The notes under the pieces are model-generated. The model had not been told where the DNA came from and did no database searches. It worked only from the letters and a program-made list of their open reading frames with translations. DNA of 49,259 nt from positions 11,405 through 60,663 of the forward strand of contig NZ_RDBI01000035.1 in NCBI RefSeq assembly GCF_008042125.1, given 5' to 3'. Shown here one piece after another: positions 1-49,259 of this stretch. The DNA comes from Streptomyces sp. MS191 (lineage in GTDB: Bacteria > Actinomycetota > Actinomycetes > Streptomycetales > Streptomycetaceae). Position 1 is the first letter of the stretch. The number at the start of each line of letters is the position of its first letter. The translations under genes were made by a program, and so were the position numbers.

Positions 1-1
1 G

Positions 2-202
2 GGCAACCCGGTCGTCGACGAGATCGGCATCCGCTCCTACATGGGCGCGCCGCTGATCGACCGGACGGGCGTGGCGCTCGGCACGATCTGCGTCGTCGAC
101 ACCGACGTGCGGCCGTGGGGCCGGGCGGGCCTGGAGACGATCAAGACGCTGGCCGCGGAGCTGGTGGAGCAGATCCACCGTCGCGAGGACGGAATGCTCT
201 GA
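2..202 (+). pseudogene. C-terminal end of a GAF-domain protein (inverted second copy)
   Basis: This open frame enters from the window edge and ends at a TGA at 200-202. It encodes the last 66 residues of a GAF-type sensor domain (residues like RSYMGAPL, GTICVVD, ending HRREDGML). Positions 1-184 are an exact reverse complement of 293-476, which lies inside the minus-strand GAF gene of the conservon operon. This plus-strand copy keeps what looks like the natural C-terminus and is followed by a terminator-like hairpin. The minus-strand copy instead runs into unrelated sequence. The two copies are therefore best read as one gene seen twice through a fold-back. How far this copy extends to the left is unknown. 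Confidence 0.7.
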
Positions 203-228
203 GCACGGTGTGAACCCGCGCGCGGGTG

Positions 229-262
229 GCGCCCCGGAACGGCGAAGGCCGGGCCGGGGCGC
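229..262 (+). terminator. Hairpin after the natural GAF gene stop
   Basis: Arms GCGCCCCGG (229-237) and CCGGGGCGC (254-262) pair perfectly across a 16-nt loop, 27 nt after the TGA at 202. There is no long T-run, which is usual for Streptomyces terminators. Its position supports the plus-strand copy as carrying the true gene end. Confidence 0.55.
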
Positions 263-292
263 GTTCGTCTTCTCGGTCCTTCCTCGGTGTCG

Positions 293-844
293 GCGACGGT
301 GGATCTGCTCCACCAGCTCCGCGGCCAGCGTCTTGATCGTCTCCAGGCCCGCCCGGCCCCACGGCCGCACGTCGGTGTCGACGACGCAGATCGTGCCGAG
401 CGCCACGCCCGTCCGGTCGATCAGCGGCGCGCCCATGTAGGAGCGGATGCCGATCTCGTCGACGACCGGGTTGCCCGCGAAACGCGGGTAGTCGCAGACG
501 TCCTCCAGGACGAGGGCCTTGCGGCGCACCACGACGTGCGGGCAGTAGCCGTGGTCGCGCGCCATGAAGCGGCCCACGTTGCCGCCGGCCGCCGCCGCGC
601 CCAGGTCGCTGCCCGAGTGGGTGCCGGCCGGGGTGTGCAGGCCGGCGAAGAACTGCCGGTTCTCGTCGATGAAGTTGACCATGGAGTACGGGGCTCCGGT
701 CACCTCCGCGAGCCGGTGGGCGAAGTCGTCGAAGGCCTGCTCCGGCCGCTCCCCGAGACCCAGTTCGCGCAGCCGCTGGACACGGACGGGCGCTTCCCGG
801 TCGACGGGGGTCAGCAGCAGATGACCGGTCGGGTCGTAGGTCAT
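293..844 (-). CDS. Conservon-associated GAF-domain protein, 3' end scrambled
   Basis: The protein starts MTYDPTGHLLL at an ATG that overlaps the cvnD stop (ATGA), so it is the last translationally coupled gene of the conservon. Residues about 30-180 form a GAF domain (VNFIDENRQFF, then VVVRRKALVLEDV, then the GTICVVD core). GAF domains of this type bind small ligands or redox cofactors and feed signals to two-component or GTPase switches. The natural protein is probably about 189 residues ending EDGML, judged from the inverted copy at 2-202. Here the frame crosses the fold-back at 293 without a stop and would continue into antisense sequence. Only 293-844 should be treated as gene. Confidence 0.75.
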
Positions 845-1464
845 GTCGGGGCTCCGTAGCTCGGCACGGCGGCCGGGATGGTGGTGAGCAGATGCTGGAC
901 GAGGGTGAGGAGGGTGCGGATGCCGGCGCTTGAGATCCGGGCGTCGCACAGGACGACGGGCACCTCGGGCTTGAGGTCGAGCGCGGCTCGCACCTCGTCC
1001 GGCTCGTAGCGGTAGGCGCCGTCGAACTCGTTGACCGCGACGACGAACCCGATGCCCCGGCGCTCGAAGAAGTCGACCGCCGAGAAGCAGTCCTCCAGGC
1101 GGCGAGTGTCGGCGAGGACGACGGCTCCGAGGGCGCCCTCGGAGAGTTCGTCCCACATGAACCAGAAGCGTTCCTGGCCCGGGGTGCCGAACAGGTAGAG
1201 CACGTTGCGGTCGTCGAGGGTGATGCGCCCGAAGTCCATCGCGACGGTGGTGGTGGTCTTGGACTCGACGCCCACCAGGCTGTCGGTGCCCGCGCTGACC
1301 TGGGTCAGCAGCTCCTCGGTGCTCAGCGGTTCGATCTCGCTGACCGCGCCCACGAAGGTGGTCTTGCCGACGCCGAAGCCGCCCGCCACCAGGATCTTCA
1401 GCGCGGTGGGGAAGGGGTCGGACACGAAACTCTCGTGGCGCTCAGAGCCGTTGTCGTAGGCCAT
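841..1464 (-). CDS. cvnD: Conservon GTP-binding protein CvnD-like
   Basis: A 207-residue Ras-like small GTPase of the bacterial MglA/CvnD group. The P-loop GGFGVGKTT lies near residue 30, switch II is GTPGQERF, and the base-specificity motif is NEFD, a variant of NKxD. In Streptomyces conservons this protein works at the membrane with a sensor kinase (CvnA), a roadblock protein (CvnB) and a DUF742 protein (CvnC) as a G-protein-like complex. The ATG at 1464 lies 22 bp inside the end of cvnC, so translation is coupled. The stop overlaps the ATG of the GAF gene. The family and context are clear; the signal it senses is not. Confidence 0.93.
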   Translation of the reverse strand: MAYDNGSERHESFVSDPFPTALKILVAGGFGVGKTTFVGAVSEIEPLSTEELLTQVSAGTDSLVGVESKTTTTVAMDFGRITLDDRNVLYLFGTPGQERFWFMWDELSEGALGAVVLADTRRLEDCFSAVDFFERRGIGFVVAVNEFDGAYRYEPDEVRAALDLKPEVPVVLCDARISSAGIRTLLTLVQHLLTTIPAAVPSYGAPT

Positions 1465-1816
1465 CGAGCACTGCCTCCAGCAAGGAACGGTCGGTTGGAT
1501 TGGCGTGGAAGCGGGGCGCCCGGGCGGTGAGCGCCCCGCAGTCCACGAGGTCGGAGAGGAGGACCTTGGTGACGACCGCCGGCAGCCGTAAGTGCGCCGC
1601 GACCTCCGCCACCGAGGTGGGTCCGTCGCACAGCCCGAGGGCCAGACTGTGCTCGGGACCCATGTGCCCCTGCGGGGAGGAGCCCGTCGCCATCACCATC
1701 GACAGGAGATCCAGTGCGGTGGTGGGCTTGGTCCGGCCGCCGCTCACGGTGTACGGGCGGATCAGCCGCCCGGCCGCGTCGTCGAGCCAGGGCCCCTCCT
1801 GGGACATCACGCTCAC
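1442..1816 (-). CDS. cvnC: DUF742 protein, CvnC-like
   Basis: A protein of about 124 residues with the DUF742 signature: an RPYTVSGGRT segment near residue 20 and a winged-helix-like second half (SVAEVAAHLRLP ... VLLSDLVDCGAL). In conservons this small cytosolic component sits between the roadblock protein and the GTPase. I chose the GTG at 1816 because its GTGA overlaps the cvnB stop. An ATG at 1807 would give MSQEGPW and is an equally reasonable start. The 3' end overlaps cvnD. Confidence 0.88.
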   Translation of the reverse strand: MSVMSQEGPWLDDAAGRLIRPYTVSGGRTKPTTALDLLSMVMATGSSPQGHMGPEHSLALGLCDGPTSVAEVAAHLRLPAVVTKVLLSDLVDCGALTARAPRFHANPTDRSLLEAVLDGLRQRL

Positions 1817-2247
1817 AGCCCCGTGCTGCCCGCCGCGCCGGCGGCCTGTCTGGCGGGCGTGACCAGGTACGGCCGCACGCTCTTGACCAGCATCGCCATC
1901 TCGTAGCCGAGGACGGCGGCGTCCGCCTCGCGACCGGCGAGCACCGCCAGGCAGGTGCCGGAACCGGCGGTGGAGACGAACAGCAGGGTGGAGTCGAGTT
2001 CGACGACGACCTGGCGGACCTCGCCACCGTCGCCGAACCGCGCACCGGCGCTGCGGCCGAGCGAGTACAGCCCGGAGGCCAGGGCCGCCATGTGGTCGGC
2101 CGCGTCGGTGTCGAGGCCGTGGACGGATTTGACCAGGCCGTCGGAGGAGAGCAGGACCGCGTTGCGGGTGTAGGGGACCCGCTGGACCAGACCGCTCAGC
2201 AGCCAGTCGAGATCCGAGGAATGGCCGGTCGGCGAGTTGCTGACCAT
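1813..2247 (-). CDS. cvnB: Roadblock/LC7-domain protein, CvnB-like
   Basis: A 144-residue roadblock/LC7 protein of the MglB class, which acts as the regulatory partner of the CvnD GTPase. It opens with DLDWLLSGLVQRVP and has the expected alternating fold (AVLLSSDGLVKSV, then the LFVSTAGSGTCLAVLAG strands). The ATG at 2247 is preceded by AAGGAG 10 nt upstream, inside the end of the cvnA fragment. Its stop overlaps the start of cvnC. The length is normal for the family and the gene is intact. Confidence 0.93.
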   Translation of the reverse strand: MVSNSPTGHSSDLDWLLSGLVQRVPYTRNAVLLSSDGLVKSVHGLDTDAADHMAALASGLYSLGRSAGARFGDGGEVRQVVVELDSTLLFVSTAGSGTCLAVLAGREADAAVLGYEMAMLVKSVRPYLVTPARQAAGAAGSTGL

Positions 2248-2254
2248 GGTGCAT

Positions 2255-2395
2255 CTACTCCTTGTGCGCGTCGCCGGGACGCTGCGGTTCATGGGCTGGG
2301 GGCTGGGATTCTGCGAGTCCGATGCCACGCTGGAACGCGGCCATCAGACCGGGGTCGTGCAGGGCGTGTTCCTCGGGCTTGCGGGCCGTGGGCTC
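2255..2395 (-). pseudogene. cvnA: C-terminal tail of conservon sensor kinase CvnA
   Basis: About 46 codons in the correct orientation directly upstream of cvnB, ending in TAG at 2255-2257. The tail reads GLMAAFQRGIGLAESQ followed by a proline-rich end, as expected for the last residues of a CvnA kinase. Upstream of about 2395 the coding sequence stops making sense on this strand, and an internal piece of the same kind of kinase appears on the other strand. The sensor, membrane and ATPase regions of CvnA are absent from the window. Confidence 0.7.
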
Positions 2396-2613
2396 CTCGA
2401 CGAGCTGGAGAACGAGGTCGAGGACCCGGAGCTGCTCAAGGGCCTGTTCCACGTCGACCACCTGGCGACCCGCATCCGCCGCCACGCCGAGAACCTGGCC
2501 GTCCTCGGCGGCGCCATCTCCCGCCGCCAGTGGTCGAACCCGGTCACCATGACCGAGGTGCTGCGCTCCTCGATCGCCGAGGTCGAGCAGTACCCGCGCG
2601 TCAAGCTCGTTCC
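2395..2613 (+). pseudogene. cvnA: Inverted internal fragment of a CvnA-type histidine kinase
   Basis: On the plus strand this piece encodes LDELENEVEDPELLKGLF, then HVDHLATRIRRHAENL, then VLGGAISRRQW and EVEQYPRVKLVPP. This is the dimerisation/phosphoacceptor-like region of conservon sensor kinases, where the motif precedes the HATPase domain. It points away from its own operon and ends at a run of nine C (2612-2620), after which kinase similarity is lost. With the tail at 2255-2395 this makes cvnA a scrambled gene. A misassembly or a real inversion with deletion would both explain it. Confidence 0.72.
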
Positions 2614-2700
2614 CCCCCCCACCGCCGTCGGTTCACCTCCCGCGTCGGACCGGCACGGACCGGACATCCGAACGACGTCCGGTCCCGTTGCGGAGGAACT

Positions 2701-3756
2701 GTGTGGCATGAGCGGGACACGACCGGCCCCGTCCTGGCCGGTGACGTCACGAAGGAGGGGACGGTCGCCGGTTTCGGCTACGCCCCGTCCGCCCAGCCGA
2801 AGGCCGCGTGCGACCGGCTGCTGCTGAACGGCGACGAGGCTCTCGCCGAACCGCCCGACCGGCCCGTACCGGTGGACGCCGGGACCGTCCGGAGCCTCGC
2901 GGCCACCCCGGTGCGGCGGGTGGATCCGGAGCGGGTGCACCGGGCCGCGGAGCTCGACAGCGCGCTGCCCGACGCGGTCGCGGAGACCCTGGCGCTGCCG
3001 GGGTCGGCCTGGGGAGAGGTCGCGGGCCCGCTCGTCCAGGAGGTACGCGAGTCGCGCCATCTGCTCTGGCTCACCGGCGGGTTCGCCCGGGACCTCATCG
3101 CCGGCCGCGCCGCCGAGGTCAACGACCTCGACCTCACGGGCACGGCCCCGCCGGGCCGCTTCAGCGACCTGTCCAGGCGGGCACGGCGCCGCAACGGGCT
3201 GGAGTTCCGGGCCAAGGTGTCGCCCTACTCCCTGGTCTGCTCGGCCGTACCGCCCCAGGGCGGCGAACGGCTCTACGAGTACCGGACGTTGAAGACGAAC
3301 GCCTTCGGCTTCCCGGCCTGCGGCAGCGACCTCGAGACCGACGCCCGCTGCCGCGACTTCACCGTGAACAGCCTCTACTACGATCCGCTCGGGCACACCG
3401 TGGTCGACCCGACCGGCGCGGGGCTGGCGGACCTGCGGGCCCGGCCGCGTCGCCTCACCTCGCTGCACTCCACCGACGACCGGCTCGACCAGGCCCGGCT
3501 GATCCTGCGCGCGGTCAAGTTCGCGGTGCGCTGGGCCGGTACCACCGGCTGTGAGCTCGGCGCGACGGCGGCCCGCCTCGCGCACGTGCCCACGACGGCG
3601 TGGGACGGGCTGCCTCCGGCCGACTGGGAACGTCTGGCCGGGGACCATCGCCGGGCCCTCGCCGGCCACGATCCGGGCCGGCAGCTCGGCGTCGCCGCCG
3701 CGCTCGGCCCCGCCGCCGCCGGCCTGCTCGCCACCCTGCTGGAGGTGCGGCCGTGA
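2701..3756 (+). CDS. CCA-adding/poly(A) polymerase family nucleotidyltransferase
   Basis: A 351-residue protein with the class II nucleotidyltransferase head. GGFARD (about residues 126-131) is followed by the metal-binding pair D142 and D144 (NDLDLTG), then CRDFTVNSLYYDP, then the DPTGAGLADL and RLILRAVKFAVR segments typical of tRNA nucleotidyltransferases. It lacks an HD domain and is shorter than housekeeping CCA-adding enzymes, so I expect a specialised transferase that adds nucleotides to an RNA or protein target. The GTG at 2701 is 4 nt after GGAGG. Its stop overlaps the next start, which ties it to the two unusual genes downstream. The substrate is unknown. Confidence 0.8.
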   Translation: MWHERDTTGPVLAGDVTKEGTVAGFGYAPSAQPKAACDRLLLNGDEALAEPPDRPVPVDAGTVRSLAATPVRRVDPERVHRAAELDSALPDAVAETLALPGSAWGEVAGPLVQEVRESRHLLWLTGGFARDLIAGRAAEVNDLDLTGTAPPGRFSDLSRRARRRNGLEFRAKVSPYSLVCSAVPPQGGERLYEYRTLKTNAFGFPACGSDLETDARCRDFTVNSLYYDPLGHTVVDPTGAGLADLRARPRRLTSLHSTDDRLDQARLILRAVKFAVRWAGTTGCELGATAARLAHVPTTAWDGLPPADWERLAGDHRRALAGHDPGRQLGVAAALGPAAAGLLATLLEVRP

Positions 3757-5037
3757 CCGGAGTCCACCGTCCCCTCAGCGACTGGGTCGTCCGTCTCGGC
3801 CCGCCGCCGGCACCCGGCACGAGCCCGATCAACGACGGCGACGAACGGGCCGACGCCCGCGACCTCCCGCTCTTCACGGAGGGCTGGGTCCGGCGTGCCG
3901 TGGCGGCGGGACCGGACCGGCCGTCGGTGCTCGCCCTGCAGCACCCGGCCACCGCCGTCACGTACGTCGAACTCGACGACCACGGAGCGCCGTTACGCAT
4001 CGGCGAGGCGGGCGCCGAGCTGATCGGCCGCGTCGAGACGTCCTGGCCCCTTCCCGTCCTCGGCACGGACGACCTGACGGCGCTGGCCGCGCTGTCCCGG
4101 GAGGTCCGCTACCTGCTGCTGCACCGGCTGTCCCAGGAGGGAGCACCGCCCCCCGGGGTCTTCCACTCCCTGCCGTGGGAGCCGGTGACGGAGCTGGCGT
4201 CGGCGGTCGTCCGCCTGCTCGACGGCGGCGCACCGCCGTCGCTGTCCGCCGAGGCGCTGGACCTCGGCCACTGGGTCACGCCCGCGGCGCTCGGCGTGAC
4301 CGGACCGCTGGAGCAGCTGTACGAGGGGCTGACGGAGCCCGATCCGGTGCTCGCCGCGCGGGGCGGCACGGCGCTCTGCGGGACTGCGCGCCGCGGACCC
4401 GGCACGGTTCCCCGCGCCGGTGACGACGGCCCTCGCCGAGGTCGCCCGGCGGCTGGCCACGGTCAACCCGTTCCTGCGGCACGCGGCGGTCCTGGCCGCC
4501 GGGCGGCTGACGGGCGCGACCTCGTCCGGTTTCGTCACCGGCCTCGAACCCGCCCTGCCCAAGTCGGCCTCGGGCACCGCCGACCGCGCGGTGGTCGACC
4601 GGCTCGGCGACGACGGCCCGTTCGCGGTCCGCACCGAGATCACTCCGGGCGGCCGGCTGAAGGTGACGGTGGAACTCGCCCTGGAGGCGACACCGGAACG
4701 GGAACGGCTCCTCGACGCGTACGGAGGCGCGTTCCTCCCGGTCGTCGTGGCGTCGCCCGGCGGCACGCTCCGGTACTGGGTGGCGCTGGAGGCCCGGCGC
4801 CGGTGGCTCTCCGGAACGCTCGACGTGCCCGTGGTGCGCGGGGAGTTCCGCGCCGAGGACGCGGTGACGGGCGTGTGGGGCCTGGCCGGTGTCTCCCCGG
4901 ACGAGCTGCTGCCCTCGCTGGCGGGGACGCATCGCGCCGGCCTCCGGGTGTGGCGGGCGGCGGCGGACCTGTCCCCCGCGGGGCACCCGCTGCGCCGGGC
5001 GCTCCGCCGCCTCGGCGGAGAGGGCGGCGCGTCGTGA
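3753..5037 (+). pseudogene. Unrecognised protein, frameshifted near 4380
   Basis: GTG at 3753 overlaps the nucleotidyltransferase stop. The first frame reads well to about codon 209 (ending GTALCG at about 4380) and then turns into arginine-rich nonsense. The correct continuation (LRAADPARFPAP, then LATVNPFLRHAAVLAAG) is in the next frame and runs to 5037. Removing one G from GGG at 4380-4382 would restore one protein of about 428 residues. I see no Walker, protease or membrane motif. The C-terminal third (EITPGGRLKVTVELAL ... RYWVALEARRRWLSG) is mostly beta and may be a partner or adaptor domain. The stop overlaps the start of the next gene, so the three genes form one coupled operon. Whether the shift is a sequencing error or real is undecided. 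Confidence 0.6.
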
Positions 5038-8000
5038 CCTTCATCGAGGACCTGCGGACCCTGCTCACGGACGAACTCGACGGACCGGACGAGGAGTCGG
5101 CCCTGTACGGGGCGCTGACCCGCTCGCCCCTGCTGCTGGAGTTCGTCCAGTCCCTGGTCGGCGCCCGGGACGTGGAGTCCCTGCGCACGCTGTGCCACGG
5201 AAGCGTCGAACTGCACGAACTGACCGAGCGCTACGGCACGGTGCCGGGCGCCCTCACCACCCCCGCCGAGGAGCCGTACGCCGGCTGCGGACCGGTGACC
5301 GGCGCGGTGCGGGCCGTGGCCGCGCTGGGCCTGGTGCTGGTCGACGAGGAGGACCGGCTCGCGGACCACCTGGCCGTCGCGCTGACCTGGCTGGCGCACG
5401 CCCGCGCCGCGGCGGAGGCGCCGTGGCCCACCGGGCGGCAGGCCCCGGCGTGCGCCCACCACGACCGGCTGTCCGCCGCCGTGGCGGCGCTGGGCACCGA
5501 CCCGCACGCGACCACCGTGGTGGTGTGGCTGCTCGCCCTGCAGAAGGAGGACCCGAAGGAGGGTGCGACGGCGACGGTCGACGTCCTCATGGACCGCGGC
5601 GACCTCGGGATCCGGGCGTCACTGCGGGCCACGACGCTGCGCGGACTGCCGCCCGCCCTGGTCCCGGACCCGTGGACCATGCTGCTGTTCACCGCGGACG
5701 ACCGCTTCCGCTCCGGCCTGGAGACCGCCTGGCGGGCGGCGGGCCACCGGCGGCACGACGGCGACGTGCGCGGCGCGGTCCTCTGGTCGCTGGCCGGTGT
5801 CGACGGACCGGTGGACCACGTCCAGGACGTCAGCCTGACGGCGGCGTTCACCGTCCTCGTGGACGAGATGCGCCGGAAGAACCGGCGGCTGCGCGGCCCG
5901 CTCACCGTCCGGCGCCTCGGCGGCTCGACCGCCGTCGTCGGCGGGGTCGACGACGAGGGACGCATGGTCGGGGTGACCGGCTACCGCAACAAACTGGCCG
6001 TCGCGGCCGCGCTCGACCGGGTCGTGGTCCCGGACACCGACCTGAGGGAGGCCCGGGAGCACGCGAGCGGCCTGGAGACCACCGTCGTCGGGGTGCGCGC
6101 GTGGCAGGAGGCGGCCCGCCGCAGCCGGATCCCCGACCGCAGGGCCTGGCTGCGGGTTCTGCTCGTCTGCGTCCTCGTGCTGAGCGCGGGCTCGGGGACC
6201 GGCGCGTACGTGTGGAACGGCAACCGGCAGGCCCAGGAGCTGCGCGACACCGCCGCCCGGGTCCTGGACGAGGCGTACGCGCAGGACGACGGCGTCGACC
6301 CGGGACTCCGGCTGCTGCTGGCCATGGCCAGCGACGACATCGCGGGCCAGGCGGGCGACAAGCCCGACGCCCTGGTCACGATGGCCGGCGAGAGCTCCAG
6401 CCTGCGCAGGCTGCTGCGGCCCGAGGAGGGCCGGTTCGAGCGGCTCGCCCTGTCGCGCGACGGCGCGTGGGGCGCGTTGTCCACCAGCACCGGAGCCGTG
6501 GAGATCGTGTCCACCAAGTCCGGGGACGTGGTGTGGCGCCGGAAGGGGAGCGGCGTGGAGCCCACGGCACCCGGGGTGTTCGTCAACGGTCTCGCGGTGT
6601 CGCCCCGGGGGCAGCGGGTGGCCTTCGCGACGAGCGATCTGCGTCTCACCGTCGTGGAGAAGAAGAAGGGGTCATGGTCGGTCGCGAGCCGGATCGCTCT
6701 GCCGATCCCCTCCGACCCCGGACCGCTGCACACCGAGCGCAACAAGGTGGACCACCTGGAGTTCACCTCGGACATGCAGTCGCTCGTCGCGTACGTGGAC
6801 ACGATCGGGCTGCTCACGTACGACGTGCGACATCTGGACGCCGCACCGCGCCGCTGCCCCGAGCGCGGCACCGCCAAGACGATGTGGGCGGGGGAGGGCG
6901 AGGTGCTGCTGACCAAGGACCGCGAGGTCGTCAGGGTGGATCTGAAGTCCTGCGCCCGGTCCGTGGCGCTCACCGCGCCCGAGGACGTCTTCCTGCACGG
7001 TGCCGTGGGGGACCACGGGGTCACGGCCGCCGCGACCCGCGGCGCCCAGTTGCTCACCCTGGGCCCGAACAGGACCGAGACCGTCGTGGCCGACCGCGGC
7101 CCCTACGGGACGGTCTCGCTGAACTCCGCCGACGACGGGGCGCACCTGAGCGCAACGAGACTCTCCGGCCGCTACGGGGGCACCTACGGCTGGAACGTCG
7201 GCGAGCGGTCGCAGGAGTACGGCTACCCCAAGGCCGGACCGGCGGTGATGGGCAACGGCATCGTGCTGCGGCACCACGGCGGAGTCGCCGAACTCCACGA
7301 CGGCGGCCACTCCGCCGCGACGAGGGCGTGGAACCACTTCTACGGCGGAATGGGGTCGCTCGCCTGGGCGGGCCAGGACCTCGTGCTGCGCGCCGGTCCG
7401 GCCCTGTACCTGCTGCCGCGTGCGAAGGACCTCACGTCGGAGACCATGGATGATCCGAAGCGCTACCACCGCCTGGCCCTGCCGAAGGGCAGCACCAGCA
7501 GGGAACTCGCCACCAGCAGAAGCGGCCACTGGGCCGCGGCGCTGTACAGCAGGAAGGGGGAGCGCAGCCGCGACCTGGCGGTCTGGGATCTCAGCGCACG
7601 GCGCCTGACGCCGGTGCCGCTGCCGAAGAAGGCCGGACTCCGACACGTCGCCTTCGTCGGCAGCGATCTCTACACCGGGTACAGCGACGGCGAAGTCCGG
7701 CGCTTCACGGTGTCGGGCGGCATCTGGCGGAGCGCCGGAAGCCGGCGGCTCGCGGCCGGCGTCACGGCGCTGGGCGGAGGCGGCGAGGGCGCAGACCGTC
7801 TCTACGCGGTCATCAGTACCGGCAGCGCCGACCGGCCGTCCGTCGTCGCGCTTCGGACCTCCGACCTCTCGGTCGTCGCGACCCGGCGACTGGAGGGCGG
7901 GACGGCGATCGCGAAGGTCGAGGTGATGCGGGACGGCCAGGTGGTCGTGGGCTCCGGCGCGGGGACGGTCACCTTCTTCACCGCGGACCTGCAGCAGCGC

Positions 8001-8354
8001 GGCCGGGCCTCCGACGGCGAGCTCCAGTTCGTCCTGGACCTCACGGAGATTCCGGGGAAGGGCCTGTTGCTGGTGTCGGGCAAGTCGCGCAGCGCCGTCT
8101 TCGGGCTGAACACCATGACCCCGCGGGACGAGTGGAACATGGGGGCGCCGTTCCTGTCCGCGGACGCCCCGCCGGACGGCGGCGTCCTGGCGACGTACAA
8201 CTTCTCGACCTTCAACGTGGCCCTGTGGACGCTCGACGAGTCCGATCTGCGGGCCCGCGTCTGTCAGGTCGTCGGTCGCGATCTGACCGAAGAGGAGTGG
8301 CGGCAGTACGTGGGCGAGGGCGTCCCCTACGCGCCGGTCTGCAAGAGCCGATAG
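5034..8354 (+). CDS. Lon-like domain, transmembrane segment and beta-propeller protein
   Basis: A 1106-residue protein. Residues 1-200 are helical with no family I recognise. Residues about 215-345 resemble the S16 Lon-protease fold: DVSLTAAF places a Ser near 267, and GYRNKLAVAAA followed by RVVVPDTDL places a Lys near 320, matching the Ser/Lys layout of Lon. One transmembrane helix lies at about 371-392. From about 395 an acidic helical linker leads into a long repetitive beta region (LALSRDGAWGALS, LAVSPRGQRVAFA, LAVWDLSARRL) consistent with a WD40-like propeller, probably outside the membrane. Similar architectures occur in actinobacterial NTPase/protease conflict proteins, but the function here is inferred only. 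Its GTG overlaps the upstream stop, and a strong terminator follows. Confidence 0.6.
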   Translation: MTFIEDLRTLLTDELDGPDEESALYGALTRSPLLLEFVQSLVGARDVESLRTLCHGSVELHELTERYGTVPGALTTPAEEPYAGCGPVTGAVRAVAALGLVLVDEEDRLADHLAVALTWLAHARAAAEAPWPTGRQAPACAHHDRLSAAVAALGTDPHATTVVVWLLALQKEDPKEGATATVDVLMDRGDLGIRASLRATTLRGLPPALVPDPWTMLLFTADDRFRSGLETAWRAAGHRRHDGDVRGAVLWSLAGVDGPVDHVQDVSLTAAFTVLVDEMRRKNRRLRGPLTVRRLGGSTAVVGGVDDEGRMVGVTGYRNKLAVAAALDRVVVPDTDLREAREHASGLETTVVGVRAWQEAARRSRIPDRRAWLRVLLVCVLVLSAGSGTGAYVWNGNRQAQELRDTAARVLDEAYAQDDGVDPGLRLLLAMASDDIAGQAGDKPDALVTMAGESSSLRRLLRPEEGRFERLALSRDGAWGALSTSTGAVEIVSTKSGDVVWRRKGSGVEPTAPGVFVNGLAVSPRGQRVAFATSDLRLTVVEKKKGSWSVASRIALPIPSDPGPLHTERNKVDHLEFTSDMQSLVAYVDTIGLLTYDVRHLDAAPRRCPERGTAKTMWAGEGEVLLTKDREVVRVDLKSCARSVALTAPEDVFLHGAVGDHGVTAAATRGAQLLTLGPNRTETVVADRGPYGTVSLNSADDGAHLSATRLSGRYGGTYGWNVGERSQEYGYPKAGPAVMGNGIVLRHHGGVAELHDGGHSAATRAWNHFYGGMGSLAWAGQDLVLRAGPALYLLPRAKDLTSETMDDPKRYHRLALPKGSTSRELATSRSGHWAAALYSRKGERSRDLAVWDLSARRLTPVPLPKKAGLRHVAFVGSDLYTGYSDGEVRRFTVSGGIWRSAGSRRLAAGVTALGGGGEGADRLYAVISTGSADRPSVVALRTSDLSVVATRRLEGGTAIAKVEVMRDGQVVVGSGAGTVTFFTADLQQRGRASDGELQFVLDLTEIPGKGLLLVSGKSRSAVFGLNTMTPRDEWNMGAPFLSADAPPDGGVLATYNFSTFNVALWTLDESDLRARVCQVVGRDLTEEEWRQYVGEGVPYAPVCKSR

Positions 8355-8361
8355 AGCGGCC

Positions 8362-8403
8362 GGGCGCCCGTCCACCACCCCTGTCGGAGGGGGACGGGCG
8401 CCC
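8362..8403. terminator. Bidirectional terminator between convergent genes
   Basis: Arms GGGCGCCCGTCC (8362-8373) and GGACGGGCGCCC (8392-8403) are a perfect 12-bp match with an 18-nt loop. The hairpin lies 7 nt after the propeller-gene stop and 11 nt from the stop of the convergent MBL gene, so it can end both transcripts. Confidence 0.8.
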
Positions 8404-8414
8404 AGCCGTCCGGC

Positions 8415-9617
8415 TCAGACCGCCGCGTCCAGGTCCGCGGACCCCGACCGCACCTCGGGGGTCACGTCCAGGGGCGCCTGCGAGCGCCGCCACGTGGGGG
8501 TGAGCGGGTGGGACACGGTCCGCCACCAGGTCTCCGCGGGCAGCGTGCCGGAGGGTTCGAAGGGCAGCCCGGGGGTGGGGAAGGCGGCCGCCTGCCCCAC
8601 CTCGTCGGCCGCGTCCTTCGTCCACTCCTCCGGCTCGCCCCACGGGTGTGGCGCGAGGTTGAAGGTGCCCCAGTGGATCGGCATCATCACGCCGTGCGGA
8701 CGCCCGCCCTGGAGGTCGAGGTGGGCCTGCATGCCCTCGGCCGGGGTCATGTGGATGTCGGGCCAGTACTCGGAGTACGCACCGATCTGGATCATGGTCA
8801 CGTCGAAGGGGCCGTGCGCCGCACCGATCTCGGCGAAGCCGGGGAAGTAGCCGGTGTCGCCGCTGTGGTAGACCCGGTGCTCCGGGCCGGCCACGACCCA
8901 GGACGCCCAGAGGGTGTGCTGCTGGTTGCGCAGGCCGCGCCCGCAGAAGTGGCGGGCGGGCGTCGCCGTCAGGCGCAGCTCCCCGACCTCGGCGGTCTCG
9001 TTCCAGTCCAGCTCGCGCAGCCGGTCGGCGCGCACGCCCCAGCGCTCCAGATGGGCGCCGACGCCCAGGGGAACGGCGAAGACGGTGTCCGTCGAGGCCA
9101 GCGCCTTGATCGTGGGCAGGTCCAGATGGTCGTAGTGGTCGTGGGAGATCACGACGACGTCGACCGGGCCGAGCTCGGCGAGGGGCACCGGCACGGCGTG
9201 CAGCCGCTTGGGGCCGACGAACGGGAAGGGGGAGCAGCGCTCGCCCCACACGGGGTCGAAGAGCACCCGGCGGCCGTCGATCTCGGCCAGGACGGTGGAG
9301 TGCCCCATCCAGGTGATGCGCAGCCCGGAGGCCGGCGGCTTCGCCAGGTCGGCGAGGGTGGTGGCGTGCACGGGGATGGGGCCCCGGGGGGCCCGCCGCG
9401 CCCGCGCCTCCTTCTCGAAGTAGACCTTGGCGAACTCGACGGTGGAACCGGAAGGCCGGTGCCGGGCCGACACGGGGTTCTGGAAGACCCCGTCCGCGAA
9501 ATTGGGCGAACGGCGGATGCGCTCCATGCGCGCGCCCGTCGGGTCGGCGCCGAAGGCTTCCGGCCGCAGGGCGCGCAGCCGGGCCCGCAGCGTTCGGTCG
9601 GATCCAGTGCCGGTCAC
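8415..9617 (-). CDS. MBL-fold metallohydrolase, NAPE-PLD/UlaG-like
   Basis: A 400-residue metallo-beta-lactamase-fold hydrolase. The metal motif is SHDHYDHLD in mid-protein, preceded by the GHSTVLAEIDG and VLFDPVWGERCSPFPFVGPKR segments typical of the NAPE-PLD/ascorbate-lactonase-like branch, and followed by TPARHFCGR, YHSGDTGY and the late IHWGTF histidine. This points to a zinc-dependent phosphodiesterase or lactonase in the cytoplasm; the substrate cannot be read from sequence. I chose the GTG at 9617 because CAGGAGG lies 5 nt upstream. A longer reading from further upstream has no ribosome site. It is transcribed away from the dehydrogenase at 9740. Confidence 0.85.
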   Translation of the reverse strand: MTGTGSDRTLRARLRALRPEAFGADPTGARMERIRRSPNFADGVFQNPVSARHRPSGSTVEFAKVYFEKEARARRAPRGPIPVHATTLADLAKPPASGLRITWMGHSTVLAEIDGRRVLFDPVWGERCSPFPFVGPKRLHAVPVPLAELGPVDVVVISHDHYDHLDLPTIKALASTDTVFAVPLGVGAHLERWGVRADRLRELDWNETAEVGELRLTATPARHFCGRGLRNQQHTLWASWVVAGPEHRVYHSGDTGYFPGFAEIGAAHGPFDVTMIQIGAYSEYWPDIHMTPAEGMQAHLDLQGGRPHGVMMPIHWGTFNLAPHPWGEPEEWTKDAADEVGQAAAFPTPGLPFEPSGTLPAETWWRTVSHPLTPTWRRSQAPLDVTPEVRSGSADLDAAV

Positions 9618-9687
9618 AGGACCTCCTGAGGGTCGGGGTCGTTCCATTATGGGCGGCCCGCGGCGTTCCCGGCCGGGCGATGGGCCA

Positions 9688-9707
9688 TACTGAACCGCCA
9701 TTCAGTA
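9688..9707. promoter_or_regulatory. TetR-type operator between MBL gene and dehydrogenase
   Basis: Perfect 7-bp arms TACTGAA and TTCAGTA are separated by 6 bp, 32 bp before the dehydrogenase ATG and 70 bp before the MBL start. The size and spacing are typical of TetR-family sites, and a TetR gene lies just downstream at 11011. The regulator-site link is inferred. Confidence 0.55.
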
Positions 9708-9739
9708 GCCGCATCCCGTGTCACCGGAGGAGTACGTCC

Positions 9740-10918
9740 ATGAGCACCGCCCCGCTGCTGTCCGTCGACTGGACCGACCACGTCACCGGCCGCCGCGGCC
9801 ATCTGGTCGTGGACCGGCTGGTCCGCGGGGTGGCCAGCGGCGGGCTGCGGATGCGGGAGGGGTGCACGGCCGAGGAGGTCGCCGGCCTCGCCCGGGGCAT
9901 GACCATGAAGGAGGCCCTGCACTACGACCCGCGGAACCGGTACGTGCCGCTCGGCGGCGCCAAGGGCGGGATCGACTGCGATCCCCGCTCCGCCGAGGCG
10001 TACGGCGTCCTGGTCCGCTACCTGCGGGCGATGCGGCCCTTCGTCGAGCGCTTCTGGACCACCGGCGAGGACCTCGGGCTGACCCAGGACCTGGTCGACC
10101 GGGCGGCGGCCGAGGCGGGGCTGGTCTCCTCGATCCAGGCCGTGTACCCGCTGCTCGACGACGAGGAGGAGGCCCGCCGGCGGCTCGCCGACGCCTTCGC
10201 CGTGGAGGTGGACGGCATCGGGCTCGACGAGCTGGTGGGTGGCTGCGGGGTCGCCGAGGCGGCGCTCACGGCACTGGACCGGGCGGGCGTCCCGTACGCC
10301 GGGACCCGTGTCTCGGTGCAGGGTCTCGGGACGATGGGCGGTGCCACGGCCCGCTTCCTGGACCGGGCCGGCCTCCGGGTGGTGGCCGTGGCGGACGTGA
10401 AGGGCTCGATCGTGAACCCCGACGGCCTCGACGTCGAGGCGCTGCTCGCGGCCCGCGACGCGCACGGGACCGTGGACCGCTCGGTCCTGCGGCCCGGGGA
10501 CCGGGAGGAGGGCCCGGACGCCTGGCTGTCGGCGGACGCCGAGGTGCTGGTGCCGGCGGCGGTCTCGTACGCGATCGACACCGAGGCGCAGGAGCGGATC
10601 CGGGCCCGCTGGATCGTCGAGGCGGCCAACATGCCGGTCCTCGCGGAGGCGGAAGAGCGGCTGACCGCGCGCGGGGTCGTGGTCCTGCCGGACGTCGTGG
10701 TCAATTCCGGCACGAACGCCTGGTGGTGGTGGACGCTCTTCGGGGACGTCGAGGCCGAAGCGGACCAGGCGTTCGCGCAGGTCAGGGGCGCGATGCGGTC
10801 TCTGGTGGGGCGGATCCTGGACCGGTCGGAGGCGGCGGGCGTCACCCCGCGCGCGGCGGCACACGCGCTGGTCGAGGAGCGGCTGCCGGAGATCGCGGAG
10901 CGCTACGGCTGGTACTGA
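9740..10918 (+). CDS. Glu/Leu/Phe/Val dehydrogenase family protein
   Basis: A 392-residue NAD(P)-dependent amino acid dehydrogenase. The N-terminal substrate domain carries PLGGAKGGID with the catalytic lysine region, and the C-terminal Rossmann domain carries VQGLGTMGGATARFL. It has the length and motif order of the leucine/valine dehydrogenase group rather than hexameric GDH. It would reversibly deaminate a branched or aromatic amino acid, giving the oxoacid used for catabolism or branched fatty acid starters. The ATG at 9740 follows GGAGGAG by 7 nt. A palindromic TetR-type site sits in its promoter region and a TetR gene follows it, so inducible control is likely. Substrate preference is not resolved. 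Confidence 0.88.
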   Translation: MSTAPLLSVDWTDHVTGRRGHLVVDRLVRGVASGGLRMREGCTAEEVAGLARGMTMKEALHYDPRNRYVPLGGAKGGIDCDPRSAEAYGVLVRYLRAMRPFVERFWTTGEDLGLTQDLVDRAAAEAGLVSSIQAVYPLLDDEEEARRRLADAFAVEVDGIGLDELVGGCGVAEAALTALDRAGVPYAGTRVSVQGLGTMGGATARFLDRAGLRVVAVADVKGSIVNPDGLDVEALLAARDAHGTVDRSVLRPGDREEGPDAWLSADAEVLVPAAVSYAIDTEAQERIRARWIVEAANMPVLAEAEERLTARGVVVLPDVVVNSGTNAWWWWTLFGDVEAEADQAFAQVRGAMRSLVGRILDRSEAAGVTPRAAAHALVEERLPEIAERYGWY

Positions 10919-10921
10919 CCT

Positions 10922-10951
10922 GCCGGGCGGCGCGCCGGCAGCCCGCCCGGC
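10922..10951 (+). terminator. Terminator after the dehydrogenase gene
   Basis: Arms GCCGGGCGG (10922-10930) and CCGCCCGGC (10943-10951) pair perfectly across a 12-nt loop, starting 3 nt after the stop codon. Confidence 0.65.
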
Positions 10952-10975
10952 GCCCCCGCACCGGGCCGGATGATC

Positions 10976-11003
10976 ATGACCGCGTCAGGGATCTGTGTAG
11001 GCT
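10976..11003 (+). promoter_or_regulatory. Promoter of the tetR gene, leaderless arrangement
   Basis: A -35-like ATGACC (10976-10981) and a -10-like TAGGCT (10998-11003) are 16 bp apart. Transcription would begin at or within 1-2 nt of the GTG at 11011, and no Shine-Dalgarno sequence precedes that codon, so a leaderless mRNA is likely. Confidence 0.45.
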
Positions 11004-11010
11004 GCACGGC

Positions 11011-11667
11011 GTGACGAGAGTGCGGTTGAGCGTGGCGGAGCGGCGGGAGGAACTCCTCCGCGCCGCCGTCCGGCAGATCGAGGTCCGCGGGGTCGCGGCC
11101 GTGCGGATCGCCGACGTCGCCTCCGCGCTCGGCGTGAGCAACGCGCTCGTGCTCTACCACTTCTCCACCAAGGAGAAGCTGGTCGCCGAGGCCTTCGCCT
11201 ACGCCGCCGAGGGCGACCTGTCCCAGCTGCGCAAGACGCTCGGCCGCCGCACCTCGGCGGAGCGGCGACTGCGTGCCGCGGTCCGGTGGTACGCCCCCAC
11301 AGGCCAGGCCAAGGGCTGGCGGCTGTGGATCGAGGGCTGGGCGGCGGCCCTGCGCGAGCCGGCGCTGCGCGAGGTCGCCGGGGCCCTCGACCAGCAGTGG
11401 AAGGCGGCGCTGACCGAGGTGATCGCCGAGGGCACGGCGGCCGGCGAGTTCTCCTGCGAGGACCCGGCCGCGGCGGCCTGGCGGCTGACGGCGTTCCTGG
11501 ACGGGCTCGCCGTGCAGATGACCTCCTACGCGGGCTCGCTGTCGCGGGCCGCGATGCTGGAGTGGGCCGACGCCGCGCTCACCCGCGAACTGGGCCTGCC
11601 GGCGCCGGACACGTCCGTGCCGGCGCGCGCCCCCGCCCGGTCGCGCGGCGCGGCGGCAGGCGCGTAG
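11011..11667 (+). CDS. TetR-family regulator, BetI-like
   Basis: A 218-residue TetR/AcrR repressor. The N-terminal helix-turn-helix spans about residues 10-55 (RIADVASALGVSNALVLYHFSTKEKLV). The rest is a helical ligand domain of the BetI/TetR_C_6 type (KGWRLWIEGWAAALREPAL). It ends in a low-complexity Ala/Arg tail. The GTG start is placed by the leaderless promoter. Likely targets are its own promoter and the operator at 9688-9707 in front of the dehydrogenase; the inducer is unknown. Confidence 0.88.
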   Translation: MTRVRLSVAERREELLRAAVRQIEVRGVAAVRIADVASALGVSNALVLYHFSTKEKLVAEAFAYAAEGDLSQLRKTLGRRTSAERRLRAAVRWYAPTGQAKGWRLWIEGWAAALREPALREVAGALDQQWKAALTEVIAEGTAAGEFSCEDPAAAAWRLTAFLDGLAVQMTSYAGSLSRAAMLEWADAALTRELGLPAPDTSVPARAPARSRGAAAGA

Positions 11668-12008
11668 ACCCCCGCGCCGGCTCGGCCCTCGGCCGCCGAC
11701 CTGGCGCCGCTCCGGCTCCTCGCGGCACTCCCCGGCGCCCCGGGCGCCCGCGGTCGAGCGCCCGGGTGCCGCGCTCTCCCCCGCGGGTCCGGCACCGACC
11801 GGACACCTCCCCGAGTCACCCAGTCCGCCAATGACGCACCGTCAGAACTCCTGCGCCCGCGGCCCGTCACCGGGCGCGCCCGGCGCGGTCGGACCGGTCT
11901 CCGCGGCCGCCGGGAAGCCATCGGCCGCCCCGCCGCGCGGGGCTGTCGGTGCGGCTTGGTAGAACTCTCGCAACAGCCGATCAACGCCGTCAGGTGTCTG
12001 GAGCACTC
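11668..12008. other. Intergenic region between tetR and the STM4015 gene
   Basis: These 341 bp contain no supported gene. A terminator-like hairpin has arms CCCGGGCGC (11739-11747) and GCGCCCGGG (11758-11766) with a 10-nt loop. The promoter for the five-gene operon must lie in the last 100 bp. A TAGAAC at 11960-11965 could be a -10 box, but no convincing -35 accompanies it. Confidence 0.5.
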
Positions 12009-12968
12009 ATGACCATTTCTGGCCACCTGCAGGAGCTCCACGGCCTGCCCGTGTTCGACTTCCCGGAGCGCGGCTCCTCCGTCGGACTGCCGGACGCCGC
12101 CTCCGTCGCCTGGCGCGTCTCCGCCCCGACGTACTGCGAGGCGGACGACGAGCAGTGGGAGCAGGTCTTCGCCCGCTTCCTCGCCGACGTCGACGTCCGG
12201 CAGGTCCGCGCCCTGGTGGTCGGCGGCTGGGACGAGGCGTACGAGACCTCCTCCGCCGAGATCGTCACCGCTCTCGTCGGCGCCAACAACCGCCTCACCG
12301 GTCTCGAGGCGCTGTTCCTCGGCGACATGACGTTCGAGGACTGCGAGATCTCCTGGATCCAGCAGTCCGACGTGACCCCCCTGCTGGCCGCGTACCCCGG
12401 ACTGCGGGAGTTCGGCGTGCGGGGCGGCAGCAACCTCGCCTTCCCGGCGATCGAGCACCACGCGCTGCACACCCTGGTGGTCGAGTCGGGCGGGCTCGGC
12501 GCCGAGGTGGTGCGCGGGATCGCGGGCAGCGCCCTGCCCGCCCTGGAGAACCTCGAACTCTGGCTCGGCACGGACCAGTACGGCGGCGACAGCACGCCCG
12601 CCGACCTGGAGCCGCTGCTCGCCGGCACCAACTTCCCCGCCCTGCGCAGCCTCGGACTGCGCAACAGCGACTCGCAGGACGGGATCGCCGCCGCCGTGGC
12701 GAGCGCCCCGGTGGTCGGCCGGCTCGAACGCCTCGACCTGTCGATGGGCACGCTCACCGACGAGGGCGCGGCGGCGCTCCTCGCGGGTCAGCCGCTCACG
12801 CACCTGGGACACCTCGGCCTCGCACACCACTACCTCTCCGAGGAGATGAGCGAGCGGATCGTCGACGCCCTCACCCCGCACGGTGTGCGGGTCGACGTCG
12901 GCGACCGTCAGGTGCCGGAGTCGTACCGCGACGGTGAGACCTACCGGTACGTCGCGGTAGCGGAATGA
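12009..12968 (+). CDS. STM4015 family leucine-rich-repeat protein
   Basis: A 319-residue protein recognised as the STM4015 family from its leucine-rich repeats (LTGLEALFLGDM, PALENLELWLG, PALRSLGLRNS, RLERLDLSMG, LTHLGHLGLAHHYLSEEM) and its operon partners. It has no signal peptide or membrane segment, so it is probably a cytosolic scaffold or recognition protein for the enzymes that follow. I chose the ATG at 12009, preceded by a weak GGAG, over an upstream start at 11949 that adds 20 atypical residues. Its stop overlaps the next start (ATGA). The family has no established function that I know of. Confidence 0.85.
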   Translation: MTISGHLQELHGLPVFDFPERGSSVGLPDAASVAWRVSAPTYCEADDEQWEQVFARFLADVDVRQVRALVVGGWDEAYETSSAEIVTALVGANNRLTGLEALFLGDMTFEDCEISWIQQSDVTPLLAAYPGLREFGVRGGSNLAFPAIEHHALHTLVVESGGLGAEVVRGIAGSALPALENLELWLGTDQYGGDSTPADLEPLLAGTNFPALRSLGLRNSDSQDGIAAAVASAPVVGRLERLDLSMGTLTDEGAAALLAGQPLTHLGHLGLAHHYLSEEMSERIVDALTPHGVRVDVGDRQVPESYRDGETYRYVAVAE

Positions 12969-14092
12969 CCACCGCCGTGCGCCTCGCCGTCGTCGGCAAC
13001 CCGGCCAACCGCCGTGTCGCGTTCTTCCGCGACGCCGTGCGGGCCGCCGGGCTGCCCGAGGCACGGGTGGTGCCCTGGCTGGACGTCCTGCGGGGCGACA
13101 CCGCGTTCCGGCCGGGCGAGACGGTCCGGCTGGACTCGCCCGGCGAGGACCCCGACGTGGACCGGCTGTTGCGCGGCACCGACGACCCGACCCGGGTGGA
13201 GGGCACGGCCCGCTGGTACCGTGCGTTCACCGCCGCCACCGCGGAGCTCGCCGTCACCGTCGACGCCGCCGGGGCGGTCCTGCTCGACGCACCCGCCGAC
13301 CTCGCGGTCCTGTTCGACAAGCGCCTGGCCCACGCACGGCTGCGGGAGGCGGGCGTCCCGGTGCCGGACTCCCCCACCTCCGGGCCGGCCGCACCCCCCG
13401 TCCGGGGCTGGGACGACGTCCGGTCCCTGATGACGGACGCCGGTCTCCGCCGGGTCTTCGTCAAACTCGCCCACGGCTCCTCCGCCTCGGGCGTGCTCGC
13501 GGTGGAGACCGACGGCGCGGGGCGGGTGCACGCGACCACCTCCGTGGAACGCGCCGCGGACGGCCGCCTCTTCAACTCCCTGCGGGTGCGGCGCTACACG
13601 GCGGAGAGCGCGGTCGCGGCCGTCGTCGACGCGCTCGCCCCGGACGGGCTGCACATCGAGCGCTGGCTGCCCAAGGCCGCGCAGGACGGCCGTGCGGCCG
13701 ACCTGCGGGTCGTGGTCGTCGACGGCCGTGCGACCCACGCCGTGGTCCGCACCAGCCGCTCCCCCATGACCAACCTCCATCTGGGCGGCGCCCGCGGCAG
13801 CCTGGACGCGGCACGGTCGGCCGTGGAGACGGCCGGCGCCCGCTGGTCCGACGCGCTGGACGTGTGCGAGCGGGCCGCGGCGGCCTTCCCCGGCACGCAC
13901 TGCGTCGGGGTCGACCTGCTGCCCGCCGCCGGCTGGCGCCGCTTCGCCGTCGTCGAGGTCAACGCCTTCGGCGACCTCCTGCCCGGCCTCACCGGCCTGC
14001 CCGGCAGCGGCGCCGAGGGCATGGACACGTACGCGACGCAGGTGGCCTCCCTCCTGCGGACCCCCAGCACCACAGGAACGAGCACCAGGTGA
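12965..14092 (+). CDS. STM4014 family ATP-grasp-like protein
   Basis: A 375-residue protein with an ATP-grasp layout. Residues 1-60 form an N-terminal alpha/beta subdomain (LAVVGNPANRRVAFFRD). FVKLAHGSSASGV places the ATP-binding lysine near residue 165. A VVEVNAFGDLLPGL segment near the C-terminus carries the Glu/Asn metal ligands. ATP-grasp enzymes join a carboxylate to an amine or thiol through an acyl phosphate, so this is the likely ligation step of the operon. The ATG overlaps the STM4015 stop, and its TGA overlaps the next GTG. The substrate is unknown. Confidence 0.83.
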   Translation: MTTAVRLAVVGNPANRRVAFFRDAVRAAGLPEARVVPWLDVLRGDTAFRPGETVRLDSPGEDPDVDRLLRGTDDPTRVEGTARWYRAFTAATAELAVTVDAAGAVLLDAPADLAVLFDKRLAHARLREAGVPVPDSPTSGPAAPPVRGWDDVRSLMTDAGLRRVFVKLAHGSSASGVLAVETDGAGRVHATTSVERAADGRLFNSLRVRRYTAESAVAAVVDALAPDGLHIERWLPKAAQDGRAADLRVVVVDGRATHAVVRTSRSPMTNLHLGGARGSLDAARSAVETAGARWSDALDVCERAAAAFPGTHCVGVDLLPAAGWRRFAVVEVNAFGDLLPGLTGLPGSGAEGMDTYATQVASLLRTPSTTGTSTR

Positions 14093-15108
14093 ACACCCCG
14101 ACGGCCCGCCCCGAGCCCGACGCGAACGCCACGACGCCTCCGGGCGGCCCCGGGACGTCCCCCGCGCCGCTTCCGGGCGGCCGCGACGCGTCCCCGGCGG
14201 AAGCGGCCGGCGGGCCGGACATGAACGAGGTCGTCGGCAGCCACGACCTCCTCCTGGTCACACTCGACACCCTGCGCCACGACGTCGCGGCCGAACTGGC
14301 CGCGGCCGGGCGCATCCCCCACCTGGCCGGGCACCTGCCCGGCGGCCGGTGGGAGCGGCGACACGCCCCGGGCAGTTTCACCTACGCCTCCCACCAGGCG
14401 ATCTTCGCCGGCTTCCTGCCCACACCGGCCGCCCAGGGCCCGCATCCCCGGCTGTTCGCCGCGCGCTTCGCGGGCAGCGAGAGCACGGCCGACGGCACCT
14501 TCGTCCACGACACCCCCGACCTGGTCTCGGGTCTCGCCGCGCACGGCTACCGCACCGTGTGCATCGGCGGCGTCGGTTTCTTCGACAAGAGGCCGCCACT
14601 CGGTGCGGTCCTGCCGGGGCTGTTCCAGGAGAGCCACTGGGAGCCCTCGTTCGGGGTCGCGTCGCCGGTCTCGTTCGAGTCCCAGGTGGACCGGGCCGAG
14701 GAGGTCGTCGCCGCGCTCCCGCACGACCGCAGGCTGTTCCTCTTCGTCAACGTGTCCGCGCTGCACCAGCCCAACTGGTTCCACCTCCCCGGCGCGACCC
14801 GGGAGGACGGCGACACCCGGGCCACCCACGCGGCCGCGCTGGAGTACGTCGACCGGCACATCGGCCGGCTCTTCGCCGCCATGAGCAGCCGCCGCCGCTG
14901 CTTCGCGATCGTCTGCTCGGACCACGGCACGGCGTACGGCGAGGACGGGTTCACCGGGCACCGGCTCGGCCACGACGTGGTGTGGACGGTTCCCTACGCC
15001 CACTTCTTCCTGGACGGCCCGCCGGCCGACACGCCCCCGGCCGAGGCGTCCGCCGCCGTCGCGCCCGAAGCCCTGCCGGCCGGCCCGCGCGGAGGGACGC
15101 CCGCATGA
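14089..15108 (+). CDS. STM4013/SEN3800 family hydrolase
   Basis: A 339-residue alkaline-phosphatase/sulfatase-superfamily hydrolase. The first metal Asp with the Thr nucleophile region is LLVTLDTLRHDVA. The second metal site is SDHGTAYGEDGF with the histidine in HRLGHDVVWTVPYAHF. Such enzymes hydrolyse phosphate or sulfate esters. The GTG at 14089 overlaps the previous stop and gives a Pro/Ala-rich leader of about 44 residues with no counterpart in the catalytic fold. An ATG at 14221 (MNEVVGSHDLL) would start just before the domain and may be the real start. The 3' end overlaps the radical SAM gene. Confidence 0.83.
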   Translation: MNTPTARPEPDANATTPPGGPGTSPAPLPGGRDASPAEAAGGPDMNEVVGSHDLLLVTLDTLRHDVAAELAAAGRIPHLAGHLPGGRWERRHAPGSFTYASHQAIFAGFLPTPAAQGPHPRLFAARFAGSESTADGTFVHDTPDLVSGLAAHGYRTVCIGGVGFFDKRPPLGAVLPGLFQESHWEPSFGVASPVSFESQVDRAEEVVAALPHDRRLFLFVNVSALHQPNWFHLPGATREDGDTRATHAAALEYVDRHIGRLFAAMSSRRRCFAIVCSDHGTAYGEDGFTGHRLGHDVVWTVPYAHFFLDGPPADTPPAEASAAVAPEALPAGPRGGTPA

Positions 15109-16442
15109 CCCGCCCCGAGGCCCCGCGCCCGTACCAGAGCTACGTCTACGCCTACCCCCACAAGACGGCCTACCGGTCGCTCCCCGACCCGGCGCCCCGG
15201 CTGGACGGTCTGTGGGCGCGGGAGCCGAAGGACGCGCTGTCCCTCTACGCGCACATCCCGTTCTGCGAGGTCCGCTGCGGATTCTGCAACCTCTTCACCC
15301 GGATCGGCGCCCCGGACGAGCTGACGACCCGCTACCTCGACGCGCTGGACCGCCAGGCGTCCGCCGTCCGCGAGGCGCTCGGTGACGACTCCCCGGTCCG
15401 GTTCGCCACGGCCGCCTTCGGCGGCGGCACGCCCACCTTCCTGACCGCCGGTGAGCTGGAGCGCCTCTGCGACATCGCCGAGAAGCGGATGGGAGCCGAC
15501 CTGCGCGCGGTGCCGCTGTCCGTGGAGACCTCCCCGGCGACCGCCACCGCGGACCGGCTCGCGGTCCTCGCCGAGCGCGGCGCGACGCGCCTGAGCATCG
15601 GCGTGCAGAGCTTCGTCGAGGCCGAGGCCCGGGCCGCCGTGCGCCCGCAGCGCCGCGCCGACGTCGAGGCGGCGCTCGGCCGGATCCGGGACAGCGGCGT
15701 CCCCGTCCTCAACATCGACCTGATCTACGGCATCGACGGTCAGACCGCGGAGAGCTGGCGCCGCTCGCTCGACGCGGCGCTCGCGTGGCGACCGGAGGAG
15801 CTGTACCTCTACCCGCTCTACGTCCGCCCGCTGACCGGGCTCGGGCGGCTCTCGCCGCAGTCCGACCGGGACTGGGACGAGCAGCGGCTGGGCCTGTACC
15901 GCCACGGCCGGGACCACCTGCTCGACCGGGGCTACGAGCAGCTGTCGATGCGGATGTTCCGTCGCGCCGACGCACCGCCGCAGGGCTCCGACGACTACGC
16001 CTGCCAGACCGACGGCATGATCGGTCTGGGCTGCGGGGCCCGCTCGTACACCTCGGCGCTGCACTACTCCTTCGACTACGCCGTCGACATGCGGGAGATC
16101 CGCTCGATCATCGACACCTACACGCGCACCGAGGACTTCGGCCGGGCCCGGGTGGGCCGGTGGGTGGATGCGGCGGAGGCACGCCGGCGTCATCTGCTGC
16201 AGTCGCTCCTCCAGGCCGCCGGGATGCCCGTGGTGGAGTACACGGAGCGCTTCGGCTCCTCGCCGTACGCGGACTTCCCCGAGGAGCTGGGGCGTTTCAC
16301 GGCGCTCGGCTGGCTGGACCCGGAGGCTCCCGACGGACTGCTCCGGCTGTCCGCCGAGGGTCTGGCGCACTCCGACGGCATCGGTCCGGCGCTGTTCTCG
16401 CCCGCCGTACGGGCGGCGATGTCCGCCTACGAGCCGAAGTAG
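15105..16442 (+). CDS. STM4012 family radical SAM protein
   Basis: A 445-residue radical SAM enzyme with a HemN-like layout. The 4Fe-4S cysteines are C54, C58 and C61 in FCEVRCGFC. A GGGTPTFL segment, an SVETSPATAT strand, a RLSIGVQSF strand and the NIDLIYGIDGQT motif follow the order of coproporphyrinogen dehydrogenase relatives. A C-terminal winged-helix-like region (residues about 350-445) matches the HemN C-terminal domain. Chemistry is SAM-dependent radical formation; the substrate is unknown. The ATG overlaps the hydrolase stop, and 9 bp separate it from the next radical SAM gene. Confidence 0.9.
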   Translation: MTRPEAPRPYQSYVYAYPHKTAYRSLPDPAPRLDGLWAREPKDALSLYAHIPFCEVRCGFCNLFTRIGAPDELTTRYLDALDRQASAVREALGDDSPVRFATAAFGGGTPTFLTAGELERLCDIAEKRMGADLRAVPLSVETSPATATADRLAVLAERGATRLSIGVQSFVEAEARAAVRPQRRADVEAALGRIRDSGVPVLNIDLIYGIDGQTAESWRRSLDAALAWRPEELYLYPLYVRPLTGLGRLSPQSDRDWDEQRLGLYRHGRDHLLDRGYEQLSMRMFRRADAPPQGSDDYACQTDGMIGLGCGARSYTSALHYSFDYAVDMREIRSIIDTYTRTEDFGRARVGRWVDAAEARRRHLLQSLLQAAGMPVVEYTERFGSSPYADFPEELGRFTALGWLDPEAPDGLLRLSAEGLAHSDGIGPALFSPAVRAAMSAYEPK

Positions 16443-16451
16443 GCGGCCGGG

Positions 16452-17339
16452 ATGGACCTGACGATCCTCTACCGGGGCCCGCTCGCCTCCTGCGACTACG
16501 ACTGCCCCTACTGCCCCTTCGCCAAGCGGCGCGACAGCCGTGAGCAGCTGCGTGCGGACCGGGCGGCACTGGAGCGCTTCGCGGCCTGGGCGGCCGGACG
16601 GACCGGGGACCGGCTGCGGATCCTCTTCACCCCGTGGGGCGAGGGGCTGGTGCGGTCCTGGTACCGGCGCGCGCTCGTCGAGCTGTCCCGCCTACCGCAC
16701 GTCGAGCGGGTCGCGATCCAGACGAACCTGAGCTGCCGCACCGGGTGGACGGCGGAGGCCGACCCCGGCACCTTGGCGCTGTGGTGCACCTACCACCCGG
16801 GCCAGACGCCGTTCGAGCGGTTCGTCGCGAAGTGCGGGGAGCTGGCCGCGCGGGGCACGCGGTTCAGCGTCGGTGTGGTCGGGCTGCCCGGGCACCGGGA
16901 GGACGCCCGGCGGCTGCGCGCCGCGCTGCCGCCGCAGGTCTACCTGTGGGTGAACGCGGCCGAGGGGCACACGTACACCGACGAGGAGGCCGAGGGCTGG
17001 ACGGCCCTCGACCCCCTGTTCCCGTACAGCCGCCATCCGCACCGTTCGGCCGGGCTCCCCTGCCGGACCGGCGAGTCGGTGATCTCGGTGGACGGAGACG
17101 GGACCGTGCGGCGCTGTCACTTCGTGAAGTCGGAACTCGGCAATCTCTACGACGGCTCGTACCGGTCGGCCCTGCGCCCCCGGCCGTGCCCTCTGGCCGT
17201 ATGCGACTGCCACATCGGCTACGTCCACCTGGAGTCGCTGCCGCTGTACGACGTGTTCGCGGGCGGCGTCCTGGAGCGGGTCCCGGCCTCCGTCCCGCCG
17301 CTCCCCGCGCCGCTCCTTCTGCGCCCGGGCAGGTCCTAG
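16452..17339 (+). CDS. STM4011 family radical SAM protein
   Basis: A 295-residue radical SAM protein with its cluster cysteines C14, C18 and C21 (CDYDCPYC) very near the N-terminus. A later set of cysteines (PCRTGE, RRCHFV, and CPLAVCDCH) looks like a SPASM/auxiliary Fe-S site, as found in enzymes that modify peptides or small molecules. It is the last gene of the STM4015-STM4011 operon. Its TAG overlaps the stop of the convergent SGNH gene by 3 bp. Two radical SAM enzymes plus an ATP-grasp protein suggest a multistep modification pathway, but no product is known to me. Confidence 0.9.
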   Translation: MDLTILYRGPLASCDYDCPYCPFAKRRDSREQLRADRAALERFAAWAAGRTGDRLRILFTPWGEGLVRSWYRRALVELSRLPHVERVAIQTNLSCRTGWTAEADPGTLALWCTYHPGQTPFERFVAKCGELAARGTRFSVGVVGLPGHREDARRLRAALPPQVYLWVNAAEGHTYTDEEAEGWTALDPLFPYSRHPHRSAGLPCRTGESVISVDGDGTVRRCHFVKSELGNLYDGSYRSALRPRPCPLAVCDCHIGYVHLESLPLYDVFAGGVLERVPASVPPLPAPLLLRPGRS

Positions 17340-18130
17340 AGAGGCATGAGGTCCGGGCGCTTGGCGGCGACGTGGTCACCCGAGCTCTCGCCCCGCAGCC
17401 GGCGCCCGATCCACGGCACCAGGTACTCCCTGGCCCAGTGGATGTCGTCCCGGCGGACCTCCAGCGTGCCGCGCGGCGGCAGCGGCGGCCACGGCTGGTC
17501 GGGGTCGGCCGGCACGTCCATGCCGAGGACCTGGGCGGCGCGCAGCGCGACCCGGGTGTGCCCCTCGGGCGACAGGTGCAGCCGGTCGTCGTCCCAGGCC
17601 CGCCTGTCCTGGACGGACTTGAGCGACCACAGGTCGAGGACCGGGCAGCCGTAGCGGTCGGCCACGGACCGGACGTGGGCCGTGTAGGTGGCGATCTTGC
17701 CGCGCAGGTGTCGCAGGACGGGGACGTCGCGGGTGTCGAAGCCGGTGGTCACCATCACGGTGCCGACGGCGGAGGTCAGGTCGGCGACGGCCCGCTCGAA
17801 GCGCTCGGCGACGTCGTCGGGGTCGGAGCCGGGGCGGATGATGTCGTTCCCGCCGGCGCAGAAGGTCACCAGGTCGGGGGCGAGTTCCTTCGCGCGGGGC
17901 ACCTGCTCCGCCACGATCTGGTCGAGGAGCCGGCCGCGTACGGCGAGGTTGGCGTACCGGAATGCGTCGTGCTCCGGCAGCTGGTCGGCGAGCAGGACCG
18001 CGAAGCGGTCCGCCCAGCCGACGTACGCCCCGTCGGGCCCCGGGTCCCCCACGCCCTCGGTGAAGCTGTCACCGATCGCCGCGTACGACCCGAATACGTG
18101 CGTGTCTGTTGATCTCGAATCGTCTGCCAC
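17336..18130 (-). CDS. SGNH/GDSL-family hydrolase
   Basis: A 264-residue esterase-fold protein. Block I is AIGDSFTEGVGD with the nucleophilic Ser near residue 22, block III is CAGGNDII, and block V is DRLHLSPEGH with the Asp/His pair. There is no signal peptide, so it probably acts in the cytoplasm on an ester or acyl group. It starts at GTG 18130. It converges on the STM4011 gene with overlapping stop codons and could share function or simply sit there. The SGNH assignment is firm; the substrate is open. Confidence 0.92.
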   Translation of the reverse strand: MADDSRSTDTHVFGSYAAIGDSFTEGVGDPGPDGAYVGWADRFAVLLADQLPEHDAFRYANLAVRGRLLDQIVAEQVPRAKELAPDLVTFCAGGNDIIRPGSDPDDVAERFERAVADLTSAVGTVMVTTGFDTRDVPVLRHLRGKIATYTAHVRSVADRYGCPVLDLWSLKSVQDRRAWDDDRLHLSPEGHTRVALRAAQVLGMDVPADPDQPWPPLPPRGTLEVRRDDIHWAREYLVPWIGRRLRGESSGDHVAAKRPDLMPL

Positions 18131-18267
18131 GGGAGCACATCTTTCCCTTACGGATGTGACCTACGCGACCGTAAGGAGGGGTTGACGGCGGGTGAGATAC
18201 GCCACCGGTCAAGATTGCGCCAAGCCGGAATACACCGGGTGGATGGCGTGACCCGGAAGACGGCCCG

Positions 18268-18294
18268 AGGCCCGGCACGTGGCGTGCCGGGCCT
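18268..18294 (-). terminator. Terminator after the M23 peptidase gene
   Basis: A perfect 12-bp stem AGGCCCGGCACG / CGTGCCGGGCCT with a 3-nt loop lies 17 nt past the peptidase stop. It is among the most stable hairpins in the window. The rest of 18131-18310 holds only the SGNH gene leader. Confidence 0.85.
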
Positions 18295-18310
18295 GACGGG
18301 GCGTCGGGGA

Positions 18311-19249
18311 TCAGATGCTGACGCCGTGCTCGCGGAGGTAGGCCAGCGGGTCGATGTCCGAACCGTAGCTCGGCCCGGTGCGCATCTCGAAGTGCAGGTG
18401 CGGACCGCTGGAGTTGCCGGTCGAGCCGGACAGGCCGATCTGGTCGCCGCCGGCGACGGTCTGGCCGGCGGAGACGGAGAGGGACGAGAGGTGGGCGTAC
18501 TGGGAGTACGTGCCGTCGGCGTGCTGGATGACGACCTCGTTGCCGTAGGCGCCGCTCCAGCCGGCGGAGTAGACCGTGCCGGGGCCGACGGCCTTCACCG
18601 AGGTGCCGGAGGAGGCGATGAAGTCGACGCCGGTGTGGTAGCCGGAGGACCACATGGAGCCGGAGGCGCGGTACGGGGTGCCGATGCCGCCGCCGACCGG
18701 GGCGACCCAGCCGGAGCCGGTGGACGGGGTGGACGGCGCGCTCTGCGCGGCCGGGGCCGTGGACTCGACGGCGGGACGCTCGCTGCTGCGGGAGCTGCGG
18801 GTCTCGGCGGACGCCTTCTTGGCGGTGGTCTTCGGGGCGGCCTTGGGCGCGGGGGCCTTGGCCGTCGACTTCGCGCCGAGGGTGAGCTTCATACCCGGGA
18901 AGATCAGCGAGGGGTTCTCGCCGACGACCTGGCGGTTGTCGGAGTAGAGCTTCTTCCAGCCGCCCGCGAGGTGGTGCTCGGCGGCGATCTTGGACAGGTA
19001 GTCGCCGGCGACGACGGAGTAGGTCCGGGGCTTGGCCTTGGCGGCGGGGGCCTGGGCCGGGGCGGCGGTCGCGGCGGCGACGGTGACGGCCTGCTGCGGC
19101 GCCTGGGCCGGGGCGGCCTGCTCGGCGGCGTGGGCTCCGGTCGCACCGAGGAGCGGCAGGGCGACGACGGCGCCACCGGCGCCGGCGGCGACGAAACCAC
19201 GGGTGATCGGGTTGGCCTTGGGACGGCGGTGCTTACCCTTCGCGGGCAT
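18311..19249 (-). CDS. LysM and M23 domain peptidoglycan endopeptidase
   Basis: A 312-residue exported cell-wall hydrolase. A Lys/Arg-rich N-terminus and an alanine-rich signal segment (about residues 14-45, ending GAHAA) are followed by a LysM domain (about 80-130, YSVVAGDYLSKIAAEHH) for peptidoglycan binding. A Lys/Ala/Pro linker leads to an M23 zinc peptidase domain (about 190-305) with HTGVDF and the HLHFEMR metal motif. It should cut stem-peptide crosslinks during growth or spore germination. The ATG at 19249 is preceded by GAGAGGA. Its long leader folds as a c-di-AMP riboswitch, so expression should fall when c-di-AMP rises. Confidence 0.94.
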   Translation of the reverse strand: MPAKGKHRRPKANPITRGFVAAGAGGAVVALPLLGATGAHAAEQAAPAQAPQQAVTVAAATAAPAQAPAAKAKPRTYSVVAGDYLSKIAAEHHLAGGWKKLYSDNRQVVGENPSLIFPGMKLTLGAKSTAKAPAPKAAPKTTAKKASAETRSSRSSERPAVESTAPAAQSAPSTPSTGSGWVAPVGGGIGTPYRASGSMWSSGYHTGVDFIASSGTSVKAVGPGTVYSAGWSGAYGNEVVIQHADGTYSQYAHLSSLSVSAGQTVAGGDQIGLSGSTGNSSGPHLHFEMRTGPSYGSDIDPLAYLREHGVSI

Positions 19250-19267
19250 GGCGAATTCCTCTCCGTC

Positions 19268-19432
19268 GCCTGCGAGGTGAGCTGTCGGGTTCGGACTGGA
19301 GATGTCCGGTCGCGCCTTCACGCGACTTCACCCCGAGCCGTCCTGACCTGGAGGATCGGCGTACTACCTGGGTCCCCCGCTCCTGCCACACGTGGGTGGG
19401 TGCGAATTCCGGACGGTGGCAGGATTCGGCGG
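19268..19432 (-). ncRNA. c-di-AMP riboswitch (ydaO/yuaA class)
   Basis: Read on the minus strand, the leader holds the conserved blocks of the actinobacterial ydaO element in order: GGCAGGAGCGGGGGACCCAG, then CUCGGGGUGAAGUCGCG, then GGACAUCUCCAGUCCGAACC, then CGACAGCUCACCUCGCAGGC. It ends about 20 nt before the peptidase ATG. In Streptomyces this class sits in front of resuscitation and cell-wall hydrolase genes and reduces their expression when c-di-AMP binds. The motif match is from memory of the family consensus, not a covariance search. End coordinates are good to about 10 nt. Confidence 0.9.
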
Positions 19433-19801
19433 TCCGACCGGATTGACGGTGACCGTAGACGAGCGGGGTCGGCGCGAACAAGCCACCGCTTTCCCCCCCG
19501 CATTCCCCGATCCGGAATTCTTCGGGAATTCCGGTCACCCTGCGTGGATGACGGACCTTCGACCCCCTTTGCCCAGAGGGCCCTTGCCCAAGACGATCAG
19601 GCACGGTCCGTCACAGTTATGACGCTGCTCACGCGCCAAAGCTCATCTCCCCTGTAACCAGGGCGCGTTATCTCTAATATCCCAATTCGGACAGAACACC
19701 TATTTCCGTCCGAGGGGGTGTGCGAACCAGCCACCGGCCGGGATGATTGCACCAAGAACCGATCTCGCGCGATCAAAGATCGTCGACACTCAGGAGCACT
19801 C
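19433..19801. other. Divergent promoter region, M23 peptidase and phosphatase genes
   Basis: No gene is supported here. A tight hairpin or palindrome with arms CCGGAATTC (19512-19520) and GAATTCCGG (19526-19534) and a 5-nt loop lies about 80 bp upstream of the riboswitch start. The AT-richer stretch around 19660-19700 probably carries the phosphatase promoter, though no clear -35/-10 pair stands out. A CAGGAG ribosome site (19791-19796) serves the phosphatase GTG. Confidence 0.45.
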
Positions 19802-20614
19802 GTGACGCAGCAGCTGCCGCAGGTCCCCTCGACCGAACCCAAGCTGAGCGGGGTACGCAACTTCCGTGACGTCGGCGGCCTGCCGACCACGGACGGCCGG
19901 TCGGTTCGGTTCGGGCGGCTCTTCCGCAGCGGCCACCTCGCGCACGCCACCGAGGAGGACGCGGCCTTCCTGACGACGCTGGGCCTGCACACGGTCTTCG
20001 ACTTCCGCAACCACGCCGACCGCAAGGTCGAGGGTCCGGACGTCGAACTCCCGGGCGTGCGGAACGTGAACATCCCGCTCAACGACCCGGCCGACGGCAA
20101 GGAGTTCTGGAAGCTGGTCAGCGGCGGCGAGCTGGACCAGCTGCGGGAGGCGCTCGGCGACGGCAAGGCCGCCGACCGAATGTCCGATTCGTACCGGAAG
20201 ATGATCGTCGAGCGCACCGCCGAGCACAGCCGGATCCTGCACTCCATGGCCGAGGACAGCATCCCCGCCCTGATGCACTGCGCGGCCGGCAAGGACCGCG
20301 CCGGCCTCTCCATCGCGATCTCGCTGCTCGCGGTCGGCGTCGAGCGCGAGGCCGTCGAGGCGGACTACCTGAAGTCGAACGACCCGCACCGCCGCTACAA
20401 GGTGCGCCGCACCTCCACCTCCGCGGACGCGATGTCGCCCGAGGTGATGGAGCTGCTCAGCCCCCTGTTCGACGCGCGCCTGGAGTACATCCGGGCGGCG
20501 TTCGACACGATCGAGCTGACCTGGGGAACGGTCGACGACTACCTGGCGCAGGGCCTGAAGCTCTCCCCCGAGACGCGCGAGCGCCTGCGCGGGCACCTGC
20601 TCGACGGCCGGTAG
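19802..20614 (+). CDS. Tyrosine/serine protein phosphatase, PtpB-like
   Basis: A 270-residue protein of the bacterial Tyr/Ser phosphatase family (Y_phosphatase3). The N-terminal GVRNFRDVGGLPTTDGR segment and the P-loop HCAAGKDRAGLS, with the catalytic Cys and Arg, are both present. Members dephosphorylate phosphoproteins or phosphoinositides. GTG at 19802 follows CAGGAG by 5 nt. It is monocistronic and divergent from the c-di-AMP-controlled peptidase. No signal sequence is seen, and the length is normal for the family. Confidence 0.92.
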   Translation: MTQQLPQVPSTEPKLSGVRNFRDVGGLPTTDGRSVRFGRLFRSGHLAHATEEDAAFLTTLGLHTVFDFRNHADRKVEGPDVELPGVRNVNIPLNDPADGKEFWKLVSGGELDQLREALGDGKAADRMSDSYRKMIVERTAEHSRILHSMAEDSIPALMHCAAGKDRAGLSIAISLLAVGVEREAVEADYLKSNDPHRRYKVRRTSTSADAMSPEVMELLSPLFDARLEYIRAAFDTIELTWGTVDDYLAQGLKLSPETRERLRGHLLDGR

Positions 20615-20634
20615 GAGCGGGACGCCCCGAGGGA

Positions 20635-20787
20635 CTACTTCTGCCCGCCGAGCACGAAGAGCAGATAGAGGAAGCCCGCGAAGAGGTGGCCGGCCACCAG
20701 GTAGGCGAAGAGACGCAGGACGAGCCCCTTCGGGAACTTGCCCTCTCCGCGCTCCTCACCGGTGGTCGGTGCGGACTTTTCGGACAT
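20635..20787 (-). CDS. DUF6126 small membrane protein
   Basis: A 50-residue protein. A charged N-terminus (MSEKSAPTTGEERGEGKFPKG) is followed by one hydrophobic helix (about residues 24-46) and a short GGQK end. It matches my memory of the DUF6126 family, which is found next to XRE-cupin regulators exactly as here, 20 bp downstream of one. The pairing suggests a membrane partner controlled by, or acting on, the regulator. The ATG at 20787 is supported by nearby GGAAGG. The role is unknown. Confidence 0.75.
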   Translation of the reverse strand: MSEKSAPTTGEERGEGKFPKGLVLRLFAYLVAGHLFAGFLYLLFVLGGQK

Positions 20788-20807
20788 GACGGCCCCTTCC
20801 GGTGGGC

Positions 20808-21467
20808 TCAGCGCGGATGCGGGGTCCCGTCGCCGAGGCACAGCTCGGCGGCGGGACTCTGCATCAGGGTATGGACGAACAGCAGCTCGGCGCCGCCGCG
20901 GGTGGCGGCGCCGATGCGGTGCGGGGTCAGCGAGTCGAAGTGCGCGCTGTCCCCCGGGTCGAGCACGTGCACGGCGTCACCGAGGGCGAGACGCACCCGG
21001 CCGTCGAGGACGTGGAGCCATTCCTCGCCGGGGTGCACCCGGACGATGTCGGTGCGGGTGGCGTACGGCACGTGGACCCGGAGCGCCTGCAGGGCGCGCC
21101 CGGGGCCGCCGGCCTGATGGTAGATCCAGCCGTCCGCCTCGACCGGTTCGGAGCGGCCGGCCCGGACGATCGGATCACGTTCGGGCGGCACCTCCCCCAG
21201 CAGCTCGGAGACCGTCGTACCGTAGATCCGGGCGAGGGCGAGGAGCATCGGCAGCGAGGGCTGCCGGCGGCCCGTCTCCAGCCGGGACAGATGGGCCGGC
21301 GAGAGGCCGGCCCGCTGCGCGGCGGCCTCCAGCGTGAGTCCGCGGCGCCGGCGCAGCCCGCGCAGCTGCGGGGCCACGTCGGGAAGCGCGTCCGGGACGC
21401 CGTCCGGCGCGCCGGGCGTGCCCGGCGCGGCAGTGTCCGAGGCCGGTGCCTCGTGGAGGTGCTCCAT
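20808..21467 (-). CDS. XRE-family HTH regulator with C-terminal cupin
   Basis: A 219-residue regulator. An Ala/Pro-rich leader is followed by an XRE helix-turn-helix (about residues 32-90, LTLEAAAQRAGLSPAHLSRL) and a cupin_2 sensor domain (about 115-205, with HPGEEWLHVLDG and DPGDSAHFDS). Such proteins repress amine, amino acid or polyol genes and respond to a small ligand in the cupin. A strong palindrome at 21491-21519 overlaps its own promoter region, so autoregulation is likely. DUF6126 lies downstream in the same transcript. Confidence 0.9.
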   Translation of the reverse strand: MEHLHEAPASDTAAPGTPGAPDGVPDALPDVAPQLRGLRRRRGLTLEAAAQRAGLSPAHLSRLETGRRQPSLPMLLALARIYGTTVSELLGEVPPERDPIVRAGRSEPVEADGWIYHQAGGPGRALQALRVHVPYATRTDIVRVHPGEEWLHVLDGRVRLALGDAVHVLDPGDSAHFDSLTPHRIGAATRGGAELLFVHTLMQSPAAELCLGDGTPHPR

Positions 21468-21490
21468 GCCTCCATTCCGCCAGGAACTTT

Positions 21491-21519
21491 CCTCCGAGGC
21501 AAATTTCTTGCCTCGGAGG
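21491..21519. promoter_or_regulatory. Palindromic operator upstream of the XRE-cupin gene
   Basis: Perfect 12-bp arms CCTCCGAGGCAA and TTGCCTCGGAGG with a 5-bp spacer lie 24 bp before the regulator ATG and 21 bp after the end of hpnO. The left arm is also internally symmetric. It is the obvious binding site for the adjacent regulator. Confidence 0.7.
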
Positions 21520-21539
21520 CAAAACGCGGGGGTAGGGCC

Positions 21540-22973
21540 CTACCGCTGCGCCACCGCCTGCTTCACCAGCGTCTTCCCGAAGTCCCACATCAGTCCGCCG
21601 CCTCCGTGGGCGTCGTCCATGACCGCCGTGAAGGCGGTGACGAAGCGGTCCACGTCCGCCTCGTCGATGACCAGCGGCGGGATCAGCTTGATCACCTCCA
21701 GGTGGTCCCCCGAGACCTGGGTCAGGATCCGGTGGCGCTGGAGCAGCGGCACCACGACCATCTGGGCGAAGAGCCCCTTGCGCGCGGCCTGCAGCATCGT
21801 CCACCGACTGCGCAGCCCGAGCGAGGACGGCCGGCCGAACTCGATCCCGATCATGAGTCCGCGACCACGGATCTCGTGCAGCAGCTCGTAGCGGGGCACG
21901 AGCTCCCGGAGCCTCGCGGACAGCAGGTCGCCCATCCGGCGCGCGTGCGCCACCGTCCCCTCGGACTCCATGACCGCGAGCACGGCGAGCCCGGCCGCCA
22001 TGGCCTGCGCGTTCGACCCGAAGCTGGCCGAGTGGACGAGGACCCGGTCCATGGACGAGTAGACCTTCTTGAAGATCCAGTCCTTGCCGAGGGTGGCGCC
22101 GACCGGTACGTAGCCGCCGGAGAGCGCCTTGGCCACGCAGACCAGGTCCGGCTCGACCCCGTCCTCGTGCTGGTACGCGTAGAAGTCGCCGGTCCTGCCG
22201 AGGCCCGTCTGCACCTCGTCGGCGATCAGTAGGGCACCGTGCCGGTGCAGCAGCTCCTGGGCCGCGAGCAGGAAGCCCGGGGGCGACTCGTGCACACCCT
22301 TGCCCTGGATCGGCTCGACGACGAAGGCGGCCACGTCGCCCCGGCGCAGCTCGCGCTCCAGCGCGTCGAGGTCGCCGAGGGCGATCGCGGTGTCGGGCAG
22401 CAGCGGGGCGAAGCCTTCCCGGAAGCCCTTCTCGCCGTTGACCGACAGCGAGCCGGTGGTCAGACCGTGGAAGGCGTGGGCGCAGTACAGGATCCTGGGC
22501 CGGCCGGTGGCGTACCGGGCGAACTTCAGGGCGGTCTCCACCGCCTCGGTGCCGCTGTTGCCGAAGAAGACCCGGTCCAGGTGCGGGCTGTGGGCGAGCA
22601 GGCGCTCGGCGAGCAGCCCGGGCAGCGGCTGGCAGTCGAAGCGGGTGAGATCGGCGAGCGAGGCGTCGAGGACGTCGTGCAGCGCCTTGCGGACGACGGG
22701 GTGGTGGCGGCCGAGGCCCATCACGCCGAATCCGGCGAGCATGTCGAGGTAGTCGCCGCCCTCGGAGTCCCAGAAGTGGGCGCCCTCGGCCCGCTCGTAG
22801 ACCTTGTCGAAGCCGATGGTGTGGAGCATGCGCGGGAGCTGGTGGTTCAGGTACGCGGCATGCAGCTCGTACCGCTCGGCGCCCCGCTCGGCCAGCAGGG
22901 CCGTCAGGTCGAAGTCCTTGCCGGCCACCGGGACGGGCTCCTCGCTCACCACGGGTCGTGCCTCCGCGCTCAT
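21540..22973 (-). CDS. hpnO: HpnO-type hopanoid aminotransferase
   Basis: A 477-residue class III PLP aminotransferase. GNSGTEAVETALKFAR binds the cofactor phosphate, DEVQTGLGRTG holds the PLP-stacking Asp, and AKALSGGYVPVGA contains the Schiff-base lysine. At the end of a hopanoid operon it is best read as HpnO, which makes aminobacteriohopanetriol from the ribosylhopane aldehyde. The ATG at 22973 has AGAAGG upstream, and only 13 bp separate it from dxs. It is the last gene of the operon; no strong terminator follows before the XRE palindrome. Confidence 0.88.
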   Translation of the reverse strand: MSAEARPVVSEEPVPVAGKDFDLTALLAERGAERYELHAAYLNHQLPRMLHTIGFDKVYERAEGAHFWDSEGGDYLDMLAGFGVMGLGRHHPVVRKALHDVLDASLADLTRFDCQPLPGLLAERLLAHSPHLDRVFFGNSGTEAVETALKFARYATGRPRILYCAHAFHGLTTGSLSVNGEKGFREGFAPLLPDTAIALGDLDALERELRRGDVAAFVVEPIQGKGVHESPPGFLLAAQELLHRHGALLIADEVQTGLGRTGDFYAYQHEDGVEPDLVCVAKALSGGYVPVGATLGKDWIFKKVYSSMDRVLVHSASFGSNAQAMAAGLAVLAVMESEGTVAHARRMGDLLSARLRELVPRYELLHEIRGRGLMIGIEFGRPSSLGLRSRWTMLQAARKGLFAQMVVVPLLQRHRILTQVSGDHLEVIKLIPPLVIDEADVDRFVTAFTAVMDDAHGGGGLMWDFGKTLVKQAVAQR

Positions 22974-22986
22974 CGGGCCTTCTCCC

Positions 22987-24867
22987 TCACTGACCGTTCT
23001 TCCTGTGCGCCAGTGCGGCGCTGATCCGCCCGGCGACCTCCACCGGGGTGAGCCCGAGGTCGGCCAGCACCTCGCTGCGCTTGGCGTGCGCGAGGAACTG
23101 CTCGGGGATGCCGAAGGTGCGCAGCGGCACGTCGACGCCGGCGTCGCGCAGGGCCTGGCCGACGGCGGCGCCGACCCCGCCGGTCCGGCTGTTGTCCTCG
23201 ACGACGGCGACGAGCCGGTGGCGCTCGGCGAGCGGGGCGAGGGCCTCGTCGACCGGTTTGACCCAGCGCGGATCCACGACGGTGCAGCGGATCCCTCGGC
23301 CGGCCAGCAGGTCCGCGGCCTGGAGGCAGACGTCCGCCATCACGCCGACGGCGACGAGCAGGACGGTGGCGTCCTCGTCGCGGAGCAGGACGTCCATGCC
23401 GCCGATCCGGTCGACGGCGGGCACGGGCGCCCCCACGGTCTCCTTGGGGAAGCGCAGCAGGGTCGGCGCGTCGTGCACGTCCAGGGCTTCCCGCAGCTGG
23501 GCGCGCAGCTGGTCGGCGTCGCGCGGGGCGGCGATCCGCAGGCCGGGGACGACCTGGAGGAGGGACAGGTCCCACATGCCGTTGTGGGAGGCGCCGTCCG
23601 TGCCGGTGACGCCGGCCCGGTCCAGGACGAAGGTGACGCCGCACCGGTGCAGCGCCACGTCCATGAGCAGCTGGTCGAAGGCGCGGTTGAGGAAGGTGGC
23701 GTAGACGGCGACGACGGGGTGGAGTCCGCCGGTCGCCAGGCCGGCCGCCGAGACGGTGGCGTGCTGTTCGGCGATGCCGACGTCCCAGACCCGGTCGGGG
23801 AAGCGCTCGGCGAACGCGGTGAGGCCGACGGGGTGCAGCATGGCGGCCGTGATCGCGACGACGTCGGGCCGCTCCGCCCCGATCTCGGCCATCGCCTCGC
23901 CGAAGACGGACGTCCAGGACGGGCCGGCGGCCGGGGCGAGCGGCTCGCAGGTCAGCGGGTCCATCGCGCCGACGGCGTGGAAGCGGTCGGCCTCGTCCCG
24001 GAGGGCGGGCTGGTAGCCGCGGCCCTTCTCGGTGAGGCAGTGGACGATCACCGGGCCGCCGAACCGCTTGGCCCGGGTCAGCGCGGCCTCCAGCGCCTCG
24101 ATGTCGTGGCCGTCGATCGGGCCGAGGTACTTCAGGCCCAGGTCCTCGAACATGCCCTGCGGCGCGAAGGCGTCCTTGAACCCCTTCTTCGCCCCGTGCA
24201 GCGACTCGTAGAGGGGCCTGCCGACGACCGGGGTGCGCTCCAGGACGTCCTTGCCCCAGCTCAGGACGCGCTCGTAGCCGTCGGTGGTACGCAGGGCCGC
24301 CAGGTGGTCGGCGAGGCCGCCGATGGTCGGGGCGTAGGAGCGCTCGTTGTCGTTGACGACGATGACGAGCGGGCGGTCCTCGGCGGCGGCGATGTTGTTC
24401 AGCGCCTCCCAGGCCATGCCGCCGGTCAGCGCGCCGTCGCCGATGACCGCGACGACGTGGTCGGACCGGCCGAGCACCTGGTTGGCCTTGGCGAGGCCGT
24501 CGGCCCAGCCGAGGACGGTGGAGGCGTGCGAGTTCTCGATGACGTCGTGCTCGGACTCGGCCCGGGAGGGGTAGCCGGAGAGCCCTCCCTTGCTGCGGAG
24601 CTTGGAGAAGTCCTGCCGGCCGGTGAGCAGCTTGTGCACGTAGCTCTGGTGGCCGGTGTCCCACAGGATCCGGTCCGCGGGCGACTCGAACACCCGGTGC
24701 AGCGCGAGGGAGAGTTCCACCACGCCGAGGTTGGGTCCGAGGTGGCCACCGGTCCTGGCGACGGCGTGGATCAGGAACTGCCGGATCTCCTCGGCCAGTT
24801 CGACGAGCTCCGTGCCGCACAGCGGCCGGAGGTCGCGCGGCCCCCGGATGTTCTCCAGAATCGTCAT
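22987..24867 (-). CDS. dxs: 1-deoxy-D-xylulose-5-phosphate synthase
   Basis: A 626-residue thiamine-diphosphate enzyme that condenses pyruvate with glyceraldehyde 3-phosphate, the entry step of the MEP isoprenoid pathway. The TPP/Mg motif [16 protein letters not shown] is near residue 143, the [15 protein letters not shown] segment forms the second-domain cofactor site, and the transketolase C-domain ends the protein. It has the usual family length. Its place inside the hopanoid operon suggests a dedicated copy that boosts C5 supply; Streptomyces genomes often carry a second dxs elsewhere. It starts at ATG 24867 with AAAGGGGG upstream. Confidence 0.97.
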
Positions 24868-24918
24868 GCTCGGCCCCCTTTCGGTCGGTTGGACGCGTAC
24901 GGTGGGCGGCGCGAAGTG

Positions 24919-26100
24919 TCAGCCGCCCACGGTGACGGCGGGATCCCCGGAGGGCACGCCGTCCTTCTCCATCTGCTCGGCGATCTTCATCGCCTCCTCG
25001 ATCAGGGTCTCGACGATCTTCGACTCCGGAACCGTCTTGATCACCTCGCCCTTCACGAAGATCTGGCCCTTGCCGTTGCCCGACGCGACACCCAGGTCCG
25101 CCTCACGCGCCTCGCCCGGACCGTTCACCACACAACCCATCACCGCGACCCGCAGCGGCACCTCCATGCCCTCCAGACCCGCCGTGACCTCCTCGGCCAG
25201 CTTGTACACATCCACCTGCGCCCGCCCGCACGACGGACACGACACGATCTCCAACCGCCGCTGACGCAGGTTCAGCGACTCCAGGATCTGGATACCGACC
25301 TTGATCTCCTCCGCCGGCGGAGCCGACAGCGACACCCGGATCGTGTCCCCGATCCCCTCCGCCAGCAGCGCACCGAACGCCACCGCCGACTTGATCGTCC
25401 CCTGGAACGCCGGACCCGCCTCCGTCACACCCAGATGCAGCGGGTAGTCGCACTGCGCCGCCAGCTGACGGTAGGCGTTCACCATCACGACCGGGTCGTT
25501 GTGCTTCACCGAGATCTTGATGTCACGGAAACCGTGCTCCTCGAACAGCGACGCCTCCCACAGCGCCGACTCCACCAGCGCCTCCGGCGTCGCCTTCCCG
25601 TACTTCTTCAAAAGCCGCGCGTCCAGCGAACCCGCGTTCACACCGATCCGGATCGGCGTACCCGCCTCGGAGGCCGCCTTCGCGATCTCCTTCACCTTGT
25701 CGTCGAACTGCTTGATGTTGCCCGGATTCACCCGCACCGCCGCACACCCCGCGTCGATCGCCGCGAACACGTACTTCGGCTGGAAATGGATGTCCGCGAT
25801 CACCGGGATCTGCGACTTCCGCGCGATCACCGCCAACGCGTCCGCGTCGTCCTGCGTCGGGCACGCCACCCGCACGATCTGACACCCCGAAGCCGTCAGC
25901 TCCGCGATCTGCTGCAACGTCGCACCGATGTCGGACGTACGCGTCGTCGTCATCGACTGCACCGAGACGGGCGCGTCCCCGCCCACCGCCACCGACCCGA
26001 CCTGGATGCGCCGCGAGACGCGGCGCACCGAGACGGGCCGGGGCGGCAGCCCGGGGAGCCCCAGCGCGACCGGGGCCGCGGGTCCTCCCGTGGGCATCAC
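24919..26100 (-). CDS. ispG: 4-hydroxy-3-methylbut-2-enyl diphosphate synthase
   Basis: A 393-residue IspG/GcpE iron-sulfur enzyme making HMBPP from MEcPP. The cluster cysteines are CPSC near residue 296 and the GCVVNGPGE segment. The length fits the short bacterial form. The GTG at 26100 is 1 bp after the hpnH stop; an ATG at 26097 is an alternative. Codon use is odd: the core (about 25090-25990) prefers G- and T-ending codons (GGT, TGT, CGT, GTG, GCG), whereas dxs on one side and the last 30 codons here use C-ending ones. This is a visible patch within one gene. Confidence 0.96.
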
Positions 26101-26101
26101 G

Positions 26102-27124
26102 TCACCCGTTGCTGCCGGAGACGGTCTCGCGGACCGCCCGGAGGGACTCCTTCAGCGAGCCCATCGTGGCGAGGACGGCGGTGGGCTCGTAGCCGCAGTG
26201 CGCCATGCAGTTGGCGCAGCGCGGGTCCTTGCCCCGGCCGTACTTGTCCCAGTCGGTCTCCTCGATCAGCTCGCGGTACGTGGGCACGTACCCGTCGCTC
26301 ATCAGATAGCAGGGGCGCTGCCAGCCGAAGAGCGAGTAGTTCGGGATCGCCCAGGCCGTGCACGGGAAGTCCGCCTTGCCCTCCAGGAAGTCCAGGAAGA
26401 GCGGCGAGTGGTTCAGCCGCCAGCGGCGCCGGTTGCCGCCCGCGAAGGCCTTCCGGAAGAGCTCCCTGGTCTGCTCGACGCCCAGGAAGTGCTCCTGGTC
26501 GGGTGCCTTCTCGTAGGCGTACGCGGGCGAGATCATCATCTCGTCGACCTGGAGGTCGTCGTTGAGGTAGTTCAGCACCTCGATGATGGTCTGCGGGGTG
26601 TCGGTGTTGAAGAACGTCGAGTTGGTGGTGACCCGGAAGCCGCGCCGCTTGGCCTCCTTGATCGCGGCCACCGCCTCGTCGAAGACGCCCTCCTTGGCGA
26701 CGGACTCGTCGTGCCGCTCACGCAGCCCGTCGATGTGCACGGCGAAGGCGAAGTACGGCGAGGGGGTGAAGTTCTCCAGCTTCTTGCGCAGCAGCATCGC
26801 GTTGGTGCACAGAAAGACGTACTTCCGCTTGGCCACCAACTGGCGCACGATCTCGTCGATCTGAGGGTGCATCAGAGGCTCGCCGCCTGCGATGGAGACC
26901 ATCGGCGCCCCGGACTCCAGGACCGCGCCGACCGCCTGGGCGACGGGCATGCGCTGCTTGAGCACACCCGCCGGGTGCTGGATCTTGCCACAGCCTTCGC
27001 ACTTGAGGTTGCAGGCGAACAGCGGCTCCAGCTCGACGATCAAAGGGAACTTGTCCCGCTTGCGGAGCTTCTGTTCGAAGAGGTAGGTCCCGACCCGGAT
27101 GGACTGACGGAGCGGCATGGCCAT
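26102..27124 (-). CDS. hpnH: Adenosylhopane-forming radical SAM protein HpnH
   Basis: A 340-residue radical SAM enzyme that adds the 5'-deoxyadenosyl radical to diploptene, giving adenosylhopane, the first step of side-chain extension. Cluster cysteines are C38, C42 and C45 (CNLKCEGC). A C-terminal [18 protein letters not shown] segment carries the extra cysteines of the HpnH family. The ATG at 27124 has AGGAGG 9-10 nt upstream, inside the end of hpnG. It is intact and of family length. Confidence 0.96.
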
Positions 27125-27131
27125 AACTCGC

Positions 27132-27797
27132 TCACCTCCTGGGGAGCAGCAAAGAACGGTGCCATTCGAAGAATGCGGGAAGGACGGCACGAAGAACACG
27201 GAAAGCCGATATTCCACCGCGTACCGTGCCGATCCGGACCAGTTCATGTTCTGGAGCGTCCACGACCACCCGGACGGCCGCAACCGGGCGGGGTCCGGCC
27301 ACCAACGCGGTGCGCAGCGTGGCGGCCGACTCCATGTCGACCGCGAGGGCGCCGGTGGCCAGCAGCTCGGACCGCTCGTGACCACGGACGACGTGGTCGG
27401 ACCCGGCCAGCGGGCCGGTGTGGACGGTGCGCCCGGGGACCGCCCGGGTCAGCGCCTTCACCAGGAGTTCCGAGCCGGTGCAGACGGTCGTGCCGTCGGG
27501 CCCGGCCGCGTCGCCGCGGGTCTCCTCCGCCACGACGAGGTCGCCGGGGTGCATCCCCGGCGCGAGGCCGGCGCAGAACCCGGAGGCGACGACGACGGCG
27601 TCCCGCCAGGGCTCCTCGGCGAGCGCCCGGGAGACGGCCCGGCGGGCGCGGTCCGGGCCCATGCCCGTGCGCACCACGGTGAACGGTCCGGGGGCCCCGG
27701 AGCGGCCGCCGCTGCGCAGGGCGAGCTGTTCGATGCCGAGCGCGCAGGCGATCAGCAGCGGCGGCGCGGAGAGCGCGCCCTCCGGCTCCTGGCTCAT
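27132..27797 (-). CDS. hpnG: Adenosylhopane nucleosidase/phosphorylase HpnG
   Basis: A 221-residue PNP/UDP-family enzyme that removes adenine from adenosylhopane. The fold markers VVRTGMGPDRARR, ASGFCAGLAPGMHPGDLV and the substrate-binding VDMESAATLRTAL are all present. ATG at 27797 overlaps the shc stop (ATGA), and 7 bp separate its stop from the hpnH start, so shc-hpnG-hpnH are coupled. It is intact. Confidence 0.93.
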   Translation of the reverse strand: MSQEPEGALSAPPLLIACALGIEQLALRSGGRSGAPGPFTVVRTGMGPDRARRAVSRALAEEPWRDAVVVASGFCAGLAPGMHPGDLVVAEETRGDAAGPDGTTVCTGSELLVKALTRAVPGRTVHTGPLAGSDHVVRGHERSELLATGALAVDMESAATLRTALVAGPRPVAAVRVVVDAPEHELVRIGTVRGGISAFRVLRAVLPAFFEWHRSLLLPRR

Positions 27798-29079
27798 CCT
27801 CCCTCCCGGGGGACGACCGGCTCGCCGTTCACATAGCGGCCCAGCGCCGTGAGCGGGAACACCAGCCGGTAGAGGTGGTAGTTGATGGAGAAGTCCCAGG
27901 GGAATCCGGTGCCCGTGAACCAGGGTTCGTCCCAGGAGCCGTCCTCGCGCTGGGTCTCGGTGAGCCAGGCGACGCCCCGTTCGACGGTCTTCGACTCGCG
28001 CTCGCCGGCCGCGAGCAGGGCGAGGAGCGCCCAGGCGGTCTGCGAGGCGGTCGAGGTCCCGTGGCCGATCCAGGGCCGCTCGTGGTACGAGCGCAGGTCC
28101 TCGCCCCAGCCTCCGTCGTCGTTCTGCACGGACTCCAGCCAGGCGACGGCCCGGCGGATCGCCGGGTGCGATCCGGGCAGTCCGGCCGCGGTGAGGGCCG
28201 GGACCACCGAGCCCGTGCCGTAGACGTAGTTGACGCCCCAGCGGCCGAACCAGGCGCCGTTCGGCTCCTGTTCGGCGAGCAGCCACTCGACTCCCCTGCG
28301 GGTGCGGGGATGCCGGGCCCGGCCCTCGTAGGCGAGCATCTCGACCATGTGGGCGGTGACGTCGGCGGAGGGCGGGTCGATCACCTCGCCGAAGTCGCAG
28401 AACGGCAGCCGGTTGGGGAGGGGACTGGTGTTGTCGGCGTCGAAGGCGCCCCAGGCCCCGTTCCTCGACTGCATGCCGAGGCTCCAGCGGCCTCCGCGGG
28501 CGATCGCGGCCTCGACCCGTGCGGGGTCGGGGTGCTTCACCCGGCGCAGTGCCAGGATCACCTCGGCGGTGTCGTCGATGTCCGGGTAGTTGTCGTTGTG
28601 GAACTCGAACGCCCAGCCGCCCGGCGGGAGTCCGGGCCGGCGGACGGCCCAGTCGCCGCGCTTGACGATCTCCTCGCCGAGCATCCAGTCGGCGGCCTTG
28701 ACCAGCGCCGGATGGTCCGGCGGCAGGCCCGCGTCGGCGAGGGCGATCGTGGCCAGGCAGGTGTCCCAGACCGGCGACTGACAGGCCTCGATCATGCGGG
28801 AGCCGTCCTCGCGCCAGACGGCGAAGCGGTCGAGGGACTCCAGTCCGGCGCGCATGACCGGGTGGTTCAGGTCGTAGCCGAGCAGGTGGAGGGCGATGAC
28901 CGAGTAGACGGCCGGAGGCTGGATGCCGCCCCAGCAGCCGTCGTTCTCCTGGCGTTCGACGATCCATCGGGCGGCGACCTTCATGGCGGCCTCGCGCAGC
29001 CGCCGGGGCGCGACCCGGTGATAGAGGTGCATCGCCTTGTCGAGGCGCTGGAAGAGGCCGTCCCAGCTGGTCGCGGAGG
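27794..29079 (-). pseudogene. shc: Squalene-hopene cyclase, C-terminal two thirds
   Basis: About 428 codons of squalene-hopene cyclase. The stretch begins at ATSWDGLFQRLDKAM and includes the catalytic DxDD motif (YPDIDDTAEV), several QW repeats (QNDDGGWGED, QREDGSWDEP) and the FNYVYG-like NYVYGTGSVV region. This half alone contains the proton-donor site and most of the active cavity. It is separated from the N-terminal part by a 170-bp inverted segment (29080-29249), and about 25-35 linker residues are missing. As assembled, no full-length cyclase can be made. If the inversion is an artefact, the real gene is intact and about 670 residues. Confidence 0.85.
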
Positions 29080-29249
29080 CCGGCGGCTGCGCGAGGCCGC
29101 CATGAAGGAACCACCCGGTCATGCGCGCCGGACTGGAGTCCCTCGACCGCTTCGCCGTCTGGCGCGAGGACGGCTCCCGCATGATCGAGGCCTGTCAGTC
29201 GCCGGTCTGGGACACCTGCCTGGCCACGATCGCCCTCGCCGACGCGGGC
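29080..29249 (+). repeat. Inverted duplicated piece of shc inside shc
   Basis: 29080-29108 is the reverse complement of 28978-29006, and 29108-29249 is the reverse complement of 28727-28868. The inverted copy therefore follows shc order but skips the 109 bp at 28869-28977. It reads as shc on the plus strand (RRLREAAMK joined to NHPVMRAGLESL). The joints share only one or two bases. This mosaic is typical of template switching during DNA copying, in vitro or in vivo. Confidence 0.88.
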
Positions 29250-29884
29250 CGCACCGGCCGCTTGGCGGAGACCACCGTGAGCGGCACGATGGTCTGCCGG
29301 GCCCAGCAGCCGAAGTCGTAGATGTTGAGCGGGAACCACTTCGGCAGGTAGATCAGCTCGGGCGGCAGCTCGGGCAGGTCCTCCCAGTTCCACCAGCCGA
29401 ACAGGGCGAGCCAGATCCGGGTGAAGACCCGGGCGGCGGCGATCCCGCCCCGTTCGCGGACCCAGGCGGAGGCGCGCGCCATGTGCGGGGCGTCGGGGAG
29501 GTCCCCGGCGAGCCGCAGCGCGACGTAGGCCTCGATGGTGGCGGAGAGCTCGCCGGGCCCGCCGTGGAACGTGGACCAGGTGCCGTCCTCGTGCTGCCGC
29601 CCGCGGATGTGCAGGGCGGCGGCGCGGGTGGTCTCGGCGTCGAGGATGCCCAGGAACTGGCGGAGCAGCAGGTCCTCGGCGTCCATGGTGACGTTGGTCT
29701 CCAGGTCGCCCTTCCACCAGCCCTCGGCGTCCTGACGGTCGAGCAGGTGTGCGATGGAGCGCTCAGCTGCCCGTGCCGCGGCCTCGTCGAGGCCGCCCCG
29801 CACGGGCGCGGTACCGGATGTTTCGCTGGCCGAGGCTGCCCGGGGGCCCACGGCCCCGGCGCTTCCGTCGGTCGTCGCTGTCAT
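29250..29884 (-). pseudogene. shc: Squalene-hopene cyclase, N-terminal third
   Basis: About 212 codons from ATG 29884. An Ala/Gly-rich leader is followed by SIAHLLDRQDAEGWWKGDLE (first QW repeat), the DAEDLLLRQFLG and GTWSTFHGGPGELS segments, and KWFPLNIYDFGCWARQT, a hallmark of hopene cyclases. Similarity stops at VVSAKRPVRP, where the inverted segment begins; the frame then gives 17 foreign residues and a stop. The start lies 104 bp downstream of the polyprenyl synthase, and the gap holds a strong hairpin. Confidence 0.85.
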
Positions 29885-29930
29885 GGCTTCCCCTTCGTGC
29901 AGTCGGATTCTGCTTCTTCGGGTCTGCCGT

Positions 29931-29956
29931 CGGCCGGCGCCGGGTGGCGCCGGCCG
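29931..29956 (-). terminator. Intra-operon hairpin between polyprenyl synthase and shc
   Basis: Perfect 11-bp arms CGGCCGGCGCC and GGCGCCGGCCG with a 4-nt loop sit in the only sizeable gap of the hopanoid operon. It could be a partial terminator or an mRNA-stabilising processing structure that sets the ratio of squalene-side to hopane-side enzymes. No T-run follows. Confidence 0.5.
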
Positions 29957-29988
29957 GCGACTGCGAACTCATATCAGGGTGATGGTGA

Positions 29989-31089
29989 TCATCTCTTCCG
30001 TACGACGACGAAGTCGGCGAGTGCGGTGAGCTGGGCCCTGACCCGTTCGGGCATGTCCACCTCGTGCAGCGCGCCGACGGCCACGGCGTGCTGGCGGCGG
30101 GCCTCCTGGGAGGTCCACTCCCGGCCGCCCGCCTCCTCGATGAGCGCCGCCCGGGTGGCGAACTCCTCCTCGGAGAAGGAGTCGAAGTCGTTGCTCTTGG
30201 CGTCGGCGGCGAGCAGTTCGCCCAGCCGCTCGGAGGCCGGTCCGCCCGCGGCGAGGGCGGCGACGACCGGCAGGGACTTCTTGCGCTGGCGCAGGTCGCT
30301 CCAGGTCTGCTTGCCGGTGGACTCCGGGTCGCCCCAGATGCCGAGCAGGTCGTCGACGGCCTGGAAGGCGAGGCCGAGGTGGTAGCCGTACTCCTCCAGC
30401 TTGTCCGCCGTGCGGTCGTCGGCGCCGCCGAGGACCGCACCGATGGAGACCGCGCAGGCGAGCAGGGCGCCCGTCTTGTTGCCCTCCATCTCCAGGCACT
30501 CCTCGACGGTGACCCGCTCGCGGTGCTCGTAGGAGATGTCCTGGGCCTGGCCGTCGATCAGCTTGCGGGTGGCGGTGGTCAGGCGGCGGGTGGCGCGGCC
30601 GGCCTCGACGGTGCCGAGTTCGAGGAGCAGCTCGTTGGCCAGCGCGAACAGGGCGTCGCCGACCAGGATCGCCTGGGCGGGGCCGTGCACCTTCCAGACC
30701 GTGTCGCGGTGGCGGCGCTGCTCGTCGCCGTCCATCAGGTCGTCGTGCAGCAGCGAGAAGTTGTGGACGAGTTCCACGGCGACCGCGCCGGGGACGCCGA
30801 CCTCGGGGGCCGCACCGGCCGCCTCGGCGGAGAGCAGCGCGAGCGCCGGGCGGACGGCCTTGCCGCCGTCGCCGTCGGCCGGGTTGCCGTGGGCGTCGAT
30901 CCAGCCGAAGTGGTAGGCGGCCACGGTGTCCATCGGGGGTGCGAGCCGGTCGACGGCCGCCCGCAGCACAGGGGTGGACAGGGTCCGTCCCCGCTCCAGC
31001 AGGGCGGTCACGTCCTCGGTGTCGACGACCGGATTCACCGGGGGCACGGTCGGCACGGTTTCTCCTCTTGTTCCAGTACTCACACTCAT
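29989..31089 (-). CDS. Polyprenyl diphosphate synthase
   Basis: A 366-residue trans-isoprenyl diphosphate synthase. The first aspartate-rich motif is LLHDDLMDGD (about residue 116) and the second is FQAVDDLLGIWGD. In this operon it should make farnesyl diphosphate for squalene formation, though a geranylgeranyl product cannot be excluded: the chain-length residues before the first motif (VHNFSLLHDD) fit a short- to medium-chain enzyme. The ATG at 31089 overlaps the hpnE stop and has AGGAGG upstream. Confidence 0.93.
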   Translation of the reverse strand: MSVSTGTRGETVPTVPPVNPVVDTEDVTALLERGRTLSTPVLRAAVDRLAPPMDTVAAYHFGWIDAHGNPADGDGGKAVRPALALLSAEAAGAAPEVGVPGAVAVELVHNFSLLHDDLMDGDEQRRHRDTVWKVHGPAQAILVGDALFALANELLLELGTVEAGRATRRLTTATRKLIDGQAQDISYEHRERVTVEECLEMEGNKTGALLACAVSIGAVLGGADDRTADKLEEYGYHLGLAFQAVDDLLGIWGDPESTGKQTWSDLRQRKKSLPVVAALAAGGPASERLGELLAADAKSNDFDSFSEEEFATRAALIEEAGGREWTSQEARRQHAVAVGALHEVDMPERVRAQLTALADFVVVRKR

Positions 31090-32510
31090 ACCGCCTCCTG
31101 CAGCGGGTGTTCATGGCGGCGGCCGAGGGCGGAGAGCGCGGCGCCCGCGGCGCTGAAACCGCTGCGGACGGCGCCCTCCATGGTCGCGGGCCAGCCGGTG
31201 GCGGTCCACGCGCCGGCCAGGTACAGGCCGGGAGCGTGGGTGCGGGCGCCGGGACGGAGCCGGCCGACGCCCGGGGTGGGGGCGAACGTGGCCGTGCGCT
31301 CCCGGGTGACGAAGAAGTCGCGGATGCCGGCGCCGCGGGCGGCGGGCAGCAGGCGCTCCAGTTCCGGGAGGTACCGGGCGCGCAGGTCGGCGACCGGCAG
31401 GTCGATGTCGTCCTGGGCGGCGGACTGCGAGACGGCGAGGTACTGGCCGCCGCCCTTCAGCCCGGAGGAGTCCGTGCGGTCGAAGACCCACTGGACCGGG
31501 GTGCCGAGCGCGGCGAAGAAGGGCTGCCGGAGCACCTTGCGGTCGTAGACGACGTGCACGTTGAGGATGGGCGCGGTGCCGATGTCGAGCAGCCGGTCGG
31601 GATCGTCGAGCGCGCCCTCGGGCATCAGGTCGCGGGTCTCGCGCTGGGGTACGGCGAGGACGACGGCGTCGGCCTCGATCCGCTCCCCCGGCACCTCGAC
31701 GGTCCAGCGCCCGGACGCGCCCCGGGTGATGCGCTGGGCCTTGGTGCGCAGGGCGGTGCGCACGCCGAGGGAGTCGAGGGCCTTTCCGGCCAGGGTGTCG
31801 TGGAGCTCGCCGAGGGGGACGTGGGCCCATCCGATGTCGGCGGCGCCGGGCTCGGAGAGCAGTCCGGTCTTGAAGACCATGGCGGCCAGGCCCATCGAGG
31901 CGTGCGGGGCGGTGGCGTTGAGGGTGGCCACGCCGACCAGGTCCCAGAGCGCCTCGATGGTGCGGGCGGACTGGCCGTGCCGGCCGAGCCAGGTCGCGAA
32001 GTCGATGCCGTCGAGGGCGGGGTCGGCGGGGTCGAGCGACTTCAGTGCGAGGGCGGCGCGGCCGACGCTCGCGCGTTCGGCGAGCGAGAGGTGCGGATAC
32101 GTGGCGAGGCTGGCGGCAAGGTGGAGCGGCACGGGCAGGCCGCTGCGGCGCAGCCGTCCGAGCCGGGGTCCCCAGGGATGGGCGACGTCCAGGACGGGGA
32201 CGTCCAGGCGCCGCTGCAGCGGCGCCAGCGCGGCGCCCTCGACACGGTCGAGGAACCAGCGGTAGGCGGTGCAGCACCGCAGGTAGACGTGCTGGCCGTT
32301 GTCGACGGTCAGTTCGCCGCGGCGGAAGGAGAAGGCGAGCCCGCCCAGCCGGGGGCGGCCTTCGAGGAGGGTGACCCGCACGCCGCTGTCGGCGAGCTGG
32401 AGGGCGGCGGTGATGCCGGCGAGTCCGCCGCCGACGACGACGGCGTGCGGCGGGAGGCCGGTGTCGGTCCGCGCGGTCGCGGGGCGGCGGGCGCCGTCGT
32501 CGTCGGTCAT
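31086..32510 (-). CDS. hpnE: Hydroxysqualene dehydroxylase HpnE
   Basis: A 474-residue FAD-dependent amine-oxidase-fold enzyme that reduces hydroxysqualene to squalene in the HpnCDE route. The dinucleotide motif VVGGGLAGITAALQL lies near residue 23, followed by LLEGRPRLGGLAFSF, and the C-terminal FAD segment is GLYLAGAWTATGWPATMEGAV. I placed the start at ATG 32510, preceded by GGGGAGG and overlapping the stop of a 28-codon ORF. A longer reading frame upstream would duplicate that ORF region and has no ribosome site. Confidence 0.95.
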   Translation of the reverse strand: MTDDDGARRPATARTDTGLPPHAVVVGGGLAGITAALQLADSGVRVTLLEGRPRLGGLAFSFRRGELTVDNGQHVYLRCCTAYRWFLDRVEGAALAPLQRRLDVPVLDVAHPWGPRLGRLRRSGLPVPLHLAASLATYPHLSLAERASVGRAALALKSLDPADPALDGIDFATWLGRHGQSARTIEALWDLVGVATLNATAPHASMGLAAMVFKTGLLSEPGAADIGWAHVPLGELHDTLAGKALDSLGVRTALRTKAQRITRGASGRWTVEVPGERIEADAVVLAVPQRETRDLMPEGALDDPDRLLDIGTAPILNVHVVYDRKVLRQPFFAALGTPVQWVFDRTDSSGLKGGGQYLAVSQSAAQDDIDLPVADLRARYLPELERLLPAARGAGIRDFFVTRERTATFAPTPGVGRLRPGARTHAPGLYLAGAWTATGWPATMEGAVRSGFSAAGAALSALGRRHEHPLQEAV

Positions 32511-32593
32511 GCCGCCTCCCCTCGGGCCGTCGCAGTCAGGGACGCCGCCGAGCGCTCCGGGGTTGCGTGGTCGCCGTGCGTGTGCGGGCGCAT
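32507..32593 (-). CDS. 28-residue mini-ORF between hpnD and hpnE
   Basis: An ATG at 32593 overlaps the hpnD stop, and a TGA overlaps the hpnE ATG, so this ORF is perfectly spliced into the coupled chain. The peptide MRPHTHGDHATPERSAASLT continues TATARGEAA. I recall very short DUF6380-type peptides with an SLTAT core in Streptomyces, but that identification is tentative. It may only serve to carry ribosomes from hpnD to hpnE. Confidence 0.5.
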   Translation of the reverse strand: MRPHTHGDHATPERSAASLTATARGEAA

Positions 32594-33543
32594 CAGGCAC
32601 GCCTCCTGACGGCGCGCCGGGAGACGTGGCGGGTGTCGAGACCGGACAGGCCGCGGACGGCGACGTACGCCTTCTCGCGGCCGGGCAGCGAGACCCGCCC
32701 GCGCAGGACGGCCTCGGGGTCGCGCTCGATCCGGTCGAGCAGCCGCCGGTAGATGCCGGCCATGGCGGCGACGCAGGCGCCGCTGCGCCGGTCGAGCATG
32801 GGCAGGAGCCGGTACCCCTCGGCGAACAGGGCCCGTGCGCGGCGGACTTCGAAGTGGACGAGGCCGGCGAAGTCGGCGCCGGCGGGCGGGGTGTCGCTGC
32901 GGAAGCCCTCGCCGCAGCCGAACTTGGCGAGGTCGTCGGCGGGCAGGTAGGTGCGCCCGTTGCCGGCGTCCTCCCGCACGTCCCGCAGGATGTTGGTGAG
33001 CTGGAGCGCGAGGCCCAGGGTGTCGGCGTACTCGGCGGCCCGCTCCACGCCCTGGGCGCCCGGCTGGGTGCCGAAGACGCCGAGGGAGAGCCGGCCGATG
33101 GCGCCGGCGACGCACCGGCAGTAGACCTTCAGGTCGTCCCAGGTCTCGTACGTCTCGCCGCGCACGTCCATGAGGACGCCGTCGATCAGTTCGTCGAGTC
33201 CGTCGAGCGGGATCGGGAAGCGGCGCGAGGCGTCGGAGAGGGCCACCGCCACGGGGTCGGTGTCGTCCTCGTCGACGTCGCCCTTGCGGATCCGCTCCAG
33301 CAGGGCGCGGGTCCCTTCGAGGCGGTCCTGCTTGACCTCGGGCGCGAGGCCGCCGTCACCGATGTCGTCGACCCGCCGGGAGAACGCGTACAGCGCCGAC
33401 ATGGCCTGCCGCTTCTCCACCGGCAGCAGTCGGATCCCGTAGGCGAAGTTGCGGGCCTGCTGTCCGGTGACGGCCTCGCAGTAGCTGTACGCGGCCTGTA
33501 CCGGCGCCGACGCCTGCGTCTGTCCCTCCACGGTCCGGCTCAC
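32593..33543 (-). CDS. hpnD: Presqualene diphosphate synthase HpnD
   Basis: A 316-residue squalene/phytoene-synthase-fold enzyme that joins two farnesyl diphosphates to presqualene diphosphate. The two metal motifs are RRVDDIGDG and NILRDVREDAGNGRTYLP, with YCRCVAGAIGRLSLGVFG between them. GTG at 33543 overlaps the hpnC stop (GTGA). A longer in-frame reading reaches back through hpnC in another frame and is not credible. It is intact and of family length. Confidence 0.95.
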   Translation of the reverse strand: MSRTVEGQTQASAPVQAAYSYCEAVTGQQARNFAYGIRLLPVEKRQAMSALYAFSRRVDDIGDGGLAPEVKQDRLEGTRALLERIRKGDVDEDDTDPVAVALSDASRRFPIPLDGLDELIDGVLMDVRGETYETWDDLKVYCRCVAGAIGRLSLGVFGTQPGAQGVERAAEYADTLGLALQLTNILRDVREDAGNGRTYLPADDLAKFGCGEGFRSDTPPAGADFAGLVHFEVRRARALFAEGYRLLPMLDRRSGACVAAMAGIYRRLLDRIERDPEAVLRGRVSLPGREKAYVAVRGLSGLDTRHVSRRAVRRRA

Positions 33544-34478
33544 CCCTCTCTCCGCGCCGCGAGCAGGACCGTTCCGGCTCGGCGCATCAGACTCGGTTTG
33601 GTGGGCTTGGGAGGACGCGCCAGCACGTCGAATCCGGCGGCGGCGATCGCGTCGAGAGCCGCGTGCCCGCCGGCCGCGAACCCCGCGAGCAGCAGGCGCA
33701 GCCTGCCGTGGACGCTGCCCACCAGCGGCGTGCCGTCCTCCAGCAGCGCGCGGGCGCGCTCGGCCTCGAAGGCGATCAGGGCCCGCACCGACGCGCCGGC
33801 GGTGGGCCGGGCGAGGTCGTCCTCGGTGACGTGGAAGCGCTTCAGGTCCTCGGCGGGCAGGTAGATCCGGTCCCGACCGAGGTCCTCGGCGACGTCCTGG
33901 AGGTGCTCGACGATCTGCAGGGCGGTGCAGATCGCGTCGGAGCGGCGGATCCGCTCGGGGGTGGCGGTGCCGGTGACGCCCAGGACGATCCGGCCGACGG
34001 GGTTCGCGGAGAGCTCGCAGTAGGCGAGGAGGTCGTCGTACGTCTCGTAGCGGCGCACCAGCTGGTCCTGGCGGTTCGCGGCGATCAGGCCGAGGAACGG
34101 CTCGGGGGTGAGGCCGCGGCGCCGTACGGTCGGCCGGAGGGCCCGCATGAGCGGGTGACGGGGCGTGGGGTCGAGCACGCCGGAACCGCCGGGGGTGGCG
34201 AAGACACGCTGCAGGTCGGCCTCGAGGGCGTCCAGCATCACGACGCGGTCCTCGGCGTCCTCGGGCGCGACGCCGAGCAGGCGGGCGTCGGCGCCGCCGG
34301 GCGCGAGGTCGCCGTCGCCGATGTCGTCGACGAGGCGGGCGTAGCCGTAGGCCGCCATGAGGTCGTCGCGCCAGGCGCGCGGCAGGAAGAAGGGAGCCAC
34401 GGGGAAGTTCTCGTCCGCGGCCTTGTCGAGCGTGGAGCGCGGGGTGGCGTCGGGGCGCGCCTGCCGGATTCGCGTCAC
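33540..34478 (-). CDS. hpnC: Hydroxysqualene synthase HpnC
   Basis: A 312-residue squalene-synthase-fold protein that converts presqualene diphosphate to hydroxysqualene. Metal-binding motifs are YARLVDDIGDGD and EHLQDVAEDLGRDRIYLP. ENFPVAPFFLP near the N-terminus is typical of HpnC. GTG at 34478 overlaps the stop of a short upstream ORF, so translation probably arrives by coupling. It is the first enzyme gene of the hopanoid operon. Confidence 0.94.
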   Translation of the reverse strand: MTRIRQARPDATPRSTLDKAADENFPVAPFFLPRAWRDDLMAAYGYARLVDDIGDGDLAPGGADARLLGVAPEDAEDRVVMLDALEADLQRVFATPGGSGVLDPTPRHPLMRALRPTVRRRGLTPEPFLGLIAANRQDQLVRRYETYDDLLAYCELSANPVGRIVLGVTGTATPERIRRSDAICTALQIVEHLQDVAEDLGRDRIYLPAEDLKRFHVTEDDLARPTAGASVRALIAFEAERARALLEDGTPLVGSVHGRLRLLLAGFAAGGHAALDAIAAAGFDVLARPPKPTKPSLMRRAGTVLLAARREG

Positions 34479-34546
34479 CGGGCGCTGCCCGACGCGGGGA
34501 CGGCGACACCCTCGTGGAGCTGGAGATTTCGCGTCATGGCCGTCAC
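34475..34546 (-). CDS. 23-residue leader ORF upstream of hpnC
   Basis: GTG at 34546 sits 3-4 nt after AGGAG; an in-frame ATG follows three codons later. The peptide VTAMTRNLQLHEGVAVPASG ends SAR, and its TGA overlaps the hpnC GTG. No run of regulatory codons is visible, so I regard it as a translational lead-in rather than an attenuator. Whether the peptide itself functions is unknown. Confidence 0.5.
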   Translation of the reverse strand: MTAMTRNLQLHEGVAVPASGSAR

Positions 34547-34686
34547 ATCTCCTGTTCTACACTGCCGATCCAATCCATCCTATTTCGGACACGCCACCGG
34601 TCCTCCCCGGAGGGATCACCGCCTGACGGCCGGGATGCCTAGGGAGTATCGCCCCACTTGCCACGAATCAGCACCGGTACAGCTTA

Positions 34687-34698
34687 CGTTGTACAACG
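34687..34698. promoter_or_regulatory. Palindrome CGTTGTACAACG in the hopanoid promoter region
   Basis: A perfect 12-bp palindrome lies 140 bp upstream of the hpnC leader ORF and 79 bp past the end of a TetR gene. Sites of this form are common for TetR-family repressors. No convincing -10/-35 pair was found in 34547-34776, and nothing else stands out there. Confidence 0.45.
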
Positions 34699-34776
34699 CC
34701 CAGTGCCGCGTCGGGGTGCTGGGCTCATTGCGAAAACATCACCCGTCGCGCCAACCTTCCCGCAGGGCACGGGAGT

Positions 34777-35469
34777 TCACGCATCCGAGACCTTGGCGCG
34801 GGTGTCCCGCGCGGCGCGGCCGACCCGCGCGCCGGAGACGACCATGGCGAGCGTGCTCTCGACCACGTCCTCCCGGCGCTGCGCGGGAAGCCGCCGCAAC
34901 GGCCCTTCGAGCAGGAGGAGTGACAGCCCGTGCACGGCCGAACACGCGGCGGCCTCGGCGGCGGTCCGGCAGGCGGGCAGCACGCGGCGGGCCCGGGCCA
35001 GGGCCGCGAGCGCGTCCGTGAGCAGCGTGAACGCGCGGATCTCCGGTTCCGGCCGGGTCGCCCGCCCGCCCGGGTTCCACTCCTCGCCGCAGGCGGGCCG
35101 GGGAGTGCAGAACGCCGCCCGGAAGAGGCCGGAGTGGTCCAGGGCGAAACCCACGTAGGCGCGGCCGAGGGCGGCGAGCCGCAGCTCGGCCGCCATGGCG
35201 GGGTCGTCGGCGCCCGGGGCGCCGTCGGCGGCCCGCTCCATGGCCTCGGCGAGCTCCCGCTGGGCGTGGGCCTTGACGGCCGCGAGCAGCTCGCCCTGGC
35301 CGTCGAAGTGCCGGTAGGCGGCGGTGGGCGAGACGCAGACGCGACGGGCGGCCTCCCGCAGCACGACCCGTTCGGGGCCGCCCTCGCGGGCGAGGTCGAC
35401 GGCGGCGCAGATCAGCGCGTTGCGCAGGTCGCCGTGGTGGTAGGACTTTCCCCCCGAGATCGCTGCCAT
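34777..35469 (-). CDS. TetR-family regulator upstream of the hopanoid operon
   Basis: A 230-residue TetR/AcrR regulator. The HTH spans about residues 8-55, starting KSYHHGDLRNALI and containing REAARRVCVSPTAAYRHF. The C-terminal domain is of the TetR_C_33/WHG type (ALGRAYVGFALDHSGLFRAAF). It is transcribed toward the hopanoid genes with a 230-bp gap. Candidate sites are its own upstream inverted repeat (35486-35504) and the palindrome at 34687-34698. The inducer is not predictable. Confidence 0.9.
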   Translation of the reverse strand: MAAISGGKSYHHGDLRNALICAAVDLAREGGPERVVLREAARRVCVSPTAAYRHFDGQGELLAAVKAHAQRELAEAMERAADGAPGADDPAMAAELRLAALGRAYVGFALDHSGLFRAAFCTPRPACGEEWNPGGRATRPEPEIRAFTLLTDALAALARARRVLPACRTAAEAAACSAVHGLSLLLLEGPLRRLPAQRREDVVESTLAMVVSGARVGRAARDTRAKVSDA

Positions 35470-35485
35470 GGGCTCATCCTGCCCG

Positions 35486-35504
35486 ATGTTGACCGCATGA
35501 ACAT
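35486..35504. promoter_or_regulatory. Inverted repeat upstream of tetR (possible operator)
   Basis: Arms ATGTT and AACAT are separated by 9 bp and lie 17 bp upstream of the tetR ATG, in the usual place for autoregulation. The arms are short, so this is a weak call. Confidence 0.35.
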
Positions 35505-35534
35505 TCCGGGCGGGGCCGCGACGCGCCCGGAACC

Positions 35535-35571
35535 GGACACCCCCCGCCGGCAGGGCCGACGGGGGGTGTCC
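35535..35571 (-). terminator. Terminator of the glycopolymer operon
   Basis: Perfect 12-bp arms GGACACCCCCCG (35535-35546) and CGGGGGGTGTCC (35560-35571) with a 13-nt loop lie about 50 nt past the ABC ATPase stop. Confidence 0.8.
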
Positions 35572-35620
35572 GAGGGTGTACGTGACCGGTTCCCGGGCGG
35601 GGCCGGACTGCGGCCGGGTC

Positions 35621-36418
35621 CTACTTCCCGGTCTCGCGCTCGTAGGCCCGCAGGACCTCTTCGGTCGGGCCGTCCATCAGCAGCTCGCCCTTCTCCAGCC
35701 ACAGCACGCGGTCGCAGGTGTCCCTGATCGACTTGTTGCTGTGACTGACCAGGAAGACCGTGCCGGCCTCCTTGCGGAGCTCGCGGATGCGCTCCTCGGA
35801 GCGGATCTGGAAGGCGCGGTCACCGGTCGCCAGCGCCTCGTCGATCATCAGGACGTCGTGGTTCTTGGCCGCGGCGATGGCGAAGCGGAGCCGGGCGCCC
35901 ATGCCGGAGGAGTACGTCCTCATCGGCAGGCTGATGAAGTCGCCCTTCTCGTTGATGCCCGAGAAGTCGACGATCTGCTGGTAGCGCTTGCGGATCTCCT
36001 CCCGGCTCATGCCCATGGCGAGTCCGCCGAGTATCACGTTCCGCTCGCCGGTCAGGTCGTTCATCAGCGCCGCGTTGACGCCGAGGAGCGAGGGCTGGCC
36101 GTCGGTGTAGACCTTCCCGTGCTCGGTGGGGAGCAGGCCGGCGATGGCGCGCAGCAGCGTCGACTTGCCCGAACCGTTGGTGCCGATGAGGCCGATGGCC
36201 TCGCCGCGGTAGGCGGTGAAGGAGACCCCGCGCACGGCGTGGACCTTGCGGACACCGCGCGAGGCGGTCTGGCCGCCTCCCTTGCGGCGGCCGACGATCC
36301 GGCTCAGTGCGGCCGTGGCGCTGCCCCTGCCGCCACCGCCGCCGTTGACCCGGTAGACGATGTGGACGTCGTCCGCGATGACCGTGGGGATGCGCTCCCC
36401 GGTGCCGTTGTCAGCCAC
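35621..36418 (-). CDS. ABC transporter ATPase, TagH/Wzt-like
   Basis: A 265-residue ATPase of polysaccharide/teichoic-acid exporters. Walker A is GTNGSGKST (about residue 80), the signature is YSSGMGARLRFA, and Walker B is VLMIDEALATGD. A 40-residue Gly/Arg-rich N-terminal stretch is unusual. GTG at 36418 overlaps the permease end by 8 bp. It would drive export of a polymer or glycolipid made by the upstream genes. It is the last gene of a seven-gene operon. Confidence 0.92.
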   Translation of the reverse strand: MADNGTGERIPTVIADDVHIVYRVNGGGGGRGSATAALSRIVGRRKGGGQTASRGVRKVHAVRGVSFTAYRGEAIGLIGTNGSGKSTLLRAIAGLLPTEHGKVYTDGQPSLLGVNAALMNDLTGERNVILGGLAMGMSREEIRKRYQQIVDFSGINEKGDFISLPMRTYSSGMGARLRFAIAAAKNHDVLMIDEALATGDRAFQIRSEERIRELRKEAGTVFLVSHSNKSIRDTCDRVLWLEKGELLMDGPTEEVLRAYERETGK

Positions 36419-37340
36419 GGCCGTACCTCTCTTCGGCCTTCCAGAAGTAGACGAAGCCGGCGAGCCCGACGAGCGCGGCCCAGGCGAGCGCCGCGATCCA
36501 GACGTGCGGCGGCAGGTTCGCGGCGCCGTAGCCGTCGATCAGGGCGAACCGGATCAGGTCCATGTAGATGGCAGCCGGGTTGTACATGAGGACGTCGGCG
36601 ATCCAGGCCGGCTTGTCCGCGAGCATCACCGGGATGGAGAACATCACGCCCGAGCCGTACATCCAGGTGCGCATGATGAACGGCATCAGCTGGGCGAGGT
36701 CCGGCGTCTTGCTGCCCAGCCGCGCCATGATCAGGGCGAGGCCCACGTTGAAGACGAACTGCAGCGCCAGCGCGGGCAGCATGAGCAGCCAGCTGAGCGA
36801 GGGGTAGCTGCCGAAGGCGACGGCGATCGCGATCAGCACGACCATCGAGAACAGCAGCTGCTGGAGCTGCTGGAGCGCGAAGGAGATCGGCAGCGAGGCC
36901 CGGGGGAAGTGCAGGGCCCGCACCAGACCGATGTTGCCGGCGATCGCCCGGACGCCCGCCATCACCGAGCTCTGGGTGAAGGTGAACACGAACACGCCGG
37001 TGACCAGGAACGGGATGTACACCTCCCGCGACATGCCCCGGTCGGCGTTGAGGATCAGCCCGAAGATCAGGAAGTAGACCAGCGCGTTGAGGAGCGGGGT
37101 CACGACCTGCCACAGCTGCCCGAGCTTGGCCTGGCTGTACTGCGCGGTGAGCTTCGCCTGGGAGAAGGCCAGGATGAAGTGGCGCCGCCCCCACAGCTGG
37201 CGGATGTACTCCAGGAGCCCCGGGCGGGCACCGCTGACAGCCAGGCCGTACTTCGCGGCCAGCGCGGCCGGGGTCAGGCCGTCGTCAGCGGACGGCGGGG
37301 CGCTCGTCGCGACCGCGCCGTCGTGGGTTGTGTCACTCAC
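36411..37340 (-). CDS. ABC transporter permease, TagG/Wzm-like
   Basis: A 309-residue ABC-2 type permease. A cytoplasmic N-terminus of about 65 residues with QAKLTAQYSQAKLGQLW is followed by six hydrophobic segments (about residues 80-295). It pairs with the ATPase downstream. Together they resemble the teichoic acid and O-antigen exporters of the TagGH/Wzm-Wzt group. It begins at GTG 37340 without a clear ribosome site, 49 bp after the glycosyltransferase stop. Confidence 0.92.
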   Translation of the reverse strand: MSDTTHDGAVATSAPPSADDGLTPAALAAKYGLAVSGARPGLLEYIRQLWGRRHFILAFSQAKLTAQYSQAKLGQLWQVVTPLLNALVYFLIFGLILNADRGMSREVYIPFLVTGVFVFTFTQSSVMAGVRAIAGNIGLVRALHFPRASLPISFALQQLQQLLFSMVVLIAIAVAFGSYPSLSWLLMLPALALQFVFNVGLALIMARLGSKTPDLAQLMPFIMRTWMYGSGVMFSIPVMLADKPAWIADVLMYNPAAIYMDLIRFALIDGYGAANLPPHVWIAALAWAALVGLAGFVYFWKAEERYGRG

Positions 37341-37389
37341 AAGTCGAAACTTTCGTATTCAAGATGCGCGGCAAGTCGGGGGCACGCCG

Positions 37390-38280
37390 TCAGACGACGG
37401 GCGGGCGTCCCAGTCGGGTCAGCCGCCACACCGTACGCCACTTCATGGGACGGCGCGGTCCGCAGGGAGCGGTCCAGCCCTCCCGGAACCCGCCGAACCA
37501 TGCCTTGAGGGCGGGAACGGAGGGCCGCCGTGCCAGCGTGAGGAGCAGCCAGACGCCGAGGTAGACCGGCACCAGGGGTGCGGGCAGATTGCGGCGAGCC
37601 AGCCACACTCGATTGCGCGCCACGTTGTAGTGGTAGGTCGCGTGCCGGGACGGCGGAGTGGTGGGGTGGAGCAGCACCATGTCGGAACGGTAGTCGATCA
37701 TCCAGTCGGCGTCGAGGGCCCGCCAGGCGAGATCCGTCTCCTCATGGGCGTAGAAGAACGCGGCCGGCAGGCCGCCGACCTCGGTGAAGACCTTGCTGCG
37801 GACGGCGTTCGCGCCGCCGAGGAAGGTGGTCACGCGCGAGGAGCGCATCGGGTCGGCGGCGCGCAGCCGCGGCACGTGGCGGCGCTGGGTCAGACCGGTC
37901 TCCGGATCCGCGATCCGGAAGCTGATGATGCCGAGCCGCGGGTCGGCGGTGAACGCCTGGCGGACCAGCTCCCCGGTGTCGGCGTGGGCCAGCAGGCCGT
38001 CGTCGTCCAGGAAGAGCAGGGCGTCCACGGGGCCGCACGGGCCACCGGGGCCGAAGGCCTCGATGCCGACGTTGCGGCCGCCGGGGATGCCGAGGTTCTC
38101 GGGCAGGTCGATGGTGTGGACCCCGTCCGGCACGCCGGTGACGGGGGCGCCGTTGCCGACCACCACGGTCTCGATCGGGTCGCCGTCCTGCTTGGCGACC
38201 GAGTCGAGGAGCGCGCGCAGGTCGTCGGGCCGGTTGCCCATGGTGATGATGACGGCGCCCAGCTTCATCGGCGTACTCAC
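37390..38280 (-). CDS. Family 2 glycosyltransferase
   Basis: A 296-residue GT-A fold glycosyltransferase. IITMGNRPDDLRALLDSV opens the nucleotide-binding fold, LLFLDDDGL is the DXD metal motif (about residue 97), and FFYAHEETDLAWRA is the acceptor/catalytic acid region. The C-terminus has a hydrophobic stretch (VPVYLGVWLLLTLA) that may anchor it to the membrane. GTG at 38280 is 8 bp from the previous gene; ATG at 38268 is possible. It probably adds a sugar to the polyol-phosphate product of this operon. Confidence 0.88.
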   Translation of the reverse strand: MSTPMKLGAVIITMGNRPDDLRALLDSVAKQDGDPIETVVVGNGAPVTGVPDGVHTIDLPENLGIPGGRNVGIEAFGPGGPCGPVDALLFLDDDGLLAHADTGELVRQAFTADPRLGIISFRIADPETGLTQRRHVPRLRAADPMRSSRVTTFLGGANAVRSKVFTEVGGLPAAFFYAHEETDLAWRALDADWMIDYRSDMVLLHPTTPPSRHATYHYNVARNRVWLARRNLPAPLVPVYLGVWLLLTLARRPSVPALKAWFGGFREGWTAPCGPRRPMKWRTVWRLTRLGRPPVV

Positions 38281-38288
38281 GCGGGTCC

Positions 38289-39068
38289 TCACTTCAGCCG
38301 GCTCGACGCCAGGATCGACACGAGATGCAGCACGGTCTGGAGCAGCGCGATGCCGGCCAGCACGGCGACTCCGAGCCGCGTGAAGAACAGGTCGCCGCGC
38401 ATCTGGTCCGCGACCGCCAGGACCAGGATCAGCAGGGAGGCCTCGACGCCGAGCACCAGGCGGTGGAACTTCAGGGCGGCGGCGGCCTTGCGGGCCAGCG
38501 CCATGCCGGACGAGCGCGGCTCGGACGCCGCCTCCTTGACCGGCGGCAGCCCGCCCTGGTGCCGGGCCACGCCGACCAGGTCCGTCTCGGCCTTGATCAG
38601 GATGGCGCCGAGTGCGGCCAGGGTGCCGAGGAAGGCCCACAGCCAGTCGATCCGTCCCGTGCCCCACAGGTCGGAGGCGCGCAGGCCGAGGCCGACCAGG
38701 ACCGCGGCGTCGCACAGGTAGGCGCCGACCCGGTCCAGGTACACGCCGCCGAGCGAGAACTGCTGCTTCCAGCGGGCGATCTCACCGTCGACGCAGTCGA
38801 GCAGGAGGTACAGCTGGACCATCAGCACGCCGAGCACGGCGCCCCAGATGCCCGGCACGAGCAGCGCCGGGCAGGCGAGGACGCCGAACAGGGTCATCAG
38901 GTAGGTCAGCTGGTTGGGCGTGACCCGGGTGTTCACCAGGTGGCGGTCGATGCGCAGCGAGATCTCGCGCATGTAGAGGCGGCCGGCCCAGTGCTCACCG
39001 CTCCGCCGGTCCTTCACGCCGGGAGGGTGAACGACCGGGCGGAGCTCAACTACCGATGGCTTTTGCAT
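38289..39068 (-). CDS. CDP-alcohol phosphatidyltransferase with altered motif
   Basis: A 259-residue integral membrane enzyme with about six helices. The family motif starts normally as DCVDGEIAR and continues through GVYLDRVGA, but the last aspartate of the DG-AR-G-D-D pattern is replaced by Ala; an Asp occurs four residues later (YLCD). That final Asp is the usual catalytic base, so activity or register may differ. An N-terminal GEHWAGRLYMREISLRID segment precedes the first helix. ATG at 39068 lies inside the end of the dehydrogenase-like gene. It would transfer a phospho-alcohol from a CDP-alcohol. Confidence 0.85.
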   Translation of the reverse strand: MQKPSVVELRPVVHPPGVKDRRSGEHWAGRLYMREISLRIDRHLVNTRVTPNQLTYLMTLFGVLACPALLVPGIWGAVLGVLMVQLYLLLDCVDGEIARWKQQFSLGGVYLDRVGAYLCDAAVLVGLGLRASDLWGTGRIDWLWAFLGTLAALGAILIKAETDLVGVARHQGGLPPVKEAASEPRSSGMALARKAAAALKFHRLVLGVEASLLILVLAVADQMRGDLFFTRLGVAVLAGIALLQTVLHLVSILASSRLK

Positions 39069-40107
39069 AGTCGGCGTACGCGTCCCTGATCTGGTCGTCG
39101 GACAGGTCGAGGTGTTCGAGGATGGTGAAGCGGCCCGGCCGGGTCTGCGGGGCGAAGGACACCGCCTGGACGAACTCGTCCACGCTGAAGCCCATCTCCT
39201 CCGGCAGGACCGGGAGCCCGTGCCGGCGCAGCGTCTCGACGATCCGCAGCGAGCCGTCCGCGGCACCGCGCAGGTGCATCGCGAAGGCCGCGCCCAGACC
39301 GCACTGCTCGCCGTGGCTGGCCGCCCGCTGGGGGAAGAGCAGGTCGAAGGCGTGGCTGATCTCGTGGCAGGCGCCCGAGGAGGGGCGCGTGTCGCCGCTG
39401 ATCGACATGGCGATGCCGGACATGACCAGGCCCTCGGAGAGGGTGACGAGGAAGTCGTCGTCGCCCACGCCGCCGGGGTGGCGGAGCACGGCCTCGCCGG
39501 CGCTGCGGGCCATGGCCGCGGCCAGGCCGTCGACCGGCTCGCCCGTCTCGCGGTGGGAGAGCTCCCAGTCCGCGATGGCGGAGAGGTTGGAGACCGCGTC
39601 CCCGATGCCGGAGCGCACGAAGCGCGCCGGGGCGTCCCTGATCACGTCGAGGTCGATGACCAGCGCGATCGGGGTGGGCACACCGTAGGAGCCGCGCCCG
39701 TTGTCGTTGTCCAGGGTGGAGACCGGCGAGCAGATGCCGTCGTGCGACAGGTTCGTGGCGATGGCGACCAGCGGCAGCCCGACCCGGGCGGCCGCGTACT
39801 TGGAGACATCGATGATCTTGCCGCCGCCGAGGGCCACCACGGCGTCGTACCGCTTGCCGCGCATGGCGTCGGCGAGCTTCACGGCCGCGTCGATGGTGCC
39901 GCCCTCGACCGGGTACCAGTCCGCGCCGGGGAGCTCCGGGGCGAACCGGTCACGCAGCTTCAGGCCGGAGCCGCCGCTGATCGCGACGGCGATCCGGCCG
40001 TTGCTGGAGATCCGCTGGTCCGCCAGGAGCGCGGACAGGTCGTCCAGCGCTCCCCGGCGGATGTCGACGACGACCGGCGACGGAATGAGCCGGGTCAGTA
40101 CTGGCAC
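39046..40107 (-). CDS. Glycerol-1-phosphate dehydrogenase-like iron alcohol dehydrogenase
   Basis: A 353-residue protein of the Fe-ADH/dehydroquinate-synthase superfamily, closest in layout to the G1PDH/AraM branch. The nucleotide site is AVVALGGGKIIDVSKYAA, ATNLSHDGICSPVSTL follows, and metal ligands lie in SGIGDAVSNL, GACHEISHAFD and ASHGEQCGLG. Such enzymes reduce dihydroxyacetone phosphate to sn-glycerol-1-phosphate. Flanked by a nucleotidyltransferase and two CDP-alcohol transferases, it probably supplies the polyol phosphate. It starts at GTG 40107 inside the end of the upstream gene; the stop overlaps the next start region. Confidence 0.87.
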   Translation of the reverse strand: MPVLTRLIPSPVVVDIRRGALDDLSALLADQRISSNGRIAVAISGGSGLKLRDRFAPELPGADWYPVEGGTIDAAVKLADAMRGKRYDAVVALGGGKIIDVSKYAAARVGLPLVAIATNLSHDGICSPVSTLDNDNGRGSYGVPTPIALVIDLDVIRDAPARFVRSGIGDAVSNLSAIADWELSHRETGEPVDGLAAAMARSAGEAVLRHPGGVGDDDFLVTLSEGLVMSGIAMSISGDTRPSSGACHEISHAFDLLFPQRAASHGEQCGLGAAFAMHLRGAADGSLRIVETLRRHGLPVLPEEMGFSVDEFVQAVSFAPQTRPGRFTILEHLDLSDDQIRDAYADYAKAIGS

Positions 40108-40832
40108 GCGATGTCACGGCCCTTCGCCAGGTCGTCGTGGTTGTCGATCTCGACCCACTTGACGTCGCCGATGGGCGCCACGTCGACGGTGAAGCCGCGG
40201 TTCACGAGCTCCTGGTAGCCGTCCTCGTAGTAGAGGTCGGGGTCGCGCTCGAAGGTGGCCTTCAGGGCGTCGGCGAGCTCCTCGGCGGCCTCGGGCTCGA
40301 TGAGGGTGACACCGATGTACTCGCCGGTCGCGGTGGCCGGGTCCATCAGCTTGGTGATCTTCTGGACGCCCTTCCCCTCGGCGGTGATGACCTTCATCTC
40401 CTCGTCGGCGAGGTTCTTCACCGTGTCGAGGGCGAGGATGATCTTCTGGCCGTCGCCGCGGGCGGCGAGCAGGGTCTTCTCGACGGAGACCGGGTGCACG
40501 GTGTCGCCGTTGGCGAGGATGACGCCCTTCTTCAGGACCTCACGGGCGCACCACAGGGAGTAGGCGTTGTTCCACTCCTCGGCCTTGTCGTTGTCGATCA
40601 GCGTGATGCTGACGCCGTAGGCGGCCTCCAGGGCCTCCTTGCGGGCGTAGACGGCCTCCTTGCGGTAGCCGACGACGATGGCGACGTCGGTGAGACCGAC
40701 CTCGGCGAAGTTCTTCAGAGTCAGGTCGAGGACGGTGGTGTCACCGTCGACAGGCACGAGGGCCTTCGGGAGCGTGTCGGTGTAGGGGCGCAGACGCCGT
40801 CCGGCACCGGCAGCCAGAACAAGGCCAATCAT
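40095..40832 (-). CDS. Sugar- or polyol-phosphate nucleotidyltransferase
   Basis: A 245-residue NTP transferase. The signature LVLAAGAGRRLRPYTDTLPK is at the N-terminus, ILANGDTVHP carries the metal-binding Asp, and WVEIDNHDDLAKGRDIA closes the fold. It resembles LicC and inositol-1-phosphate cytidylyltransferases in size and motif order, so a CTP-dependent reaction giving a CDP-polyol is likely. ATG at 40832 overlaps the stop of the DUF5941 gene, and its end overlaps the G1PDH-like gene. Confidence 0.85.
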   Translation of the reverse strand: MIGLVLAAGAGRRLRPYTDTLPKALVPVDGDTTVLDLTLKNFAEVGLTDVAIVVGYRKEAVYARKEALEAAYGVSITLIDNDKAEEWNNAYSLWCAREVLKKGVILANGDTVHPVSVEKTLLAARGDGQKIILALDTVKNLADEEMKVITAEGKGVQKITKLMDPATATGEYIGVTLIEPEAAEELADALKATFERDPDLYYEDGYQELVNRGFTVDVAPIGDVKWVEIDNHDDLAKGRDIACQY

Positions 40833-42649
40833 GCTGTTTCTCCTTCGTCATGTACGGCAGGTGCTCCGGAGGACACCCAGAAGCGGATGGATTCCACGAG
40901 CACCACGAGCGCGACGGCGACCGCGAGGGCGGTGAGCGCCAGGGTGAAGTCGTTGCCACGGCTCGCCAGCAGGGCGGCGAGGACGGTCACCGCGAGCGTG
41001 CGGCCCTCGTGACCGCCGATGGTGCGCACCAGCCAGGCGGGCGGCGCGCCGGTGCCGCCGCGGATGCGGTACACCGTGTCGTAGTGATGGTAGGCGACGG
41101 CCGCGACCAGCCCGAATGCGGCGGGAAGCGCCCCGTCGGCGTCCGCCTTGACGGCCAGGACGAGGACGGTGGTGTACTCCGCGGCCCGGAAGACCGGGGG
41201 GACGAGCCAGTCGAGGGCGCCCTTGAGCGGGCGGGCGACGGCCAGGCCGGCGGTCACGACGTAGATCGCCGCGACGGCGATGAGGCGCGCGTCGCCGAAG
41301 GGCACGAAGACCGCGCCGGCGATCATGAGCACGGCGCCCAGCACGGCGACGTAGAGCGGTCCGACGGCCCCGGTCCGGCCGCGCAGCAGCCGGGCCAGGA
41401 GCTCGGCGAGCGGGCCGGAGTCGGCGAGGTCGGCGAGCGCGCGGGCGGCCCGGTCGGTCCGCTTCGCCTTGCGGGTCAGGGACCGCAGTACGCGTCCCGC
41501 GGTGGTGTAGAGGGCGCCGAAGGCGCAGCCGACGAGGAGCGCGTAGAACACGATCCGCGGGGTGGTGAGCGCGGTGAGGACCGCGATCATCGCCCAGCGC
41601 TCGCCGATCGGCAGGATGATCATCCTGCGGAGCCAGACGGTCCAGCCGACGCCGTCGAGCCGGCTGGAGAGGGCCGCGGTGGGGCTGGTGTTGGCCGTGG
41701 CGTCGTGGTTGGCCTCGTTGAACGAGAAGTCGACGACGTGCCGGCAGGTCATCAGGACCATCGAGCCGAGCGCGAGGGCCCAGACGTCGTCCCCGTCCCG
41801 GGCCGCGCCGAGGGCGAGCCCCGCGTAGAAGGCGTACTCCTTGGCGCGGTCGAAGGTGGCGTCGAGCCAGGCGCCCATCGTCGAGTACTGCAGGGAGTAG
41901 CGGGCCAGCTGCCCGTCGGTGCAGTCCAGGACGAAGGAGACGAGGAGCAGGACGCCCGCGGCGACGTAGCCGGCGCGCTCTCCGGTCGCGGCGCAGCCGG
42001 CCGCGACGAGCGCGGTGAGCAGCGAGGCGGTGGTCACCTGGTTGGGGGTGAGCCCGCGCCGTGCGCACCAGCGGGCGATGTAGCGGGAGTAGGGGCTGAT
42101 GCAGAAGGTGGTGAAGAAGCCGTCGTGGGCCTTCACGGCGGAGCGCAGGCGGACGGCCTCGTCGTCGACGGCCGCGACGGCGGCGCGGGCCGCGTGGGCG
42201 GCCTCGGCGTCGGCCGGGACGGCGGCGACGAGGGTGCCGAGCTGCGGCCGGTGCACGGCGACGCCGTCGGCGTCGAGGGCGTCGGCCAGGGCGTCGGGCA
42301 GGTTCTCGGCCGCCGGTGCGGTGGTGGTGCCGTCCGTGCCTCGCACCCCGACGGGGGCGCCGGTCAGGGCGCGGGCCAGCGCGGGGCGGGCCTCGCTCTG
42401 CGCGGTGAGGGCGCCGGGCGTAGCCGCGACGGGGAAGCGGGGGTCGGTGAGGGCCAGCCGCAGCGCGTGGAGGTGTCCGACGAACCGGGGGTCGACGACG
42501 GCGACCCGCTCGCCGGCCGGTACGGCGGCGAGCAGCGTGCCCGTCTCGTGCGGACCGGAGGCGACCCTGACGTCGAAGCCGAGCGACCTCAGATCGCCGT
42601 CGAGCGACGATCCGGGTACCGGCGGACCGGTGAGGATGGCGGTCGACAG
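40829..42649 (-). CDS. DUF5941 CDP-alcohol phosphatidyltransferase, likely CTG start
   Basis: A protein of about 606 residues. Residues 1-190 look like a degenerate nucleotidyltransferase fold (AILTGPPVPGSSLDGDLRSL, VAVVDPRFVGHLHAL). Residues about 200-400 are a CDP-alcohol transferase with the full motif DCTDGQLAR, G, D and D (STMGAWLDATFD). The rest has several further membrane helices. Homologues I remember begin MSTAILTG, which here corresponds to CTG at 42649, 10 nt after AAGGAG (42660-42665). No ATG, GTG or TTG in that frame fits. The layout parallels fused IPCT-DIPP synthases of inositol-phosphate pathways. It is the first gene of the operon. Confidence 0.8.
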   Translation of the reverse strand: MSTAILTGPPVPGSSLDGDLRSLGFDVRVASGPHETGTLLAAVPAGERVAVVDPRFVGHLHALRLALTDPRFPVAATPGALTAQSEARPALARALTGAPVGVRGTDGTTTAPAAENLPDALADALDADGVAVHRPQLGTLVAAVPADAEAAHAARAAVAAVDDEAVRLRSAVKAHDGFFTTFCISPYSRYIARWCARRGLTPNQVTTASLLTALVAAGCAATGERAGYVAAGVLLLVSFVLDCTDGQLARYSLQYSTMGAWLDATFDRAKEYAFYAGLALGAARDGDDVWALALGSMVLMTCRHVVDFSFNEANHDATANTSPTAALSSRLDGVGWTVWLRRMIILPIGERWAMIAVLTALTTPRIVFYALLVGCAFGALYTTAGRVLRSLTRKAKRTDRAARALADLADSGPLAELLARLLRGRTGAVGPLYVAVLGAVLMIAGAVFVPFGDARLIAVAAIYVVTAGLAVARPLKGALDWLVPPVFRAAEYTTVLVLAVKADADGALPAAFGLVAAVAYHHYDTVYRIRGGTGAPPAWLVRTIGGHEGRTLAVTVLAALLASRGNDFTLALTALAVAVALVVLVESIRFWVSSGAPAVHDEGETA

Positions 42650-42950
42650 GACGAACTCACTCCTTGGAGCTGACGGGCGGGCCCTCGGGGCCCGGGGGCA
42701 CGGCCTCGGGCACGGCGATCCGGCCCGGCACGGGGCGGCGGCACGTCGGCTGAGGCTATCGGATGAACGAAAGCGCGAGTTCACCGAGGCTTTGCGGGGA
42801 GGACTCCCCCGGGTGCCCCCGCGCCCTGTGCGCGGGTGCGCCTCTCCGCACGGCGATCATCATGGGCGATCGGCGCCCCGGCCCACAAACCGCGCCCCCG
42901 GCGCTCGCGCGCGGACCGGCGCGGGAGCCGCCGAAACGATCGCCCCACTT
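42650..42950. other. Divergent intergenic region upstream of the DUF5941 operon
   Basis: No gene is supported. It holds the ribosome site AAGGAG (42660-42665, minus strand) and several GC-rich imperfect hairpins around 42800-42845. The promoter of the seven-gene operon should be here, but I could not identify it. Confidence 0.4.
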
Positions 42951-42982
42951 CCCTGACCTGCGGGCATCACCGCAGGTCAGGG
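42951..42982. terminator. 13-bp perfect hairpin between divergent genes
   Basis: Arms CCCTGACCTGCGG (42951-42963) and CCGCAGGTCAGGG (42970-42982) with a 6-nt loop. It lies 4 bp before the Zur-like box. A terminator between divergent genes is unexpected, so it may instead be a protein site or part of the exporter leader. Confidence 0.5.
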
Positions 42983-42986
42983 CATA

Positions 42987-43001
42987 TGACAACGGTGTTC
43001 A
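42987..43001. promoter_or_regulatory. Zur-like box upstream of the CDF exporter
   Basis: TGACAAC-G-GTGTTCA has the 7-1-7 layout of Streptomyces Zur boxes, with 5 of 7 arm positions symmetric. It sits 80 bp before the exporter ATG. In S. coelicolor, Zur activates the zitB exporter at high zinc, so this position is meaningful, but the match is imperfect. Confidence 0.45.
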
Positions 43002-43081
43002 ATGCCGTGTTGCGGATACCCCTACCCCGTAGTTCACTTGCCAGTCGGGGCACGGAGACGACACGACCGGGAGGCCTTGTC

Positions 43082-44023
43082 ATGGGGGCTGGACACGACC
43101 ACGGACATCACCACGGAGGACCGCCGCCCACCGGCACGGCCGCCGCGGCCCACAAGGGGCGGCTGCGCATCGCGCTCGGCATCACGCTCTCCGTGATGGT
43201 GGTCGAGATCATCGGCGGCGTCGTGGCCGACTCGCTGGCGCTGATCGCCGACGCGGCCCACATGGCCACCGACGCGGTCGGGCTGGCGCTGGCGCTGCTC
43301 GCCATCCACTTCGCCAACCGGCCGCCGTCGGCGAACCGCACCTTCGGTTTCGCCCGGGCCGAGATCCTCGCCGCCCTCGCCAACTGCCTGCTGCTGCTGG
43401 TCGTCGGCGGCTACGTGCTGTACGAGGCGGTCCAGCGGTTCCTCGAGCCGGTGGAGACCCGGGGCGGTCTGACGATCGCCTTCGCCCTCATCGGCCTGGT
43501 CGCCAACATGGTCTCGCTCTCCCTGCTGGTGCGGGGACAGAAGGACAGCCTGAACGTGCGCGGCGCGTACCTGGAGGTGCTCGCGGACGCGCTCGGCTCG
43601 GTGACGGTGCTGATCTCGGCGAGCATCATCCTGGCCACGGGGTGGACGTACGCGGACCCGATCGCGTCGATCGCCATCGGCCTGATGATCGTGCCGCGGA
43701 CGGTGAAGCTGCTGCGCGAGACGCTGGACGTGCTGCTGGAGTCGGCCCCGAAGGGCGTCGACATGGCGGAGGTGCGGGCGCACATCCTGGCGCTCCCGGG
43801 CGTCGAGGACGTGCACGACCTGCACGCCTGGACGATCACCTCCGGGATGCCGGTGCTCTCCGCGCACGTGGTGGTGGACCAGGCCGCCCTGGACGCGGTG
43901 GGGCACGAGAAGATGCTGCACGACCTGCAGGGATGCCTCGGGTCGCACTTCGACGTGGACCACTGCACCTTCCAGCTGGAGCCGGCCGGGCACGCGGCGC
44001 ACGAGGCGAAGCTCTGCCTGTGA
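43082..44023 (+). CDS. zitB: Cation diffusion facilitator, ZitB/CzcD-like zinc exporter
   Basis: A 313-residue CDF antiporter. The N-terminus is His-rich (GHDHGHHHGG). Six membrane helices (about residues 28-225) include LIADAAHMATDAVGLAL with the zinc-binding His/Asp pair, and YLEVLADALGSV in helix V. A cytoplasmic ferredoxin-like domain (about 230-300, VEDVHDLHAWTI) ends the protein. It exports Zn2+ or similar ions in exchange for protons. ATG at 43082 follows GGGAGG. The upstream Zur-like box suggests zinc control. Metal specificity is by family and context. Confidence 0.92.
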   Translation: MGAGHDHGHHHGGPPPTGTAAAAHKGRLRIALGITLSVMVVEIIGGVVADSLALIADAAHMATDAVGLALALLAIHFANRPPSANRTFGFARAEILAALANCLLLLVVGGYVLYEAVQRFLEPVETRGGLTIAFALIGLVANMVSLSLLVRGQKDSLNVRGAYLEVLADALGSVTVLISASIILATGWTYADPIASIAIGLMIVPRTVKLLRETLDVLLESAPKGVDMAEVRAHILALPGVEDVHDLHAWTITSGMPVLSAHVVVDQAALDAVGHEKMLHDLQGCLGSHFDVDHCTFQLEPAGHAAHEAKLCL

Positions 44024-44058
44024 ACGCCCCTTTCCCGCCACGAGGGCTCTGTTAGTCT

Positions 44059-44076
44059 CCTCACACGAACGTGAGG
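44059..44076. promoter_or_regulatory. Inverted repeat upstream of a small ORF
   Basis: CCTCAC and GTGAGG with a 6-bp spacer lie 20 bp before a 23-codon ORF and 160 bp before the methyltransferase. It could be an operator or the top of a small leader hairpin. Confidence 0.35.
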
Positions 44077-44095
44077 TGGAGAGGAGCTGAGGTTG

Positions 44096-44167
44096 ATGAC
44101 CGTCGCGATGGAGGCTGCCCAGTGCGGCAGCGCCCGGTCCGGCTTCAGCCTCCGGGTCTCCGGCTGA
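44096..44167 (+). CDS. 23-residue upstream ORF
   Basis: ATG at 44096 has GGAGCTGAGG upstream. It encodes MTVAMEAAQCGSARSGFSLR plus VSG and stops at 44167, 71 bp before the methyltransferase TTG. It contains one Cys and three Arg but no obvious attenuation run. It is reported because the start context is good; function is unknown. Confidence 0.4.
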   Translation: MTVAMEAAQCGSARSGFSLRVSG

Positions 44168-44238
44168 CCTGATCCCGGTTCTCCGAACCGGTCCTCAGCA
44201 CGTCGGCCGGGGCCCTCTCACACACAAGGGTTCCCACG

Positions 44239-45486
44239 TTGTCCGACAACGCGCTTCACGACGCCTTCTTCGCCCTGCACCACGGTCTCCCGCGGCAGGG
44301 TCCGGGCTCCGACAGCACCACCCGCCGCCTGCTCGCGCTCGCCGGCCCGCTCCCCGAGCGGCCGCGCGTGCTCGATCTGGGCTGCGGTCCCGGCCGCTCC
44401 GCGCTGTTCCTGGCCGCCGAGGCCGGGGCCGAGGTGACGGCGGTCGACCTGCACCGGCCGTTCCTCGACGAACTGACGGATGCCGCCGAGGCCCGCGGGC
44501 TCGGCGACCGCGTCCGCACGCTCCACGCCGACATGGGCGCGCTCCCGTTCCCCGACGGGTCCTTCGACCTGGTCTGGGCCGAGAGCTCGGCCTACGTCAT
44601 CGGCTTCGACACCGCCCTCGCCTCCTGGCGGCGGCTGCTCGCGCCCGGCGGCTCACTCGTGCTCACCGAGTGCGAGTGGTCGGTCGAGGAGCCGAGCGCG
44701 GAGGCCCGCGCCTTCTGGGAGCAGCACTACCGCCTCCGTACCACCGCGGGGAACACCGCGGCCGCGGTGGCGGCCGGGTACCACGTCCTCGGGGTCGTCC
44801 CGCAGCCCGAGAGCGACTGGGCCGAGTACTACGGGCCGCTCGCCGAGCGGGCCGACGCCGCCGACCCGGCCGCTCCGGGGATGGCCGAGGCGCTCGCCGC
44901 GACCCGCGCGGAGCTCGCCATGCGCCGCGACCACGGAGGCGAGTACGGCTACACCGGCTACGTCCTGCGGCCCGCGGACACCCGGTGGCGCACGCGGGAG
45001 GAGACGGCGGCCGACGTGCCCGCCGTACGGGAGATCAACGCGGCGGCCTTCGCGACCGCGGAGGAGGCCGCGCTGGTCGACGCCCTGCGCGCGGACGGCG
45101 AGGCCTGGCTGCCGGGCCTGTCGTACGTCGCGGAGGCGCCGGACGGCACGGTCGCGGCCTATGCCCTGATCACCCGGTGCCGGGTCGGGGACACCCCGGT
45201 GGCGGCCCTGGCGCCGGTCGCCGTGGCGCCCGCGCACCAGCGCGGGGGCGCCGGTCAGGCCGTCGTCCGGGCGGTGCTCGACGCGGCGCGGCTGCGGGGC
45301 GAGCGGCTCGTCCTCGTGCTCGGCCATCCGGAGTACTACCCCCGGTTCGGCTTCGTACGGGCGTCCGAGTACGGGATCAAGCCAGGTTTCGAGGTGCCCG
45401 ATGCGGCCATGATGGCGCTCGCGCTCGACCCGTCCGGTGCCGTACCCGCGGGGACGATCCACTATCCGGCGGCATTCGGCGTGTGA
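44239..45486 (+). CDS. SAM methyltransferase fused to GNAT acetyltransferase
   Basis: A 415-residue two-domain protein. Residues about 1-245 are a class I methyltransferase (VLDLGCGPGRSALFLA motif I near residue 36, then VTAVDLHRPF and a TECEW segment). Residues about 252-400 are a GNAT domain (REETAADVPAVREINAAAF, then LAPVAVAPAHQRGGAGQAVV as the acetyl-CoA loop, then PEYYPRFGF). The fusion implies methylation and acylation of one substrate, or a sensor role. The start is TTG at 44239 with AAGGG upstream; no ATG in frame gives a complete domain. It is intact and followed by a terminator. Confidence 0.88.
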   Translation: MSDNALHDAFFALHHGLPRQGPGSDSTTRRLLALAGPLPERPRVLDLGCGPGRSALFLAAEAGAEVTAVDLHRPFLDELTDAAEARGLGDRVRTLHADMGALPFPDGSFDLVWAESSAYVIGFDTALASWRRLLAPGGSLVLTECEWSVEEPSAEARAFWEQHYRLRTTAGNTAAAVAAGYHVLGVVPQPESDWAEYYGPLAERADAADPAAPGMAEALAATRAELAMRRDHGGEYGYTGYVLRPADTRWRTREETAADVPAVREINAAAFATAEEAALVDALRADGEAWLPGLSYVAEAPDGTVAAYALITRCRVGDTPVAALAPVAVAPAHQRGGAGQAVVRAVLDAARLRGERLVLVLGHPEYYPRFGFVRASEYGIKPGFEVPDAAMMALALDPSGAVPAGTIHYPAAFGV

Positions 45487-45495
45487 CACATCTCC

Positions 45496-45546
45496 CGCTC
45501 CCGCCGCACCGGGTGTACTCCGGTGTGGTGGGAGCGGTGGTGTCCG
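45496..45546 (+). terminator. Terminator after the methyltransferase-GNAT gene
   Basis: A long stem of CGCTCCC and GCACCGG pairs with CCGGTGT and GGGAGCG across a short loop, with a small internal bulge, starting 10 nt past the stop. Confidence 0.7.
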
Positions 45547-45628
45547 GCCGCCGAAGTACGGACAAGCCGCTTTTGTACGGCAGACTGAGGGCGCCCCACC
45601 GGGCCGAGGACCGAAGCGAAGGATGGGT

Positions 45629-46252
45629 ATGCCGACCACACCAGCGACCGCGGCGAAGAGCTCGCCGAACGGAGTCTCGTCGAACGCAGCGTCCGTGGGC
45701 GGCGCCCAGGCGTCGATCATGCTGGAGCTGGTCGACGAGGACGGCAACACCATCGGCACGGCCGAGAAGCTCGCCGCCCACCAGGCACCGGGCCGGCTGC
45801 ACCGGGCCTTCTCCGTCTTCCTCTTCGACGAGTCCGGGCGGCTGCTTCTCCAGCGCCGGGCGCTGGGCAAGTACCACTCCCCCGGCGTCTGGTCGAACAC
45901 CTGCTGCGGACACCCGTACCCGGGTGAGGCGCCGTTCGCGGCCGCCGCCCGTCGCACCTTCGAGGAGCTGGGCGTCTCGCCCTCGCTGCTCGCCGAGGCG
46001 GGCACCGTCCGCTACAACCACCCGGACCCGGCCTCGGGCCTGGTGGAGCAGGAGTACAACCACCTGTTCGTCGGGCTGGTGCAGGCCGAACCGCGGCCGG
46101 ACCCGGAGGAGATCGGGGAGACCGCCTTCGTGACCGCCGAGGAGCTGGCCGAGCGCCACGCGTCCGCGCCGTTCTCCGCCTGGTTCATGACGGTGCTGGA
46201 CGCGGCGCGCCCGGCGGTCAAGGAGCTGACGGGTCAGGCCGGGGGCTGGTGA
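45629..46252 (+). CDS. idi: Isopentenyl-diphosphate delta-isomerase (type I)
   Basis: A 207-residue Nudix-fold isomerase interconverting IPP and DMAPP. The catalytic cysteine lies in WSNTCCGHPYPGE, and the catalytic glutamate in VEQEYNHLFVG. A 30-residue Ser/Ala-rich N-terminus precedes the fold (IMLELVDEDGN). Of two nearby ATGs, 45629 is 6 nt after AAGG and gives MPTTPAT. Its 3' end overlaps the convergent ATPase gene by 35 bp. It complements the hopanoid operon by balancing C5 units. Confidence 0.95.
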   Translation: MPTTPATAAKSSPNGVSSNAASVGGAQASIMLELVDEDGNTIGTAEKLAAHQAPGRLHRAFSVFLFDESGRLLLQRRALGKYHSPGVWSNTCCGHPYPGEAPFAAAARRTFEELGVSPSLLAEAGTVRYNHPDPASGLVEQEYNHLFVGLVQAEPRPDPEEIGETAFVTAEELAERHASAPFSAWFMTVLDAARPAVKELTGQAGGW

Positions 46253-46871
46253 AGCCGGGCGGAACGTTTCCGGGAACGGGTCCCGGGCCGGGCGCCGGTA
46301 CGGCCCCGTGCACCGGGACCGTGCCGGCGAGCGGCAGTATCTCCGGCGCCGGCGCGGAGCCGGCCGGCGCGGCCAGGGGCAGCGCGGCCCAGATGATCTT
46401 GCCACCGCTCGCGGTGTGCTCGACGTCGCAGGCCCCACCCGCCTCCAGTGCGATCTCCCGCACCAGGAGCAGGCCGCGGCCGCCCGTCTGACCCCAGTCC
46501 GCCTCCAGCGCCTTGGGCCGGTAGGGGTGGTTGTCCTCGACGGACACCCTGATCCACTCCGCGCCGATCGCCACCTCCACCGCGACCTCCGGGGAGAGCA
46601 GCGCCGCGTGCTTGACGGCGTTGGTGACCAGCTCCGAGATGATCAGGAGCAGGCCCTGCGCGGTGTCCTCGTCGATGGGTACGCTCTGACGGACCAGCAG
46701 GTCGCGCACCGCGTGCCGGGCCTGCGGGACGGAGACGTCGACCGCGGGAGCGGTGAAGCGCCAGACCCCTTCGTAGGACGGAGGCCGGGCGGGAACGCTT
46801 CCGCGGCTCCCCGTCGTCCGACTCCCACCCTCGTGCTCGATTGTCGCCACGAGGTCGAGTCTTGGGAACAT
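46218..46871 (-). CDS. RsbW-like ATP-binding protein
   Basis: A protein of about 217 residues with a GHKL ATPase domain (about residues 35-150) of the anti-sigma/regulatory type common in Streptomyces: ISELVTNAVKHA is the N box, VEDNHPYRP stands in for the G1 box, and GGRGLLLVREIA is G2. A Pro/Gly-rich tail of about 60 residues follows. Such proteins bind sigma factors or anti-sigma antagonists. ATG at 46871 is the simplest start; ATG at 46919 would add 16 residues, and neither has a good ribosome site. The 3' end overlaps idi. Confidence 0.8.
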   Translation of the reverse strand: MFPRLDLVATIEHEGGSRTTGSRGSVPARPPSYEGVWRFTAPAVDVSVPQARHAVRDLLVRQSVPIDEDTAQGLLLIISELVTNAVKHAALLSPEVAVEVAIGAEWIRVSVEDNHPYRPKALEADWGQTGGRGLLLVREIALEAGGACDVEHTASGGKIIWAALPLAAPAGSAPAPEILPLAGTVPVHGAVPAPGPGPVPGNVPPGFTSPRPDPSAP

Positions 46872-46945
46872 AGAGGTCCGGACCGGCGTACTGACCAGAA
46901 GTCGACACTTATCGACCATCTTCTGATCGAGTGAGTATGCCAAAG

Positions 46946-47593
46946 TCAGTTTTTTGACTGCTCCTGATGTTCTTCTGACGCCTTCGGAGGGGTCTCTCCA
47001 GCAGGGGTCACCGGGGTGACCATATCGACGATCCGCCGGCCCCCCACCCCGATCGCGATCAGGCCCAGTCCGTCGAAGAGCAGCGCCAGGGAGAAGAACA
47101 CCCCGAGGACGTAGCGGCTGCTGTCGGGCCAGTCGAAGAGGACGAGCAGCCCGAGCAGCAGGCCGAAGGCGCCCTGCAGGAGGGTCCAGCCGAACTGCGG
47201 CCCGCGCACCACCACGCTGCCCACCAGCCGGAAGACCCCGCCGGTCAGGAAGAGGAGCGCGGCGAACATGGTCAACGCCTCGGCGGTGCCCTCCGGGTGG
47301 CGGATGACGACCACACCGGCCGCGATGTTCAGCGCCGCCACCACGACGGCGAGCCAGAAGTAGCCGGTGCCGCGCGACTCGATGGCGTGCAGCAGGCCCA
47401 CGACGCCGCCGATGAGCAGCAGCCAGCCGAACAGGAGCATCGAGGTCAGCGTGGCCAGCCCCGTGTAGACCAGGCCGACGATCCCGCCGATGACGAGCAG
47501 GACACCGAGGAAGGCGAGCCGGCTGAAGCTGCGGTTCAGCTTCTTTCCCTCGCGTACGGGATCGTGGTCGGGGCCGTACGGTTCCTGGACCAT
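46946..47593 (-). CDS. HdeD-family (DUF308) membrane protein
   Basis: A 215-residue protein with six hydrophobic segments, pairs of which repeat a pattern (FLGVLLVIGGIVGLVY, LFGWLLLIGGVVGLLHAI, ALLFLTGGVFRLVGSVV), as in HdeD/DUF308 acid-resistance proteins. The N-terminus and the last 30 residues are charged and cytosolic. ATG at 47593 is preceded by GAGGAGG. The role in actinobacteria is unproven. Confidence 0.85.
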   Translation of the reverse strand: MVQEPYGPDHDPVREGKKLNRSFSRLAFLGVLLVIGGIVGLVYTGLATLTSMLLFGWLLLIGGVVGLLHAIESRGTGYFWLAVVVAALNIAAGVVVIRHPEGTAEALTMFAALLFLTGGVFRLVGSVVVRGPQFGWTLLQGAFGLLLGLLVLFDWPDSSRYVLGVFFSLALLFDGLGLIAIGVGGRRIVDMVTPVTPAGETPPKASEEHQEQSKN

Positions 47594-47658
47594 GCGCTCC
47601 TCCTCGTCGCACCCCCTTCCTGATCGTACGGACGAGGTGCCCGGATAGCATCCGGCGC

Positions 47659-48402
47659 ATGGAGCCGCAGTTGAAGCAGAGCGTCGCCGACGGGATCGCC
47701 ACCGTCGTCATCTCGAACCCCGCGAAGCGGAACGCGATGACGGCGGCGATGTGGCGGGCGCTGCCCGGGCTGCTCGCCCCCCTCGCCGCCGACCGCGCCG
47801 TCCGCGCGCTGGTCCTGACCGGCGAGGGCGGCACCTTCTGCGCCGGCGCGGACATCTCGACCCTCCGGGAGCCGGGCGACGAGCAGCAGGCGCTCGCGGT
47901 CCGGGCCGAGGAGGCGCTCGCGGCCTTCCCCAAGCCGACGCTCGCCGCGGTCCGCGGCTACTGCGTGGGCGGCGGAAGCCAGCTCGCCGCGGCCTGCGAC
48001 CTGCGCTTCGCCGAGGAGGGCGCGCGGTTCGGCGTCACCCCTTCGAAGCTCGGCATCGTCTACCCGGCCTCCTCCACCCGGCGCCTGGCCGCGCTCGTCG
48101 GACCGTCCGCCACGAAGCACCTGCTCTTCTCCGGCGAGCTGATCGACACGGAGCGGGCCCTGCGGACCGGCCTCGTCGACGAGGTCCTGCCGGAGGGCGA
48201 ACTGGACAAGCGGGTGGTCGAGTTCACCCGCGTCCTGGTCTCGCGCTCGCTGCTCACCCAGGCGGCGGCGAAGGAGTTCGCGAACGGCCGCACGGACCGG
48301 GACGCGCACTGGGCGGAGCAGGCGCGCGGCAGCGGCGACACCGCCGAGGGCATCGCCGCCTTCCTGGAACGCCGCGCCCCCCGCTTCACCTACGGCGTCT
48401 GA
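47659..48402 (+). CDS. Enoyl-CoA hydratase/isomerase family protein
   Basis: A 247-residue crotonase-fold enzyme. The oxyanion-hole segments are FCAGADISTL (about residue 60) and GYCVGGGSQLAAACDLRFA (about 100). The first of the usual catalytic glutamates is Ser here (GGGSQL), and the second lies in the GIVYPASS region, so it may not be a standard hydratase. ATG at 47659 has no ribosome site and lies 8 nt after a TAGCAT box, which suggests a leaderless transcript. It is divergent from the HdeD-like gene. Confidence 0.88.
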   Translation: MEPQLKQSVADGIATVVISNPAKRNAMTAAMWRALPGLLAPLAADRAVRALVLTGEGGTFCAGADISTLREPGDEQQALAVRAEEALAAFPKPTLAAVRGYCVGGGSQLAAACDLRFAEEGARFGVTPSKLGIVYPASSTRRLAALVGPSATKHLLFSGELIDTERALRTGLVDEVLPEGELDKRVVEFTRVLVSRSLLTQAAAKEFANGRTDRDAHWAEQARGSGDTAEGIAAFLERRAPRFTYGV

Positions 48403-48540
48403 TCCGGCCGCTCGCCTCGGGGCGCGTTCACCGGTCGCCGAACCAGCTCGCCCGAGCCGCCTCCGGACCGGCTGCGGGCTCCCGGTCCTCCAGGGGACGG
48501 GAGAACTCCCACCGGTAGCCCGCCCCGTGGCGGCGCCGGG

Positions 48541-49185
48541 TCAGCCCTCCTGGACGAGGACCTTCTCGGCCTGGCCGCGCCAGTGGGCGACGATCTCGGC
48601 CGGGGCCTTCTCGGGCGAACCGGCGTCGTACGGCGGCTGCGGGTCGTACTCGGTCAGCAGCTGCACGGTCTGCGCCGTCGCGTCGCCGGCGATCCGGCCG
48701 AGCAGGTGCAGGGCCATGTCGATGCCGGAGGAGACGCCGGCGGCGGTCACGTACTTGCCGTCGAAGACGACACGCTCGCCGGTGGGCTCGGCGCCGAGGG
48801 GCACGAGTTCGTCGAGCGCGAGCCAGTGCGCCGTCGCCCGGCGGCCGGACAGCAGTCCCGCGCCGCCGAGGATCAGCGAGCCGGTGCAGACCGAGGTGGT
48901 CCAGGTGCTGGTGGCGTCGGCGGTACGGAGCCAGGCGAGGATCTCCGGGTCGTGCATCGCCTCGCGTGAGCCCGGCCCGCCGGGCACCAGCAGGATGTCC
49001 GGACCGGGGACGTCGGCCAGGGCCCGGTCGGCGTGCAGGGCGAGCGTCCCCTGGTCGTTGCGGACCGGACCGGCCTCCTTGGCGACGAAGACGGTCTCGG
49101 ACCCGGGGAGCCGGGCGAGGAGTTCGTAGGGGCCGACGGCGTCGAGGGACGTGAACCGGTCGTAGAGCAGGACGGCGATCTGCAT
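48541..49185 (-). CDS. DJ-1/PfpI family protein
   Basis: A 214-residue glutamine-amidotransferase-like protein. It starts MQIAVLLYDRFTSLDAVGPYE, has the ILLVPGGPGSREAM loop, and the nucleophilic Cys lies in TTSVCTGSLILGGAGLL (about residue 99). This pattern fits the isonitrile hydratase/AraC-sensor-like branch, which lacks a DNA-binding domain. It converges on the enoyl-CoA hydratase with a 138-bp gap holding an imperfect GC hairpin around 48478-48503. Confidence 0.9.
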   Translation of the reverse strand: MQIAVLLYDRFTSLDAVGPYELLARLPGSETVFVAKEAGPVRNDQGTLALHADRALADVPGPDILLVPGGPGSREAMHDPEILAWLRTADATSTWTTSVCTGSLILGGAGLLSGRRATAHWLALDELVPLGAEPTGERVVFDGKYVTAAGVSSGIDMALHLLGRIAGDATAQTVQLLTEYDPQPPYDAGSPEKAPAEIVAHWRGQAEKVLVQEG

Positions 49186-49211
49186 GGAGCTGCCTTTCGG
49201 GCTCGGGATTC

Positions 49212-49259
49212 CGGGACTTCGGGACTTCGGGACGTCGGGACGTCGGGACGGGAGGACGG
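49212..49259. repeat. Octanucleotide tandem repeat at the window edge
   Basis: Five 8-bp units, CGGGACTT twice, CGGGACGT twice and CGGGACGG once (49212-49251), are followed by GAGGACGG. The array may continue beyond the window. It lies just upstream of the DJ-1 gene, 27 bp from its start, so it could affect that promoter. Confidence 0.75.

Follow-up and report, generated by a model that had tools for sequence, protein, structure and literature searches.

A co-inherited actinobacterial gene module with a poly(A)-polymerase-type nucleotidyltransferase and a Lon-like membrane protein, a candidate alarm probably used in defence

Nucleotide-signal systems such as CBASS and its relatives, whose membrane effectors are of the 2TM/SLATT or S_4TM kind, were reportedly set out by Burroughs in 2015. 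A working precedent for release by proteolysis is the CalpL/CalpT/CalpS system, in which, according to excerpts of its description, a CRISPR-associated Lon protease frees a bound effector (PMC11417357). Here we describe three genes of Streptomyces sp. MS191, all on the + strand of a 49,259-nucleotide window (the whole stretch of DNA that was analysed), which encode a nucleotidyltransferase (NT), a protein of no known family (P2) and a membrane protein with a Lon-like domain (P3). An initial annotation of this DNA knew of no described system with these genes, and a literature search whose coverage takes in few subscription papers likewise found no description of the set. Judging from sequence and gene neighbourhood, the module is likely an undescribed alarm, probably for defence.

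The best PDB profile match of NT is E. coli poly(A) polymerase (3aql, E 1.2e-13). The gene starts at the GTG at 2701, downstream of GGAGGAACT, and has the following features:

2701..3756, + strand: NT, a nucleotidyltransferase of 351 aa with a PolyA_pol head (Pfam PF01743, E 3.4e-13), an N-terminal extension of its own (about residues 1-105) and no HD domain
3124..3132, + strand: catalytic DxD of NT (Asp142, Asp144), invariant in 30/30 family rows
3352..3357, + strand: Arg218-Asp219 of the RDxTxN motif of NT, invariant in 30/30

The Pfam search, which returned no HD match, bears out the earlier call of a CCA-type nucleotidyltransferase lacking that domain. Across the head motifs GGxxRD, DxD and RDxTxN, the GG pair, R130, D142, D144, R218, D219 and N223 are kept in all 30 family rows, and D131 and T221 in 29 of them; alignment A1 leaves out the truncated NT homologues P0018 and P0022. 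EDxxR is the base-choosing motif of class II nucleotidyltransferases, whose motif names we use. Family position 263 is D in 13/30 rows and E in 7, and position 266 is R in 12/30. Because both positions vary, the base-choosing motif is not conserved across the family; the window NT has the D and the R, with Leu in place of E. NT scores below the PcnB family cut-off (52.7 vs 305.65 bits), and neither SMODS nor DUF1814/AbiEii models match it at E up to 1.

The second gene runs between the other two:

3753-5037, + strand: P2, whole gene (gene 2), no known family
3753..4385, + strand: N-terminal part of P2, in the frame up to a break at about 4370-4390, with the signature HRPLSxWV, from codon-position GC and tblastn matches in 12/12 relatives
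4384..5037, + strand: C-terminal part of P2, in the next frame, with tblastn matches in 11/12 relatives (L079 by alignment only)

The NT stop overlaps the GTG of P2 by 4 nt (3753-3756) and the P2 stop overlaps the GTG of P3 by 4 nt (5034-5037). The stop-start joins proposed at first therefore stand at both junctions, but gene 2 is frameshifted and not one open frame. A one-base shift of frame marks the break: GC at the three codon positions is 0.82/0.54/0.92 in one frame upstream and 0.81/0.61/0.94 in the following frame downstream. The original frame continues open right into P3 (ORF 3600-8354). Gene 2 is a single intact frame of about 420-480 codons in all 12 relatives, and the MS191 assembly is a draft of 261 contigs. 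The shift is either a sequencing error in this draft or a real lesion, so the window copy may be mis-sequenced or dead. The initial annotation could not place this protein, and neither half matches anything in Pfam, NCBIfam or PADLOC; a predicted model of the intact homologue P0064 gives the C-terminal part as a beta-sandwich followed by helices.

P3 combines a Lon-like domain with a membrane segment and propellers:

5034..8354, + strand: P3, 1106 aa, with a helical N-terminus, Lon-like domain, transmembrane segment and tandem WD40 propellers
5559..6128, + strand: Lon-like Ser-Lys domain of P3 (about residues 176-365), from a Lon protease profile match spanning the Lys half and the Lon_C match of homologues
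5832..5834, + strand: Ser267, putative nucleophile, invariant in 35/35 rows of alignment A4 and 11/11 of A5
5991..5993, + strand: Lys320, putative general base, invariant in A4 and A5 and HMM-aligned with the Lon catalytic Lys
6150..6212, + strand: predicted transmembrane segment (about residues 373-393), from hydropathy, with an arginine-rich N-terminal flank; N-terminus predicted inside
6396..8237, + strand: tandem WD40 propellers (about residues 455-1068), predicted outside, from family profile and model
8262..8342, + strand: Cys1077 and Cys1103, which follow the propellers and may form a disulfide, both invariant in 35/35

Lon accounts for 23 of the 26 PDB matches of P3 profile A5 at E up to 10, including all of the top 19 (best E 5e-4), and these matches cover mainly the Lys half. 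The window P3 itself has no Pfam Lon_C match. Its distant homologue L098, found by profile A5 at 8.5e-33, lies above the Lon_C cut-off (30.1 bits vs 21.1, E 4.6e-7), and pairwise hhalign of P3 against Lon gave 11% probability (controls 0.1%). Ser267 was equated with the Lon serine by position, together with a GPSLG seen by eye in L096; the Lon counterparts of the pair are presumably Ser679 and Lys722 in E. coli numbering. Ser267 and Lys320 are invariant in the 37 P3 rows of A4 and A5 together, which argues for catalysis, and the weak relatives L100 and L101 seem by eye to lack the pair. (A4, of 35 rows, leaves out P0063, L025 and L079, the latter two being in the 11-row A5; alignment A3 leaves out L079.) As P3 has no AAA match at E up to 1, the domain is Lon-like and not a true Lon; there is also no SAVED match at that threshold. 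The propeller match of the window P3 alone is weak (Pfam, E 0.097). Profile, hydropathy and family model nonetheless agree with the membrane protein bearing a Lon-like Ser/Lys domain and a propeller that had been proposed, and we predict a Lon-like Ser-Lys domain that is a putative protease.

The three genes form a co-inherited module. NT, P2 and P3 occur together in 13/13 family loci examined (the window and 12 relatives, two of them nearly syntenic), in hosts that include Streptomyces, Glycomyces, Micromonospora and Acrocarpospora. P2 or P3 was found in 0/42 loci from relatives that are more distant and presumably of the pcnB type, some on contigs as short as 3.6 kb, where absence says little; set against the 13/13, this makes the linkage more than chance. 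NT and P2 matches fall in the same 3/394 genomes of the class, and strong P3 matches and NT matches in the same 5/392 genomes of the window's genus, so the failure to co-occur, which the initial annotation had named as grounds for refuting its reading, did not appear in these counts. NT and P2 lie next to each other in one constant order in all 13 loci, with a 4-nt overlap of NT stop and P2 start in 10, and P3 follows them in nine and precedes them in four. The proteins also diverge together over 11 loci (r 0.80, 0.71 and 0.64; Mantel p 0.0002 each), correlations that carry no species-tree control and use the N-terminal part alone for the window P2.

Neighbours were examined for those of the 21 close database homologues of NT that lie in fetched loci, and L024 and L077 are the same locus, as are L026 and L079, each counted once. 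An order-level search of 116 genomes around G644 turned up one new locus (G866, which shares synteny and about 89% DNA identity with L081); another of 35 genomes around G622 gave no new family locus. In the MS191 genome, contig C134 (L083) ends in a 67-residue NT piece identical to the window, and its ends match the window around a kinase gene (207 and 88 bp, 100%); we take this as an assembly overlap, outside the 13. Positions 2701-8354 have no megablast match in plasmids. A plasmid protein search returned 13 records; among the ten listed, one family member lies on a 799-kb plasmid of Streptomyces sp. NBC_01717, and the other nine are annotated pcnB or unannotated and cover 53-63% of the query. 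A phage search gave 13 weak matches, and among the ten listed most are annotated as CCA or polynucleotide adenylyltransferase and none covers over 80% of the query.

Membrane effectors of known kinds adjoin some copies. A 2TM effector (PADLOC PDLC00710, an 'Effector' model which we take to stand for CBASS effectors) lies directly behind P2 in L078, L080 and L142, and these are three of the four places that the model matched in 12 genomes or records. The L142 gene carries a SLATT annotation, and none of the three 2TM proteins has a Pfam SLATT match at E up to 0.1. An S_4TM effector stands behind P3 in the Micromonospora locus L022. Such effectors were thus recognised beside 4/13 loci and not beside the other nine, which include the window, L021, L023, L081 and L148; in genome G000, PDLC00710, the sole effector model searched there, has no match anywhere. 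An EAD8-trypsin gene precedes P3 in L082, genes of the EAD/trypsin/caspase/STAND kind lie near L078 and L082, and predicted lipoproteins adjoin the module in several loci. PADLOC searches of 40 neighbours from 9/12 relatives matched 52 families; among the 25 listed, each was in one member and most were PD-T4-6 models, and of all these matches the 2TM, 4TM and EAD8/STAND-type ones were followed. Membership of a conflict system, as first suggested, has indirect support from the 2TM, S_4TM, EAD8-trypsin and STAND-type genes beside some relatives, but not at the window, whose neighbours are a conservon and genes that look metabolic. The effector, adaptor and protease roles put forward at first are likewise putative.

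Our leading reading, held tentatively as something short of an even prospect, is that the three proteins form an alarm in which P3, acting as a protease, would cut P2 and set NT free, and the product of NT would halt growth. P3 would be the membrane receptor, its predicted cytoplasmic Lon-type Ser-Lys domain joined through the transmembrane stretch to propellers that are predicted to face outward and would bind an outside signal. Outside sensing is suggested by the N-in orientation under the positive-inside rule, the conserved cysteine pair and the predicted lipoproteins next door. Triggered P3 would then cut P2, which would likely release NT. A role for P2 as both keeper of NT and protease substrate is suggested by the fixed adjacency and order of NT and P2 in the face of the shifting place of P3. 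Freed NT may tail RNA, or it may synthesise an oligonucleotide with membrane effectors as its target, the product in either case stopping growth. For loci with a 2TM or S_4TM effector we lean slightly to the signal over direct action on RNA; for loci without one, including the window, direct action on RNA is favoured. P2 cleavage, the NT product and the defence role are all things that we infer.

A more specific version, which we consider doubtful as a whole, is an alarm with a modular surface receptor, in which the Lon-type protease cuts the guard P2 and the untemplated product of NT gates 2TM/S_4TM pores or, where there is no pore gene, poisons RNA. Modularity is suggested by Lon-TM-propeller relatives that stand beside other gene sets: caspase and alpha/beta-hydrolase genes replace NT and P2 in L098, and a lipoprotein and small-protein set does so in L096 and L097.

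The constant pairing of NT and P2, with their overlap in 10 loci, would also suit a toxin-antitoxin pair, MenAT-like with a different nucleotidyltransferase family, in which NT extends the 3' ends of tRNA or other RNA, P2 is a plain antitoxin and the Lon-like domain of P3 is a non-cutting adaptor sensor. The loci with no recognised membrane effector, the window among them, fit this, and excerpts of PMC10435456 describe MenT toxins that extend tRNA 3' ends with extra nucleotides and are kept in check by a partner. We nevertheless regard it as unlikely, given the invariant Ser267 and Lys320 of P3, the lack of a DUF1814/AbiEii match in NT and the membrane effector added in 4/13 loci. Equally unlikely, in our judgement, is that an NT nucleotide signal holds or opens 2TM/SLATT pores in the manner of CBASS, Hailong or DRT9, with triads that lack a pore using an effector elsewhere in the genome. 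The 2TM genes directly behind P2 and the S_4TM gene in L022 speak for this, as do excerpts that predict SLATT to be a nucleotide-responsive pore (PMC7159879) and place SLATT with the poly-A-making DRT9 (PMC12483538). Against this, nine of the 13 loci have no recognised effector, PDLC00710 is unmatched in G000, the 2TM proteins fall outside Pfam SLATT, and NT is of the PolyA_pol type and not a CD-NTase.

Membrane sensors are numerous in Streptomyces and a conservon adjoins the window copy, both of which would suit a module that signals envelope stress or development, tails RNA as its output and is unrelated to phages. This is improbable in our view: an accessory trait agrees better than a core developmental one with the patchy distribution across the genus, the plasmid copy and the conflict-type genes that neighbour several relatives. 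That NT serves as a spare CCA enzyme or poly(A) polymerase with incidental neighbours, as its PolyA_pol head and the D and R at its base-choosing positions might hint, is very improbable and already contradicted, and the housekeeping CCA role is ruled out, by family scores (22.4 bits on tRNA_CCA_actino vs a cut-off of 438.8), by a separate tRNA_CCA_actino enzyme in the same genome (825.8 bits) and by the linkage in 13/13 loci.

If the alarm reading holds, the module would join Lon-domain proteolytic relays with nucleotidyltransferase-driven immunity, so far seen apart, and actinobacteria would have a means of answering an outside signal with a nucleotide product and no transcription step. P2 adds a protein family with no relative found in this analysis. 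NT represents a branch of PolyA_pol whose catalytic residues persist in an unusual setting, which makes its nucleotide product directly testable.

NT shares with CCA enzymes and PcnB the head domain with its three motifs, but it is shorter, lacks HD, has its own N-terminal extension and belongs to a family in which the base-choosing motif is not conserved. Systems of the CBASS kind resemble the module in four loci, where a 2TM or S_4TM effector accompanies the nucleotidyltransferase; here, however, the enzyme is PolyA_pol and not SMODS/CD-NTase, the core includes a protease-type receptor and P2, and most loci have no recognised effector. In excerpts of PMC10435456, MenAT/AbiE likewise encode a nucleotidyltransferase with a partner, as P2 would be, that restrains it, but they have a DUF1814 domain, two genes and no protease receptor. 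Hailong and DRT9 employ the synthesis of an oligonucleotide or homopolymer in defence, and a SLATT gene at times accompanies DRT9, but they use other polymerase families, and excerpts of PMC12265719 and PMC12483538 contain no Lon-type receptor. The EAD/trypsin/caspase/STAND systems of multicellular bacteria share peptidase effectors, propellers and actinobacterial hosts with our module, whereas a term search of the accessible part of PMC7159879 found no component of the Lon-protease or poly(A)-polymerase type, and NT, the P2 halves and P3 have no MoxR, vWA, VMAP or EAD match in Pfam. The likeness to CalpL/CalpT/CalpS lies in the number of proteins, three, in the fusion of a sensor to a Lon-type domain and in a partner cut to free a bound effector, a step described there and conjectured here. 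As portrayed in excerpts of PMC11417357, that system is part of type III CRISPR, senses cA4 through SAVED and acts through a sigma factor, whereas ours has WD40 propellers and a nucleotidyltransferase in those places.

Three overlapping forward-strand genes make up the module, coding for a nucleotidyltransferase (NT), a second protein (P2) and a membrane protein (P3):

2701 (GTG) to 3756, + strand: NT, 351 aa, PolyA_pol head
3753 (GTG) to 5037, + strand: P2, frame broken at about 4370-4390
5034 (GTG) to 8354, + strand: P3, 1106 aa, Lon-like/transmembrane (TM)/WD40-propeller protein

The stop-start overlaps described in the initial annotation, which suspected an undescribed system, are two 4-nt GTGA overlaps, at the NT/P2 and P2/P3 junctions. 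The module is flanked by a conservon (roadblock, DUF742, ATP_bind_1), an MBL-fold hydrolase and a Glu/Leu dehydrogenase. The conservon genes (GAF protein, ATP_bind_1, DUF742, roadblock; 2-2328) lie on the opposite strand and point away from the module. At 12009-17339 there are five same-strand genes, among them two without a Pfam match, one of sulfatase type and, by eye, one radical-SAM, a possible small-molecule cluster. Both ends of a 3.2-kb kinase contig of the same genome (C134, locus L083) match the window at 100% (1-207 to 3398-3604; 3103-3190 to 1418-1505); the probable cause is overlap in the assembly or a duplication left unresolved.

NT belongs to a small family. Of 7997 candidates scored out of 5.8 billion proteins, 21 are closely related (E 3e-80 or better); a gap comes after them, with ordinary enzymes beginning at E 1e-6. 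A named genome collection held 48 loci with an NT relative, six within the family (L021-L026) and 42 more distant, presumed to be of pcnB/CCA type. In the co-occurrence check proposed in the initial annotation, NT, P2 and P3 were all present in 13 of 13 family loci examined (the window; L021, Glycomyces; L022, Micromonospora; L023, Acrocarpospora; L025, L077 and L079, Streptomyces; L078 and L080, the window's genus; L142, a Streptomyces plasmid; L081, L082 and L148), and neither P2 nor P3 was found in the 42 control loci of more distant NT relatives, some of which are short contigs. L081 and L148 are nearly syntenic (about 89% DNA), and L024 and L026 are identical with L077 and L079, each such locus being counted once. 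NT-P2 order and adjacency are kept in all 13 loci, with a 4-nt overlap in ten, while P3 follows the pair in nine and precedes it in four (L078, L080, L082, L142). Pairwise divergence of the three proteins was correlated over 11 loci (r 0.64-0.80, Mantel p 0.0002; calculated without species-tree control and with the window's P2 entered as its N-terminal part only). Among sampled whole genomes, NT and P2 matched the identical 3 of 394. Within the window's genus NT matched 5 of 392 genomes; a P3 N-terminal profile detected these five at E 5e-118 or better and six further genomes, without an NT match, at 1.5e-37 to 1.2e-7, so the Lon-like domain also exists apart from NT. The three-gene module is real, co-inherited and taxonomically patchy, and our literature search found no description of it.

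One member of the module, P2, is an unknown family. Neither half of the window's P2 matched Pfam, NCBIfam or PADLOC, and among 22 homologues scanned singly, three Pfam families each matched a single homologue (best E 0.051). The coordinates and overlaps of the three-gene row stood, but gene 2 is not one open frame in the window: codon-position GC revealed a one-base frame change at about 4370-4390, and the P2 family profile detects the two halves in separate frames. P2 is a single open frame in 12 of 12 relatives, and 13 database homologues span 416-482 aa, a set into which much shorter, broken copies would not have entered. The window's copy of the module may thus be broken. The original P2 frame stays open across 3600-8354 through to the P3 stop, and therefore read-through would yield a P2-P3 fusion.

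P3 is a predicted receptor with a Lon-like domain, consistent with the Ser/Lys reading in the initial annotation. Of 26 PDB matches to its N-terminal profile (E up to 10), 23 were Lon proteases; these fill the first 19 places, the best at E 5e-4, and Lys320 aligns on the Lon lysine. The match is confined mainly to the Lys half; Ser267 was equated with the Lon serine from its position and from inspection by eye of the GPSLG sequence in the homologue L096. L098, a more distant homologue of the same architecture, scored above the Lon_C cut-off (30.1 bits against 21.1, E 4.6e-7), and L096 and L097 fell near it (20.0 and 17.4 bits). Ser267 and Lys320 are unchanged in all 35 full-length rows and all 11 N-terminal rows, which together represent 37 different rows. 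Counting against the assignment, Lon_C did not match the window's own P3 or the L025 N-terminus, hhalign against Lon gave low probability, and the Ser/Lys pair was not evident in two weak relatives. The membrane protein with a propeller was also recovered: 10 of the 11 scanned proteins (all but L078) show a TM peak between Lon-like domain and propellers, which in the window's protein has an arginine-rich flank on its N side, and a structure model contains tandem propellers, followed by invariant Cys1077 and Cys1103. Predicted lipoproteins (by eye) adjoin P3-type genes in L080, L142, L096 and L097, consistent with outward propellers; that of L142 has a propeller-repeat match just below cut-off.

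NT is catalytic in sequence. It carries a PolyA_pol head (PF01743, E 3.4e-13), its closest PDB match is E. coli poly(A) polymerase (E 1.2e-13), and DxD, R218, D219 and N223 are unchanged in 30 of 30 family rows. The case for linkage and catalytic conservation is strong. Positions aligned with the base-choosing motif vary across the family (D in 13 of 30, R in 12 of 30), although the window's own NT has both residues. The same genome encodes a separate CCA enzyme elsewhere, and NT itself is unlikely to be one. Large E. coli and Salmonella phages, among the matches listed for NT, carry CCA-type nucleotidyltransferases, possibly for tRNA-end repair.

Several relatives place the module beside candidate effectors. 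In L078, L080 and L142 a protein matching the PADLOC 2TM effector model follows P2 at a distance of no more than about 50 nt; across the 12 genomes or records searched, this model had just one other match. The L142 protein is annotated SLATT, and Pfam SLATT models matched none of the three at E up to 0.1. The plasmid-borne locus L142 (positions 3831-12099 of the locus; NZ_CP109179.1) carries a five-gene version: P3, lipoprotein, NT, P2 and the SLATT-annotated protein. An Mrr-type restriction endonuclease lies about 4 kb beyond it. L022 has an S_4TM effector about 1.3 kb behind P3. Pentapeptide-type repeat membrane proteins adjoin the module in L025, L077 and L079 (one of three above Pfam cut-off). 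In L082 an EAD8-trypsin gene stands ahead of P3. Near L078 there is a WD40 gene to which nSTAND1 was assigned by eliminating the other scanned neighbours, and a large STAND NTPase-looking protein (by eye) follows the module in L021. P3 relatives also occur without NT or P2 matches. In L098 (2395-8445) and L101 (5353-15522) they sit beside caspase-type and alpha/beta-hydrolase-type genes, the L101 Lon-like domain seeming degenerate, with the Ser/Lys pair lost. In L096 (7368-13036) and L097 (7727-13563) the Lon-like/TM/propeller protein is overlapped by a small upstream gene; a gene for a hydrophobic protein precedes them and one for a predicted lipoprotein follows.

The constant NT-P2 pair and movable receptor P3 suggest an effector, a keeper and a trigger. 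A relay from P3 to P2 to NT is plausible, in which P2 would be a CalpT-like substrate of the putative P3 protease and NT an effector released on P2 cleavage. The NT product might be a tail on RNA, which we liken to the nucleotides that MenT toxins attach to tRNA (PMC10435456); alternatively, it might be an oligonucleotide that targets membrane effectors. SLATT is described as a predicted nucleotide-responsive pore (PMC7159879), and DRT9, sometimes found with SLATT, makes DNA homopolymers (PMC12483538). No 2TM/S_4TM-type membrane effector was recognised beside the window's module, and therefore direct action on RNA is at least as likely for this copy. The nearest worked-out logic is that of CalpL/CalpT/CalpS, described as a signal-bound Lon protease that cuts the sigma-factor-bound anti-sigma factor CalpT (PMC11417357).
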